Shown here piece after piece: positions 1-64,000 of a stretch of DNA of 64,000 nucleotides (within the stretch, counting starts at the first letter, position 1; every line of letters starts with the position of its first letter). A program made the position numbers and the translations under genes. Below the pieces are notes generated by a model. That model saw nothing but the letters and a program-made list of their open reading frames with translations. It did no database searches and had not been told where the DNA came from. The stretch is taken from positions 22,517 to 86,516 of the forward strand of contig NW_026251825.1 of assembly GCF_025024155.1 (NCBI RefSeq). The letters run 5' to 3'. The DNA comes from Gamsiella multidivaricata (lineage: Eukaryota; Mortierellomycota; Mortierellomycetes; Mortierellales; Mortierellaceae).

Positions 1-879
1 TGCGATTACACTAATCGGTTCGCCAGCATTGTCCCCTCCATCGATTGCTATTGCTTTCACGTCATGTGCGACAAATCTTGGCGGAAGCGAAGGGGAGATA
101 ATGGACATCTCCTTTAACTCTTCAAAGATACTTGTACTGGTGATGTCCTCATGCTCCAGAGGAAGTTCATTCCTAGGAGGTGACTGAACAAGGGCACTCT
201 GATCCTGATCATGCGTAGATGCTATCGTATGAGGTACGCTGTTCATTGCTGGTTCTTCATTCTTTTGCTCTGTCCGAGAGATATCGAGTGGGACTGAGGT
301 GGATATCGATCGCAGTGACGATATTGCTCTTTGATGTACGCTGTCAACTATTGGGTCTTCATCCATCTCGGTTGTTGGGGTGGTATCAATTGGTGGTGAA
401 CTGGCAGGTGAACGCGCTAACGGTGATGCTTCTGATGAATCGTCTTGCATAGCGTTCTTCACTCGATCGTCCTGTTGATTATCCTGCTCATTCTCTTGCT
501 CATTCTCCTGTTCATTCTCCTGTTCATTCTCCTGCTCATTCTCCTGCTCATTCTCTTGATCCTGATCAGCTGCAACGATCTCGTCTGTTTTCATACTCGG
601 ATTTCGACTTTCTTCCGGGGCCCTTGGAGCTTTCTCTGTTGTAGCAATCTGTATTGCGCCGCGACCACGGGGTCGACCACGGCCTCGACCTTGTCCTCGT
701 CCGCCATGACTGGTTGCTGCTCCTGCGGTTTCGGCAGAGATTATCACTGTCGCTGATGCAGGTTCTTGTGTCGGGGCATGGGCACTCGAGCGTGTGACCC
801 TTCGCTGCATGGCTCTCTCGTCGTCTGATGGATTGTTAAACAAAAATGATTTGCATCGCTCTCTTTGCTCCGACATCAT
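1..879 (-). CDS. N-terminal part of an unidentified low-complexity protein (runs off the left edge)
   Basis: The minus strand is open without a stop for 293 codons, from an ATGATG at 879-874 to the first base of the window, so this is the 5' part of a gene that continues to the left. The N-terminus is polar and charged. Residues 59-74 form a Gly-Arg block (GRGQGRGRGRPRGRG) with a GRP core resembling an AT-hook or RGG nucleic-acid-binding motif. Residues about 109-135 are a tandem ENEQ repeat, followed by Ser/Pro/Thr-rich sequence. No enzymatic domain is visible in this part. Either adjacent ATG could be the start. A chromatin or RNA-associated protein would fit the RG block, but the family is not recognised and its function is unknown. 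Confidence 0.6.
   Translation of the reverse strand, partial: MMSEQRERCKSFLFNNPSDDERAMQRRVTRSSAHAPTQEPASATVIISAETAGAATSHGGRGQGRGRGRPRGRGAIQIATTEKAPRAPEESRNPSMKTDEIVAADQDQENEQENEQENEQENEQENEQENEQDNQQDDRVKNAMQDDSSEASPLARSPASSPPIDTTPTTEMDEDPIVDSVHQRAISSLRSISTSVPLDISRTEQKNEEPAMNSVPHTIASTHDQDQSALVQSPPRNELPLEHEDITSTSIFEELKEMSIISPSLPPRFVAHDVKAIAIDGGDNAGEPISVIA
475..563 (-). repeat. 12-bp tandem repeat encoding (ENEQ)n
   Basis: About six to seven imperfect copies of a 12-bp unit (GAGAATGARCAG on the minus strand) lie in frame in the left-edge gene. They vary mainly at third positions (CAG/CAA, GAG/GAA). The multiple-of-three unit keeps the frame, so copy number could vary without breaking the protein. 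Confidence 0.85.
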
Positions 880-1706
880 AAAATTTTAATTCGTGAAGGG
901 ATAGATGGAACTGTGGGTGCGGGGCGATGTGGTCGGCGGAGTGGCTCCGGGTGGATCTGTTTCGTTATATGGAAGCACCCGATATTCGACATATTGTGGG
1001 GTCCATCATCATTCCAACCCACGTAGCGGCCCATACAAGTCTCGCACAAACAGAGTATCTTGCTTAGGCCACATTGGTCGAGCACTTTGTGGAGATGAGA
1101 TACTCATCGCAGGATACTACGGTACATTTAAGATGTCATTGAATAAAACAGCAGGGTCCATATGCTTCAACGCTCCATAGAGCGCCAAATCTCTTCATTT
1201 ACTGAACAAAAAACACATCGCTAGTCTCCATCATCTCATACATTGGTACCGAAAAATATTTCAATATGTGCTTTCGTCTTTGCCTTTGATTTCATAGTTA
1301 ACAATGGTCAAGATTCGGAGACATGCCAAACATGAGATCTGGAGAATAGTAATAGTTAAATAGGGGCCGAACTTTACAAAAGAAAAAAGAAAAGAAAAGA
1401 AAAGACATGGTGTCGTTCTGTAGTTTGACAAAGATACGTTTGCTCGCGTGTTTAAGCTTTATGTGGCTTGTATGGCTCTGGGCAAAGCATCAAGGAGCAA
1501 GCAGCCGCCAACCACCAGATGTCAAGTTCCGGCGCCTCGTTTTTATGACCCAGGACCCCATCCAATTTAGACGCATGTGTGTATTCCTTTTAGGGTGCTG
1601 AGACCTGATAGCTTTAATGGACGCAATGGTTGTGGTCACGGCAAAACTGAGTAGAAATAATGAGGAGGGTGTTGTATTTCTTTGTTGTTGCTTCTTCTCG
1701 TCTCCT
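880..1706. other. Intergenic: left-edge gene promoter and Ran 3' region
   Basis: No convincing gene is seen. The stretch holds the upstream region of the left-edge gene and the 3' flank of Ran, both on the minus strand. It includes a purine-rich run at about 1380-1405 (repeated AAAAG). The short reading frames here have no recognisable protein character. Confidence 0.5.
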
Positions 1707-3224
1707 TTACAGATCATCGTCTTCCTCGGGAAGGGGCATCTGAGCAGCACTGTTCAACTCATCATTGTACTGCTGCATAAGGCCAGCATCGACATGGACC
1801 TCAGCGGGGGCCAAGGCAGGGGAAGCGACAAACTCCAAGTCCTGGTGTCCAGCCAACTTGCGAGCCAACCAGAGGAAGGGCTTCTCAAAGTTGTAGTTGC
1901 TCTTGGCAGAGATGTCGTAGTACTGCAGGGACTTCTTGCGGTGGAAATCAATGGCTTTGGGCTTGACCTTGCGCTCCTTGATGTCGACCTTGTTTCCGCA
2001 AAGAACGATGGGGATGTTCTCGCAGACACGGACGAGGTCACGGTGCCAGTTGGGGACGTTCTTGTAAGTAATTCTGGAGGTAAGATCGAACATGATAATA
2101 CCGCACTGTCCGTTGATGCTGTAAAATGGGGATAGAGATATAATAAAAAATACTGGCATTAGCGTCGATGCTTAATATATCGATTTTAAATGGCGCAAAA
2201 AAAGGCAATTGGTAGCGTCTCCGTCCCGTGTCGCAGAATACGTACTAGTAACCATCGCGAAGACCTCCGAACTTCTCCTGGCCAGCTGTTCGTATTATGA
2301 TAGAGAATTGAGGGACAGTGCATGGTTAACTTAAGACCTGATTTCTGGCATAATGACATTCGACGCAAAAAGAGTTGTAGTCTGGCGGAAAGACTTGCCT
2401 GTGTCCCAGGTATTGAAGATGATCTGACCAAAGTTGGTGGTGAAGCTCAAGGGGTGGACCTCAACACCCAAGGTGGCTAGAAAGTGAAAACAAACAATCG
2501 ATGATTGTTAGCGTTGGCACCACGCAATTACAAAGGGTCGACTTCAAGCCGTGGTCGGAATCCTTGATAAAGTGTGAATGTACGCCCAAGGAAAAACAAA
2601 GCAGGTCGACGAAAGTTGTAGAGCATAGTTATGCCTTGTGTATCCATCAGTCTGCCGTTGGTCATTTGGCACAAGGGGCGACCCCGACCAGTCCAAAACC
2701 GCAGCGATATGCAGTGTAGTGGGTGATCCGAGCGTAGAATGGTGTGGTTTCCTCCAAACAGCTTCTGGACGGCAATCCAAGATGGGCGCGGTCATCTCTG
2801 CATCGGACCGCAAGTGGATCCTGATAAAAAAGCCCTGACCAAGCTGCGCATCACCCAAGATGGAGAGGATCGCCGAAAGTCATGGCTTGATGGGTACAAG
2901 GAGATTCTTACCGATGTACTTCTTTTCGAATTCACCAGTCAAGTGGCGCTTGACGAAGGTGGTCTTGCCCGTACCACCATCGCCGACTATCAAAGGGTGT
3001 GGAAATTAGGTGGAAAAAGAATGGGCAGAGACGCGGTTAGTGTTGGATCCAGACAAACAGAGCGGCGTCCAGCAGAGCGATTGTTTTTCTTTTTATTTTT
3101 TTTTCTCCTGCAAGTCTAGCTCTGTGTCATTGTTTGGTATGATAGCAAGTCGATGAAAGACAAAAGAAGGGAGGTGTGGTTTACCGAGAACAAGCTTAAA
3201 AGTGGGAATCTCTTGAGTGGCCAT
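1707..3224 (-). CDS. GSP1: Ran GTPase (Gsp1/Spi1 type), five exons
   Basis: Small GTPase of nucleocytoplasmic transport, spindle assembly and nuclear-envelope formation. The model is complement(1707..2118, 2246..2285, 2399..2476, 2912..2986, 3185..3224), giving 214 aa, the usual Ran length. The N-terminus [22 protein letters not shown] carries the P-loop across the exon 1/2 junction. Switch [19 protein letters not shown] spans exons 3-5. NKVD gives guanine specificity, [12 protein letters not shown] is typical of Ran, and the C-terminus is the acidic EEDDDL. The third intron (2286-2398) starts with GC rather than GT; this is the only junction that restores DTAGQEK. The gene is divergent from the copper-fist gene. 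The identification is very secure. Confidence 0.97.
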
Positions 3225-4074
3225 GTCGAATGAAGTGATGGGAAGAAGGGATGAGAGATGAGTGAAAAAGAGGGGCAAGAAGAAGGCGAGAAGGTTTTTA
3301 TTGAACCGCGGACTGCTGACGTCAACATGTTTATTTTTTATTTTTTTTCCAGGTCTTACAGCAAGAGCGGTGGGCAAAAGAAAGTCTGGCCCAATAATTC
3401 GCATCGGTCCAGTGCACTGCTTTAACGGTACTGTAATGTGTCGTAGTGTAATGCAAGCTATCGGGTTGAAGTAAAGGTTACACACTGGACGGTTGAACAT
3501 CTGCGCGTCGAGGCAGCGGCAGTACCATTGGCAAAGTCGGGCTCGGAACTAGATTCTTTGTTTAGGTATTGCATACTACCATGCATTCATACCACCCACT
3601 TCTGCGCCAGAAGGACAGACTTCCTTTTGGCATAGAAGAAGCAGTGGAGGGGCACAGCCATTTGAGTTCGCTATTGGGCGGAGCCCCTAATATTTTTAAG
3701 CAACCCTTTTGTTGGTTGTCCTGGTCCATCGTCTGTCTTCACTCTTCTTCCAACCACCACTAACGATAGGAACAACAACTTCAGAAAGGCATCGCCGATA
3801 TCTGATATCTGGTATCTGATCCTGCTCCAATGTTGGTCCTTTAGCTCAAACCCCCATCCTTCGCTCCCACTCCTTCCTCGCTGCACTACGCCCTCAGGCA
3901 TTCCGCCACACAGCTTTCTTTTCGCACTTGCACGCCGTCTCCTTCTTAGTCCTCGACTTCACCTCATTCACCCCGACACCATCACATCCTTCTCTTGATC
4001 CTCCATCCATCGTCTGAAATCAACTCGCCTTTCCGCCTTTCATCCTCATACTCTCTGCCAAGACTCTCGCTACC
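3225..4074. promoter_or_regulatory. Bidirectional promoter region, Ran / copper-fist factor
   Basis: 850 bp separate the divergent start codons of Ran (3224, minus) and the copper-fist gene (4075, plus). The right half is CT-rich on the plus strand (about 3720-4070), as in other leaders in this window. The left part contains a perfect TGACGTCA palindrome. No protein-coding exon is evident. Confidence 0.6.
3317..3324. promoter_or_regulatory. CRE/ATF-like palindrome TGACGTCA
   Basis: A perfect 8-bp TGACGTCA lies 93 bp upstream of the Ran start codon. This is the consensus site for CREB/ATF-type bZIP factors, which in fungi often act in stress and cAMP signalling. Occupancy is inferred only; an 8-mer can occur by chance. 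Confidence 0.4.
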
Positions 4075-6563
4075 ATGGTCTTTGTCAATGGCCAAAAGTT
4101 TGCTTGGTATGTGACCAATCTTATCTCCCAACGTTGTAAAGTGTTATTGCCTGTCTGCAAGGCGTGACACCCAATACTAAGATAACTAAGATAACGTTTG
4201 TCATCGTTCGCCTTCCTGACCACAGTGCAACCTGCATCAAGGGCCATCGCTCCACGACATGCAACCATGGGTAATGTCAACACAGCCATTTGTTTGTCAT
4301 CAGAACACATAACACGAATATAATGTTTTATCGCGGCACATGTGTGTTGCTCACCGAAACTCATTTATTAACTTGTATATCGAGCTAATAGAGAACGGCC
4401 ATTGCACGAAATCAAGAAGAAGGGCCGTCCATCCACGCAATGCCTTCACTGTAAAGAGTTGCGTAAGGCCAAGCAAGTGAGCGTCCGTTGCATTTGTGGC
4501 AAGGAGGAAGGTACAGAAGTGGACAAATATCTTTTCTGGCGCACATCCAAGGCATTATACTGATATGCTGTTGACCGACCATATTATGATCTTTCTTTTA
4601 TCCCACAATGCAATGCAATGGTCTTTATTTAGGGCCCTCAGTGTTGGCCAATGGACTGAAGCGCACCAAGTCCCTTTCGCAAGATGGACGTGCCCTCGCC
4701 CCTGCAGATCTTGGCGGCGAGGATATTCTGCGCTCTCTTTCGACTGAAGACGTTAGAACAATGGAATCGGCTGAGAATGTCTCATCAAGTGGAGGTAGGA
4801 ATTCATCGACCATATGCATATATTGGCTACAGATCCACTCCTTAACCCATTGACTACATCTGGGAATATCTATCTAGACGTTTATTCATGCGGATGTCTC
4901 GAGGGCGCTGTCTGCACTTGCTGCCGTGATCGTTCGGGACACGTTGTCACGAAACCAAACAAAATCTCGTCTTCGGCACAGCATGCGGTGTTCAAGAACT
5001 ATGCGCTTAAACATCAACGCGGAGCTGCTTCGCTCGACCTTGGCAAGCCCGGTGTACAGCTCTATCCACGAGATGCTTCCCCCTTAGCTCTTTCTCCACA
5101 GGTGCGAGGCATACGGGCGGTGCAGAGTCCCAATGGAAGCGTGAGCTCTGACTCGAGTCTCGGTATCAATGGGACATTTAGCGACATGGGTATATCAAGC
5201 AATGGATCATCGTCGCAGTATGCGCATGTGCTCAACTCAGGATCCTCAGGAGCTGATTATTCGCCCTTAAGCAACCAGCAGAGTCTGATGCAGTCCCAGT
5301 TGTGCTTCGACAATGCGACCTCATCGGACTATGACAGCGACCAGTACAACCCTCCAGGCTCATATCCGTTTTTTCCACAAAGTGTGCCTACGTACGCTGT
5401 GAGTAACGCATCGGACGACCTTGGTGAACGAGACCCTACCTTATTCCAGGACACATCAGCGAAGCGGCCTACGCCCATGAATACCCTATCGTCTGAGGAT
5501 GTGGGGTCACTCTACAGTGCCATGTCCAATTTCACTACAGCTTCTCCGCCCATGCCAATGCAGCCTAATACAGAAACGGCTATATCTTCAACATCGACTG
5601 CCAAAAAATCGTGCTGCAAACCAGCGGACAGTACTTCCTCGCCGGCATCCTCGATCCCGTCCCAATCTCCCTGTGATCGACAAGGCGATGAAGCTCACGA
5701 CGAGGTGGAGATGGCCGGTTGTGGCTGTGCCGTTTCTGCCAGCATGTGCTGTTGCGGAGAGCTTTGCGCCTGTCCTGGATGTCTTGCCTACCCGAACAAC
5801 CAAAATATTCTCCAGTCGGCGTTCCCACCAGAAATGTTCCCCAGCTCTGGACTTGGCAACAACAATGGAAATGCGGTCAACATCAGTACTCCCAATAGCA
5901 ATGACGATATGACCCAGGCATCTGCGATGGACACCGTCCCCAAAAAGGGATCTTGCTGCGGTTCCAGTAAGATCAACGCCATCAACTCAGCTAACATGGA
6001 GATTCCCTCTGACCAGACCGCTAATAATGGCGCTTCAGCCCTTAACTTGAGTCAAGCATTGAGTCTCATCGAGGCAAGCAGTCAGAGTGCGTCGACCATG
6101 ATTGACAACGATGCCCGACAGGCCCTGCGGCAGGGATTGAGTATGATGGGCCAGGCGGGCATGGAGTCCGTCAAGTTACAGCATCCAACTTTGCTTGGCG
6201 ACAACGGCATCTTGATTTGCGGCTGTGGTTGCGGACGTCCTACGGTCGATTGTGCAGACTGCTTTCGGGACATGTGTGAGTTTGTCGGCGAATCTCAGGC
6301 GAGGATGATGAAGGAGGAACTCGAGTATGAGATGGCCATGAACCGGGAAGGTGGATATTTGGCGGACCTGGGACTCAATATGAACATGTCCATGGCCATG
6401 AATATGAGCCTGAACATGAATATGGATATGATCATGGACATGAATATGGACCTGAACGATATCGGGATGAACCAAGACAATCCACAGGTTAATGACCTTG
6501 GACTTACTTCGAACTCGGAGATACAGGGCTCCACGGACGAGTCGTCGACATTCGGTCAAGACC

Positions 6564-6600
<37 letters not shown>

Positions 6601-6760
6601 GGAACAGCAACTACAGCAGCACCAACGACAGCAATTCCAACAGCTGCAAGTACAACCACAGCAAACACAATCACACTCTTCGTTGAACCTACCTCAATAC
6701 CAAGACCAATTCTTAGATCAACATCAAGAAAATCAGGGCTACAATAATCAACATCAGGGG

Positions 6761-6795
<35 letters not shown>

Positions 6796-7003
6796 TCAGC
6801 AACATAATCGTGCACTCTTGGAACAAGAACAGCGCTTGAGACTACAGCTGATGGAACAAGAACAGATGCAGCTTTCTCAACTGCAGCCTTCCGCTCTGAG
6901 CCAGCTCCAACTGGATTTTCTGGATGACGAGGACTGGAGCTTTGTGGACGAGATCAGGATTGATGTCCCTGGTCCTAAATTGACAGCAGATCGCAAGGCA
7001 TGA
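4075..7003 (+). CDS. Copper-fist transcription factor (Cuf1/Ace1/Mac1 family), five exons
   Basis: Copper-sensing DNA-binding regulator. The model join(4075..4106, 4226..4270, 4392..4510, 4633..4794, 4878..7003) gives 827 aa. The N-terminal copper fist is complete: C11-x2-C14-x8-C23-x-H25 zinc ligands, the KGRPSTQC minor-groove motif at 36-43, then C46 and C59-x-C61. Downstream are several Cys clusters (CGCLEGAVCTCC, CGCAVSASMCCCGELCACPGC, CGCGCGRPTVDCADC), which resemble the copper-binding clusters of Cuf1/Mac1. There is also a Met-rich stretch of alternating Met near 6376-6450. The C-terminal third is Gln-rich, with two poly-Gln tracts, and ends acidic. Whether it activates copper uptake or detoxification cannot be told from the sequence. 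Confidence 0.93.
6564..6603 (+). repeat. (CAA)n microsatellite encoding poly-Gln
   Basis: About 13 nearly pure CAA codons lie in frame in the copper-fist gene. A second, CAG-rich poly-Gln tract lies at about 6760-6800. Both fall in the presumed activation region and are likely length-polymorphic. Confidence 0.9.
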
Positions 7004-7520
7004 CCCCTCTCGCCTCTTGCGGAAGATCGACTCACTTTGCATTCGGCATCATAACGATATACCTACAATCTTCATAGAATAAAACTGTTTTAGCATTCAC
7101 ATCGACGTTTGTTATCTACTTCATAACAATGTTTTCGTAACGGAATCATTTGCATTCCACCCTCTATATGACAGCCATAGACCTCGTTAACATTTGAACA
7201 ACAAAAGGCGGCCTTACAACAACAGTAATAGTGAGACTGAATGGAATGCACAATGACTGCGCACGGTATGCAAAACTGAGACAATTTCATCCTCGCACAA
7301 AGTGCAAAGACCAGGGTCCACCTGCATGCACCCCTCCATACATATTCAATCATTCAATCTACTTTGTCGTAAAGAAATGCTTTATTGAATCTAAACGTGG
7401 TCAATGATTGTTCACCAACGCTGGATCATTATAGCACAACGAGAGTGGAGTGGAAGTATAGTCGCATCAAGTAACGACGCCATTCGAAATAAAGGAAGTG
7501 GGCAGTCTATGGAATTTCCT
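7004..7520. other. Convergent 3' region between copper-fist and COX9-like genes
   Basis: Contains the two 3' UTRs, with an AATAAA at about 7078-7083 serving the plus-strand gene. Nothing else is recognised. Confidence 0.5.
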
Positions 7521-8012
7521 TTAAACTCTGTTGGCGTTGTATTGGATGTAGAAGTTCTGGCGGAGCTCGCGGTTGGGGAGGACGTTCTTGTGCCAGAAAC
7601 CGTAGGCAACGGCGCTGTGTGGCGAAACAAACAAAAGAGAAAGAAGTGGGCGCGGGGAGTTAGTGAGTGGGAATCCGAGTCTCATAGTCCCTGTCCCTAA
7701 ACTGAGATGAGTCCACGGTTTTTTTTGGGTGTTCCAACAATCTCCTGAAACAATTGTTCCTGAATTGAAGCCGTAATCCGTCAAGTTATGCATGTCTCCT
7801 AGTCCAACGCCCTGTCCATTCAGATCCTTCCTCTCCGTCCCGACGAAAGAGGTAAGATCCCGAGCTCCGATTCAACAATAAGATCGATAGGATGACGCGC
7901 AGTGGGTCGGATCAGATGCAAAACAGAGAGCAACATACGTTCCGAAGGTGAGGGAGAGACCGATGTGGGTCAACATCGACTTGGCAAGGAGATTTTTAAC
8001 GGGAGCAATCAT
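7521..8012 (-). CDS. COX9: Cytochrome c oxidase small subunit, Cox9 / COX6C type
   Basis: Probable nuclear-encoded small subunit of mitochondrial complex IV, a single-span inner-membrane protein. The model complement(7521..7614, 7939..8012) gives 55 aa, similar to yeast Cox9 (59 aa). One short hydrophobic helix (residues about 14-30, MLTHIGLSLTFGTAVAYGF) is followed by a charged tail in which LRQNFYIQYNA resembles the Tyr-rich tail of the family. The phase-2 intron is 324 bp. The assignment rests on size, topology and weak motif similarity, because short proteins of this class diverge quickly; another small respiratory subunit is possible. The pseudogene begins about 200 bp upstream of its start codon. 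Confidence 0.62.
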
Positions 8013-8214
8013 TTTGAAAGTACTTGTCGTGTGCGTGTGTATTGTTGATGAACAAGAGGGGATGCGGGAGTAGGTCAGCGTCTTATTTTGGTTTCTGAGG
8101 TACGAAGTCATTTGCATCTACGATAAAAGCGTCTACCCATGCGCAAATTTCGACGCCAGTCCCCCCATTTATTCAAACCTCCCCTGTTCCATTGATCACA
8201 ATTCCGCGACTCGA

Positions 8215-11069
8215 GTCGATACACTTGGGTCTTTTTATGTCACCGTTCGCTACGCTTATTCCGCGCACTCTATGAATGATGCTCACCGTATTGTCGAGCG
8301 AGAAATACTGAAGATTGGGGCCCAGACGAATTTGGTTCATTACCTGGACGGCATTCCTTCGGGAAAAAAGGACTCACCCAAGTGCACCAAGAGAACCTTC
8401 TCAGGAAAGCTGTTGAACGCGCCGACAAATGTCTGCATGGCTCAAGGTTGGCGTGGGTAAAAAGCTCCGCGTGCGGAAACACCAGTTCATCGACATCAGA
8501 AAACATTTGAGCTCGACCTTTTATTGTTCCCTAGACGCTCGACGGGCCTTTGCCGTATACATGCGCAAGAAACAATGGGCGATCGTCGAGTGCTCGACCG
8601 AGGCAGGTCTCGCGATAGGCCATAAATGCAAGCCTAGCGACATCGTCGTATCAAGAGACAGTGACATACTCATGTACAAGAATGTCGAGACCATTTGGCA
8701 ACCCATCTCAAAAGGGAAACTCCTTGTCTACGACGTTCCAAGCGTCTAATACACAGTACTTAGCGTCGTATCATAAACGACTACAACCGCAACATCCCCT
8801 CTCTCGGAAGCGCAACCGACTACAAAATCATCAAAGAGCTGGATGGAGAAGTTAAACAGATCAATTAGTTCATCGTGTATATCACTGATGCAGAAACGTA
8901 TTATCAATTCTAAAATCTCGGCATTTTTTATTTTTTTCTGGCTTGCAGACGCTGCGACGATGATGAAGTATTATTTAGCACACAACCAAGCCATGCGTAA
9001 GAATACCGCCCAGGAGACGCTTGCCACTTCGCAGAAGGTTTCTGTGGGTATTTTACAGACCCCTGTGCAGATTGGCCCATTCCCTTCGTTCCCAGCTCAA
9101 GCTGCCATGGCCTATGACAGTCTTCGAAAGCAGCTCGATTGTCTTTTTCAGTGGTACTCCCAAATGCAGAAGGAGATACGAGAGGCACGCGAGGCGGAGA
9201 GAAGGTATACAACGTCAAACACTGCCTTGCTTTGTAAGAATTTCCACTTGCATGAAGGCATGCATGAAATTAACTCTAGTTTATTGTGATTGCTATCAAC
9301 TTTGAGAACTTTGACAGCGAATCATGATACTAAGACTCGGTGACACAAGTCTTCGCAGACTTTCAACAGGTATCGCACGGTCGATCACCTTGCTTCACGC
9401 CAGGCAGAGGCTGCAAGTGAGGTGAACCCTGCCCAGCCTCGTACCAAATCCCCGCAACACCTACCGCGATATTCTACCAGACAGCGCACTCAACTCAGGG
9501 AGCATGAGCTGCCTGAAGCAATGAAGCAGTACACATAGAAGGCATAGATGAAAGTACCCGAGAGCCCCTTAGATCCCGACGCTGGCTCTTTCAAGAAGAA
9601 GGGGGGAGCAAAGAAGAAGAAAAGAAAAAGATTGTGCCAAAGCCAGTAAGCGTCTCGACAGGAAAGACTGACATGGTTCGAACTATGGATTGGGAACATC
9701 CGACAGTGAACCTCGATGTTGGAACCGTTTCTACTAATCTGAAGCGAGCTTTGGGAGAATCGGAATTGGTACCCGAAATCAAGAAGTGTCTCCGGGATGT
9801 CGTTCGGGTTGCATCTGACACAAAGCTGCAGGGCAGCGACTCATCGGGCGGTTGATTGAGAGTCTCTTTGCTCACGCGAGCCTGATGCAATAGACAGAGA
9901 TATACTGCAACATCTGTCCATATGTCTCATTCAAGATCAATGTCAGGGGGAGAGGTCGATGCGGATGATCATGATGAACAGGAGCAAGAGGAAGAGGAGG
10001 AGGAGGGAAGGGGGGGTAGACGAGGGTGATGATGACTCAGTGCGCAAGGACTTAGACCACCTGCGCTTCCATACTGTGCTGCTTCAGCATCTCTACACAG
10101 GCGATCCCATCATCACGACGAATGTATTTGGTAAGCGCGTCCAGCAGTTGTCGACCGAGCAGCGGATCTCGGTAATGAAGCAGAAAGCTGTATCCCAGCC
10201 CACGTTCAAGCACAGAAGATGGATGGGAAGCAAAAAAAACATTGTATCAGACGGCGGAATAGAATCCATCAGCAACATTGAAACTAAGCTGCCACCACTG
10301 CGCGGTGAGGGCGGCAGCTTTGCGAGCTATGTTACGGAGCTGGAGAGAGTAGAGGGAAAGCTGACAACGGCAACAACTGGTTCAAGAAGCATAAGTGGGA
10401 CGCGAGAAGGGCCAGGGATGCGGAGTACAGACTCATAACGGATCGCCTACTCAAATTGGTCGGAGGTCGATCGGCAGAAGAAGAGAGGAAGCCAATAAGG
10501 TTGCGATTGGGGTTGGTCTGGGCAAGTTTTCGACCAAGACGACTTTCCTCTTTGCACAAGTCCTTTCAGTCGTACTTTGTTCAGAAGGCAAGAGCACCAT
10601 CATTTGAGAATCGAAGCTATGTAAAATCGTATTATGTTTTTCTTGACTTTGACTTTATCACAATTTCCTTTAGGCCAGATCCCTAGGCTACACCGTAGGT
10701 GGAATGAATGAGTACTATGGTTCGAAGAAGTGCCCGACGTGCGAGAAGCTTGTCGGATAGGTCGAGATCCGCAGGCTATACTGCTCAACCTGCGGCACTT
10801 TCATGCACCGTCATATTATGGCAGGGCACAACATTTGCAACGTCGTTCGCAGCCATTTACTCCATCAACAGCGGCCGCTTGATCTCCGGCCAGTATATAA
10901 GGACGGGCACTATCCTTGGATGCAAGATGCAAGGCCGCATACAGAGGCCGGGGGTAGCAGCTGTAGTAGCGCAGTGGGGCGAGTGCAAGGGCAACCACGA
11001 GCTGGAGGACGCAAGCAAGCAGTCTTATCCTTGAAAGGGATGGAAACCCCTGGCGCCAAGCGACTATAG
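8215..11069 (+). pseudogene. Degenerate Rad2/XPG-like nuclease plus Fanzor/TnpB-like fusion gene
   Basis: Protein-like segments follow one another on the plus strand in shifting frames. Segment 8215-8460 contains RVDTLGSFYVTVRYAYSAHS. Segment 8432-8746 contains an XPG-I-like block (STEAGLAIG, SRDSDILMY). Segments at 8775-8868 (INDYNRNIPSLGSATDY), 8950-9210, 9609-9852 and 9959-10436 follow. Segments 10380-10587 and 10674-11069 end in a TnpB/Fanzor-type RuvC and zinc-ribbon block: MNEYYGSKKCPTC, YCSTCGTFMHRHIMAGHNI, then SHLLHQQRPL. An in-frame TAG (10758-10760) and several frameshifts break it. The third RuvC Asp, normally in HRD, reads His (10812-10814). I associate this order with a large multicopy Mortierella-type protein family (memory, not searched). 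Most of the middle, including RuvC-I, appears deleted near 10060-10160. Confidence 0.72.
10588..10673 (+). other. Intron-like 86-bp segment in the pseudogene, GC donor
   Basis: The coding sense passes from FVQK (ending 10587) to ARSLGYTVGG (starting 10674) across a segment that begins GCAAGA and ends CTTTAG. This would be a second GC-AG intron in the window. It may instead be a short insertion in a dead gene. Confidence 0.4.
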
Positions 11070-11289
11070 ACTATGTAGATATACGTGTACCAGCAAGCTC
11101 AGATGTAGCAAGGATGCGTCCTGTGACGTATTTGAGCCTCAATTGTTCTGTTCTCTCGGGGTTACAACTGTATGCTTCTTGACAGTGGGGGTTTATTATT
11201 ATTATTATTGCCGTAAGTGTGTATGTACGCATGTGTAAGTATGTGCGTCCCAGGAACAATGTGAAGAGCCTGGTACAGGAGCCAAGTTT
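11070..11289. other. Short gap after the pseudogene
   Basis: Contains an (ATT)n run at about 11193-11209. No gene is seen, and no clear terminal inverted repeat matching the left end of the relic could be found by eye. Confidence 0.4.
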
Positions 11290-11724
11290 TCACTTCATGC
11301 TTAAAAGTCTTGCAATAGCTGGAGAAGGAGGCGCCTTGGTGGGCCTATCGGAGGGTATTGACCCCGGCGAGATAGGGGCATTCGACTTCTCGCAAGGGAC
11401 AGGAGCAAACGTCTCAGAGGCAACGGACGGCATTAACGATACCTGCTGCTGCTGTTGCCGCTGTTGATCTGGGACATCAATTCGAGTCTCGTTGCGTATT
11501 GGTGCGTTCGAATGGCCAACATCCGCAACGGGAATGTCCTTGTTGGAGCTGAAGGAAAGTGTTCTGGGTATAAAACTCCTGGTCCGTTCAAAGATGTTAC
11601 GTTGCAGGTATGAGGGCACGAAGGGTCCTTGGATTCGGTAGATGTAGATGCGCCAAGCGATAAACGCGCAAAAGAGGACCAGGCACGGTATGAGAACCGC
11701 TAGGAGGATTATTACCTCGGACAT
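11290..11724 (-). CDS. Small single-span membrane protein, function unknown
   Basis: A 144-residue intronless frame starting at ATG 11724. Residues about 4-26 are a strongly hydrophobic helix (VIILLAVLIPCLVLFCAFIAW). A basic segment (RIYIYR) follows directly, predicting a short extracytoplasmic N-terminus and a cytosolic tail by the positive-inside rule. The tail (about 115 aa) is Ser/Pro-rich, with a Gln run (RQQQQQ). No catalytic or binding domain is recognised. It could be a membrane adaptor or a small fungus-specific protein. The long frame, the helix at the very start and the lack of an overlapping better candidate support a real gene. Confidence 0.55.
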   Translation of the reverse strand: MSEVIILLAVLIPCLVLFCAFIAWRIYIYRIQGPFVPSYLQRNIFERTRSFIPRTLSFSSNKDIPVADVGHSNAPIRNETRIDVPDQQRQQQQQVSLMPSVASETFAPVPCEKSNAPISPGSIPSDRPTKAPPSPAIARLLSMK

Positions 11725-13146
11725 TTTTGTGAAAGAATAAAGGCGCTTAGCAAAGAAAGGACGGTAGCTGTAAAGTCTCGGGATAGATGTGCAAAAAAAC
11801 TAGCAAAGGATTGCAGGTGCAGGTATCAGTGTGATGACAGGAAATAAAAGTGCCGAGTGAACGCTGGAAGGTCAGGAATGCGTAGAAGGAGGAATGCGTA
11901 GAAGGAGGAAAGAGAAGAGGAGGTGGAGAAGTCAAGGGGGGTTTATATGTTTGTGGGTAGTCGGCTCGAACGAAGACGCGCCTTAAATGGGATGGGCCTG
12001 GTGTTATGCTCATCCAGTTCTTCTAAACCTTTCAAAACGGTGCAAGAAAATCCCTCGCCATCTCACCGCTTTGGCCCAGTGTAACCGCCAACGAACGAAT
12101 AAAAAAAGTCCCTCAATGGTGAAGGAGGAGCACTATCGGTGTTTTGGCACTTTGTATGTTAGACCATAATGTAAAGACTGTCGAGGATGTGGTATCAATC
12201 TCAGTCTGCCAGGCCATACAGACTGCAGATACCTATTACTGGTAAGCAAAAGAGCCAGGTTTCCTGCACCATTTCTGGGCCGTACCTTATTCCGCGAGCC
12301 CTTCTTCATTCTCAAAGCTGCCATCCATTTATTTGACACTGCAGAAAGAAAAGAAACTGCGTGCTCTACATACATACTTATACACATAAGTCATGCGTGT
12401 CAATGGTGCCGATCCGGCAAGTATTACAGCTCAGTTTCCTTTCGTCGCATACTCACGAGACCATCTTTAGCATGAGTTTCACACATGGTGCAGCCATGAA
12501 CAACAACAACCGCCTCCGAAGTGACAAAATAAGCTTCTGCGGTCCTTCAAAGCTTACCGAGAATTTGCTCCATGGAACAACATGATCCCTGCGCCCTTTA
12601 AGGATCCATGCAGACACTTTTCATCCGCATAAATCTCCAGTATTGTCCTTAGCGCCGACTTGTCCTCGTCCATTAAGTATGCTCTTGAAAAATATAAACG
12701 AAGGCGATGCAGCAAAAAAGATGGAAATAAAAATCCCTCATCAGCGGAAATCCGCAAATTGGCATCCTTTTGTTCTGTTGAGAACTCGCCTTGGAGAGAC
12801 TTCGTACATGTTTACTGATTTGACATTTGCAACCATACGTTTCGTAGCCGATCATCCTATCATATTAAGATGAACAATATCTTTGTCATCAATTCAGAAT
12901 GTCTGCAAGAAACACGACGTGCGGATGAACGCATTCTTTGAACGCGTCCATTTTTTTCTTTTTTACGCGTGGATCTTTGCCCATATCGAAAGTGACTGCG
13001 AGATGGTGAGCGCACAGCCCGTTCATTCAACGTGGCGCCCTGAGTTGCCTTCATCGCCATCATCATCAACTACCATCCATCTTTCGTCTCCCCAACCAAC
13101 CCCTCCCCACCTCCAAATCCCTTGTCCCTTTCCTACGCTATATTCA
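11725..13146. other. Divergent intergenic region, membrane protein / NECAP
   Basis: 1.4 kb between divergent start codons. Plus-strand CT-rich sequence at 13040-13140 is the NECAP leader. Short frames at 12130-12390 and 12550-12760 show no domain, and I cannot support a gene there. Confidence 0.45.
11875..11906. repeat. 16-bp perfect tandem duplication
   Basis: The unit GGAATGCGTAGAAGGA occurs twice head-to-tail in the upstream region of the small membrane protein gene. It looks like a simple replication-slippage product. Confidence 0.9.
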
Positions 13147-14045
13147 ATGTCGGCAATGGATGACCAAGATTACGAATCCGTCCTGTTGGTGATTCGTGAA
13201 TGCTATGGTGAGTGTAACATAGATAACTCAAGTCACCAAAACATACCATAACGCAACATTCTAACACCCCCTTGCCTCTCTCATAATAGTCTACAAGGTT
13301 CCACCTATGGTCTCAAGTCGTGGACACAGAGCAGCTGACTGGGGCAATGTCGATGCCCCTCTGTGGAGAGGGCGACTGCGTGTCATCGCACAAGGGAAAA
13401 AGTGTTTTATTCGACTCGAGGATGGACAGACAGGAGAACTCTTTGCGGTCTGTCCCTATGAAGAGAACAAGGGCTGTGTCGAGAGCGTCACCGATTCAAG
13501 CCGTTACTTTGTCCTGAAGATCGAGGATCAGGGTCGACATGCGTTCATTGGGCTCGGGTTCCTGGATCGAAGCCACGCATTTGACTTCAATGTCGCGCTT
13601 CAGGATCACTTCAAGTAAGTCGACTTTAAGGAAATATACTCCTTAGAAGGCTGAGGCTTTTACTGCAAACTAATCATACCTGCGATTACCTCTTACCTCC
13701 TCTCTGGGAATCAAGGCACATCAAAGCGGAAGAAAAGGCTGCGGAGTTGAAGAAGACCGGCGCGCAACAGCCTAAATTGGATTTCTCACTCAAGGAAGGA
13801 CAGACATTGAATTTGACCATTGCCGGTGGCAGTGGAGCCGGATCGGCGCGTAGAGAACGTCCACCAAGGCCTGCAGCATCAGAGGATGGTGGTGAGTCCT
13901 TTTACATTGTTTGTCTGGATTACCTTCAGCGTAGCAAAAATGCAAATCTCATGTTATTAATATCTCGCTATATATATATAATGACAATTTAGCACTTCCC
14001 CCGCTCCTTCCTCCTCCTCCGCCACCCGGCAAGAGGCAGTCGTAA
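13147..14045 (+). CDS. NECAP: NECAP-family endocytic adaptor-associated protein, four exons
   Basis: NECAPs bind AP-2/clathrin coats and regulate endocytosis through a PH-like (PHear) domain. The model join(13147..13207, 13290..13614, 13716..13891, 13993..14045) gives 204 aa. Family signatures are clear: [18 protein letters not shown] at the start, [28 protein letters not shown], then [15 protein letters not shown], and [36 protein letters not shown]. The tail continues [16 protein letters not shown] and ends in a proline run, [17 protein letters not shown]. No WxxF motif, the AP-2 ear-binding element at the C-terminus of animal NECAPs, is present. It may bind partners through proline-rich or PHear contacts instead. 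Confidence 0.95.
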
Positions 14046-14154
14046 TACCATCCGGTCCCGATGCACATCATACCAAGCGCAACAAATAAAATATAAAAGA
14101 ATCAATATTTGTTTCTGCGGTTACACCCGTCCCTATCTCATAAAAAGAGAGGAT

Positions 14155-16739
14155 CTACAACCTGGAGGCAATAATCGACGGAACAGGAGATTCATGGGAC
14201 TTCCGATCATCTACCAATCCAAACAGCATCAGCTTGTCTTCCTCGTATCTGGTCTCCTTGCCCAAGGACTCAATCTGGTATGCAATCTTGCGATCCAGTC
14301 CCTCACACCATCGCTGAGCAGCGATGCGATCGATATTGGCCTCAGCTTCTGCAATACTGTTCCACGAGGTAGCCTTGGCCTTGACCTCGGACCACGCGGC
14401 ATGTTCACAGAGTAGTGCGCCCGAGATCACGTCCGCCATTGCAAAGGTCAGGCCACGAGCTGAAGCCTCCAAAAGGTTGCGGGTTTCCATAGTAGCATAG
14501 CTCTTAAAATGGGTTGAGATCATATCCAGAGATTCCTCGATGCTCTTGGCAGACCTGATCCACTGAGGTTGGTTCTTCAGAGGGGCAATAATTCTTCGTA
14601 CAGTCTGTGAGATATGTCAATAAAATTGAGATTATCATCTGCCACTCGGTCCATAAACCATAGAAATGGAAGCTGGGAAGCAACAAACCTAACCTCAGAA
14701 TACAGCTCAAGCGCGTCGCCGCCAGTTTCAGCCATGACACGAAGGACATCCAACGAAAGGACGTTCGTTGTGCCCTCCCAGATAGTGTTGACTAAAATGT
14801 CCCTCATGGCGCGGCCGAGCCCAGTCTCCTCCATATATCCCTGGCCACCAAAGCACTCCATGGCCTCTTGAGACATGGCAAACGCGTGCTTCGCGCACCA
14901 CACCTTCAAAATGGGTGTTAGCAGACGCAGAAGAGGAATATCGTGCTCCTTGACTTCCGGAAGGTCATTGTCAAGGCACTCGATGCGACCAAGCATGGCA
15001 ACACAGAAGAAGGTGAACTGGCTGCTGGCGCGGTACTGAAGCTCCATATTGGCGACAGTAGCCAAATGCAATGGTTGGTCCTTCAAAAGTGCCCCGAAGA
15101 CCTAGATGTTCACAGATCAGAAATGATGTTCACCAACTGTCAATTGATATCTGCTACCAATAAGGTGTAGAAGCTCCTTCATGGACATACCTCGCGGCGG
15201 CGCGCATAATCCTTGACGGCCAGAATGAATCTCTGCATAGCTGCCGTGCAGCCCATCCCACAGTAGACTCGAGTTATGTTCAGAATAGCCGAGATGTTCT
15301 TCACACCTCTGTACTTTTCTCCGACCTGTTGAGCAACCATTCCATCCAACTCGAGTTCAGCTGTGGGGAGGGCTTTCGTACCGACTTTATCCTTCAGACG
15401 ATGGATACGGACTCCATTCAGCTTGCCGTCTTCATTTCGGACAGGGGCCAGGTAGAGCGAAAGCCCTTTGCTACCTTTGCGCATTGAACCAGAAGCAGCG
15501 TCAGGGTCGTGAGTGCGTGCGAGAAGCATGGTCACGTCTGCGTCGGTTGCGCTCGAGAACCACTTGAAACCAGAAATGGACCACGCCTGCAGTTTCTCGT
15601 TCCACACAGCTTGTGTTTCGGTGCGGGCAACATCACTTCCTCCGGGACGTTCGGTCATCCATTGCCCACTAGTGATAAACATCTTGGGGTCACGACTGCA
15701 GCGGGTCGCAGAAACACCGCAAAAACAAGAGAGAGTAAAAGAAAGGGATGCGTTAGAAAGCCTTACCAGGCATTAATGCGACTTTCGGATTGCTCTCTGG
15801 ATTACCTGGTAAGCCGAGTGAAGACTTGGTCCTTCATCTCTTGAGTCCCATTGAGTTCAATAACTCGTGCACAGCCATCTATTCAAAGAGAAACCTTAAT
15901 GTAAGCCATCCACTCGTAAGTATGCCCGGTTTGGCAGCGAAAAAAAAAAAAAAAAAAAAAAAAAGGACCGGGGCATTCGAGCGATTACCGGTCATGGCGA
16001 TAGGGCAGCTGTAAAGCCCGGCCCCCGAAGTCCAGAGCATCAATTTGGCCATCTGGTAGATGCGCGAGTACTGGCCATACGTGCGTTCGTAAGCAATAGC
16101 AACAACACCCTCGCGCGCTGCGATCTCTTTCTGCTTCTTCCAAGCCTCGGTGACCGAGAGCTCGTCGACGCGCCTATGCGAGTAGAATAGAGAGAGGTGT
16201 CGGGCTAACAGTCGATGGAATGGCATATAATGAATATGGCACACGAGGGAGCAGCGCGTACCTGCACCAGTGATCGTACTGACGGAGTTTTGGCTGGTCC
16301 TCCTCCATTCGTGTAGTCAGGGTGACACCCTCTATTCCAGCCAATAAAAATGAATGGTGGTTAGAGCTATTTCGGATTTGTCTGTGGAGTGAACGGCAGA
16401 CATTGGAGCCTTCGGGCAACAATTGTGTGGAGAAAGACATTTTACATGGAGCTCTCTTTGTCCAGAGCGAATACTTACCAGTATTGGCCCACTCGCAGAT
16501 TTGGATAAGATCGCTACAGAACCAGATCAAAAAGTAGAGGTACATAAACAGTCGTCAGTCATATCTGCAAAAGAGGTCCACTAGACCTCCACAAACACTA
16601 CTTACGGCGAAATTTTCTGCAGGACATCTCCTGGAAGATATCTCTCCAGCACGGAGGCCATGACAGGGTCTTCGAGAAACGTATTTTGGACCTCGGGAAC
16701 GTCCTGTTTAAAACCGACGTCGGCAGTAGCGAACACCAT
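14155..16739 (-). CDS. AidB / ACDH-11-type acyl-CoA dehydrogenase, eight exons
   Basis: FAD-dependent acyl-CoA dehydrogenase family member. The model complement(14155..14604, 14694..15101, 15191..15695, 15806..15878, 15989..16173, 16262..16331, 16479..16513, 16606..16739) gives 619 aa. Signatures are SGQWMTERPGGSDVARTET (middle domain, as in AidB and nematode ACDH-11), SGFKWFSSATDADVTMLLART, ECFGGQGYMEETGLGRAMRD and IWEGTTNVLSLDVLR. The length (about 600) and Arg-Pro-Gly-Gly-Ser motif separate it from the short mitochondrial beta-oxidation enzymes. AidB proteins are linked to alkylation response in bacteria, and ACDH-11 sequesters C11/C12 acyl-CoA in worms; the fungal role is not settled. Intron 4 carries a 25-base A run. 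The gene is convergent with NECAP, 109 bp apart. Confidence 0.9.
15940..15964 (+). repeat. Poly-A run (25 A) inside an intron
   Basis: The run lies in intron 4 (15879-15988) of the acyl-CoA dehydrogenase gene, where it is a poly-T tract on the transcribed sense strand. Confidence 0.95.
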
Positions 16740-18832
16740 GGTATTTTTTCTTTCTTCCTCCAAGTAGATGCGTATTCAAGAGTGGAGTGAACGGTGCGGA
16801 ATGAGAAGAGCGAAGGAGGGAATCTGAATGTGCACAGAATGAATGTCATTCGAGGCCTGGATGACCATCTGTGCACACAAATTTCCATCAAAGTTGACCG
16901 AGCCGATTGCCTCGCGTGCAACTTACCTGTTCCCAGCCCACATGCACATGTGCCACTAAATTCAGCCGAGGTTGGATTGATGAGCTCCCATTGGCCTGTA
17001 ACTCAGCACGAGATGGCGCGTCGCGTCCACACCCTGTGCTTTGTCGCGCGTACCCTAGTACAATACGTCCAAGAGCGCCATCTTCGCGTAGTATTTAGCT
17101 TCTTGAACAATCCTTCAGGACGATAGTCATGGCCACAAACACATCGTCTTTATTTATTCTCCCACTTGATCTATCCATGTTCACAGGTCCATATCAAGAC
17201 AGCTCGGTCACCCCTAAAGGCTTCAGGCCACACTTTTTCCCATGCTTATAGACAAGCGCTGCGCATTGATGTCCTTCCTTATAGATCAATTGCTATCCCC
17301 TAACCTCATGAGAGCACCAAGGTCCTTTTTTTCACGAGGGCCCATCTCCTTTCCCCTCTCAACGGAACACGCCCTCCTATTTGTGGTTGAGAAGCAATAG
17401 CGAGATCAAAAGAGAGGTATAAATGTGTGCGCTGGCGATGCTTATTGTGCCCCAAACAGTGTTTGAGAGCGGTCGATTATCGAAGTGTTCACTCTTGAAA
17501 TGATGTACGCGTTCGAGGTACATCTTGAGACAATTAAGACAACATGTACAAACAAGAGAAGGATGTGCGATAATGAATGAACCATACCAGGCTAAGCAAG
17601 GTGGCTGAGCTGTAGCTGCTAGCTAGACTTGCTCTAGATCATATAAGCTGGTTTTCTTCCACATACAGCTGAATAATGCGCTTCATTCTGCTCCTGCCTC
17701 TTCCAGGACAAATACGATTTGGGTAGACATGATGTGCTCGTCCATGCTCTGCTTTGGTTCTCAGGAGCAAACGCACTATGTCCTTATTGGGTGTATTCGG
17801 CCGACTTGATCTTGCTGCGTCCCCAATCTGCATCTTTTTATGCTTTTACTCTCCTTGTTTCTTTCCTGGTTTGATCCTTGGCTTCCACCTCCCAATTCCG
17901 ATCTTTTGTTCCAGACAAGAAGATATAGAAAGAGCTTCTTATTCAGACTCTCTTTTTCATCTTTGCTCCCCTCCTTCGCACTCATCAGAAGAAACAGGAA
18001 TACGCTTCTCAGATTCTGGCACTACGATTGTATACCTTTCACCGCTCTCTTTACTCTCCACCTCACATCCTGCACCTGCTTGCGTCTAGATCCCTATCAT
18101 ATCCTTCAGTCTAACGATCTTGAGAGACCCTACGATCGTCAATTTGTGCATCTTTCGATTGTCGTATCTGATTTCGTCTGTAAAGTATGTGCCCGGCACA
18201 AATCAATTCTCCTCGATCATTTGCGGAGTGTTGCGTCCAGCTATTCAGTCGGCATGTGCGACATGGTTCACATGCGTTATTGCTTTCACGTCTGCCCATA
18301 CATCTTGCGTGGTCTTTCTACCCACCATCTGAAACTACAGCGCTTCTTATGCTCCACTCCGTCAAGGATGGACGAAGCAGTGAAGCTCATTCCTGCCTTG
18401 GCTCAGCAAATGCCAATGATTATAATGAATGTGATGAATACGTCGATAAGTTCTGGTTAAAAAAAGACTTCAAGCTCGCTCCATTCTTCCTTCAATGAGT
18501 CGCTCAATGACTATTTTGCTCGTGCGCAAGTGTGAGCTGGCTTTTTTAACACTCTGTTCTGACTGGCATCTTTAGAGAGATCAAAGTCCTTTACTCGTAA
18601 CTCCGGCCATTCCAGGGCATGACAATTATTGTCAGGACTTTTTAGAAAAATTAACCTTGCATTGGAAGCTACGTCTGAACACCCCCTTATCTTGAAGCAC
18701 ACACACCAGGCTTCTTCCTTTCTGGCCCCTCGATTGCCAGGAGTGCTTCTATTTGTCTCCATCTTGCGCCTTACAGCTATTACTGAGCGACCAACTCTCC
18801 AGTCTCTTCTGCGTATCCAGCCCAGCTCCTTC
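16740..18832. other. Divergent promoter region and long leader of the PKA gene
   Basis: 2.1 kb between the acyl-CoA dehydrogenase start (16739, minus) and the PKA start (18833, plus). The part 17760-18832 is CT-rich and contains several short frames that would act as upstream ORFs if transcribed. The frame containing the PKA start is open from 18629, but only through a TTG. No separate gene is supported. Confidence 0.45.
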
Positions 18833-21459
18833 ATGAACACATTACCATACCAAGGCATCCAAGGGCAGTCAAAGTCCAATCCAAACAAGAGTGATACATC
18901 TCCCTCAAGTCAAAAGCAGCAGCAAGCGCCCTGGCCAAAGACTGTCTCATCGAGAAAGCTCTCGACCTCGCGACCCACTTCACCTTATCCTAGAAAAGAG
19001 AATCATTACCAGAATATGCTATCCTTCTATCCCTCCCCATCTCTCTTCATTCGAGATATTCCCGGTCTGAATCCTTCGTCCTCCGTGTCAGCATCTAGTG
19101 CTTCATCTCCTGGAATTCCCAACCTCGAGCAGCAATCACGGTATCCTCATGCTCAAGGGCCTTTGTCAGCGGACCATCTGAGCGAGGGCGCGAAAACGAA
19201 GGCTGCATTCCTGGCCGAGGGACAGTATGTGTCTAGAATTAGAATTCGCTCGGAAGACGGCCAGCAGTTCCATCTCAAAGATCAGCGCTCCACGACCGGC
19301 TCGCTTCACCGTCCGCCGTCTTCTGCACCTAAATCGTTAGATTCATCAGCAAGAGAGTCGCCGGCTACTCCTTTCCCTATTATACATGGCGCGGCAAATA
19401 ACACTGTGATGAATGTTACACCAAAAGTCGAGGACTTGTACTTTACCGCCATGATATCAGGATCCATTAACCTCGATGTTTCATCGCATGCATACAATAT
19501 CCATGGAAACCCGGCAAGCACTGGAGGGAGTAACAAGTCAAAGACATCGCCCTTACCATCACCTGTAAGTTGCCCTACATTCCAGTATCCTGGGCGTGGA
19601 TATAAGCTCCCTTCAGAGGCACATCACTGGGATAAACGCCAGCACTCTCAGCAGCATTACCCATCGTTAAATACCACAAAGGACAGTTTGAAGTATGACA
19701 ACCATTATCGGCAGCACCAACCCTTGTTTTACGCGTCGAAGAGTCAACGACAGGAGGAGCACATGTTTAATGGCCACACACCCTACCAGCAAGCAAACAT
19801 TCCGCATCATTTAGCAGGTAATCAGCTCCATAGAATCTATGGTCAGGATCCCTCCGCGAACCATCAGCAACCATATCATTCCTCGCAGTCGTCGTATGGC
19901 CACCAATATCATCATCACCAATCATTACAGCAACAGGGTAGCCATCACTGCCACCAACGATTTCAACATTCTCAATCTTTGCAACAATACCCATTTAGCC
20001 ATAATAGCTACCAGAATGGGAGCGCGAGTAGCAGCGCACATTTGCACTCTGGAGCATCCTCCTCTCAGCCATTTCAGTTTGAGCAAAAGCATTTTAATTT
20101 CAAGACACAGGAGCTCATCGCTGTCAAGCCAAGGCCGTTCCAGCTATCCGATTTCACCATAAATCGGACAATCGGTACTGGATCCTGTGGAAGGGTGCAT
20201 CTAGTCCAATCTGTGTTCAACTCTCGTTTCTACGCGCTCAAGGTGCTCAAGAAGTGTCAAATCGTGAAGTCGAACCAAGTGGAACACGTCAACGAAGAGA
20301 AGCGAATATTGGAGCGGATCCGGCACCCATTCTTGGTAAAGACATGGGGGACGTTCCAAGATCATGCCAATCTGTACATTGTGATGGACTATGTAGTTGG
20401 AGGAGAGCTGTTCAGTGTCTTGAGACGCATGCAGGTAAAGACCAACCAGCAATTGATCATATTGAGGATGTTTTGACCAGCCTGAAGAAAGTACCCATCC
20501 GACTCACAGTACGTACCTCAACATAATAGCGCTTCTCGGACTCTGTAAGCAAATTCTATGCCTGTCAAGTTCTGCTGGCTCTGGAATATCTCCATGGGAA
20601 CAACATTATATATCGCGATCTCAAACCGGAAAACATCCTCATTGACGCGCAAGGCAACATCAAGATCACCGACTTTGGATTTGCCAAACACTTGGCCGAT
20701 AATGAGACCGCATGGACCTTTTGTGGAACGCCCGATTATCTTGCGCCGGAGGTAATCAAGTCCAAGGGCTACGGCAAGGCTGCGGACTGGTGGTCATTTG
20801 GAATTTTTATTTTTGAGATGCTAGCGGGCTATCCGCCCTTCTATGATGACGACCTGTTTAAGATGTGTAAGAAGATTGTCGATGGTGAGATGCGGTACCC
20901 GAAATACTTTGATAGTTTGGCCAAGGACCTGCTGAAGCGACTGTTGGTGTCGGATCTGACTAAGCGATATGGCAATCTGAGAGACGGCTGTCACGATATT
21001 CGAAACCATGCTTGGTTTGCGGGCGTGAACTGGACTATGGTCCTTAGAAGAGAGATTGCAGCGCCGTTTGTGCCTGATGTCAAGTGGGACGGCGATGCCA
21101 GCTGTAAGTGTATACATTCGCATGCACCTCTTCTTGTGTTTTAATTGATGGGAATGAGCTATTACTCACTATGCTATCGCGTCTTATTTCTGTGTATGTA
21201 TGTGTGTGTGTGTGTGTGTGTATGTGTGTGTGTTTGTGTGTGTGCGTGTTTTTTCTTCTTTCATCGATCTCTAGGCTTCGGGTTCTACCCAGAGGAAGAT
21301 GAAGAGGAGATCGCGGCTCAGGTCGAACACAGCAAGGATGAGTCCTTAGATAGTTCTCCGATATCAGCCAGTTCTTCGACTTTCAGTCCGTCTCTCAAAG
21401 TTGGAGCAGCAGACGAAGATATGGCGATGGACTATGGAGATATGTTCCCAGACTTTTGA
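18833..21459 (+). CDS. pkaC: cAMP-dependent protein kinase catalytic subunit, three exons
   Basis: Serine/threonine kinase released from the regulatory subunit by cAMP. The model join(18833..20434, 20530..21103, 21275..21459) gives 786 aa. Residues 1-440 are a disordered, His/Gln/Ser-rich extension unusual in length for PKA. The kinase domain starts at about 441: Gly loop GTGSCGRV, Lys470 in YALKVLKK, Asp564 in [13 protein letters not shown] at 582-584, activation-loop Thr597 in [14 protein letters not shown], and [16 protein letters not shown]. The AGC tail ends exactly in FPDF, a terminal FxxF hydrophobic motif. The usual Phe of the Gly loop (GTGSFGRV) is Cys here. The start is the first in-frame ATG. 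Confidence 0.96.
21191..21250 (+). repeat. (TG)n microsatellite in a PKA intron
   Basis: An imperfect TG dinucleotide run occupies much of the last intron (21104-21274) of the PKA gene. It forms part of the pyrimidine-poor middle, before a T/C-rich acceptor region. Confidence 0.9.
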
Positions 21460-22739
21460 AATAAACAAACAGTATGGAAGGCGGAGGCGATGTAGAAACA
21501 GGAAAACAAAAACGTCAACCAAATGCATGTGCAAGTGGACGAGCAACCTTACTGTGGAGGAAGATGGGAAAGTAGGTCAGAAAGCGCTGCTTGTTTGTTT
21601 TTTCCCACCCCACTTGTCCGTCCTGCGCTTCTTCACTGCTGGAAAGACAGTTAGTTAATCGGAGAGATCTGGTTAGGACGCATCGTTCACATGCTGTTTG
21701 TTGACTTGACTCATGGAGACTAATGTACTCCTTTTAGACACAAATGTACAGCGTAGCGGCTCGCGCGGCAAGAGCACCTGTCTTCTTTACACAAAATGCA
21801 GCATTTTGATGGGAAGAGTGGAATGGAGTGGAGATGGATAACGCGAAATTATTGGCGCATCCATTTTCTTTGTGTGAACTTGCAAGTGGAGAATGGGTGG
21901 GAGAATAGGGCAAGGAAGGAAAACGTCCGTGGGGAGAACACACAGACACGCGCACGCTACAAGTAGAGGCACTCGGACCTTGGCCCGTTCACTTGGCCCA
22001 CCCTTTTTATTTTATTTTATTCTACCATTGCTACATAGTGAACAAAGAACCACGCCCACTCCCTCGGAAACTCACTGATCCTTACCGCCCTTACTGTTCA
22101 AGAGGTGGGTGAGGACATACGCTATTATCGCAGTGAGAGAGCGTGTGAACAGAAACAGTTTCGAGTGTCTCTCCTTTGGTTCTTTGGTTCTTCGTCTTGA
22201 CAATTCGAACTGCCGTCTGATTGGTCTGCAAGTTGTTTTTTTTAGGATAAGGTCAAGGTATAAATTCATGGACCTGACGCAGACGTAGACACACTCCCTG
22301 CGTTACTATGTGCTTTTGAGGCTAACTATGGCTTGCCCCCTTGCGAATGCCAAGATAAATGAAAAGCAAGTTTCCTCCGCCGTTGTCTCTTGCGAGGATG
22401 CTTAAGGACCACACCCGTGCTGGAGGATCGTACTCGTCCCTGCTGTCCTTTTGATTCGTCCCTTTGTTTTCCCGTCACGTCGTCCAGCTCTGCAGTCGGA
22501 TGCAGCAATTGGTAACTTTGCATATGTTTGGGAGAAAATCGATATCAACGAAACAGAAACAACGTAGTGCCTTCCCCCTGCTGCTGTTCCCCTCGATAAA
22601 TGTGCACAAAACAACTCTTCGCTCCATGTATACCATTGCAAATACTCCCACTGCCAATGCACCCATCTACTCACGTAACGCAAACCTCTTGGCCTTCTCT
22701 TTCTTGTCTTGATCTTCTCGAGTTACCTTGTACCTTGTA

Positions 22740-22773
<34 letters not shown>

Positions 22774-23987
22774 CCCCGCTTCCTCATTCCTATCTTTATC
22801 TCTATCTCCATCTCCTCCATCTCCATCTTTATCTCTTACCCAGTTTCGTCCTCCCCTTTGCTCCTTCGTCGATCCCCCTTACACGCTACCGCTACTCAAA
22901 CTAGCTACTTCTTATCCCAGCAGCCGCGTCCACCGTCGTCGCTCAAATTCTCTTGCTCCCCACTCACATAGCCCGCTTCCCCACATTCTGTTCCCTCAGG
23001 ACCTCCTGCCGGGTTCCGTAACTGCCATACTTTTTGTGGGACGAGTCACTCTCAGCGTTTGCTCTGTCTCTCGTTCTACCAATCGTACTTTTCTTAATCC
23101 TTGAGCCCCTGACTGCACAGTAAGTATCGGTCCTTTCTACCGCGGCAGCTTGTTCTCTACTACCTATATTCATCCACATGGAATCATTGATCGAGAACTA
23201 TGGCGCGCTCTACGTCGACTTTGTCTTTGAGCCCTTCCAGTCATCAACCCCACTCTAGTGCTGCCCATGCGTTCCCTAAAAACAACCTCACTATCGTGCC
23301 CACCCTTGCTCCTTCGCCCTCTGGTCCGTGGTTTATTTATTTGTGCACCTCAATCCAGCCCCTCTTCGGCACATACCTCGCTCGTACATTCGCCTAACTT
23401 TACACTCAAACAAATGTTTGTTTGACAAACCATATCGTTGTATCTCTGATGTTTGACTATTGTCCCTGTGCTCCGGTCGAGGCATGGGACCCATGTGGCG
23501 CGATACCCCACTTCACCTCTCCATCTTTTCTCACACACCCAAGCATACCTTGTCCAAAGCCGATCGCCGTACACGTATGCAGTTGATACAGTGGAAATTC
23601 CAGCACGTTTGCCTTTTACCCGACAGATAATAAAGGGTATCGAACGGCTTTTGCTGTGGTGCACCAGTAGAACTCTGCTTTATCTTTTCCTTTTCCATCC
23701 ATGTAGCTCTTGGACCTCCCTTTACCAAACCTTGCTTTATCATATTTCCTCGTAGTGCATCCGCCCCACATTCTAATCACCCTTCTATCAGCCCTTCATA
23801 CCATTGTCCCCAGCTGCACGTCTGCACGGAAGCACATAGTCCATAATCTAATCCGCAGGAAACTGCCGTCAGCCCATTTCCTTCTCCTCTGCGTTTTTGC
23901 CCGCGCCCTAAGAAGCGCCAGCGAGCTCGACGCCACCCAAGGCCTTGCCCTTGACAAACGTGTTAGCATTAGCACCCACCCTATAAT
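21460..23987. other. PKA 3' flank and long leader of the homeodomain gene
   Basis: 2.5 kb with no supported gene. The right half (about 22700-23960) is strongly CT-rich with a 32-base T run and has the look of a long 5' leader or promoter. Several short frames read as Leu/Ser/Pro-rich strings produced by the CT bias. Confidence 0.45.
22742..22773 (+). repeat. Poly-T run (32 T)
   Basis: An uninterrupted homopolymer in the CT-rich region upstream of the homeodomain gene. It may act as a nucleosome-excluding poly(dA:dT) promoter element. Confidence 0.95.
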
Positions 23988-26900
23988 ATGGCAGAATCCA
24001 TGGGCATCGATCTTCAGTCCCCGCGGGGAGAACTCCGAACTGCATTCTACAACCCTCATGAGGTCAAGCGACGCCGACGAACGTCCAGGAGTCAGTTCAA
24101 GACCCTCGAAAAAGCTTTTACCGAGAACCCAAAGCCCGATGCAAGCACCCGCAGACACCTTGCACAGAGGCTTTCCATGAGCCCCAGAGGAATCCAGGTT
24201 TGGTTTCAAAACAGAAGAGCCAAGAGCAAGCAGGCGAATGCCACACCGACCGTCACGACTAATGGCCAGAGCAACATACCCTGTGTTATTACCTTTAATC
24301 GAGATCAATTACACAAACATAATTTGCCTAACGGCGCATTGACGGGTGTTGGTCGACTGGAGCCGCAAGTTGAGAGTGAGCTTTTCAAAAACAAGACACA
24401 AAACACAGATGGTAAACTGCACACGAGTATAAACACCCCTACTCAACAAACTACCTTTACGAACGGCACCACAAGTTCTGGAATGCCCTGCGCAGGGTCC
24501 ACCATCACGTTCTTGTTGCCCTCGGCGCAGCTACCATCCAAAATGGACTCAAGACAATTCCAAAGCATATCACATCATAGCACATTTAGCTCCCAACGAG
24601 GTTGGGATGATCACTTGCATGCCTCGTCGCTCGGTACGCAGGGTCAGGCATCATCAGCGTACATCGGACAACATCCTCTGGAGTTGCAACAATCTAATTA
24701 TGCTGAAGACGTAGCAAAGGGGCCTCTTGATTCCAATAAGATGGTTTCCGCCATACCGTCCACCGAGTCCAGTATCAGTTCTTCTGTCGAGACCACAGAG
24801 CTGGTCCAAGGTACCGTTGGGATGAAGGGGATTCGAACATATTTGTAATTCAGAAATAAAAAATATATATATATATATGCTAACTTCAATCTAACTGCCC
24901 TTGGTTAGGTGGCTCGCAGATGCCACTCAATAATTGCGCGGAAATGAATAACCGCCGTCCATCGACCTTGAGTTTGATGCGCCGAATGTCTATGCCAGCC
25001 AGCATTAGTAGCAGCGATACAATTGGCGCGATTATGTGGAGTGCCCAAGGCCCTAGCTCTTCCATGGAAGACGTTCAGCGCTCGCTTCACCACACTGCCC
25101 AGAACCCACCCGACTTTGCGATGCAAGCACCGGCTCTTCATCCACTTGAATTTGAGACTACAGCTCTGAGCAGGCCTTTATCAACGCATGGCCCAACTCA
25201 GCCGTCATTTGAGCACAGCGGGAGTATTATGGACGCACGGACACGGATCCAATCGTACCCATTGTCTCGTAGAGTGTCAATTCATGAAACGGGAAGCTAT
25301 CTGACACAGCGTGGATTGAAGCTGAAGGGTGTGGTCGGGCATGATTCGCAAAGCACGCATTCATCTGAGGGCGGGTCCCGGATTGCTGCTGCTGCTGCTG
25401 CCCGCAGGCGGAGAAGAAGCAGTGTCGGCAAGCTGGCCAATATCGCCACCAACTCGTCAACAACCGCCACTACCGATACCGATAGTACAGAGGACGTGTT
25501 ATTAGCTGGAACGGTCTCAAGTACTTTTCTCGCTCCGTCCTCATCATCCAACCTACTGGCTTTCGCAATTCCGGCTCCAATATCAAAAATGAATGCGATG
25601 ACCAGCACTAGCAATACTTCATCAGGCATGCAGTTTGCATTAGGATACGCCAATGACAGCACAATGGATATTTGGATGGAGGACAGAAGCGATCAAAGGG
25701 CCGTCACTACGCCGCATTCTTTACATACCAGTAGTCCTGGTTCAATAGTAGAAGGATCTACAGCCGGCGCCATATCCATAAATGTATTAGGAATCTGTCC
25801 ACCTTCGGGGCAGGCGAAAACTACTGCAAGCAGCACACAGCACTCAGGATTGTTAATCGACGCAGGGCCTATCATCACAACCCTGCCTCAAGGAAGAACT
25901 GAAGTGCCCAAAGATGTCAAGAAGGAACGCAGGCGATCCTCTCTTAAAACTGTCAAAACGAGATCCCAGTCAGGGGCACGCGTTCAGTTTGACCTACAGC
26001 AACCATCATCCGAGCTACTGTATCCTTTCCCAGCTGCAAATGGCGGAGAAAACTCTACGCATCCACAGCAGCATCTAGATGATAACAACAAATCTGGACA
26101 GTCCCACTCATGGCTGGATGAAACGCTACTGGGGATTCCTCTGAACAAAGGCAAGCAGATGAACTTGCTAGATGCTTCGGTGGCGACTAGTACAGCGGCA
26201 ACCTCAACCAAGGCACCAGCATTCCAACAATTGCCTATTAGTTATGTGCAGGCGCCTCAGCTACATAGCTCTCCAGAGCCAGACGACAACGATTTTAATT
26301 CGTATTTAGCGGTCCTTCAAGCCTCAGACACGTCGCTGGGTCACACTACTCCAGTCGTGGATCAGGCCTCCCAGGAGCTACAGCATATCCGACGCAACTC
26401 ATGTCCACCGGGGTTCATAGAAAGTTTCAACAGGGATCTGCATATTGTAGCGGATCCTTCGAACTCAACCAGCAGTCAAGCATCAACGCCAAGGGATGTT
26501 GCTGTGCTTCAGCTTCAGCAGCAACTCAGTCGACAAATTCAAGTGCACCAGCAGCGACAGGACTTTGATTGCACCCAACCTAGTCCTGTGGGACCATCCT
26601 TTTCGTCTCAACAGCAGGAGCAGACGCACAGGCAACAGCAACAGCAACAGCAGCATCTGATCTCAGCTCAAGTCTTAACTCTCAGCCCAATTCACCAGGA
26701 TCCTCTTGCAACATTTCATGGGACTCAGCAACTCATGCAGGGTGCAGCACTCAGTCAGATACACCTACAGCATCTCGGACTTCCACCTTCAGAGGAGCGT
26801 TCTTTGCTGCTCCAAGAACAGAGTCCAGAAAGTCCGATACCGTCCGATGCCAGATTTAGGGACACGAACGACGGTCTTGGGAACAATAGGGTCGACAAAG

Positions 26901-28708
26901 AGCCCTCCCTTACTCGACGAATGCACCACTCCGATGGCGAGCAGCGCCATTCATTACCTGGTCCTTATCACCTACCACAACTTCAGACTCCGAGAATGCT
27001 GGCACAGCTTCAGCATCAGTTTGAACACCCCGCATGGTCAAGGACGCTCCCAGGAAGCGGTCTTCGAGCTGCAAATGCCCGACTCTCCTTGCTTATGTCG
27101 CCTCAAGGTGTAAGTATTGCTTAGACAATGCTGAGCGTGACAGCGGATCCTGGCAAATATTTATTCATTTCATTTCATTTCATTTTATAGCAATCTATGG
27201 GTAGACGTTTTTCTGAGCCAGGCAACACTACCAGAGATATCACGGGTGCTGACAGTGCACTGCAGCCAGATTTATCTCAGAATGTGCTCTGCTCGCCTCT
27301 GACACTAGAGGTCACCAACGTAGACCAGCAGCAGCTTAGTTTTGGATCCATGGATCATGCAAAAGACACGGTTCCACGCTTAACAATTCTAGACTCGTCC
27401 TTCCCAAAGTCACTGCACCCATTCGACGAGTCGCTACCTGTAGAAGTAGAGGCTCCTACTCTTGCACCTGGATCGCTGCATAGGGCTTCCACAACAGCAG
27501 TGACAGCTTCATCTTCATCCGGTCTTCGCCCCAGTCCCTTGATACCAGCGGCACAAGTGGCATCACAGGGGTCATCTTTTTCACCTTCGCCTTCACCCTC
27601 ACCCTCACTGACTGCGTCTAAATACGGCGCGAATGGAAACCAGCATGTCCCTGTATCAATGCCGTCGAGCGAGCAGGGCTCGAGTCCTTTAGGACTTTTG
27701 AGCCCTTTGAATACGCCTTCCAGCGGAAACTCGCCATCAATGTCCATTGCATTTGGACAAACAGTTGAGGCTCCTTTGTTGATGCGTACCCATAGCTTGG
27801 ACTCTCTCATGTGGTCTCATACCCCCCGGGAGCCCCCAACTAGTTTCACAGAGACAGGTCCATGCACCCCATCTCGGAGACACTCTGAGGGACCAACCTC
27901 CGCTACAGCAGCGTCTTCCAGGACATCCTTATCTTATCAGGAGAGACCTGTCTACTTGCAGGAACATCAGCTACAACCATTACAACAGGACGTCTCGGGC
28001 CACGACCTTCAGCAGCCCCTTCAGTCATATTTCCAATCACATCTTTTGCCATCTCCTTCTTCATCCCCATTTCCAGCTCAGATCCCGCTGGGGTTCGCTC
28101 CAATTGAACATGCATACCGTACGCCATATCCTCAGCAAATCCCTATGTGGGTAACACTCCCAACTATCATGCAATCTCCTCCCTCGCATTCCCCGCAGGC
28201 TTTCCCATCCCAGAGCAGTTTCCAGAATCCGCCTCTTAAAACAAACCCCTCGATTCGTGATGTACAGGGGGTTATGAACAAGAGTATTATTGGCGATTCA
28301 AACGTTGCTGTCATCAGCCATGTTGCTACCCTACAACGGAAACTTCCACACGCGCATTACCCATTCCCCTCGTCGCCACCATTGCAACAGCAGCAAGGGT
28401 ATCTTGAGCAATCAACGCCTCCTCCGCATGCAGAAGGGAATTATCATTCGCAACCGCAGCAAAAAATGGGGGAGGTCCAGAGTCAGCAAGGTCATTTGGC
28501 CATATCCTCTGCTCCACTTTTACCTGCCGATCTAACGTCAGTAGCCATACCAGTTTTCTCAGATACCAAGACATTTGAGGAGTACAAGCACCAGATGTTT
28601 ATTCTAGAGCATCAGCGCTTACAAAAGCGTCAAGAACAATTGAATCTGGCTAAACAACAACAGCAGCAGCAGTTGGAGGAACAAGCGCGCGAAAGGGTGG
28701 AGGTCTAG
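23988..28708 (+). CDS. Large homeodomain transcription factor, three exons
   Basis: DNA-binding regulator. The model join(23988..24810, 24909..27109, 27191..28708) gives 1,513 aa. The homeodomain lies at about residues 27-84 (KRRRRTSRSQFKTLEKAF ... LSMSPRGIQVWFQNRRAKSKQ), with the recognition-helix core WFQNRRAK at 72-79. It is a typical 60-residue homeodomain, not the TALE mating-type form. The remaining 1,430 residues are Ser/Pro/Gln-rich with scattered Gln runs and no second domain recognised, which fits activation or scaffold regions. A basic patch (KKERRRSSLKTVKTRSQSGARVQF) near 25920-25990 could be a nuclear signal. The first intron contains an (AT)n run and the second an (ATTTC)n run. 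Targets are unknown. Confidence 0.92.
27157..27190 (+). repeat. ATTTC pentamer repeat at a splice acceptor
   Basis: Four to five copies of a TTCAT/ATTTC unit lead directly into the ATAG acceptor of the last homeodomain-gene intron (27110-27190), supplying its pyrimidine-rich tract. Confidence 0.8.
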
Positions 28709-29675
28709 ATCAAAGTGAAGAGCTGGTTCCTTTTGAAGGAACAGCGCGCATAGCGTTTGTATAGTAAGACGATCAAGATGTCTTCGTTCCCGTCATCATG
28801 CTGGGCTCGAATAATTGGTGGCAACACGCGTTGTTTGTTTTCTTGCGTTTTTTTTTCTCGCAAGCCACAGATGCGTATAAAGCTGAGGCAGCAATTTTTT
28901 TCTCCTGCTTCCTTATCCTTCTCCACTCTGGTAAGTCATTCCTTCTACTTTTCTCCAGCCCACCCAATTGACCCATATCCACCTCGGACATCCGTATGGA
29001 TGATGTTTACAAACAACGAATTTCTTCAACTGAAAGACCATGTTGAATAATCTTAACAGAGCTTTTTAACCCTGACTATACATACGATTGTCCGATCCTT
29101 ATTTTTTATTCATTCCTCACTTCATCTGATCTTGATGAGCAAAAAAAACTAATCTTTTTTTTTTTTTTTGCACTTCAGTGTGTTGCATAGAGAAATAAAT
29201 ACCGGATTATACTCTCAAGTTTTCTATATGTGTCATGTTGTATCTCTGGTGTCCATGATGGATACACAATCCGTTTGGCGTTGGCATGAATGAAAAGGGT
29301 ATTCGCAAGCAAAAATTGAGAATCGATGATATGGATGGATCCAAGATGATGTATTTTTTATACTATTTCTGGTACCTCTTATCTCAACGGCGTCCCCGTC
29401 GAGGCTTCGGTCTCTTCCGCGATGTTCGTAATGGTCACAACCTTGACTAGCTGATTGGATCCATCCATCATCATCGTTATCAATCCTTTTCTTGCTAAAC
29501 CCTCGTGATTGTGCAATTGGGGATGTGAGAATTGAATTGGGACATTGCCTTGGGTGTTTTAAGTAGATCATACATAATGCGATTAAAAGACATTCTCAAC
29601 ACAATTGCCTTGTTTCTGAACATTGATTTACTGGTTGTATTCGCTGCCTGCTTCGTTCATGTTTAATCTATCATT
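28709..29675. other. Convergent 3' region, homeodomain gene / inositol monophosphatase
   Basis: AT-rich, with T runs at about 29154-29169 and an AATAAATA at about 29193-29201 as a candidate polyadenylation signal. No gene is recognised. Confidence 0.5.
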
Positions 29676-31210
29676 CTATTTACGACCGAGATCAATGTCC
29701 TCGACAATTGACCAGACCTCATTGATAATGTTCTTTTGGGCAGCCAATGTTGCTTCCGGAGAGGTATCACCATCCTCGCCACAGCATCCACGGACACAGA
29801 GGAAGCGACGGCCAATCAAGAGCTGGCCATCGGTTACTTGGCGACCACAACCATCTACGACCACACCGCCAGCCTCTCGCACAATGATGATTCCGGCACA
29901 GACATCCCTATCATCGAGCACACAATAATCATAGTTAGTATTAAAAGAGTGGCTCTTGAGGGACGCGTTTAGTTGCTGGCAACGTACAAATAGCCAACGC
30001 CTTCACTCGGCAACTCACCATTCCCAGCATCCGACCTCCCAGTAGACATCCACCTGTCCCTGGGCCAGAGCCATCATGTTCATAGCAGCACTGCCCAAGC
30101 AACGGATACCGTGTGCGTGGCCAACGGCGCGTCCAGGCGCGAGATCAGAGGGGTCTCTTGCAGAGAGGTTGCGCAAAGACTTGACCTTGGGATCAATGAC
30201 GTCGGTCTTGCGATCAGATCCGTATTCACCAGCGACTAGGGCCATTGAGAGCGAGGGCAGTGGTGGTGCTGGATGAGGGTAGGACAGTGGCAGGCGCTTG
30301 CCCTGCTCGCGTGGGTCCTCGTCAATCTTGGAGAGATAAGCGCCCAAGCCCTTTGCCGCTGTGAAGAGCTACGGGGGGGTGAGAGAGGGGGGGGGAGATT
30401 AATAACAGTAAACATGCGTCTAATCAGGAAAACGATTGTGGAGACGTGTGCACGACGTATCCATATCATTGGACGTACGCGAAAAAGATAACATGGTAAA
30501 CATAACAATGTTGGGCCCCATCAAATAACATTATAGAGCCACGACAAAATAATGTTTACCTGATTGAGAATAGGATTATAAATGACACCGACGACGGGTT
30601 CTTGGTTGATGGCCAAGCCAATCGAGATGCAGACGAAAGGGAAACTAACAAGAGATAAGAGAGAAAATAGAGAAGGAAGGCGAATAAGGACCGATGGTCA
30701 TTGAAGCCAGGCAAGATTCAATGCATACCTCGTCGAAGAATACTTTACCCATGAACAAAGTTGGTGGTACCATCAATCGGATCGACAATCCAGGTGGGTG
30801 CGTCCGTAAGACCACACTCCTCTCCTGCAGCAACGGTCTCTTCCCCGATAAATCTATTCGCACAAGAATCATAAACCATTGACGTTAGAGACATCCTGAC
30901 TGCTTCACGACATCCACAGAGATCTCTCAGGATCAATTGATCGAGATAACAAGAGTTATATGTGCTTCAAGAGAAAGCTGACATACGAGTGGGTCTTCAT
31001 CTTTTCAGCAATCTCGGCGCGGACCATCTTCTCCACCTTCTGATCCCACACGGTGACCAGGTCGGCAGTGTTGCCCTTCTTAACCAGGAGTGCACTACGC
31101 TCGGGAGAAAAGCGGGTGTTGAATCCCTCGAGGATGACGGGGCCAGCCAGCTTGGCCAGGTGGATGGCGAATTTCAAGTAGGACTCGAGGTCCGCGGTGG
31201 TGTAGCTCAT
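29676..31210 (-). CDS. INM1: Inositol monophosphatase, five exons
   Basis: Mg2+-dependent phosphatase that releases myo-inositol from inositol monophosphate, feeding phosphoinositide synthesis. The model complement(29676..29907, 30019..30368, 30560..30644, 30749..30853, 30987..31210) gives 331 aa. All metal-site motifs are present: [12 protein letters not shown] (Glu79), [15 protein letters not shown] (Asp99, Asp102) and [15 protein letters not shown] (Asp256), in the normal order and spacing. The protein is longer than the human enzyme (277 aa), with a proline-rich insertion ([11 protein letters not shown]) and a Cys-containing C-terminal extension ([11 protein letters not shown]). It is divergently transcribed from the M28 peptidase gene across about 200 bp, which suggests a shared promoter. 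Confidence 0.96.
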
Positions 31211-31419
31211 GAGTGATGTTTAGGTGATGTTCGGAAGAGAATGAAGATTGAAAGGATCAAGTTTGTGGGAAGGTCCTCGAGCTGAAACGTTCAGCGTGGG
31301 GGGAATTTTGTCACGTAAGACCACGGTGCATACGTGAATCTGCAAACCATTCAGGAAGACATGCCATAGACTGCCTCTCCTCATTCATCTTGTCCATCCC
31401 CTCGCACTGTATGTATAGA
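31211..31419. promoter_or_regulatory. Compact bidirectional promoter, IMPase / M28 peptidase
   Basis: About 200 bp separate the two divergent start codons, the shortest divergent spacer in the window. No TATA box is obvious. Confidence 0.5.
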
Positions 31420-33370
31420 ATGAATGAAAAGAGCGCAGCTTCCCTTCTACCAATAACGGCTGAGAGCGAAGCTCATATCTCCTCTACACACAATGCTATA
31501 GAGAGACTTAGACAACTCCGTCGAGGTTTCTTCAAGCTGGGTCTCCTGGGCCTGGCCGCCTATTATCTTCTTTGCGCCCTATTTGATAATGCTGCGGACG
31601 ATGGGCGCGGCTCAAGCAACAAGCACCATCATGAAATTAGCCATGGTTCCAAGTTCCAGTTCGAAAAGCATATGCAGGTAGATATTGATCAGCTTGTAGC
31701 CGGCACTTTAGAGTCCAAGTAAGAACACTCGATCGTTAATCCTTGACAAGTACTTCGCACTGCTATCTTGGGAACACTGCTTACGCCACCAATTTTACCG
31801 ACTACCACCTTTAGTATCGTTTGGGATCGCTTGGCAGAAATGACCGACACCTATGGTCCCCGCATTGTCGGTTCTGAGACATTAGAGAAGGTGAGTTGGA
31901 AAAATTCTATTACTCGTGTGATTGCCGTCTTCTTTCAACTACGAGAGCGACTATAATCATTATCCACCGCTGTATGCCATTTTATAGTCAATTGACTGGG
32001 TGGTGGAGAAGGTAAAGGCAGATAACCTTTCTGTTACCACAGAAGAGGTGGTTGTCGATTATTGGCAACGCAACCATGAGTCACTGCACTTCCTCTCGCC
32101 AACCCGCGGTCCCGTCAAGATGCACATTCTCGGTCTCGGATATAGTGTCTCTACACCCGACCCAATCAATGGGCTTGTGGCAGAGATCGTCGTAGCACAC
32201 TCCAAGGAGGAACTCGACGAACTGGCGAAAGCTGGCAAGGTCGAGGGTAAGGTCGTCGTTTGGAACAAACCATTCTCGCAATATGACGAGGACTTCGTCT
32301 TTCGAGCATTTGGTGCCATCTGGGCGCAAGAGCACGGAGCTGTCGCATCCCTTGTTCGATCCCTAGGACCTTTCTCGCTGCAAACACCCCACACGGGGGC
32401 TGCCGATCCTGCGAACATTCCTGCAGCTTCCGTCTCTGCTGAGGATGCCGATCTCCTGCAACGCTCTTTTCAAAGACACCAACAAGATCCGGAACGATTT
32501 CCTGAATGGCCCAGGATCAGATTGGTCATGGGTGCGGCCACAGAACTTGACGCCAAGATCTCAAGAAACATCATTATCGAACTGAAGGGGCGAGATACCC
32601 CGGGGGAGGTTGTTGTCATTGGTGGACACATTGATAGCTGGGACGTCGGTAGCGGTGCCGTGGATGACGGCGCTGGGTGCTTTATCGCCTGGGAAACACT
32701 GCGTCAACTAAGCCGACTGGAGAGGCCCCCGCGCAGGACAGTGAGAGTGGTATTCTGGACTTCGGAGGAGAATACTGCTGCTGGGGCCGAGGTTTATGCC
32801 GAAAACCATCCCGAGAGCGACTCGAACCGCCATGTCTTTGCATTCGAGTCGGATATTGGCGTGTTTGATGCTTATGGAATCGCGTTCACTCCTGGACGTC
32901 GCAACGAGGGTCTGAATGAACTGACGGGCTTCAACTCTTTTAAGTACCTGGCGGCTGCCGGGAAACATTTCATGGGCGCTCGTAAGGACCTAGGATATCC
33001 TGGGGCAGGGCAGTACGTTCTTCCGGATGGCGAAGGCGAGGATATCAATCCCCTGTGCAACCGCGGTGTTGCCTGTGCTCAGTTCACCCCCGCCGACCCA
33101 TTCCCTCTTCCCTATTCAACGTCCCCATACGCTGTCCCAAGCATGACTGAAGGACATCGCCATCACAAGCACCACCGGCACCATCGGCATCATGGCGGTG
33201 ATAACAAAGATGTCAATCCACCGCGCCGCCCTTTGGACTCTGGTTACTTCTACTACCACCACACAGAGGCAGACACTATGGGGGCGTTTACGCCTGAACA
33301 ACTGAAGCGCTCTGCAGCTGTTATGGCTATCTGGACATACATCGTAGCGGAGAGCACGGTCGATCTATAG
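31420..33370 (+). CDS. Membrane-anchored M28 zinc peptidase, carboxypeptidase Q-like
   Basis: Zinc exopeptidase probably acting in the secretory or vacuolar lumen. The model join(31420..31718, 31815..31890, 31988..33370) gives 585 aa; an in-frame ATG at 31411 is an alternative start. A hydrophobic helix near residues 35-55 (LGLLGLAAYYLLCALF) after a basic stretch predicts a type II membrane anchor. Di-zinc ligands are visible: H339-x-D341 in GGHIDSWDVG, D351, catalytic E385 and ligand E386 in WTSEENTAAG, D414 in FESDIG, and the final His549/550 in YYHHTEADTM. A His/Arg-rich insertion (about 514-528) sits just before that last ligand. Human CPQ is secreted and lacks the anchor. Confidence 0.92.
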
Positions 33371-33540
33371 TATTCCAAATAAGACGCGACGTAGATTGAT
33401 CAAACGCGACATCATGAGTTTAGCTTAGGCCTTCCCGCCCCCACAAATAAAAGGTTTGCTTTCATATTCATAAGTCCATTATGTCCATTACGTTTCCCTC
33501 TTCAACGTCTCACGAATCCCACACTTTCATTCCCAAAACC

Positions 33541-35294
33541 ATGCGTGTTCTTGTCACCGGTGCCTCAGGTCTTCTCGGCCGTGCTGTCGTGTCTGAGTTT
33601 AAGAATTCAGGCCATGAAGGTTGGAATGATCATCCCAGTACTGGCCGCCTCATTTATGAGAATCCTCAAAACTGACCACTGGAAACTGTGCTGTCTTTAT
33701 AATAAGTGATTGGCGTTGCATTCTCTCGTGCACAGGGCGATCTCAAGAAGGTAATTCTATCGCGCCAGCAGCCTGAACATGCACAATTGCTCGCTCTGGC
33801 CATCTCTGTCTCTAAATGTGCATTATATCTTTTCAAGTTGAATTTAGAGGACTCTACTGCCGTGGAGGCGTTTGTGGATCAGGAGAAGCCTGACGGTATG
33901 TGGTTGAAAGAGCACTTGGATTGGCGAAGTGTAGTAGGTGTCTGAATTGGAGCTCTAATCCCCTTGTCCTTGGTCAATTGCTTGGTCGTAGTTATTGTTC
34001 ACTGCGCTGCCGAGCGTCGCCCCGACGTAGTCGAGAAGAACCCCAATGGGGCAAAGAACGTAAGGTTGAGCTCGGGTCAATTGGAATATTTTTAGTTTAC
34101 GTGTTATGTGTTTAACCGCCGCTGTCCTTATCGTGTTTTGGTCATTGTAGCTCAACGTTCAGGTTCCCGGACTGCTGGCGGATATATCCAACGACCGGGG
34201 AATCCTGTTGATTTACATCTCCACTGATTACGTTTTTGATGGCACTAGCCCACCTTACGACGTCCGCGATAAGGCCAACCCATTGAATGTCTATGGTGAG
34301 TGCATGTCCATTTTGTCGCGTTTTTTAGTACTGTTAATTCGGAGGGTGCCTAACGCCGATTGTCGAGACGCATAGGTCAGACCAAGTACGATGGGGAACT
34401 CGAGGTCAAAAGACTCAACTCCTCTGCTATTATCCTGAGAGTCCCCATTCTTTATGGGGAAACAGAATACAATGGCGAATCTGCCGTCAATGCCTTGATT
34501 GACAGCGTCAAAGATGTAAGTCTGGATGTTGCATTTGCAAGTACAGCGAGATGCCCTATTTAACTACTGTATCTTCTGATCGTAGGGCAAAGCTACGACC
34601 ATGGATGACTATGCTATTCGCTACCCAACCAATGGTAACAGAGGGCATCTCTCAGAATTAGCATGAATCCGTTGTATGAATAGCTGTACTCATAGTATTT
34701 TATTCTCATTGCTTTATAGTCGCCGATGTCGCCCGAGTGATCAAGGACCTGTCGCTCAAGGTCCGCCACGAAAAAGTGTTCATTTCCGGCATTCTTCACT
34801 TTTCTGCCGAAGAAAAGTTCACGAAATATAGGATGTGCGGTATGTTGTCTGTCTCCGCACTTTCTGTCGATCGATCCTCTGCTCAGAACACTCAGTTAAT
34901 CACTTTTTTTGACGGTTCCCTAGAGGTGATCGCTAAAGTTCTTGGAACCTCCATGGACCATCTTGAATCAGTCTCCACTGCTCCCAAAGACGGAGGAAGT
35001 ATGTTATCTTTTTTGAACCAAAAGCGGAGTCAAGAAAATGTTACTTGTGGTGCTCACCTTGAGGTGCTAGATATGCATGCAATAACGCACATGATGACCA
35101 GCCTGGCATCGTCGTAATATTTTTTACTAACCGCCATTTCATTCAATTTTGATGGCTGTACTTTTTCACTCTCTATATTAGCTACAAGGCCGTATGATTG
35201 CCACCTCTCCAACCGATGCCTCAATGGTGTTGGCATTAACACGCACTGTGTTAAGTTTGAAGACTGGATGCAGCGTTGGCTGACCAAGGCCTGA
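33541..35294 (+). CDS. MAT2B: MAT2B / RmlD-like NAD(P)-binding protein, ten exons
   Basis: Short-chain dehydrogenase-fold protein resembling methionine adenosyltransferase regulatory subunit beta and dTDP-4-dehydrorhamnose reductase. The model join(33541..33619, 33707..33750, 33838..33895, 33992..34059, 34151..34295, 34376..34515, 34586..34634, 34720..34839, 34924..34998, 35182..35294) gives 296 aa. An in-frame ATG at 33481 would add 20 residues. Motifs are TGASGLLGRAVV (nucleotide-binding glycines), VIVHCAAERRPDVVEKNP, YISTDYVFDGTSPPY, YGQTK (Tyr131 to Lys135, catalytic pair), LRVPILYGETEYNGESAV and a MAT2B-like C-terminal half. Ten exons in 1.75 kb make it the most fragmented gene here. It starts only 170 bp after the peptidase stop codon. 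A reductase role cannot be excluded. Confidence 0.9.
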
Positions 35295-36376
35295 AAGAGT
35301 CTGTTGCCACGGTTAAAATGGAGCCAAGGAGGTGATAGGATCCTTAGCTAGCGTCGCATGAAAACCGAATAAATTACAGGACCAGTCCAGCTGTCGTTAC
35401 TGTGAGAGCCCGGTACTGAGGGCCGTGGCGACCAGGGATACTCCACTTAGTTGGCTGTGCAGGAATGTCGTGTTTTACCTGGGTGAGAGAGGCATATGAA
35501 CCTAATGGCTCAGTTAACTTATGGGTGTATCGCATGGCTGTTGTAGTATTTTTTAGCCGTTCTATTTTCGAAGTCGTTTTTCTCTTCTCGCACATGTAGG
35601 ATGAAGTTCAATGAAGTTCAATGAAGTCTATCATGGAAGGGCTGAATGTTCTCTTCTCCGATAGTCCAGAGCGTATTGAGAGCAGTTTTGGGTTGAACGG
35701 ATAGATCATTGTGTGTGCATTAACGCCAGGCAGGCCCGGGTGGCGCTGTCTCCACACAGTGCACTCAGGAATAGAAAGAGAAAGCGAAAAACAAGACAAA
35801 AGAGACAGGGCGGGTTGAGTGGGCTCGTGATACTAATAACAATTATCGCCATCGCGAATGCGAAAGCGGAGGAAATGCGCCCCCGGCTTTGTTGTTTTCG
35901 TATGTGTTGTTTGTCTTTGTTCAAATGCAAATGTAATCTGCCGATAAAGCCTCGTCTGTGTCTGTGTCTGTGTCTGTGTGCTGTTTGTCCGAATACACAT
36001 TAAGTTTTTTCTTATTTTGAAAAGGAAGACAGACGAACGCCCAGCAATTGAACAGGGCCAGAACATTTGCCCCCCCTCCTCTTTTTCTTTTCTTCATTCT
36101 CTGCATCATCACCCTCAAGCTACTCCATCCTCATCTGCATCTGCCATTCTACTTTTCTTTTTCATTTTTCTTATTTGTAGCTGCAGCTGTTGCTGTGCCT
36201 GAAGATAACTCTCCTTTTTTGAACAGGACACTCTATTGGTCTCACTTCACTCACGTTCCTTATTTTCATCCACTCGCATTTGTTCCTGATTATTGATACA
36301 AAACGAATCTCTAAATACCACCACCACCACCACTACTGCTACTACTACTATTACTATCGCCACATTAACACCAGCA
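35295..36376. other. Intergenic region and leader of the RA-PH gene
   Basis: Contains a (TCTGTG)n run at about 35956-35980, a CT-rich stretch (36060-36200) and an (ACC/ACT)n run at about 36318-36350 just ahead of the RA-PH start codon. No gene is recognised. Confidence 0.5.
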
Positions 36377-39300
36377 ATGACTCGACAGACAGCACGCGAT
36401 GGGGATCTGGATTTTGAACAGATGTTGGGCGAGCTGGCGGCCATGAAAACGGACCTGGCCAACAGAGTAAGTGAAGATACTCTTTTTTGTAGGAGGCAGT
36501 TTATATATAGCCAGGTGATACATTCCAGATTTGCTGTTGAGGACTCGAGTCGAGAGTCTAGGGGTATGACTTGATGTTTGCTTTCACCTTCCTGAGGGGC
36601 TTGAGTAGATATCGACAGGCTGGTGTTGAAGCGCATGGTCAACATGCCATCTAGTCGATCCAAACTCGACTGCCGAGAGTCATTTTTGAGGAGCATCCGC
36701 CTCAAACGATCGACTCCTCTTTTGTTTCTTTGTTGGCACCGCCTTCAATTCTTTCAGCTGTCTAGCTGTATTTAATTTAACAGTGGATTTCTCATTAATC
36801 TGTGCGACATAAATGAACTCCCGCCGTTCCTTTGTTCATCCTTACTCTTATATTCCGCCCCTATTGTCGAACCTACGAACCTAGCAAGCAAATCGTGTCG
36901 CTTCCCGTCCTACGAGATCACGCACCGTAACTGCAGATGGCGAGCCTCGGCGCGTACGCGCGAGACGTGCCGCAACAGATCATGCAGATGTTCCTCTGTC
37001 TGTCGAGGCGCCCTCAACTGCATCAGCCATCTCCAACCAAACAATCCTCTCGCCAACATCGCCAGTCGCCAGTCGATCGGCCACATTGCTCGCCAGTTTG
37101 CACGATTCAGATCACGATAAAGAGCAAGGTCGGGAGCCAAGCCCTAGTGCGACTCAGGGACAGGAACAGCGTCCAAAGAAGAGTGATCAGGGTCAACAAC
37201 CAGAGATGAGGATCGAGACTACACTTCCAGATACACCCCTCCACAGCTCGGAGGCTGCAACAAAATCTGTCCAGTCCGTGCAAAGTATTGAGCCCGATGA
37301 CTTACTTGGGAGCAGCAGTCTAGCCCGCTCTGAGAGTCGCCGCAATCCAGCTGCACCATTGCCACCAAAATCAGCACAGCGCTCTCGATCGATTTCCAAC
37401 AACTCTGGCCGAACCTCTCGGACCTTTCATAACGAGGGTGAGATCAATCGCGAGAACGACATTATGCCCAACAGTCAGGAAATTTCGCCTCAGGAAACTT
37501 CTACAGCGATATTCGGGTCAAATACCCCGGCTCGCCCATCTCCTCGGACCTTTGCATCGGCTCCTGCGATAACAGCGGGCAATGGCCAGCAGGCAGCATC
37601 ATCGCCTCGTTTGCCTGCACGCTCCAATAGTCGAAATTATGTCAGACCCTCCGCTTCTGGTACTTCTTCCACCTCAGACCAAACGCCCCAAGGGTCAAGG
37701 TCCGCATCTAGACGCAACACATTTTCAAAATCTGAAGGTGGACAGGAAGGCAGCCTGTACATTGGCACGCCCTCCATTGCAGAGGACCGAGAGCTCACTT
37801 TTGTATCGCAGTCTACTCAGGATCAGCAGCAAAGGCAGCAACTAGCCTCGACACTATCAGAGGAAGCACCTCAGCGAATTCCAACGAAGAAGCCCTCTAA
37901 TAGCACTCTCAGACGACCTAATGAAGACGAAGGGTCGCCCAACCCATCTATAGCGCCTTCCCTTTCGCCATCTAGCACCATCCCTTCGCCAGTATTTGGC
38001 CAGCATGATGCAACGCTCAAGCACGAGGAACATGAACGCCAAGGGCGCCCCGCTCTTCGTAAGCAACAGTCAGCTGATCCAGCGGCGATGCATCGTCAGT
38101 ACCAACAAGATCCTCCTACGGTTCGCGACAATCTTCCGAGTCGACAAGCGTCCGAAAGGCGACCAGACCGCGCCCGCAACTATTCGAACTCCGGAAATAC
38201 TGACGACGAACAGTTGCCCGAGCGCGGTAGAGCTCAGAACCAGGATGGTGGCTCCTCAAAGGGCGGCATGTTTTCCTGGGTGCGATCAAGGAGCAAGTCC
38301 AGAGATGCTACGAGTACTCGTCAAAACCAAGATACTGTAAGGACCAATCGCTCCTGGTATAAATGCCGCACATATATATGTATACATATATACTCTCATG
38401 TCACTGACTTGAACTACCTGCTTTTATCATGTATGTTTTAGCCTGCGTATCCAGATTACAACCCTTCTTTGATCCCAAGTCGTAGTGCCAGCTCATCCGG
38501 GAGCCGTACCAAGTCGCTTCCCAGGAAACCTTCGAACCAAAATCTTCACGCCACTAACGATGGCTGGCCACCATATTCGCCTGGTACCCTCAATAGTCAT
38601 CCCACCACACCGGGAGGTTCAGTTCTCAATAGATCTCTATCGAAGTCTAACCTCATCCCATCAAAGTTCGGCACTCCACTGAGCACACCGAATGAAACAT
38701 CACAGCCTCCGCCGTTGCTCAACGTCAGCACAAATATGAATACGATTCATCATGAAAAGATGGTTCGTGGAATGGGTATGGGAAGTACACCTATCGCACC
38801 AACGGTTTTGCTCACACCTCAGCCCTCGTTTCCCCCAACTGGCTCCAACGGAGGCGCACCTGGAGGAGGCAAAAGAAATATGGCCTTGGCCATGATGAAG
38901 CAGGATGGATCTCCGAGTTCCAGTGAGTTGCAGATGCAGCAGCGACACCAGCAGCTTCAGCAGGCACAAATGCAGCACATCCAGCAACAGCAGCAGCGAC
39001 TGGCCACCACCTCTGCTACAAACTCGACATCCCCTCCAGCTACACCAACGAGCCCTCGAAATCAAAGTACACCCCAAGGTTCCTTGGCACCTTCAACACC
39101 GTCATCATCAACATCAGCAGCAGCGACAACGACACCAGCAACGCAACGTCTTGTTGCCACACGCATCTATATCCAAACGGAAACAGATTTTAAGTCGGTC
39201 AATCTTGCACCCAACTCGACTGCTCTTGATGTGTTGCATATGTTGCAACAGCGAGGAACGTTCGGCGACATCGGCGATAGCCGATACCACGACCGATGGA

Positions 39301-40191
39301 CAGTGTTTGAGTACTCGAAAGAGTTTATGATTGAGCGTCCATTGCGCGATTTTGAGGTTTTGTTGGATGTGATGAAGACTTGGGAAGCTGATAAGGACAA
39401 CAAGATGATCTGCAAGAGTTTCCCCGCGCGTAATGAGTTGTCGGCCAAGGAAGTAATCCGCCTGGTTGGACCCGCAGGACAAGAGGATTTTGTGCGACCA
39501 CATGGCTGGGTGCATGTCGAGATGAAGAAGGGCAAGTGGGTGAAGAGGTATCTCCATACGACTGACACGGCCGTCTATCACTCCAAGGACAACAAGGTAA
39601 TGTAACTTGCCTGGCCATTCCTACGATAGACCGGAGTAGGCATCATCAGGGCACCAACATGATACTCTGTATTTGACAACGATAGTTCACTGGAGAGAGC
39701 ATGCTGTGTCTGCTGCGTAACTTTGACGTGTACGCGGTTCAAGTCCCACGGAAGAAGGCTCCTACGAAATTCGGATTTGCACTCAAGTCATCGGACAGCA
39801 TCCACATGTTCGAGACGCCGGAGGACGACTATATCCATTACGTCTGCACTGAATCGGGGGAGTCCCTTCGAGACTGGTTGGTGGGTCTCCGTGCGATCAA
39901 GGTAGGAGAGAGAAAACGATCGATCGATCGATGTCACAGTGTTCATGGGCATGCGACATGGCAAAAGCGAATTTTATTAACATGGATTTTTTATTTCTTT
40001 CATTGCAGGGCATATTTATGTACCATGCTAATCCAGAAATGATTCGCCAGGGACAAAAGCGGGCAGAGGAACTGATGTCTTCCGGAAGCCAGGATGGATT
40101 GGCGAGAGGAAAGTTGACGGACGAACAGGTGAGCATAGTGGAAGCCAAACTCGCTGGGTTGGGCATGTCTTTGAGTAGTAGATCGCGCTAG
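36377..40191 (+). CDS. Ras-association plus PH domain adaptor (MRL/Grb7-like), five exons in the short form
   Basis: Signalling adaptor with an adjacent RA-PH module, the arrangement of lamellipodin/RIAM/Grb7 proteins that couple Ras/Rap GTPases to membranes and actin. The short model join(36377..36466, 36885..38336, 38442..39596, 39686..39901, 40009..40191) gives 1,031 aa. Residues 1-750 are Ser/Pro/Gln-rich and disordered. RA lies at about 753-850 (TRIYIQTETDFKSVNLAPNS, FEYSKEFMIERPLRDFEVLLDVM). PH lies at about 860-970 (GWVHVEMKKGKWVKRYLHTT, YAVQVPRKKAPTKFGFALKSS, ESLRDWLVGLRAIK). Exon 2 joins in phase at LANR/QANRVASRP. A strong GTGAGC donor after 40128 would bypass the stop and join, in phase 0, an open exon at 41300-42604, giving 1,445 aa. 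Confidence 0.88.
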
Positions 40192-41299
40192 TTATTTCCT
40201 TTGCTTCTTTTCAAAGCATCCTGTCATGCATGACTATCATCCCCTCCTCCTGTTTCCAGGTTCCTTTTCTTTTTTTCCAAACAAAAACAACAACAACAAA
40301 AGAGTTAAATAACTTCAAGAGACCACACCAGACCAGACAAACCAGATGCCGTTTTGGACAACGTAGACGGCCTGCTTATGCATAAAGGAGGAGAAGAGGT
40401 GGAAGAAGCAGCAGGAACCATTTCAGGGTCTTAGTGCACTCGCTGTTGCTGCTCTGAAAATTGAATGTAATGGGAGGACGACAACGATTTCGTTTGACAA
40501 GGAGCCCCATAAACAAAAGAAAAGGAGGTTGACCGAACAAACCTGCGTAACAAAAAGATCCAAACTTGTAAATGGACCACAGGGTCAAAGGATTGTGCAT
40601 GTGCATCCCCCGTCTCTCTTTTCTCTCCTCCGTGAGGCATCTCTGGATTCTCGATCCTCGCCTCCTCCGCTCTATCCTCGGTCAATTTTTTTCTCACAGG
40701 GTCTCTTTTGTTCCATTTTCCATAAACTGCTGTTGTTTTGTCTCTCTTTTCACTTCCTTCAGTCTCCCCACAAGGAAAAAAAATAGTGCGGAGTATTATA
40801 AGTAACTGTTTTTTCTTCTTTGTTCGATGCATTTAATGCTGCATTTGTCTGTTGGCACACTGGCGGATCATTTGACGTTTTGAATTATGTCGTCGGCATC
40901 CCATCCTTTTTTTGTGCTGTTATTCAAGAGAGAGACACAGATATGGCGAACTTCCGGGAAAAAAAGTAAAGAGTGAGAGAGAGCAGAGTAGTCGGTCCAT
41001 CCGTTCCTCCTCTTCCTCCTTACTATCGTGCTGCTCTCGTCGAATGTCTCCGATACATGCCCAGCACTTGACTATGCATACGCTGCGAGTGTATATAAAT
41101 TAGCCTACAAAAAAAAAAAAAGGCGCTCCGTAATACAAAAAGGCGTGCATCCATTCTTTTTATACTTTACTCACCCTAACTAATCTCGTCTCTCTTCTTC
41201 CTCTCCTCCTAATCGATTTTTCTTTCTCTTTCACTCTCTCTCACTCTTTCGCACGCACACTCTTCTTCCCCCCTCTCTCTCTCTCCCATCGCTCCCAAG
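40192..41299. other. RA-PH 3' flank, or long intron
   Basis: Either the intergenic region, or most of a 1,171-bp intron of the RA-PH long form. It holds an A-rich stretch, a 13-base A run near 41107-41119 and a long CT-rich tract (41155-41299) that could be a promoter leader or a polypyrimidine tract. Confidence 0.45.
41092..41100 (+). promoter_or_regulatory. TATA-like element TATATAAAT
   Basis: A TATATAAAT lies about 200 bp upstream of the open frame at 41300. It is followed by a CT-rich stretch, so an internal or separate promoter for the 41300-42604 exon is possible. Confidence 0.35.
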
Positions 41300-42604
41300 G
41301 CGACGATTATTACGACGCATTTTTATTCGCCGCACGGGGTCTCCGCTGATACTCTTCTACCTTCAAACACGGCCACCATCAGTTCCGCTTTGCATATCTC
41401 GCCGTTGAATTCGTCTGTCGCACACGATCGGCACGATCGCGAATTTCTGGTTCCTGGCCTGTCCACAACAGTAACGTCGACGACCAAAGAGGACTCTCCC
41501 ACCACTCCTTCATCTCTATTAGCTTCTCCACCGATATCCTCGCGTTCCAACCCTGACCTAGCCAGCATTGAGCGACACACCGACAAAGGCCGTTTCGCGA
41601 ACATCAGCAACACATCACGTATAGAAAATATGCCTACCACCAGCAATAGCAGTAACGGCACCAGCGGCAGTGGCAGTGGTGGCACCACTGCGAAGAATCC
41701 ATTCATGGCAGGCAGTCTGCTGCAGCAGCGTGTCGAAGTCGAAAAGCAAGAGATCGAGGACATGAAGCTTCAACTTAAAATGAGGGAGCAAGCAGGCGTA
41801 CTCGGGGCAAGGAATATGAGCATGAACCTGAATCTGAACGATAGCACCACCAACGGCTCCTTTCCTTACCAAACGGGCGGCCACGGTCGCGACCTCTCAT
41901 CCGCTGGATCTGCCAATTCTCTTTCTTCTATCGCCTTGAGTCGCTCCCTTCAACATCAACAGGCACCACAATCGTCCCAACCAGCACCACCAAAATTTGG
42001 AGGTCCAGGGACACTTATCGAAAAAGGGGAGGCCCGAGCGGCCGAGCTCCTACAGCGGTCCAAGAGTGCAGGACCAGGACTGCTTCGCCCAGCGCATGTG
42101 AATGGTTCATCTGGTGCTGGTGGTGGCTACCGTCGTACAAGGTCCAAGGGCCGCATTCCTACTGAGGACCAAGTGCGATATGGAGGACCTGAGTCACCAC
42201 GCTCCCCGGATTCATCTCCTAGTGTTCCATCCGTGCCGCAGGGGCCGCTTTTACAGTTCGATGACCCAGATGCCATGATCCAGCCAGGGCTGTTGCTTTC
42301 GAGAGCAAAATCGGCCAAACAGCCGTTTTTATCCAACCCGGTGAATAGCACTCACAATGGATATTTGTCGCGGACGAAAAACTCTGACAATGGTGGAAGA
42401 TCCAGGGGCCGCCATGGAGGCCATGGCGCTTGTAGTCAAGAGGCTAGCCAAAGCAGGACGAAGATTAAACCGCTTGTCGATCTGGGCAGCATCAAGACGA
42501 ACCAGGACGTCATTGGACCTGGGCTCCTGACAAACAGCAATACCTCAGCTGGAGCAGCGTCTGCAAAGTCGCCACGACGGAACAAGCCGCTGTTGGAGTT
42601 TTAG
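41300..42604 (+). CDS. Disordered 435-codon exon: C-terminus of the RA-PH protein, or a separate gene
   Basis: A frame opens at the acceptor-like CCCAAG|GCG (41299/41300) and runs to a stop at 42602-42604. It contains no ATG until 41630 (MPTTSNSS), although 41300-41630 reads like protein. The product is Ser/Gly/Pro-rich, with one helix-forming segment (QRVEVEKQEIEDMKLQLKMR). It repeats a short motif: GPGTLIEKGEARAAELLQRSKS, MIQPGLLLSRAKSA, VIGPGLLTNSN, ending RRNKPLLEF. The motif resembles NPEMIRQGQKRAEELMSSGS in the last PH exon, and the junction from 40128 is phase 0 on both sides. Both points favour one gene. A TATA-like site at 41092 and a CT-rich leader favour a separate gene starting at 41630. 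Confidence 0.6.
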   Translation, partial: ATIITTHFYSPHGVSADTLLPSNTATISSALHISPLNSSVAHDRHDREFLVPGLSTTVTSTTKEDSPTTPSSLLASPPISSRSNPDLASIERHTDKGRFANISNTSRIENMPTTSNSSNGTSGSGSGGTTAKNPFMAGSLLQQRVEVEKQEIEDMKLQLKMREQAGVLGARNMSMNLNLNDSTTNGSFPYQTGGHGRDLSSAGSANSLSSIALSRSLQHQQAPQSSQPAPPKFGGPGTLIEKGEARAAELLQRSKSAGPGLLRPAHVNGSSGAGGGYRRTRSKGRIPTEDQVRYGGPESPRSPDSSPSVPSVPQGPLLQFDDPDAMIQPGLLLSRAKSAKQPFLSNPVNSTHNGYLSRTKNSDNGGRSRGRHGGHGACSQEASQSRTKIKPLVDLGSIKTNQDVIGPGLLTNSNTSAGAASAKSPRRNKPLLEF

Positions 42605-43443
42605 ACCCTAAAATAGATCGCACAATCGTACAATTTTCTTGAGAGTAAAACGTGTGCCCCAACTTAACGATATCTGTCGTACATATCATGAACCTTTTGT
42701 GCGATATTTCGAGCTTATCCAGCTCTTGGGTCGCAGTTTTCAGGTCCGGCGCTCCAATCACGCATTAAGGGTGCGTAACCCAGAATAACCTCCCTTTGGA
42801 TGATGAAAACAAAAAAGCCACTGGCAGGCACCTTTTGGCAGCGCCGAGGTGATGCGACAGGCTGTTGCATCAAAGTGTGGAAACAATACTCTCTCCAATC
42901 ACTCCTCTCTTTCCTCCGGGAATTGACACACAATTACTCCTCTGACATAGGCGCAGGCTCGAGGTCAGACCAACGCCGCATCATCGACAGAAGGATATTG
43001 AGCTCTGTAGGTTGACTTCAGCTGTGGCCGTTATAACTCCTTAAGAACGTGCCCCTGGCCTTGAGGAATGCCCTTCTAATCGCGTTTTTGGTCTTTATGC
43101 CCTTCTCAGACCCACCTCAGGGCAGTCAAGCACCTCACCCTGTATTGGTTGACTTCTATCTGCTAAGACGAACAATGAAGTTATAAGCCTGATCAGAACC
43201 AGCGATTCCCTCCAGTCAACTCACCATATTATTTGGGACACTCGTGAACTGTTGGAGGTGAGTGCCTTGAGTCCATATCGAGACACGCTCCAGGATACGG
43301 GCCAAAGACATTGAGTAACAACGGTTAATATTTCTCTTCTACTATACCGTCTTTTTCATATAGGCCGGTTTACGTCGATCCAATATATTTTCAGCCAACG
43401 ACTTGGCGCTCTCCACTAGGACACCAGATCCTGCGTCATCTGG
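42605..43443. other. Intergenic region before the PPR gene
   Basis: 839 bp without a recognisable gene, repeat or RNA. It is less CT-biased than other leaders in the window. Confidence 0.5.
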
Positions 43444-46400
43444 ATGCCCATTATAAGTCGGGTACTTCACCCGGCGAGCAAACGCAAACCACCTGTCCGG
43501 AGACATGGCTCTACATCTCGACCACAATATGCCCCATCGTCAACATCTATGGGTGTAGCATCGGGTCACTCTGCCAACACGCACACTCGGGGACCCCCAA
43601 CGCGTACAAGGAGATCAGGATGCACTCACGCCCTTAGCAGTCATTCTTCATATCGCGAATCAGCATTTCCCGCTCAACTGCTTTCCTCTTTCCGCACAAC
43701 ATGTACACATCCTCAGCCGCAAACCTCCACATTCTCGGACCTTTATCCTGTATTTCGGTTCATACTTGAATCCAGATACGGCCATACTCATCAACGCGAT
43801 AACCACTGCCTTTATTCCACGGCAGCCATTGCACGTCAGTTCTCCCTGAACAACAGTGATTGCTTCACCAAAAAGTCTTCGAGTACACAGATCGCCACAT
43901 GTTCATGGAAAAACAGCTCTGAATTTATCACTAGGCGGCACTACACCTCTTCACGCATACCAACCGCAAACAAACAGCGTCTCACAATACGAAATGATTC
44001 TGGATCGCTATCGGCAAGGATCAACCCTCTTAGCCTATCAATTCACTCAGGAGCGAGGAGATCGGCGCTCAACTCCAGTATCGGGCATGTGCCTATACCC
44101 TCTCGCGCAATATCTCAGCACCACAGCACTCGAACATTAGAGGATATATCGGGCCTGCGGATACCAGAAGAATTTCTTCCAATTGAGTCAACGCAGCGAC
44201 ATGTATCGCCACTGTCATCCTTAATCTTCAAGAATTGGGTCGTGTCCCAGATTTCCCATGCTCGAGAGCTCTTCCAGAAACAGAATTACATGCAGGCGCT
44301 CGTTGTGATCGACAATTTCAAGGACCATGAATACATGCATGAGTTTTCGACAAATCCTTCTCTGGCGACAAAAACCACACGCCATCATCTGCAGGACCTA
44401 TATCTTGTTGAATTTTGTTGTCGACTCGTGTGTGAGCATGAAGACCAGATGGGAAACATTGACATTCTGACGACACTGGAATCTCTCAATTCTTCAGTTC
44501 TGAAGTCCATACAAACGCTCCAAACGCGCTCCCGGACGGAGTTCAGGACAACATTCCAGTTGTATCAGGACCCATTCGTCGATTATACGCTTGCGATCCT
44601 GACAAGATACTGGAGTCGGCTTATGCTCGCACAGGAATCTTGGCCATTGTCTCCAGAATTTTCTACTGAGCAGGCATCTCTGGCTTCGGCTGCGTTGCCT
44701 GTGCTAAGGGCGATTATGAACCGGAGGCTGTTTCCATCATCTACATCCGTTCTGACGGACCTCACGACAGCGGATGCATTGGGATCGAGCTCAAGGAGGG
44801 CGGTGCTCGAGATGTGTCTTGTCGCTAATGACAGTGCAAGTGCGATGCATTGGGTCTGGTTATGGGACAGGCGCGACCGCAAGGACTGGCTGGACCAATG
44901 GAACCAACCAGACATCAGGCAATGGCTGGTTGGGCATTTCCTTCAGAGCGATCGACCAGACTGGGCCATTGATCTAGTCAGATTAGCCAACAGATCCAGT
45001 GCAACGCCACAACTATGGATTCAGGACCTGGTTTTTTCAATATCCAACATCTCATCGTCCGTCGATCTCAAGGGGAAACATGCACTCGAGGAGATACTGC
45101 GGCTCTCAGACATGGACACTGGCGCCTTCGTGAAAAAGAAGCAGTACTATAATCTTGACTCATGGAGTCGTCTAGACCATCTGCAGTCATGGCTATCTGG
45201 TTTGCAGAATCCGAAACTTGAGTTTAGCTGCGACAAACATTTGGTGGAGCATCGACTCGGGCGGGAGATGGCTATGGTCGGAGTTCTCTCGGGGATTCTC
45301 TCACGGGAAGATATTGCGCATTCTGTCGGCCCCGGAATTTTAGCTACCATTTGCTCTGTACGACCGCCAATACAGTACCACTCTGTCAACGATGCATCAG
45401 CTGGCCCTTCATATTCAGATCTGTATCGCGACGCATTGACGGACTATCTCGAGGAGAAAACGAACAAGGGCCTTGGCACCATCCTTTTGCAAAACGATCA
45501 GGGAGTAGCAGCCATTAATCAAAAATCGTCGGAAAGCTTGTCGTTGCTCAAGCGCGCCATTCAACAAATCATGTTTCAACATCAGCCTGAGGATTCGTCC
45601 GCACCGGCATTCCTGGTATCCTATCGGGATCTTTTACTCAATGTCGGAAATCGAGCTGCCCTTCGGACAGGACATCTTGGCATTGTCTCGGAAATGATGG
45701 AAATGAAGTTTCGATCTTTGTTTGGCGACACTCTCTGGAACCAGACCGAGCGGACCTTTTTAATCTCAGGAACATCAAGTGTCGTTAACAGACACTTACA
45801 GGATTGTAGTTGGCGGGACTCGTGGATTTCAACTGCTCCAGAAGTGCGCGATTTTGTTAATCACCACATGAGATCTGTTTTGGCTAAGATGTGTGCATCA
45901 AGCATTGAGGTCGAAGGGGCGCCAATGATGAAATGGGAAGGACGGCTTTCGACCTGGTTTATGACCTTGGCGGAGACCTCTGCTGCAACAGGACCTATGG
46001 CTAGGGCTTTACAGTGTCAAGCAAGGCTCCGACCCGGATCTCATGCATACGAACAAACCATCAGGGCGTTGATTGACCACAAGGAATTCGATTCGGCGAT
46101 CGCCCTCCATTCCTATGCGTACAGACTATTCGAAACCAAGAGCCCCCTCAGCACCAATACCAGCCGCCCTGCTATCGAGGAACTGGGGATGCTTGTCCGC
46201 AAACTTGCCATATCTGGTCACGATTCCAGACATTTGGACAAGGCGCAATGGATATTCGATCAGCATTTGGCAAGGGAAAAATTCTTGGCAGAATCTGGAC
46301 GCGCTCCTCAAGGGCCTTTGATCGACATTCAGACCGTGACAGAGCTGGTGGGAGCATGGTCAAGGCGCGCAGAGTTTTCGAAAGCGGGCACCGTACTCGA

Positions 46401-48213
46401 GATCATGTGGGAGCACGGGATCCGACCCACTATGGTCCTCTACAACACATTGCTGAAATCGCTGGTAGATCTGACACCCTATTCGAGATCCGGTAGGCGG
46501 GCTATGGGGCTTGGAAAGCGGACAGAAATGCGAGAGCTTGGTCGCAAGATGATGGTCCAGCAATTGATCACGTCAAAGGATGCCGGTGGCAAGGATTCAG
46601 GAGTAGAGGATTCCGCAATGGAGCAGGTTAAATCAAAGTTAGAGGATGGGTGGAATCTCTTTCAGAGTATTGTTTCCAAGGCCGCGAAGCAAACATCAGG
46701 GAGGTTATCACTACCCACTAATGGGCTGGATGCGCCGTCGGTGCTCAAGAGGTTGATTACGCAAACAGCTATCGTCTCCCGGGCCCCCCACTCGGACGTC
46801 GTAAGACTGAATGATGGCCACTTTCGACCTGATTCATATACATTTTCGATTTTGCTTGGAGCACTCGCGCAACGGGGAGAGATCGAATCCATCTCTGACC
46901 TCTTTGTGGAAATGAAGCAGCTTGGTCTTGAGCCGGACGTTGTGATCTGCAGTATCTTGGCGAACGCGTTCGCCAAGCGGGGAGATCTCAAGGCCGTTGA
47001 TCGTGTCATTCAGGAGGCCAGGATTCGCAATTTGGACCCAGGGTTGTATCTCACCAACGTCGTCCTGGATAGTCTTGTCGAAAAGGGGGTCTCTGCATCC
47101 AAGATTCGTGAGACGCTAGATGGAATGGTGGCGAGTGCGTTGCAGATGAAAGTGCAGGACCTGGATGATGAGACCGAGATTCCTGTCCGCAGACTTAGCG
47201 GCGCTCATCCTCAGCGCCAAACAAGCGCCCCGAAACGAACTCAAGGCTCGACTGATCGGTCTTCCGGGATGTCTTTTGGTTCAGAACGTGGCGTAGACGC
47301 CGTTACATTGACGACTCTAATCAAGTACCACACTCGACAAAACGACCTTCAATCAGCTCAGCATTTGCTCCAGCTGATGGTTCAAGCCGGGCTTGTACCG
47401 GACAATCGTGCTTATGTGCTCCTTCTTGCAGCCTGTATTCGAAAGAAGGACATTACAGTTGGTCTGTCCACCGTACGCGCGACAAGAATGTATTCTAAGG
47501 AGTTTCCGGATGCCAAGGCATGGAAGGGACTACTGCGATGTGCTTTGGAGATGGAGAAGCAAGGGTTATTGGTACAGGGGCGACGTCAGCGGGATACCCT
47601 GAGCGGATTCTCAAGATTTTCGTCCAGCACAGGTTCAGCGAGTATCAATGGTAACACGATGCAGCACCAGGATGGTTATGTCATTTCTGTACTGAAGGAG
47701 CTGTCTAGCGTACTGCAGGAAATGAAAATGGACCAGACGGACCCAATGCCACGCTATCATGGTGCTGCAAAAGCACTGAAGACCGATTCTGCTATCAAGG
47801 CTTATCTTTCGGAGATTTTGACGACGTCCTGGCTTTCGACGTCGAACAAAGCGGACGAAGACAAGGATGAACAAATCTTGAATGCGGAAGTCAAGGGCAA
47901 GAATGGACTTCTGCGACGCCTGCTGAATCATTTGCTACGAGAATCTGGCTCAAGTAAAGGAGGGCCTGGATCGAAGCAGGACGAGGATGAGTTATTAGAG
48001 CAGGCGACAGCAGAATCTGCAGTCGAGATTGAGCATCGGTGTGAGCAGGCGATCTGGCTCGTGCGGTTGGTGGAATCATCGGGCATTAAACTTGGGGTGC
48101 GCTGGAAGCGGGATGTGATTGTTCCCAGGATCCATTCCCTTACAGGACGAACCCCGGCGTTAATTGTCAAGCAACTTGGTAGACAAAGAGACCTTCCCAA
48201 GGATGATAATTAA
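43444..48213 (+). CDS. Giant pentatricopeptide-repeat (PPR) protein, probably mitochondrial
   Basis: A single uninterrupted frame of 1,589 codons. The first 40 residues are basic and Ser/Arg-rich with no acidic residue (MPIISRVLHPASKRKPPVRRH), as in a mitochondrial presequence. Degenerate PPR helical hairpins are visible from about residue 980 to 1330: HGIRPTMVLYNTLLKSLVDL, FRPDSYTFSILLGALAQRGE, LGLEPDVVICSILANAFAKRGD, LDPGLYLTNVVLDSLVEKG and LVPDNRAYVLLLAACIRKKD. PPR proteins bind organellar RNA and act in its processing, stability or translation. The N-terminal 900 residues are helical but unassigned and may hold divergent repeats. The lack of introns contrasts with its neighbours. The RNA target is unknown. 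Confidence 0.88.
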   Translation: MPIISRVLHPASKRKPPVRRHGSTSRPQYAPSSTSMGVASGHSANTHTRGPPTRTRRSGCTHALSSHSSYRESAFPAQLLSSFRTTCTHPQPQTSTFSDLYPVFRFILESRYGHTHQRDNHCLYSTAAIARQFSLNNSDCFTKKSSSTQIATCSWKNSSEFITRRHYTSSRIPTANKQRLTIRNDSGSLSARINPLSLSIHSGARRSALNSSIGHVPIPSRAISQHHSTRTLEDISGLRIPEEFLPIESTQRHVSPLSSLIFKNWVVSQISHARELFQKQNYMQALVVIDNFKDHEYMHEFSTNPSLATKTTRHHLQDLYLVEFCCRLVCEHEDQMGNIDILTTLESLNSSVLKSIQTLQTRSRTEFRTTFQLYQDPFVDYTLAILTRYWSRLMLAQESWPLSPEFSTEQASLASAALPVLRAIMNRRLFPSSTSVLTDLTTADALGSSSRRAVLEMCLVANDSASAMHWVWLWDRRDRKDWLDQWNQPDIRQWLVGHFLQSDRPDWAIDLVRLANRSSATPQLWIQDLVFSISNISSSVDLKGKHALEEILRLSDMDTGAFVKKKQYYNLDSWSRLDHLQSWLSGLQNPKLEFSCDKHLVEHRLGREMAMVGVLSGILSREDIAHSVGPGILATICSVRPPIQYHSVNDASAGPSYSDLYRDALTDYLEEKTNKGLGTILLQNDQGVAAINQKSSESLSLLKRAIQQIMFQHQPEDSSAPAFLVSYRDLLLNVGNRAALRTGHLGIVSEMMEMKFRSLFGDTLWNQTERTFLISGTSSVVNRHLQDCSWRDSWISTAPEVRDFVNHHMRSVLAKMCASSIEVEGAPMMKWEGRLSTWFMTLAETSAATGPMARALQCQARLRPGSHAYEQTIRALIDHKEFDSAIALHSYAYRLFETKSPLSTNTSRPAIEELGMLVRKLAISGHDSRHLDKAQWIFDQHLAREKFLAESGRAPQGPLIDIQTVTELVGAWSRRAEFSKAGTVLEIMWEHGIRPTMVLYNTLLKSLVDLTPYSRSGRRAMGLGKRTEMRELGRKMMVQQLITSKDAGGKDSGVEDSAMEQVKSKLEDGWNLFQSIVSKAAKQTSGRLSLPTNGLDAPSVLKRLITQTAIVSRAPHSDVVRLNDGHFRPDSYTFSILLGALAQRGEIESISDLFVEMKQLGLEPDVVICSILANAFAKRGDLKAVDRVIQEARIRNLDPGLYLTNVVLDSLVEKGVSASKIRETLDGMVASALQMKVQDLDDETEIPVRRLSGAHPQRQTSAPKRTQGSTDRSSGMSFGSERGVDAVTLTTLIKYHTRQNDLQSAQHLLQLMVQAGLVPDNRAYVLLLAACIRKKDITVGLSTVRATRMYSKEFPDAKAWKGLLRCALEMEKQGLLVQGRRQRDTLSGFSRFSSSTGSASINGNTMQHQDGYVISVLKELSSVLQEMKMDQTDPMPRYHGAAKALKTDSAIKAYLSEILTTSWLSTSNKADEDKDEQILNAEVKGKNGLLRRLLNHLLRESGSSKGGPGSKQDEDELLEQATAESAVEIEHRCEQAIWLVRLVESSGIKLGVRWKRDVIVPRIHSLTGRTPALIVKQLGRQRDLPKDDN

Positions 48214-49965
48214 AGCTTTCTATCGCTTGTAACACAGACTTTATGGAGCGCGCTACGTTAGCCGCAATTGTATATATATCACACTTCTAAGCATCCATAG
48301 TCTCATGCATCCATACATCAATGCATTGATGCATATATTGCGTTATTTGAGTTCGTTGCTTGAAGAACCTCGGCCATCCGATTGTCGACTGCACTGCCTC
48401 CGTGGTCGAGTGATACTTATATTTCAAAACGGCGGCACAGGGATCTCGAGCGAAGGGTACCTCATGCACAGGTATGCGAAGTGTGACAAAAATCCAAAAA
48501 GAGCTTTGTTGATAACAACATGGTACGGTACATGGTGTCCAGTAAGGCTAATGGCTCTCGAAAGAAGGTACAACATTGTATGGTTGTGCATGTTGTGACG
48601 CTGCTCAATAGGCTTTCCCTACATTGGACGACATATAGATAGAAGGATTGCCAACTGTATGCAAAGAAGGAAGAATGAAGTATTGAACCAAAGAAAGGTA
48701 TGGAGGAAGAGGAGAGAGATTGGGAAGTAAACAAAACGATCGAATGGTAAGCGAACATTGAAAGAGCGGATGGTCGGATTACGAAACAGACAAGCGGTAA
48801 ATCAGCTTCGGTTCCTGAATTGCGGAAGTGCTCCAGAGGTAAGAATCAGATGCATAGCGATCCTCTTGGTAAAACGGCTTTTGGTAGTGGTCTACAAATG
48901 AAACTGTCCCCTTAGGGTCTGAAGAGTGAAGGTCGAAATAGGACCGGACTCAGAGCGTGAAGTGGAGAAGGAAGAGGTAAAAGGACCTGCCATGTTTGTA
49001 TGAATTGAGAGTGGAGTGAGAGCGATGCAGAAAAATAAAAATTAGAAAACCTTAGTTATATTACATGTCTTTTGCCGCCGTCTGCGGGGGCGGTTCATGT
49101 TCGCTGACTACCCATTTGCAGTATACCCCGTTTTTAAGCCTGTTGCTCATCATCCCTCCTCTCTTCCACTTATTCATCATTCTCCCTCGCTCATCCCCTT
49201 CCCCTTCTCTCCTTTCTTCTACTCGCAATCGCCTGGCATCTCCGTCTCATCCCCGCTCCTACTCCTACCCACTTTTCTAATCCACAACCCTATCGATAGG
49301 ATACCATCTGTAATACTCAACTTGCACAGTGTGAACTTGCCACCCTTTCATCATCACTTTCGCCATCTTCATCGCCGGTACCCAGGACTTTATTACAAAC
49401 GCGCACACATCCCAAGGCATCGAATGGTACAGGTCCTATCTCCATACTCCCTTCCCCTATTGTTGTATGTCGAATTCAGCAACTGCGAGCCACGACAAGC
49501 ACGACCAAACCACTGAAGGAATCAATGGCGACCTTAAGGGACACGCACGCCAAACTTGCTTTCATCTATTTGCTATCCACCTTCTTTGCCTTCAATTGTC
49601 ATTTCTGTTTAGTCCAATGCCTCTCTTGCCTCTTTCAATTGGTTTAACCATTTTTACCTCCCTGCCGTTTACGATATTCCACAGGAGTTTGTTTTTTTTC
49701 GTTAAGAAAAGGTCTGACAATACTATCTGCCTCAATTTCCCTGTTCATTAGTTCACGTTCCGTTCCTCGACCACGGCTGTCATCCTTGATCATTAGACTA
49801 TTTCCTATTTCACAAAGAGAGTAGTATCTCGGTTCAGTTGGTAAGATGTCCAATTAACCCCGGTTCGTTATAAAATCCGCGTGGTGCGTTTCAAAAGTGT
49901 CACACAACTGATTTCAGGAACCAAACAAATTATTTTTAATAGACTATCGTCCACTCCAACACATC
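48214..49965. other. Intergenic region and leader of the SH3 scaffold gene
   Basis: 1.75 kb with no gene supported. It holds a 16-bp palindrome near the left end and a CT-rich leader (49130-49480) upstream of the next gene. Short frames on both strands read as biased Ser/Leu/Pro strings. Confidence 0.45.
48316..48331. repeat. 16-bp perfect palindrome CATCAATGCATTGATG
   Basis: A perfect palindrome about 100 bp after the PPR stop codon, in a local cluster of ATGCAT words. It could be a dimeric factor site or a chance feature of the repeated ATGCAT. Confidence 0.8.
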
Positions 49966-52900
49966 ATGACTTCAAACACAGGCGTACAGTCGAGGCTCGG
50001 TCTTGGAGGCGTGAGCGGTTTGGCATCCTCACTTCGGTCTACTGTCTCAGCCTCGGGAAACAACAATAACTACAGCAATAATAACAACAGCGGCCAGAGC
50101 CATAATACCGGTGGGTTCTCACGGGGACCCTACCAACAACGCGACATGGATGCAACCGTACCTTACTCGGACGATAGCACAGAGGAGGATGAGGAGTATA
50201 GCTCTTACATTCAAGAACAGGAACAGCAATTCCGAAAGCAGAGCGGTGCTCAGGGCAACAATGACATAAATAATTCTGGGAGCACAGCGAATCTTCATCA
50301 GATGCTCCGTGAGGATGACGACCAAGACCAGCAACATATGGATCTGGATAATAACAATGAGCTCCAAGCTCGTCAGAACGAGATCTTGGAGGACGATGAT
50401 GAAGATTTTGACGACGAGGAGGACGAGGACGAAGATGAGGATATGGATGACGAGAGGTCAGAGGTCCTGTCATTAACTGAAGACGATATTGATTTCAATC
50501 TGGTCTATGCGTTCCATACCTTTGTGGCTACGCAGGAAGGCCAGGCCTCTGTTGTCCGCAATGATTCATTGATGCTGCTGGAAGACACGAATGTGTACTG
50601 GTGGCTGGTCCGCGTCCTGAAGACGGGTGTTATTGGATATATCCCTGCTGAGAACATTGAGGTAAGCAATTAACAGGAGGCGATCACGTTCATTAACAGT
50701 CTGCAATGGAGTCGAATTTTTGTAGTTTTGTATCTGATCCTCTTTTTTATGTGCCTGGTACAGACGCCCTTTGAACGTATGGCAAGGCTGAATAAGTATC
50801 GCAATGTTGGACTCTCAGCCCCTGCCCCAGAATGGGGAACATTTGACGACCCCATTCAACCCCTGGATGCTGCGACACTCGTGGAAAGGTCCTTAAATCG
50901 GAAATCCGTCATCTTTAACTCGCAAAACGAATATTTTGGAGCAAGCGAGACCGAATGGGATTCTGAAGACGACGGTGAAGAAGACGACGATTTGGACGAA
51001 TATTACGAGGGCGGCGAAGACGCTGACGAAGGCGAGGATTCAGATAGACATGGCGAAGAGGGCTCTGAACAGGAGGATAGTCGGTCTGGAAAGACGGCTC
51101 TACAGCTGGAAGCCGAGAGAGTCGAGCAAGAAATTATGGACGAGCAACGGCAACAGGAAGAGCAGCAAAAACAGCGGCAGCAGCAACAACAACAGAGATC
51201 GAGAGGCCAACTATATGGCGTAGATGATTCCGAGGAGGAGGAAGAACAAGAGGAAGAGGATGTCATTACGAACCGCCATCGAAGACCGCTCCTGGACGAG
51301 GACGATCTCGTGTTCAGCGACGAACCCCGCAAGATCTCATTAACACCGACGATTGCACAGGACGATGTGAGCGCCGCCAGACTCCAAGCGCCACCCGGGA
51401 AGGCCAAGAAGTTACGCCTGGCAGATGACGAGCCTTCGAACAACCCTCGATCTGGTGCAGAACAGCAGAAGCAACAAGGATCCAGTCTCGGTCGGTCTGC
51501 AAGCTTTGATGCGGAGGAAGAGGACCGCCAGCAGATGCAGAAGCGGATGCAGGAGCGCACGGATGCCAAATTGGCAGCGATTCTCGGCGAGAAGGACCAG
51601 GCGTCTAGCAACCGAGGAGCCAAGGATGACCAAGAATCAGCTCAGGCAGCGGAAACCGCCAAGAAGCCCGGCAAATTCAAAAGTCTTTTCGGAATCAGCA
51701 AAGGCTCAAAGGATAAGGATAAAGAGCGTAAGGAGAAGGAGCGTCTAGAGAAGGAGCGCCTTAAGAATATGATGATCAGGGGATCTTCATCATCTGACAG
51801 CAACAGCGCTAATAACAGCGGTGCCGACGGTAATGTCAACGGCGCATCCAGACCACGAACCAACTCCGATGGATCGATAGCCTTGGCCAGTGGGCAGAAC
51901 ACACCCATGTCGCCCACCTTCCAGTCCGATATCAATGGAGAAACATCGCAGGAGATCATTACGCTTCGTGTATACCCCGGCAATGTCGACTTTGGCGCTT
52001 CGATGTACAAGACGGTTGTGGTCAGTCCTACAACTATGGCCTCAGAGGTCGCTAACCAGGCTGTCGTAAAGTTCAAGCTGGCGCCGGATGGCGTTGCGTC
52101 TGCCACAGACTTCTTCTTGACTGTCCGCGGTGTTGATGGTGGTAAGACAATATTTAAGCTTTTACTTTCTCATCTAGGAGTACTTCAATCTTGATAACTA
52201 ACCAGAACTGCTCTATCACATATTTTTCTAGACGAGACAGTGCTGCAACCAACGGACAAGATCATGGCTATCTACCAGTCGCTCACGGCCCATCTTACAA
52301 CGCCGCTCCCGCCAAACCACCGCCTCTCTATTTCTTCAGTCTCCTCCATGATGTCTATCAACTCTATTAGCTCTCAATATTCGAACCCACCCTCGACTCC
52401 TACAAGTCCCAACTCTGTACGTCGTATCGGCTCCGGAAAATCGGACCCTCACCAGCGATCGATTCGGTTCTTGCTCAACAAAAAAATCCGCAGGACTAGC
52501 TCCATCTCCTCTGTCCCCGGAACTCCGACGACCCCAACGACACCGACGACACCGATAGCCATGCAGGAAGACACTTTCTGGGTTAAGGTGATCTGCATGG
52601 CTCAAGATCTCCCGCAAACGATGCTGTTGCTGGACGGTATGGGGTCCGCCATGGACAGGAACGACCCAAGAGCGCAAGGGCAGATTACGGCTACCAAGGT
52701 TGAACACTGGTTGCCCATGCGCTCGAATTCAAGCGCCGGAGATGTGGTCTTTGAGGCTTTGGAGAAAATCAACATTCGCTCTGGGGTGGTCGATGGTGTT
52801 CCAGAACGTGTCTTGGCCGCGAAACGCAACTCGGCGCCAAATGGTGTTGTGGTTGAGTACCAATTGGGTTTGCGGTTGAACGGTCAAACGTCGCGTCGGG

Positions 52901-55593
52901 CCAAACAGGGCGATGAATTACACCTAGCTCCTCAGATGTCACTCGTCCGATGCTTCGAGGAACATCAGTTGAGCCCCGTCCGCCGGTCTCCTAAGGCGGA
53001 TGTCGCGTCGATGCCATTGACACCTGATCATGTATTTTATCTGCGTAAGGCAGCCAAGTCAATTGATGCCGAAATTAAGTACGAGCAACAGCAACAGCAG
53101 ATACAAGAGCAACAGAAGCAATCCACCAAGAAGGTCCCTGCGCCTTTGCAAGCACAGGCACTTCGATCCGGTGTAAACGACTCGCCCAAGAGTCCTCTCT
53201 TAACTAGCCCCACTGGCATGGCCAGCCCACGGTCTCTGCGTAGTCTGCGTAGCATCGAAGATATTCAAGTCAGCGACGCCAATCTCAACGGTCCAGCCTC
53301 GCCAGCATCTCCGGGTCTGCATCAAGCATGGGCAGGCGGCCGAAATATGAACGGTCCTGGATCTCCCTCGCCTGTGGGCGCCGATGGCAACATTCGGATC
53401 CCTCGCAGGACTGACTCTTCAGTCTTAGGACCCACAAGCCCCACTCATGCCAGTATGCATGATCACGCCTCGTCCGGCCGACCGAGCCCTACAATGACGC
53501 AGCAAAGTATGATGGGTTCTAGGACACCGACTCCAGACCATGTCGGAATGGGTGGTCATCCTGCGGGAGGACGCAACAGATCGCCGAGTGTCAGTCAGGG
53601 CATGCGTCCAGGCCAGGCTCCCTCACCAGCACCTTCAACCGAACAGGAGAATTTGCGGTCCTCAACTCCTGAGAGGCCTGCGCGTGCCGAACGACAGCGT
53701 GCAACCTCGCCGTCCATGACACATGGTCCCTCTCCTTTGTCCTTGACAGCCATGATGCTCCAAGACAGTAACACAAACGGCGCAGCGAATGTAACAGCAG
53801 ATTTGGGTGCACCGAACGATCGACCTCTTTCGATCGCACCCTTGAGCATCAAGAAGAATGCCACCCAAGGCATGGACATCGTTCTCAACAAGGGTGTGAT
53901 CAGGTCCTCACGTTTAATGAATTCGAAGCAGTACCGGTACTCGTTTATTCCGACACAAGGAGGCGATGAAGTCGATATTTCGGAAATTATTGAGGACATC
54001 CTGGGTGAGGACGGCAGCGATGATGCGGAGGAGGAGGAGGAACTTCAGCATCTCGCGGTTGAGGAAGATTTCTCGAGTTCTCCTCGTAGAGCTGCTGGCG
54101 GTCAACCTGTACGCGTACCTTCGAACGGTAGCCGCACGGGAGCGAACACAGATCGCGACCGTTTAGAACTGCTCACCAACTCTTCTCGTGGCGGGAATAC
54201 CCTTATGAAACTGGAGAGGGTCTTGACGAGAGAAGTCGAGTCTGAGAAGGCTACCACTGCGTCATTCAGATCAAGGTCCGATTCACCAAGGAGCGTGGAT
54301 GGCGTCGCTATACAGAACCAGAGCAGGACATTGGATTCCCAATCCCATAGCAGCAAGCGCAATAGCGATGTCGAAATCCAAATCGCGTCGCTCGCATCAA
54401 TAAGTACCAGATCGGCGTCTCCTCTGCTCGCAGACCAACCGCCATCCGCAAGGGTATTGGACGCTGTGCCTGGTTCACCACGCTCACTTCGACCGTCTTC
54501 GCCCTTTGGCATGATGGCCAAGCCCACACTGCTGTCGAGCCCCAGTTCTGTCGGTGGCAGCAGGTCCTCGCCATTGAAGGAGAGCAGCATCGCTACTGGT
54601 GGTACGGACACTATTACAACATCAACAGTCGTTCAGGATGGAAACACTGCACGTTCGTTTTCACCAATCCCAAGGCGTCTACAGTCGCCATCACCAGCAT
54701 CGAGGCAGAACACAAACGCGTCCCCAGCTTCATCGCCCAACATGCGACCGATCTCGCCTTCAACAGGAGCAGGAGCAGCGGGAAGTGGACGAGCAAGTCC
54801 AGTATCTGTGCGGTCTAACTCCGCAGCTTCAATCTCTTCCATCACCTCGGCCCGCAACCGATCTGCCAGTACCAGTGTGGCGGATAACAATAATACTTCA
54901 CGACTCGTCCACCTGACCCATAGCAACAGCAAGAATAGTAGCACGACGAGCCTTAATAGTACGAGCAGCAAGGGAGAATGGCTCCTGTCTTCGGATTATA
55001 ATACCGGTATGCAGGACCTATTGACGCTGGTTCGAGCGGGACGGTCTAGCTCTGTGAGTTCGCTTCCTTCTTCTGGATCATCGATGCGACCTCTTATTGG
55101 CAAGGATGGAAAGATTGTCGCGTTGCCGTCAACAATCAAGGCGTCGTTACTGAGCAGCAGTAGTAGGGGTCGATCACCGTCCCTGTCACAGTTACATCAG
55201 GGGTATTTGGATACCCAGCAGGAGAAACAGCAGGGGCAGAAGCAGGACTTTGACCAGGGTGATGGAGAGAATAAGCAGCGCAATGACAGTAATGATAAGA
55301 CGGCAAAGGACCAGCAGACGAGGATGATGCTGATGATGTTGAACGAGTTGACGCTCAGGGACGTGCAGGAGGAGTGTCATCCAGAGGTGTATGATTGTTG
55401 GAAGAATGTGGATGCGGACCTTGACCGGGTTGAAAGGGTGAGTTGTCGCTTTTTTTTTTTGTACAAATACACTTGATGTGGGTATTCTTTGTTAACGTGC
55501 GGTTGTTGTTGTTGTTGTTGTTGTTGTTTTTCATTCCCTTTCTTTTAGGAACTTGACGAACTGCTGGTCACTGTCAAGGCTTCAATACTCTAG
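49966..55593 (+). CDS. Tea4/Bud14-like SH3 polarity scaffold with Ras-association-like domain
   Basis: Probable cell-polarity or PP1-linked scaffold. The model join(49966..50661, 50764..52141, 52232..55437, 55549..55593) gives 1,774 aa. The SH3 domain lies at about residues 177-235 (YAFHTFVATQEGQASVV, YWWLVRVLKTGVIGYIPAENIE). It runs directly into TPFERMARLNKYRNVGLSAP, the extension characteristic of fungal Bud14/Tea4-type SH3 proteins. A Ras-association-like region follows at about 630-715 (ITLRVYPGNVDFGASMYKTV, FFLTVRGVDGDETVLQPTDKIM). Acidic and Gln/Glu-rich coiled segments lie between them. The long C-terminal half is Ser/Pro-rich, with one more conserved-looking block (SKQYRYSFIPTQGGDEVDISEIIEDILGED). 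The last exon is only 45 bp (ELDELLVTVKASIL). The PP1 link is inferred from homology. Confidence 0.85.
55502..55530 (+). repeat. (GTT)n run in the last intron of the SH3 scaffold gene
   Basis: About nine GTT units precede the TCTTTTAG acceptor of intron 55438-55548. Confidence 0.9.
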
Positions 55594-55635
55594 AGAACGA
55601 CAAGAACAAGTAGAAATGAAAGAACGCTATGAAAC

Positions 55636-55685
<50 letters not shown>

Positions 55686-56916
55686 TATACACATTTGTTA
55701 CGAATAAACCGCATGACCATACTACTCCCACAGTGCCAATGTCTAAAGTATCCTCAGTGCTAAATGTTCTGGTTTGCTTTGGGAGCCCCTTTTCACATAT
55801 TAATCCAGCATTCTTGTGCAAAAATGATGGAATTCTACTTAGGAAACGCGATCTTGAACCCCATGGTGTGGTTGGCTTTGTTGAATACGTAGTTTAAGCC
55901 AAAGAATGATGTGGTGCGTTTTGCAATTGGTTGATCAGGCCATAGGTAAGATAGCAAAGCCAGCATTCGTCTATGCAGCTGACCTAGACCTTTGCAGCAT
56001 CGAGCGCCATAGTAAAGTTGCTTCATCGCAAAGCAACAGTACTTCGTTAATAAAACCCAGCTTTGCTGCATCGTCCAGTGCGCTCAGCACCGAATGAGCT
56101 GATTCAACCAAGAGCAATTCCATTTGGTAGATTGCTTGCACAGCGGGGAGACAGAGCAGACTTTGTCAGTCGCGCACCGATCTGTGTCGCTGGAACGCGC
56201 CCAACCATTCCAAGTGAACGAAGCAGTTTCGCCAGGCTGAAGCCTGTTCTTGGGATAGACACTGGCGTCGTCTGAAATTTTAGCTTACATGCTGCTTTAG
56301 CACCAAGTATCGATGGATTCGCTGTTTCCATCCTACTCCTCTAGGCGTGAATTTCATAAAGCAAAATTGGAGAGCAGACTTAGACCTTTCATCAATGAAC
56401 CCTAGAATGCTCCAGAGACTGTGATCGGCCTCAATAGCCAAACGGGGGCCTCCCGCATTGTTGATGAGAAACGCCAAACATTCCATCCACATGGTACTTC
56501 AGATATTAGAGAATTGCGGCACTTAGCCCGGTGCATCACAACAGTAGCAGATACCAGACCGATTACGGAGGTCGGAAAATGCACTTGCGTATCCAACAAA
56601 TATCCCAGGAGCAAAAGCTTTGAACGCATTTTTGATTTTTGAGACGAACACGTCTGATTGGCTGCATACTTTTTGGCGCAGCGGTCCTGCGTCTCGTCGG
56701 CAGTTGCCACCAAAAAATGTCAACAGAAAACGACGCTCGTCTGTTGCCAGACCGTCAATTGGACATCACCTCCCACATCCCTCGTCGTCGCCGTCGTCGT
56801 TGTTGTCGTTGCTTGTCATCGTCATCATCAGCATGCCCCATCCTCAACTACCCTAACCGCCGCGCAACTGTCATCTCCAGACTCGATCTCAAACACTAAT
56901 CCTCTCCCTCTCTACA
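55594..56916. other. 3' UTR with microsatellite, possible coding relic, and Crb2-like promoter
   Basis: The left part is the 3' flank of the SH3 scaffold gene, with an (AC)n run. The middle, 55830-56640, has several stop-poor stretches on the minus strand with normal protein composition but no start-to-stop gene, for example 56104-56331 and 56280-56492. It may be an unrecognised decayed gene. The right 250 bp are the leader of the checkpoint gene. Confidence 0.4.
55637..55683 (+). repeat. (AC)n microsatellite, about 23 units
   Basis: A pure AC dinucleotide run 44 bp after the stop codon of the SH3 scaffold gene, so probably in its 3' UTR. It is a good length-polymorphism marker. Confidence 0.95.
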
Positions 56917-59900
56917 ATGACCGATCCACCCAAGCGAAAGAGCACCTCCAAGAGTCCACCCATTCTCCCTGCAGAGTTCCTCACCCCTGCGCCCCCTAAC
57001 TTATCGCCACGCGTTTCTCAGTCGAGAAACACCTCCAGCGATATTGGTGTTCTCAAGCTATCGGGTCAGGTCTCGCAAAACGATGACCGTCTACCACTGC
57101 CGCACACCCACCAGACACAGGCCAGCGGCAGCGAAAGCAGCGGTAGCAGACCCAATGTGTCCATCACAGATCTTCCAGTCCTAGATGACTCGCCGGCCAA
57201 CTATCCGCCAGGTATGTTTATTGCATTCCTGTAATGATTATCAATTAACTTCACATTCTCACACAATGTCCTGGATTGATATGGTCTTGCTTACTAACTG
57301 ATTGCACCAGGCCATCCCTACACTCAAGTCGTTTCCTCCTCCTCCTCCTCCTCCTCGATGTCGTCGAGTCAAACAACCACCCAATATACCCAGTACCACC
57401 ATGAGTCCGAATCTCAATCGACCGAAATCCTCTCCGTCCCGGTGCCGGCGTCTACTATACCTGAGAATGCGCCATATGTTGTAGAGGTGAGTTTCTCTCA
57501 TTCTCATAACTCTACAAACTCGTTCTCTGAGCACAACACTTCCGGAGATTCCAGTGGCAACAGAACTAGCAGCAGTATCGGCGCCGACACAAGCGGATCC
57601 ATGAACAGTCGCTCGTCCGATTCCCAAAGTTCGCATATCAGCTTCTACCAGGCCGACACTTCGACTCCCAGACATACCCCTGTCCGTACTCAAAAGTCTA
57701 CGCCCTCCGATTCCGACCAGTCCCAGCACTCGCCTCTAGCCAAGATCACGTCTCAACAACAGTACAAGCATCGCCAGACGTCCTTGGAGATACATTCTCA
57801 AGATTCAGGGCCAAGCCGAAGCAACCATATCACCACTATCCCGGAGCACGAAACTATTGTGATCCAGGACGATCCCTCTCAAGCGAACGAAGCATTTGGG
57901 ACTGACCCCTCTCTCGAGGAAATCGAAGCGGCATTCGGCCCGGAGACGGAGGAAGTGCACAGATCTAGCCAGGAGGCTCAAGTTCTATCCGGCTCAGGTG
58001 TGCTGGAGGCGGAAGGAATTGGTGTAATCCGGGAGAGCTTGACTTCTCAAGACATTCCTACGGCGACTAGCTCGATGCCTGCGCCTACCAAAACCAAGAA
58101 GCGTGGTGACAGAAAGTCAGCGAGTCATCCCTCGAGCACTTCCTTGGATCCGGGTGCACCAGACTACGAATACTTGACCAGCGACGATGATGATGCCAGC
58201 CGATCGACGCTAAGCAACAGGTTGGACCTTCAATTGTCGGAATCGCAGGTCAATATCTCTATTTCAGCGCGATCTCGAAGACTGTCTAGCACTTCGATTT
58301 CAGGAAACCAAAAGGACAAGCCCTCTTCTCCTCCTCCTACTACAACGCCTGCTGTTTCTCCTCCTGGTAATGAACTCACCGAATCCGTGAGCGCTGCTGC
58401 AGACAAACGATCTGCGGGTTCAGTATTGGAAACCCAAGAAATCCCCAGCTCTGTTGGTTCTGGATCACCATTCACTTCCAGAACGCGCCGATCAACACCG
58501 CCACGTTCAGAAGGTAGGACATCAACGTCTTCTCGTCAACTTCGGTCCCCGCGGTCTCCTCACCGTGGCACTTCGAATTCGCAAGACCTGCCTTCGTCGC
58601 AAGCAAGCAGCTCATCCGACACGTTTATACGACGTCTGCAATCGGTGGCATCCCAGGATCACAACGATGACGATCATGTATTTACTGCCGTCCCGAAACG
58701 TCGAAGGATCAAGACCATCGAAACCGAAATCAGCACGCAGCACGTCGTTTCCTCCATTGGCGATGAATTTTGGGAGAGCTCCGAGACGGTGGCTGCTACT
58801 ACTACCGAACATGAGACCCGATCTCGATCGGGGTCTCAGGATATTTCGTCTTTTCCAGAGGAGGATATTGCGTCCTTTCCAGAGGATATGCCGTCAGAGC
58901 AAGATATGGAGAATCCATTGCCTCTGGAGCCAGAGATCTCTAACGAGTCCGAACAGGAAGATGATCCCCTTAGCCTCACGAGGAGATATCAGCGAGAGGC
59001 GCCTAGTCCGCCTTTCAAAAACTATCCACAACCTCGAACAAGCCAGACCAAGGAGTTTCGCAGACGCGGTTCGTCTCAACATTCTCCGCCGTCTACACCA
59101 ACTCGGCGCACTACTCTGCGACGTCTCCGCTCCACAACCGAGGCAGTGCGTCAATACAAGGTTGACGATGCTGTATGGGGAGTCTGGCGCAAAATCTACT
59201 ATGCTGGCGTGGTAACTCGCAAGAACACGGATAAGTACGAGGTCCGCTTCTTAGACGATGACATTAGCACCTGCGACGCCTCGAACATGAGGCCTTTGAA
59301 GCTCAGACTTGGGACCAAGGTGATGGCAATGAAGACTGAGACCATGGACTACCCCGCAATGGTCGAGGGTATTCATATGACCTCTGACCTTCAGCAATCG
59401 CGAGTGGATGTGCGCTTTGATCACGATAAAGCAGAGGCCAATTTACCATTGCGCTGTATCAATTTAAGCGAAGACATGATGGCTGAGTTGGACAAAGATA
59501 TGGACTGGGACCAGGAGGCGGCACGCCCAAGTCCACAGTCTCGTTTGTTCATTCCAGAGACATCGATCACCCTATCCAGGCACTCTAGCTCTGTATCCGC
59601 TCCTCCAGGTACACCTCGCAAGAACAGAAGTCGGGAAGCAGCTTTTGAACGAAGCACCTCCATGTCCGCGACTCCAAGTCGCCGTGCCCGAGGTAATTCC
59701 GCCCAAGGTGGAGGACCATCGACCCCAAGCCGGCGTCCAAAAGGTAACGATTCTAGGCATGGTGTCAATGGCATTTGCTGTACTTTCCATTTCCATCAAA
59801 GCTATGTCAATCAATTAACTATGCGTCGCCTATAACTCTATACCTCTATGGACATAGACATTTTCAAGGGCTTGCACTTTGTTCTCACGTTCACCAAGGA

Positions 59901-60868
59901 TGCCGAGCCAGGTCTAAGTAAGCAAACTCCCGTCTTTATATTTATGCATTGTTTGGTGCAAGATTTATCTACCTAATTTTTTAACGATGTACTTCCAAAA
60001 ACTCCATAGGTCGTGAAACTGAGTCCAGAATTAGGGCTGGTGGAGGGGTCGTCCTTGAAAGTTTTTGGTCGTTTTTCGACACTCAGCGTCCGCCACTATC
60101 AAGCTTGCGCCTCATCGCCCATAAGCCGGTCAGAACCCAAAAATATCTCCATTCGCTAGCTTTAAATGTGCCCCGTATTTCTGCTAAATGGGTTGAGACT
60201 TGCAGTAAGGATGTAAGTTGTACTCGAGAGCCAAAGTGAAATTGTCCGTGGTTTATTTGTCCTGTGTCTTAATTATCGAAACCATTAACTCTAGGGCGAG
60301 CTATGGCCGTACTGCTCTTACATCCTTCCCACTGGCGACTCTACAGAGCTTGGGACGACGGTGTCTAGCAGCCCTTCCAATGACGGCGGAGTCTTTGATG
60401 GACAAAAAATTGCACTATGCGGTAACCAAAATTTCAAGGTAAGAATGATAAATAACGAAAAAGAACGAAAACTCATATGATCGTATTTCGCTCGTTGACT
60501 AAACTCGAGTGTTTTTTTCATTTCCGACCCATGATTGGTGCATATAGAATTATTGGGAGCGTCCCTTGAAGGCTGCTGGAGCCGCATCAGTAGTGACGAT
60601 CACGCCCAAGACTGATACCACGGACTGCCAGGTTGATGTCATGGACTGCGGCCATATAGTATTCCAAGGTCCCAAAAACTACAAGCAATTTTGTGAGGAA
60701 TACCAGCCAGACCCGGAAAAGCCAGTGGCTCGTTTATCGCAGGAGTGGTTGATCCAGTGCCTGATCAACCAGAGAGTGGTGGCTATTAAGGGACACCCTA
60801 GCTATACCGAGTTCGATCAGAGAGCTGCATCCTCATCAGCCACTGAGGGCAGCTCATCTAATGCGTGA
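56917..60868 (+). CDS. Crb2/Rad9/53BP1-type DNA-damage checkpoint mediator, six exons
   Basis: Chromatin-bound adaptor that relays ATM/ATR signals to checkpoint kinases. The model join(56917..57211, 57311..59743, 59858..59917, 60010..60212, 60295..60438, 60548..60868) gives 1,151 aa. The N-terminal 700 residues are disordered and rich in SQ/TQ dipeptides (SSQTTTQ, SQHS, SSQEAQ, NSQDLPSSQASS), typical ATM/ATR targets. A Tudor region lies at about 714-800 (YKVDDAVWGVWRKIYYAGVVT, YEVRFLDDDISTCDASNMRPL). Tandem BRCT domains follow: about 910-1010 (DIFKGLHFVLTFTKDAE, GGGVVLESFW, ISAKWVETC) and about 1025-1140 (FDGQKIALCGNQNF, LSQEWLIQCLINQRVV). Domain order and length match Crb2/53BP1. Identity with a named orthologue was not tested. 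Confidence 0.92.
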
Positions 60869-61312
60869 TTGCCGTCCATGAACACTTTGGCTATTGCCTT
60901 TTTGGCCGCAACAATTTGATTCCCCCATACAGCAGTTTCGGCAATAGAGTTTTAAGAAATAAAGGATCGAGTCGGCCATGCATGTGCATCATTCGTTTGC
61001 ATTTGTAATCGACGTGTTTTTGTTCTGTGTCACCAGAAGGAAATACGACGCATCGCATGGTTTGTTTGCATCTAACAATCGTGTTTATCTCCTGATTAAA
61101 ATGTGCGGGATACTAGTAAGGGGGACGCCTTTCTCTATGTGTTGGGGTCGTCGTGTCTAAGTTGTACAATGCTTTGGTAACGCATGCTGATCTTACAAAG
61201 TGAAATAATAGATAAAATGACAAAAGTAAGCAAAATACGGGACATTCGTTGGTCGTCAGGCGATGGCCCTTTAGTAAGAACCAACGTTGCCGCATCGATC
61301 TCCGATCGTCGT
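60869..61312. other. Convergent 3' region, checkpoint gene / C2H2 gene
   Basis: 444 bp of AT-rich sequence with an AATAAA at about 60958-60963 for the plus-strand gene. No gene is recognised. Confidence 0.5.
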
Positions 61313-61816
61313 TTAGACCATGATTGGTGGCCAGGGTGCACGCTTGGGCTCGTAAGCGATCCATCCATCTGGTTTGGGGACGGAAGTGTCGTAGCGGAAG
61401 GCGTTCTCGGAGTCATCCTTGTGCTGCTTCAGACAATGTTCACGGGTGGAATCGCGTCTTGCGGAACTGGATTGGCAGTAATTACAGGTGTAGGGCTTGT
61501 AATCTGGGAAGTGCGTGTCGCGGTGACGCTTAACGGGATCCGAACGCGCACTATGGTAATCACAAGTCGGGAAATTGCAGAAGTAATGATAGGTGATCGG
61601 TTGCCCATTGGCTTGGTGTTGTGGAAGCTGCTGTTGACCAGCAACTGCTGTGTTCGGGTCCTGACCAATGGATCCAGTCGAAAAAGAAGAAGAGCTTGAG
61701 CCAGAGTAGGAAGATTCCGAGTCCGAATCCTCGAACATGCCGTTGGGGCCGTCGTGTGGGACAATTTGGTGGCTGTTGTAGGCGAGCATCTCGGATGGGG
61801 TGCAGTTCGAGTCCAT
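61313..61816 (-). CDS. Small two-finger C2H2 zinc-finger protein
   Basis: 167 aa from the ATG at 61816. Residues 1-75 are acidic and Ser/Gln-rich. Finger 1 is C80-x4-C85-x12-H98-x3-H102 (YFCNFPTCDYHSARSDPVKRHRDTH). Finger 2 is C111-x2-C114-x12-H127-x4-H132 (YTCNYCQSSSARRDSTREHCLKQH), joined by FPDYKPY. A short hydrophobic tail ends WPPIMV. A DNA-binding regulator is the default reading. The frame stays open upstream to an ATG at 62245, which would give 310 aa, but the added part is low-complexity. A GTCAG acceptor-like site just upstream of 61816 suggests it is leader or intron sequence, so I prefer the short form. Confidence 0.75.
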   Translation of the reverse strand: MDSNCTPSEMLAYNSHQIVPHDGPNGMFEDSDSESSYSGSSSSSFSTGSIGQDPNTAVAGQQQLPQHQANGQPITYHYFCNFPTCDYHSARSDPVKRHRDTHFPDYKPYTCNYCQSSSARRDSTREHCLKQHKDDSENAFRYDTSVPKPDGWIAYEPKRAPWPPIMV

Positions 61817-62602
61817 AGCGGCGAGGATGTAACCTGACGTGAAATGAGCTACGGTTGTAATGAAAGTGTTTGGTCTAGTTTGTAGGGGGTAAGAGATGGG
61901 TTTGGCAGTGTAGCGAGTGAAACGTTGACGTGCTTTTTCAGTACGTGTTGAGATGGAAGCACAGCAGACGTTCTGCACAGATAAATATAAACCGAAGACT
62001 GCGTTACCTGAAATACTGGTGGTGTTGTTCGTTTTCGATTGATGAATCTGACGCGCTGAATCTGCTATTAGACGGCGAACGAATGGAAACAGTAGAAATG
62101 AATCAGTGTCAATTATTGGGAGATGAGATCGCGACGACATAAAAAAATATAACACAAATATCAAGGGCGACACGAATAAGAGAGAGGGAGTAGTTAAGAG
62201 CAAACAGATCGGGGGAGACGATGACGAAGGATATAAAGAGAACATAATAGAGATGACCGAAGAATCTGAACGAGCTCATGAGTACCAGATCGGTATGTTG
62301 CTCAGGCCGGCTAAACGCTCGTCATTGTACAGCAAGATAACATCAAGAACCGCAGAACGCAGATGATCGAAAGGAAGAGAAGTCGAAAGACATGAACAGA
62401 GGTGAAGAAAAAAATACCAGTATTGTGTGCTTTTGCTTTCCAAGCTGGAGAAAATGACGAAGCGTTGGTGGGGTTGGAGAGGGCTGAAAGTTGAAGAATG
62501 ATAGCGTGTGTCTGCGTGAAGATCGTTGATATTTTGTCGTTTTGCTTTGGTGCCAGAAAATGAGATTTTTGTTTCCAAGGAGGATGGTGTACCGAAGGCG
62601 GG

Positions 62603-62610
62603 TATTTATA
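62603..62610 (-). promoter_or_regulatory. TATA box TATAAATA, minus strand
   Basis: A perfect TATAAATA on the minus strand, about 790 bp upstream of the preferred C2H2 start. If used, it predicts a long leader, probably with an intron. Confidence 0.5.
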
Positions 62611-63285
62611 CCTATACGTTTCCTAGGATTAAAAAAAGATAAGGGAAACGCGGCCTTTTGGTGTCACGAACCAGAAAAGCACGTATTGCAGGGTGCGCTT
62701 CTGCAGCTCACTCGCATCCCCGTGTGAGGATGGACTACCCTTCTTAATTTGGAGAGCAGGGAAATCTCAAACGTCGTCCGACAACGAAAGTCAGTGGAAG
62801 ATAGTAGCTAGAAAGACTAGAACTGAAGTGGCTAGAGGGGAGGGGTCGAAGGAGGGACGGCAATTCAGAAGGGTCATACAAAACAGGGAGCATTTAGAGC
62901 ACTGCAGCCTTAAATAAAAGGGACTAAGGCCATGTCCTCCTAGAAGCCGGAGTGCAAAAGTGTAGCTGTGCGATATATAACAAGGTAACAAAAGGGTCTA
63001 GAATGGGGGGTGCATGTACTACATGTATAAGAAATAGAACTGGAATGGGCCTCGCAACTATAATGCGGACCAGACCAACATACAGGAGGAATTGCAACAA
63101 AAAAGGAGAATGAATGAATGGAGTATCGAGCGAACAGACGGACGACCAGACGGACAAACAAGCATGAGGGGGTCTGGAGCCGTTACCATCTGTGCATCCC
63201 TGCAGATGCCGGCCTCGGACCTATTGGCGCAAAGGATTACCAAACCGGTGCTGTTTTCGAAAAAGGGATAAAATAAACTTAATTA

Positions 63286-63311
63286 CAGACCACAGACCAC
63301 AGACCACAGAC
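63286..63311 (+). repeat. 7-bp tandem repeat (CAGACCA)
   Basis: Nearly four copies of CAGACCA head-to-tail in non-coding sequence upstream of the C2H2 gene. Confidence 0.85.
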
Positions 63312-64000
63312 TACGCCAAGACACCAAAGGACGAGCAAAAGAGGAAAGACAGTAAAGGATAAAAAAATTCTATATGATCAGAGGAAATGGACGAAACGGG
63401 CAAAACTAAGGAGGAGAAGGAGGAGAAGGAAGATGCACGGTTCAGAAATAGGCGGAGAAAAACATAAAGTGAGCAATCGAAACAGTTGTCAGGGCGGAGC
63501 ACAAAAAAAAAACTGTCGTTGCACAAAGTGTACAGGTAAGATGAAACGCGGTCTCTGATTACAATGCATTACACTCTTTGCTCGCATGTCCCTCACTTCT
63601 TCCTCCACCTCCTCTTCCTCCAGGTAGCACAAAGCATGCGTCAGATGGTGGAAGGACTTCTTCGACCCAGCAGTGCACCCTCTCGCCTTTCGTTGTCCAT
63701 CCCTTGGGCCTGAATAAGCTCAGGACGCGCTCATGCTCTCTTCATCAGGATCTCTGTGATATTGTTTTTCTTCTTGAGAGAAATTCATCATTGATAGGAC
63801 CTTAGATCTTTAGCCGATGTCGAGAGGAAAATATACAATCAAGCAGGCACAAAGATACCTTTGGACCTTAGTTGATCTGGACCGTCGTCAAATGACAACT
63901 AAGTCCTCTCCTTTTCTTCTTCTGCTAATTTTTCTTGCCCTCGTGCGCCTTAAGAGACGAAAGTGAGGGAAAACTGCTTGGGTTGAGTTGAGGCTCAAAT

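Follow-up and report, generated by a model that had tools for sequence, protein, structure and literature searches.

The window analyzed here, a 64,000-nucleotide stretch of the genome of Gamsiella multidivaricata, carries between position 8149 and about 11156 a dead, collinear relic in which XPG-like pieces are followed by a linker and then by TnpB/Fanzor-like pieces. We interpret this relic, with about even confidence in the explanation taken as a whole, as a dead copy of a gene carried as cargo by fungal DNA transposons of the Mutator-like (MULE) type. Its components were recognized with profiles built from 17-20 relatives and are listed below.

8149 to 11156, plus strand: whole relic of the XPG-Fanzor-like gene with the right end of its element; DNA homology to copy L035 from 8149
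8188 to 8382, plus strand: XPG/FEN1-like N-region piece, profile positions 27-91 (E 9.7e-15)
8447 to 8746, plus strand: XPG I-region piece containing STEAG and SRDSDIL, profile positions 114-213 (E 1.9e-38)
8776 to 8850, plus strand: XPG helix-3-turn-helix piece with NDY, profile positions 233-257, in a different frame (E 2.5e-7)
8948 to 9202, plus strand: first linker piece, past the place of intron 1 (E 1.6e-10)
9344 to 9535, plus strand: second linker piece, past the place of intron 2 (E 1.9e-11)
9655 to 9831, plus strand: Fanzor-like N-terminal piece, profile positions 4-63 (E 6.7e-14)
10175 to 10381, plus strand: Fanzor-like piece directly after a deletion, profile positions 525-593 (domain E 1.8e-21)
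10372 to 10596, plus strand: Fanzor-like piece, frame shifted, profile positions 595-670 (domain E 4.3e-21)
10674 to 10754, plus strand: first part of the TNB exon, containing the alternative Glu, NEYYGSKKCPTC (E 3.5e-11; PF07282 34.3 bits)
10761 to 11030, plus strand: remainder of the TNB domain (YCSTC, HRHIMAGHNI) and tail (E 3.6e-25)
11080 to 11156, plus strand: decayed remnant of the right end, TGACGTA motif at 11124 (placed by motif spacing)

All the relic pieces matched in this search are collinear on the plus strand, the five Fanzor-like pieces having E values of 6.7e-14, 9.1e-25, 3.5e-21, 3.5e-11 and 3.6e-25, while an eleventh match (E 6.8e-6) lies in a different frame and overlaps one of these. 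Chance motifs are ruled out by the same search, in which no match outside the relic was better than E 0.066 in the window, or than E 1.1 with the segments reversed; the piece at 8447-8746 also gave a genome match at E 6.9e-31. Pfam models alone performed unevenly, with XPG_I at E 0.15 for 8474-8746 and TNB (PF07282) at 34.3 bits versus a cut-off of 26.3 for 10674-10835 (C21:33190-33351), and it is the profiles built from relatives that make the identification decisive. The preliminary description had quoted an XPG-I-like block and a TnpB-type C-terminus, both of which are found where it placed them; its limits of 8215 and 11069 do enclose relic sequence but are too narrow, since the homology starts near 8149, takes in the linker (about 8948-9535) and ends near 11156, a border set by the 33-nt motif spacing of the relatives. 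Neither the transposase nor the left terminus, that is, the left half of the element, was found in the window by tblastn with transposase pieces at E 0.01.

The relic is indeed dead, as had been claimed. The profile matches imply at least four frame changes beyond the expected introns, stops are present at 8747-8749 (TAA) and 10758-10760 (TAG), and a deletion has removed positions 157-525 of the Fanzor profile, RuvC-I included. In the XPG part TEAD has become TEAG, with DSD and NDY kept; Glu alone is left of the RuvC triad (NEYYGSKKC), the catalytic Asp being lost in HRHIMAGHNI. We rejected the reading of every internal TAG mark as a nonsense mutation, since family B seems to use its TAG as an intron acceptor. 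The TAG at 10758 in the window is a genuine stop.

Near-full relatives of about 1,100-1,360 amino acids are predicted to combine an N-terminal 5' nuclease of the FEN1/XPG/Rad2 type, a linker and a C-terminal RuvC-TNB nuclease of the TnpB/Fanzor type, and the active-site motifs of the two parts are retained in 19-27 of 29 such proteins. A pattern search of these 29 found the carboxylate motifs of the XPG part, which we take to be equivalents of FEN1 residues, in 27 (LYxDG-type), 21 (TE[AS][DE]), 26 (DSD-type) and 27 (NDY-type) proteins. The family XPG profile matched the structures of RAD2 (E 3.2e-7), an XPG-FEN1 chimera (E 2e-6) and FEN1 (E 0.002). Judged by profile and carboxylate motifs, the XPG part is of the Rad2/XPG/FEN1 type, with which it shares the MGL.. 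N-terminal start, the LYxDG, TEAD, DSD and NDY motifs and the H3TH region. Unlike those nucleases, however, it is short and diverged, multicopy and fused to a TnpB-type nuclease, and many members lie under the Pfam cut-off: XPG_I exceeds it in P0006, P0016, P0056, P0064 and the L017 exon, falls below it in P0001, P0005, P0017 and the L020 model, is absent from P0002 and P0018 in the Pfam scan and reaches E 0.01 in just 9 of the 21 members of A1.

The C-terminal part had been proposed to be a TnpB/Fanzor-type nuclease, and sequence comparison bears this out. PF07282 is above its curated cut-off in six of eight proteins, the remaining two (P0016 and P0020) stopping before TNB, and is found at E 0.01 in 18/21; the NCBI guided_TnpB model matches four proteins at E 8e-10 to 6e-8, under the full-protein cut-off of that model. 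The CxxC and RD motifs (C4 zinc finger and RuvC-III Asp) are present in 23/29 near-full proteins, and the alternative Glu, six residues ahead of the zinc finger, in 19/29 by the strict pattern NE[YF][YF]xSx[KR]CxxC or 23/29 by a relaxed one. Alignment to bacterial TnpB is confident in the C-terminal part only, where the alternative Glu is aligned with the bacterial Glu. The 30 PDB sequence matches included no Fanzor. With Fanzor RNA-guided endonucleases such as SpuFz1, as described in Saito 2023 (PMC10432273) and Yoon 2023 (PMC10711439), the family has in common the alternative Glu, the C4 finger, the RuvC-III Asp and carriage by transposons, as well as, in most copies, a right end predicted to be structured. 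The RuvC-I motif differs: among the 23 proteins having it, it reads DLG in 11, DGG in 7, DAG and DPG in 2 each and DMG in 1, whereas DPG is, according to Yoon 2023, near exclusive in Fanzors; the second nuclease on the same chain is another difference. Consequently, the label Fanzor given in the preliminary description fits several features but not this near-universal motif, and we call the part Fanzor-like, filing it neither as Fanzor1 nor as Fanzor2. The TnpB of IS200/605 and IS607 elements shares the TNB domain and the guided_TnpB model with the fusion family, and the Moraxella TnpB (L065) also the alternative Glu and DLG, but these proteins are bacterial, about 370 residues long, without an XPG part and accompanied by another transposase.

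On present sequence evidence the fusion of the two parts is genuine and the product of one gene, in agreement with the earlier proposal of a single polypeptide. Just upstream of a TNB domain lie 59 of the 106 XPG-like loci of the genome, compared with 3.4 expected and a maximum of 10 in 500 shuffles (places from one genome search without overlap to the other were picked by eye); TNB places number 109 in all. The multicopy relatives in Mortierella-type genomes mentioned in the preliminary description are confirmed. Both parts occur in one predicted protein in 70 of 116 database relatives, the named organisms being Mortierellomycotina by name and the locus-tag prefixes of the fused relatives suggesting several annotation projects. 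It might be argued that two adjacent genes have been merged by gene predictors, because some 3 kb of genomic DNA, introns included, separates the parts (2.5-3.5 kb in 45/59 pairs), the other 46 of the 116 database proteins have the Fanzor-like part alone and all relatives are predictions. However, many of the Fanzor-only matches are either named partial or are short, 40 of the 43 relatives of 1100-1500 amino acids are fused, and the linker is conserved and spliced in frame. The best-read copy of the gene has five exons, and the introns between the two parts are conserved, frame-preserving and GT-AG, with splice dinucleotides kept at 8/8 positions in L018 and L024 and at 7/8 in L026, the last one not being alignable. 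Moreover, purifying selection acted on the XPG, linker and Fanzor-like parts, for which omega between families is 0.09-0.38 where dS is unsaturated (0.24, 0.17 and 0.19, respectively, for L018-L020). These conserved introns and this selection argue for one gene, and we regard the merging of two genes as scarcely credible. At the sequence level, neither of the two observations that the preliminary description had named as refuting it was made: better-preserved homologues are not separate neighbouring genes, and the C-terminus does match TnpB-type models.

Trees of the XPG part and of the Fanzor-like part are correlated (Mantel r 0.72, 0/2000), but 7/13 well-supported XPG splits disagree with a Fanzor-part split. 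An XPG match was present in 13 of 20 fetched copies. Within families omega is 0.39-1.10, with one value of 2.2, and the copies read in the genome, a subset of all copies, include none shown to be fully intact (L020, for example, has two stops and a frameshift). Database annotations reveal the fusion as stray domain names only (XPG-I domain-containing, Cas12f1-like TNB domain-containing), and no paper describing it was found in the literature searched.

By their sequence features the elements are of the MULE type, with short terminal inverted repeats (TIRs), 9-bp target-site duplications (TSDs) and a divergent transposase-like gene. The copy ends showed TIRs (in C93 and C122), a right-end hairpin in most families and TSDs of 9 bp in seven of ten copies, perfect in four and agreeing at 8/9 positions in three more, two of the seven being read by eye; the other three copies have none. 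The neighbouring gene, oriented divergently from the cargo gene, contains FAR1-like (E 0.01, L026) and SWIM-like (E 0.004, L031) stretches, both below cut-off, and transposase pieces were found in 17/25 loci, four of which are the sources of the queries. The MULE transposase model PF10551 was unmatched in the pieces scanned, and its eight genome matches are all outside L017-L041. One PF10551 match, at C132:240519 on the plus strand, has the left end of a family-B copy 1.9 kb away.

Two other types of element were considered and rejected. LINE-like 5'-truncation was suggested by copies with common 3' ends only, and was discarded because L029 and L031 regain left-side homology, thus representing internal deletions, and because TSDs exist. 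Right termini in TC or CG and a terminal hairpin would fit a Helitron, against which the 9-bp TSDs and the TIRs speak. Bao and Jurka (2013, PMC3627910) reported Fanzor1 proteins from the MuDr-type elements ROr-4, PBl-3 and MCi-4 of Rhizopus, Phycomyces and Mucor. As far as the sections of that paper on these elements go, they have in common with ours the TnpB-type C-terminus, C4 finger and RD, as well as TIRs, 9-bp TSDs and hosts among early-diverging fungi; in contrast, they encode no MuDR transposase, whereas a divergent transposase-like gene is present here, and their description there mentions no XPG, whereas here an XPG-type nuclease precedes the TnpB-type part in the same protein.

These borders also bear on whether the protein has been domesticated by the host, as a defence or repair gene, rather than being a tool of the transposon. 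Past selection on both parts and the 13 member sequences of the Mortierella alpina cluster P0056 would suit such a role, but the number of TNB places in one genome, the TIR and TSD borders, the occurrence of a single right end in near-identical form (94-100%) at 14 places and the within-family omega values are what one sees in a mobile element that decays copy by copy once inserted. We therefore consider domestication very improbable and retain the interpretation of a transposon cargo gene.

The right ends have a further property. A hairpin with z of at most -2 is predicted in 17 of 21 right ends, compared with z values of -0.37 to +0.75 for three left ends on both strands and of -0.92 to +1.29 for six interior controls; it fails in two of three family-D and both family-E right ends, is not significant in the window (11080-11156, z -0.85), and borderline cases cross -2 between runs (L040, -1.90 and -2.06; L028, -2.02 and -1.95). 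Rfam at gathering thresholds returned nothing on L020, L030, L035 and L040, and a MAFFT alignment of right ends across families left the stems unaligned. A GGTGACGTA-type motif is situated 33 nt inside the right end in families B to E (14 copies) and 31 nt in family A (5 copies). For families F and G, with a single copy each, and for the window, the TC-end and spacing rule itself was used to locate the right terminus, so these cases lend no independent support to the 33-nt spacing. The left-flank motif (TACGTCACC-type) is the reverse complement of this right-end motif. In family B, ACGTCA occupies -18 to -13 in 11/12 left flanks, 3 nt 5' of the TSD, and is found in 0/6 right flanks (background 1.5e-4 per position), while the left flanks of families A and D resemble it loosely only. 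The right-terminal hairpin and, in one young family, the fixed left-side ACGTCA are new here; they look like the geometry of a TAM plus guide RNA, the alternative being target choice by the transposase.

That alternative belongs to a reading in which the fusion is real but its TnpB/Fanzor-type part, instead of being an RNA-guided cutter, would act as an accessory factor for excision or gap-repair intermediates, with hairpin and motif serving the transposase. The reverse complementarity of the TACGTCACC-type and GGTGACGTA-type motifs is what would be expected if one DNA-binding protein read both, and the elements encode a FAR1-like stretch, albeit below cut-off; in addition, IS200/605 elements use terminal hairpins for their transposition (PMC3627910) and RuvC-I departs from the DPG of Fanzors. 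Conversely, most near-full proteins retain the RuvC, C4-finger and alternative-Glu motifs and the part was under purifying selection, in keeping with a functional nuclease of the TnpB type; the hairpin is at the right end and at none of the three left ends examined; and the motif is left-side only, whereas from a symmetric TIR transposase one would expect a near-palindromic motif on either side. The accessory role is in our view possible, though somewhat doubtful.

The RNA-guided interpretation can be outlined as follows. An RNA from the right end, with flanking DNA, would guide the TnpB-type part to the identical site in a chromosome without the element, either just excised or unoccupied, beside ACGTCA as TAM. 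The XPG-type part might then trim the edge of the R-loop, a flap or the break end (XPG is reported to cut the 3' flank of R-loops; PMC7286691, in part), and the trimmed end would let repair copy the element back. In this way the element would home or be retained, a single polypeptide performing both cutting steps, in line with the earlier suggestion of an element that may supply its own cutting and repair activities. The full explanation, namely a dead MULE cargo gene for one two-nuclease protein serving RNA-guided homing or retention, appears to us finely balanced. It is possible, though less likely than not, that these elements constitute a self-contained eukaryotic homing machine, in which the MULE cargo protein joins a guide-RNA-directed RuvC nuclease to a Rad2/XPG nuclease attacking R-loop edges or resecting the break, guided by the right-end hairpin RNA and limited to GACGTCA/TACGTCA-type sites. 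If so, the motif carried reverse-complemented in the right end would tie together insertion site, TAM and self-recognition.

TnpB, Fanzor and Cas12 proteins are generally known as single nucleases that rely on host repair. If the interpretation is correct, the family would represent a natural two-nuclease RNA-guided effector joining a TnpB-type nuclease to a flap or R-loop nuclease, with a bearing on the spread of such elements among eukaryotes and on editing tools for which resected or gapped ends are required. With the fixed motif in the left flank and the hairpin at the right end, the RNA-guided hypothesis could be put to a direct test in fungi, Mortierella alpina among them.

The coding segments that the preliminary description reported in the window are indeed present, and belong to a relic copy of a gene joining an XPG/Rad2/FEN1-like nuclease, a linker and a Fanzor-like (TnpB-type) part. 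Taken alone, the XPG part of this copy is weak (Pfam XPG_I, E 0.15), and its TNB domain (PF07282) lies above the Pfam cut-off with 34.3 bits. Re-scanning the window with XPG, linker and Fanzor-like profiles made from 17-20 relatives gave ten plus-strand pieces at 8188-11030, collinear with these profiles (E 2.5e-7 to 1.9e-38). Outside these pieces no match in the window was better than E 0.066, and reversed segments reached E 1.1 at best. The copy is dead, since it has at least four frame changes besides the expected introns (by our reading of the frames), stops at 8747-8749 and 10758-10760, and no counterpart of Fanzor-like profile positions 157-525, RuvC-I among them. A search of the window for the element's transposase at E 0.01 found nothing.

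Features of the window
4799-7003: 734-aa frame with cysteine-rich CxC clusters and polyglutamine/NM repeats, without Pfam match at E 0.001; gives the impression of a metal-responsive regulator
About 8149-11156, plus strand: relic copy of the fusion gene
18623-20473: protein kinase gene, ordinary-looking
23973-24845: homeodomain protein gene, ordinary-looking
31988-33367: M28 peptidase gene, ordinary-looking
43420-48210: PPR protein gene, ordinary-looking
57298-59832: open frame whose match to a Crb2-type Tudor is weak (E 7.4e-4, under cut-off); product possibly a DNA-damage checkpoint protein

When compared with known structures, the N-terminus of the family profile matches RAD2 (3.2e-7), an XPG-FEN1 chimera (2e-6), XPG (5e-6) and FEN1 (0.002), and its C-terminus matches the LaTranC structure (0.0012); no Fanzor structure is among the 30 structure matches. 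Four proteins match the NCBIfam models guided_TnpB (8e-10 to 6e-8) and fen_arch (3.6e-7 to 0.1), and three of them also rad2 (7e-7 to 0.017), all under the full-protein cut-off. Alignment with bacterial TnpB by hhalign has a probability of 95.3% over 61 columns, which span the alternative Glu, the zinc finger and the RD motif, and a trimmed run reached 214 columns (96.2%) with RuvC-I lacking confident alignment. The fusion family shares with Fanzors, in the arrangement given by Yoon 2023 (PMC10711439), an alternative Glu six residues ahead of the finger, but DPG at RuvC-I, described in the same source as near exclusive in Fanzors, is present in only 2 of 23 fusion-family proteins. Because of this combination we use the term Fanzor-like for the C-terminal part.

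Three protein searches, of which the first two scored only candidates sharing most words, returned 116 relatives. All but two of these have an organism name, and the names comprise ten genera that we place in Mortierellomycotina; Gryganskiella, Benniella and Haplosporangium were looked up, and the others we take to belong there. Against profiles built from a set of relatives, 70 proteins match in both parts, 46 in the Fanzor-like part only and none in XPG only, the last count being biased because proteins shorter than ~713 aa were beyond the reach of the XPG search. Both parts are found in 40 of the 43 relatives of 1100-1500 aa, and among 29 near-full-length relatives the XPG motifs are conserved in 21-27 and those of RuvC and the zinc finger in 19-23. 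Trees of the two parts, constructed with 27 proteins (partial ones included), are in overall agreement (Mantel r 0.72, 0/2000 permutations); 7 of 13 well-supported XPG splits contradict the Fanzor-part tree, which leaves room for possible exchange of parts between elements.

The source assembly of the window (37.5 Mb, 180 contigs) has TNB matches at 109 places (E 0.001) and nine XPG_I matches, four of them strong and presumed to be repair genes of the host itself; each of the five weak ones lies ~3 kb upstream of a same-strand TNB match. With pieces of one copy as queries, XPG was matched in 13 of the 20 TNB copies retrieved together with their flanks. Two XPG exons used as genome queries recover, besides many others, the copy in the window (E 2.4e-22 and 6.9e-31). 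By these exon searches, which miss decayed parts, 59 of 106 clustered XPG loci have a same-strand TNB within 8 kb downstream, at a spacing of 2.5-3.5 kb in 45 pairs; random placement gave a mean of 3.4 pairs and a maximum of 10 (500 trials). The remaining 47 loci comprise 40 without TNB match nearby and seven with TNB otherwise arranged. At one locus, L027, an open, very diverged XPG exon (6684-7457, minus strand; 25% identity) with a two-residue insertion before the DSD motif precedes the TNB by several kb, and the Fanzor-like part of this locus is near the window copy (74% DNA identity); it is an older branch of the fusion family.

In the copy L020, which itself has two stops and one frameshift, five exons are joined by four GT-AG introns (101, 97, 70 and 90 nt), introns 1 and 2 separating XPG from the Fanzor-like part with the frame kept. 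The splice dinucleotides are conserved 8/8 in L024 and likewise in L018, a diverged copy (~69% DNA identity), and 7/8 in L026, where the eighth is not alignable. Between families (right-end groups of copies), omega values by Nei-Gojobori, obtained only where dS is unsaturated, are 0.09-0.38 for XPG, 0.15-0.33 for the linker and 0.12-0.21 for the Fanzor-like part, most pairs being synonymously saturated and giving no ratio; all three parts have thus been under selection at the protein level. For L017-L030, a diverged pair inside family A, the values are 0.25 and 0.36. Comparisons inside each of the other families yield an omega of 0.39-1.10 (one value of 2.2 comes from very few changes): copies decay once inserted. 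The XPG and Fanzor-like parts almost certainly constitute one single-protein fusion.

Comparison of copies yielded sharp right ends in five families, A to E, and two complete elements were bounded on contigs C93 (7,551 bp, TSD CCGACGTTG) and C122 (7,740 bp, TSD GCTTGGATG). Further family-B TSDs are GACCGACCA at L041 and AGCGCTTGT at the other C93 copy (L040/L048), and TSDs matching at 8/9 positions flank three more copies (C109, L023 and the C159 copy), those of L040/L048 and the C159 copy being read by us from sequence comparisons; C145, C134 and C101 have none. The TIRs are short and imperfect. A broken gene adjoins the fusion gene on the opposite strand, showing a FAR1-like stretch (E 0.01) and a SWIM-like stretch (E 0.004) in two different copies, and pieces of it are present in 17 of 25 fetched loci, four of the 17 being query sources. 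Together, TSDs, TIRs and the FAR1-/SWIM-like gene point to a Mutator-like element, despite the MULE transposase model itself having no match in these pieces. Bao and Jurka 2013 (PMC3627910) describe three fungi in which Fanzor1 resides in MuDr-type elements that have 9-bp TSDs. We consider it highly probable that the fusion gene is MULE-type cargo. As separate observations, a MULE-domain match (PF10551) lies at C132:240519-240782 of the same genome (G000), plus strand, 1.9 kb away from the left end of a family-B copy (L057), and a young ~3-kb repeat with 163-bp inverted ends and copies 99.6% identical, seen at 2408-5435 of L041 and 1-1204 of L017 (oriented coordinates), appears to be nested beside or inside fusion-gene elements.

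The last 75 nt of the right ends have a folding z of at most -2 in 17 of 21 cases, borderline values crossing -2 from run to run; the four above it come from family D (two ends, +0.47 and -0.39) and family E (both ends, -1.95 and -1.34). Folding is unremarkable in three left ends on both strands (z -0.37 to +0.75) and in six interior stretches (-0.92 to +1.29). Stem sequences differ from family to family, and the last paired base lies within 0-1 nt of the terminus in families A, B, C, L020 of D, and F, a single copy. A TGACGT-like motif (pattern TG[AG]C[GC]T) is located exactly 33 nt from the right end in 14/14 copies of families B to E and 31 nt from it in 5/5 family-A copies. Right-end sequences of families B and D without close TNB match (G000 C32:72446-72586 and C159:464503-464612) are possible solo right ends, perhaps resembling what a figure legend of PMC10432273 calls standalone 'ghost' loci.

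At the opposite end, ACGTCA occupies exactly positions -18 to -13 in 11 of the 12 family-B left ends that have flank available (L050-L057, L048, L023 and L041), 3 nt 5' of the 9-bp TSD; it is followed by C in eight of the 11 and preceded by TG or CG in seven and by T in four. Its background in the window is 1.5e-4 per position, and it is found in 0/6 right flanks within 60 nt. Two family-A left flanks have GTCA alone in common; family-D flanks have TTACGTCACC in one case and TTACGTATGCG in another, with no such motif at two more (L060, L061). Sequence resembling TTACGTCA adjoins L058, a truncated left end, and damaged ends of families D and E, all excluded from the count. Truncated left ends at L058, L062 and the C134 copy, adjoining TTAATTACGTCA- or ATTACGTCA-type sequence, could be junctions from imprecise cutting or repair near the motif.

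TnpB-type RNA-guided systems have their target-adjacent motif (TAM) on the 5' side of the target, next to the left end, and take the guide from the right flank. The left-flank motif and the right end of the present elements show the same geometry. An alternative reading of the motif is a target preference of the transposase, with which the presence of the reverse complement (GGTGACGTA-like) 33 nt inside the right terminus also agrees; the TAM and the transposase readings are compatible with each other. On balance, we lean towards the fusion system being RNA-guided. XPG is described as cleaving a 3' R-loop flank (PMC7286691). More tentatively, and with some doubt on our part, the XPG part may work at the guided cut: the fusion would then deliver an R-loop- and flap-cutting nuclease to that cut, and the resulting ends would favour copying the element back.
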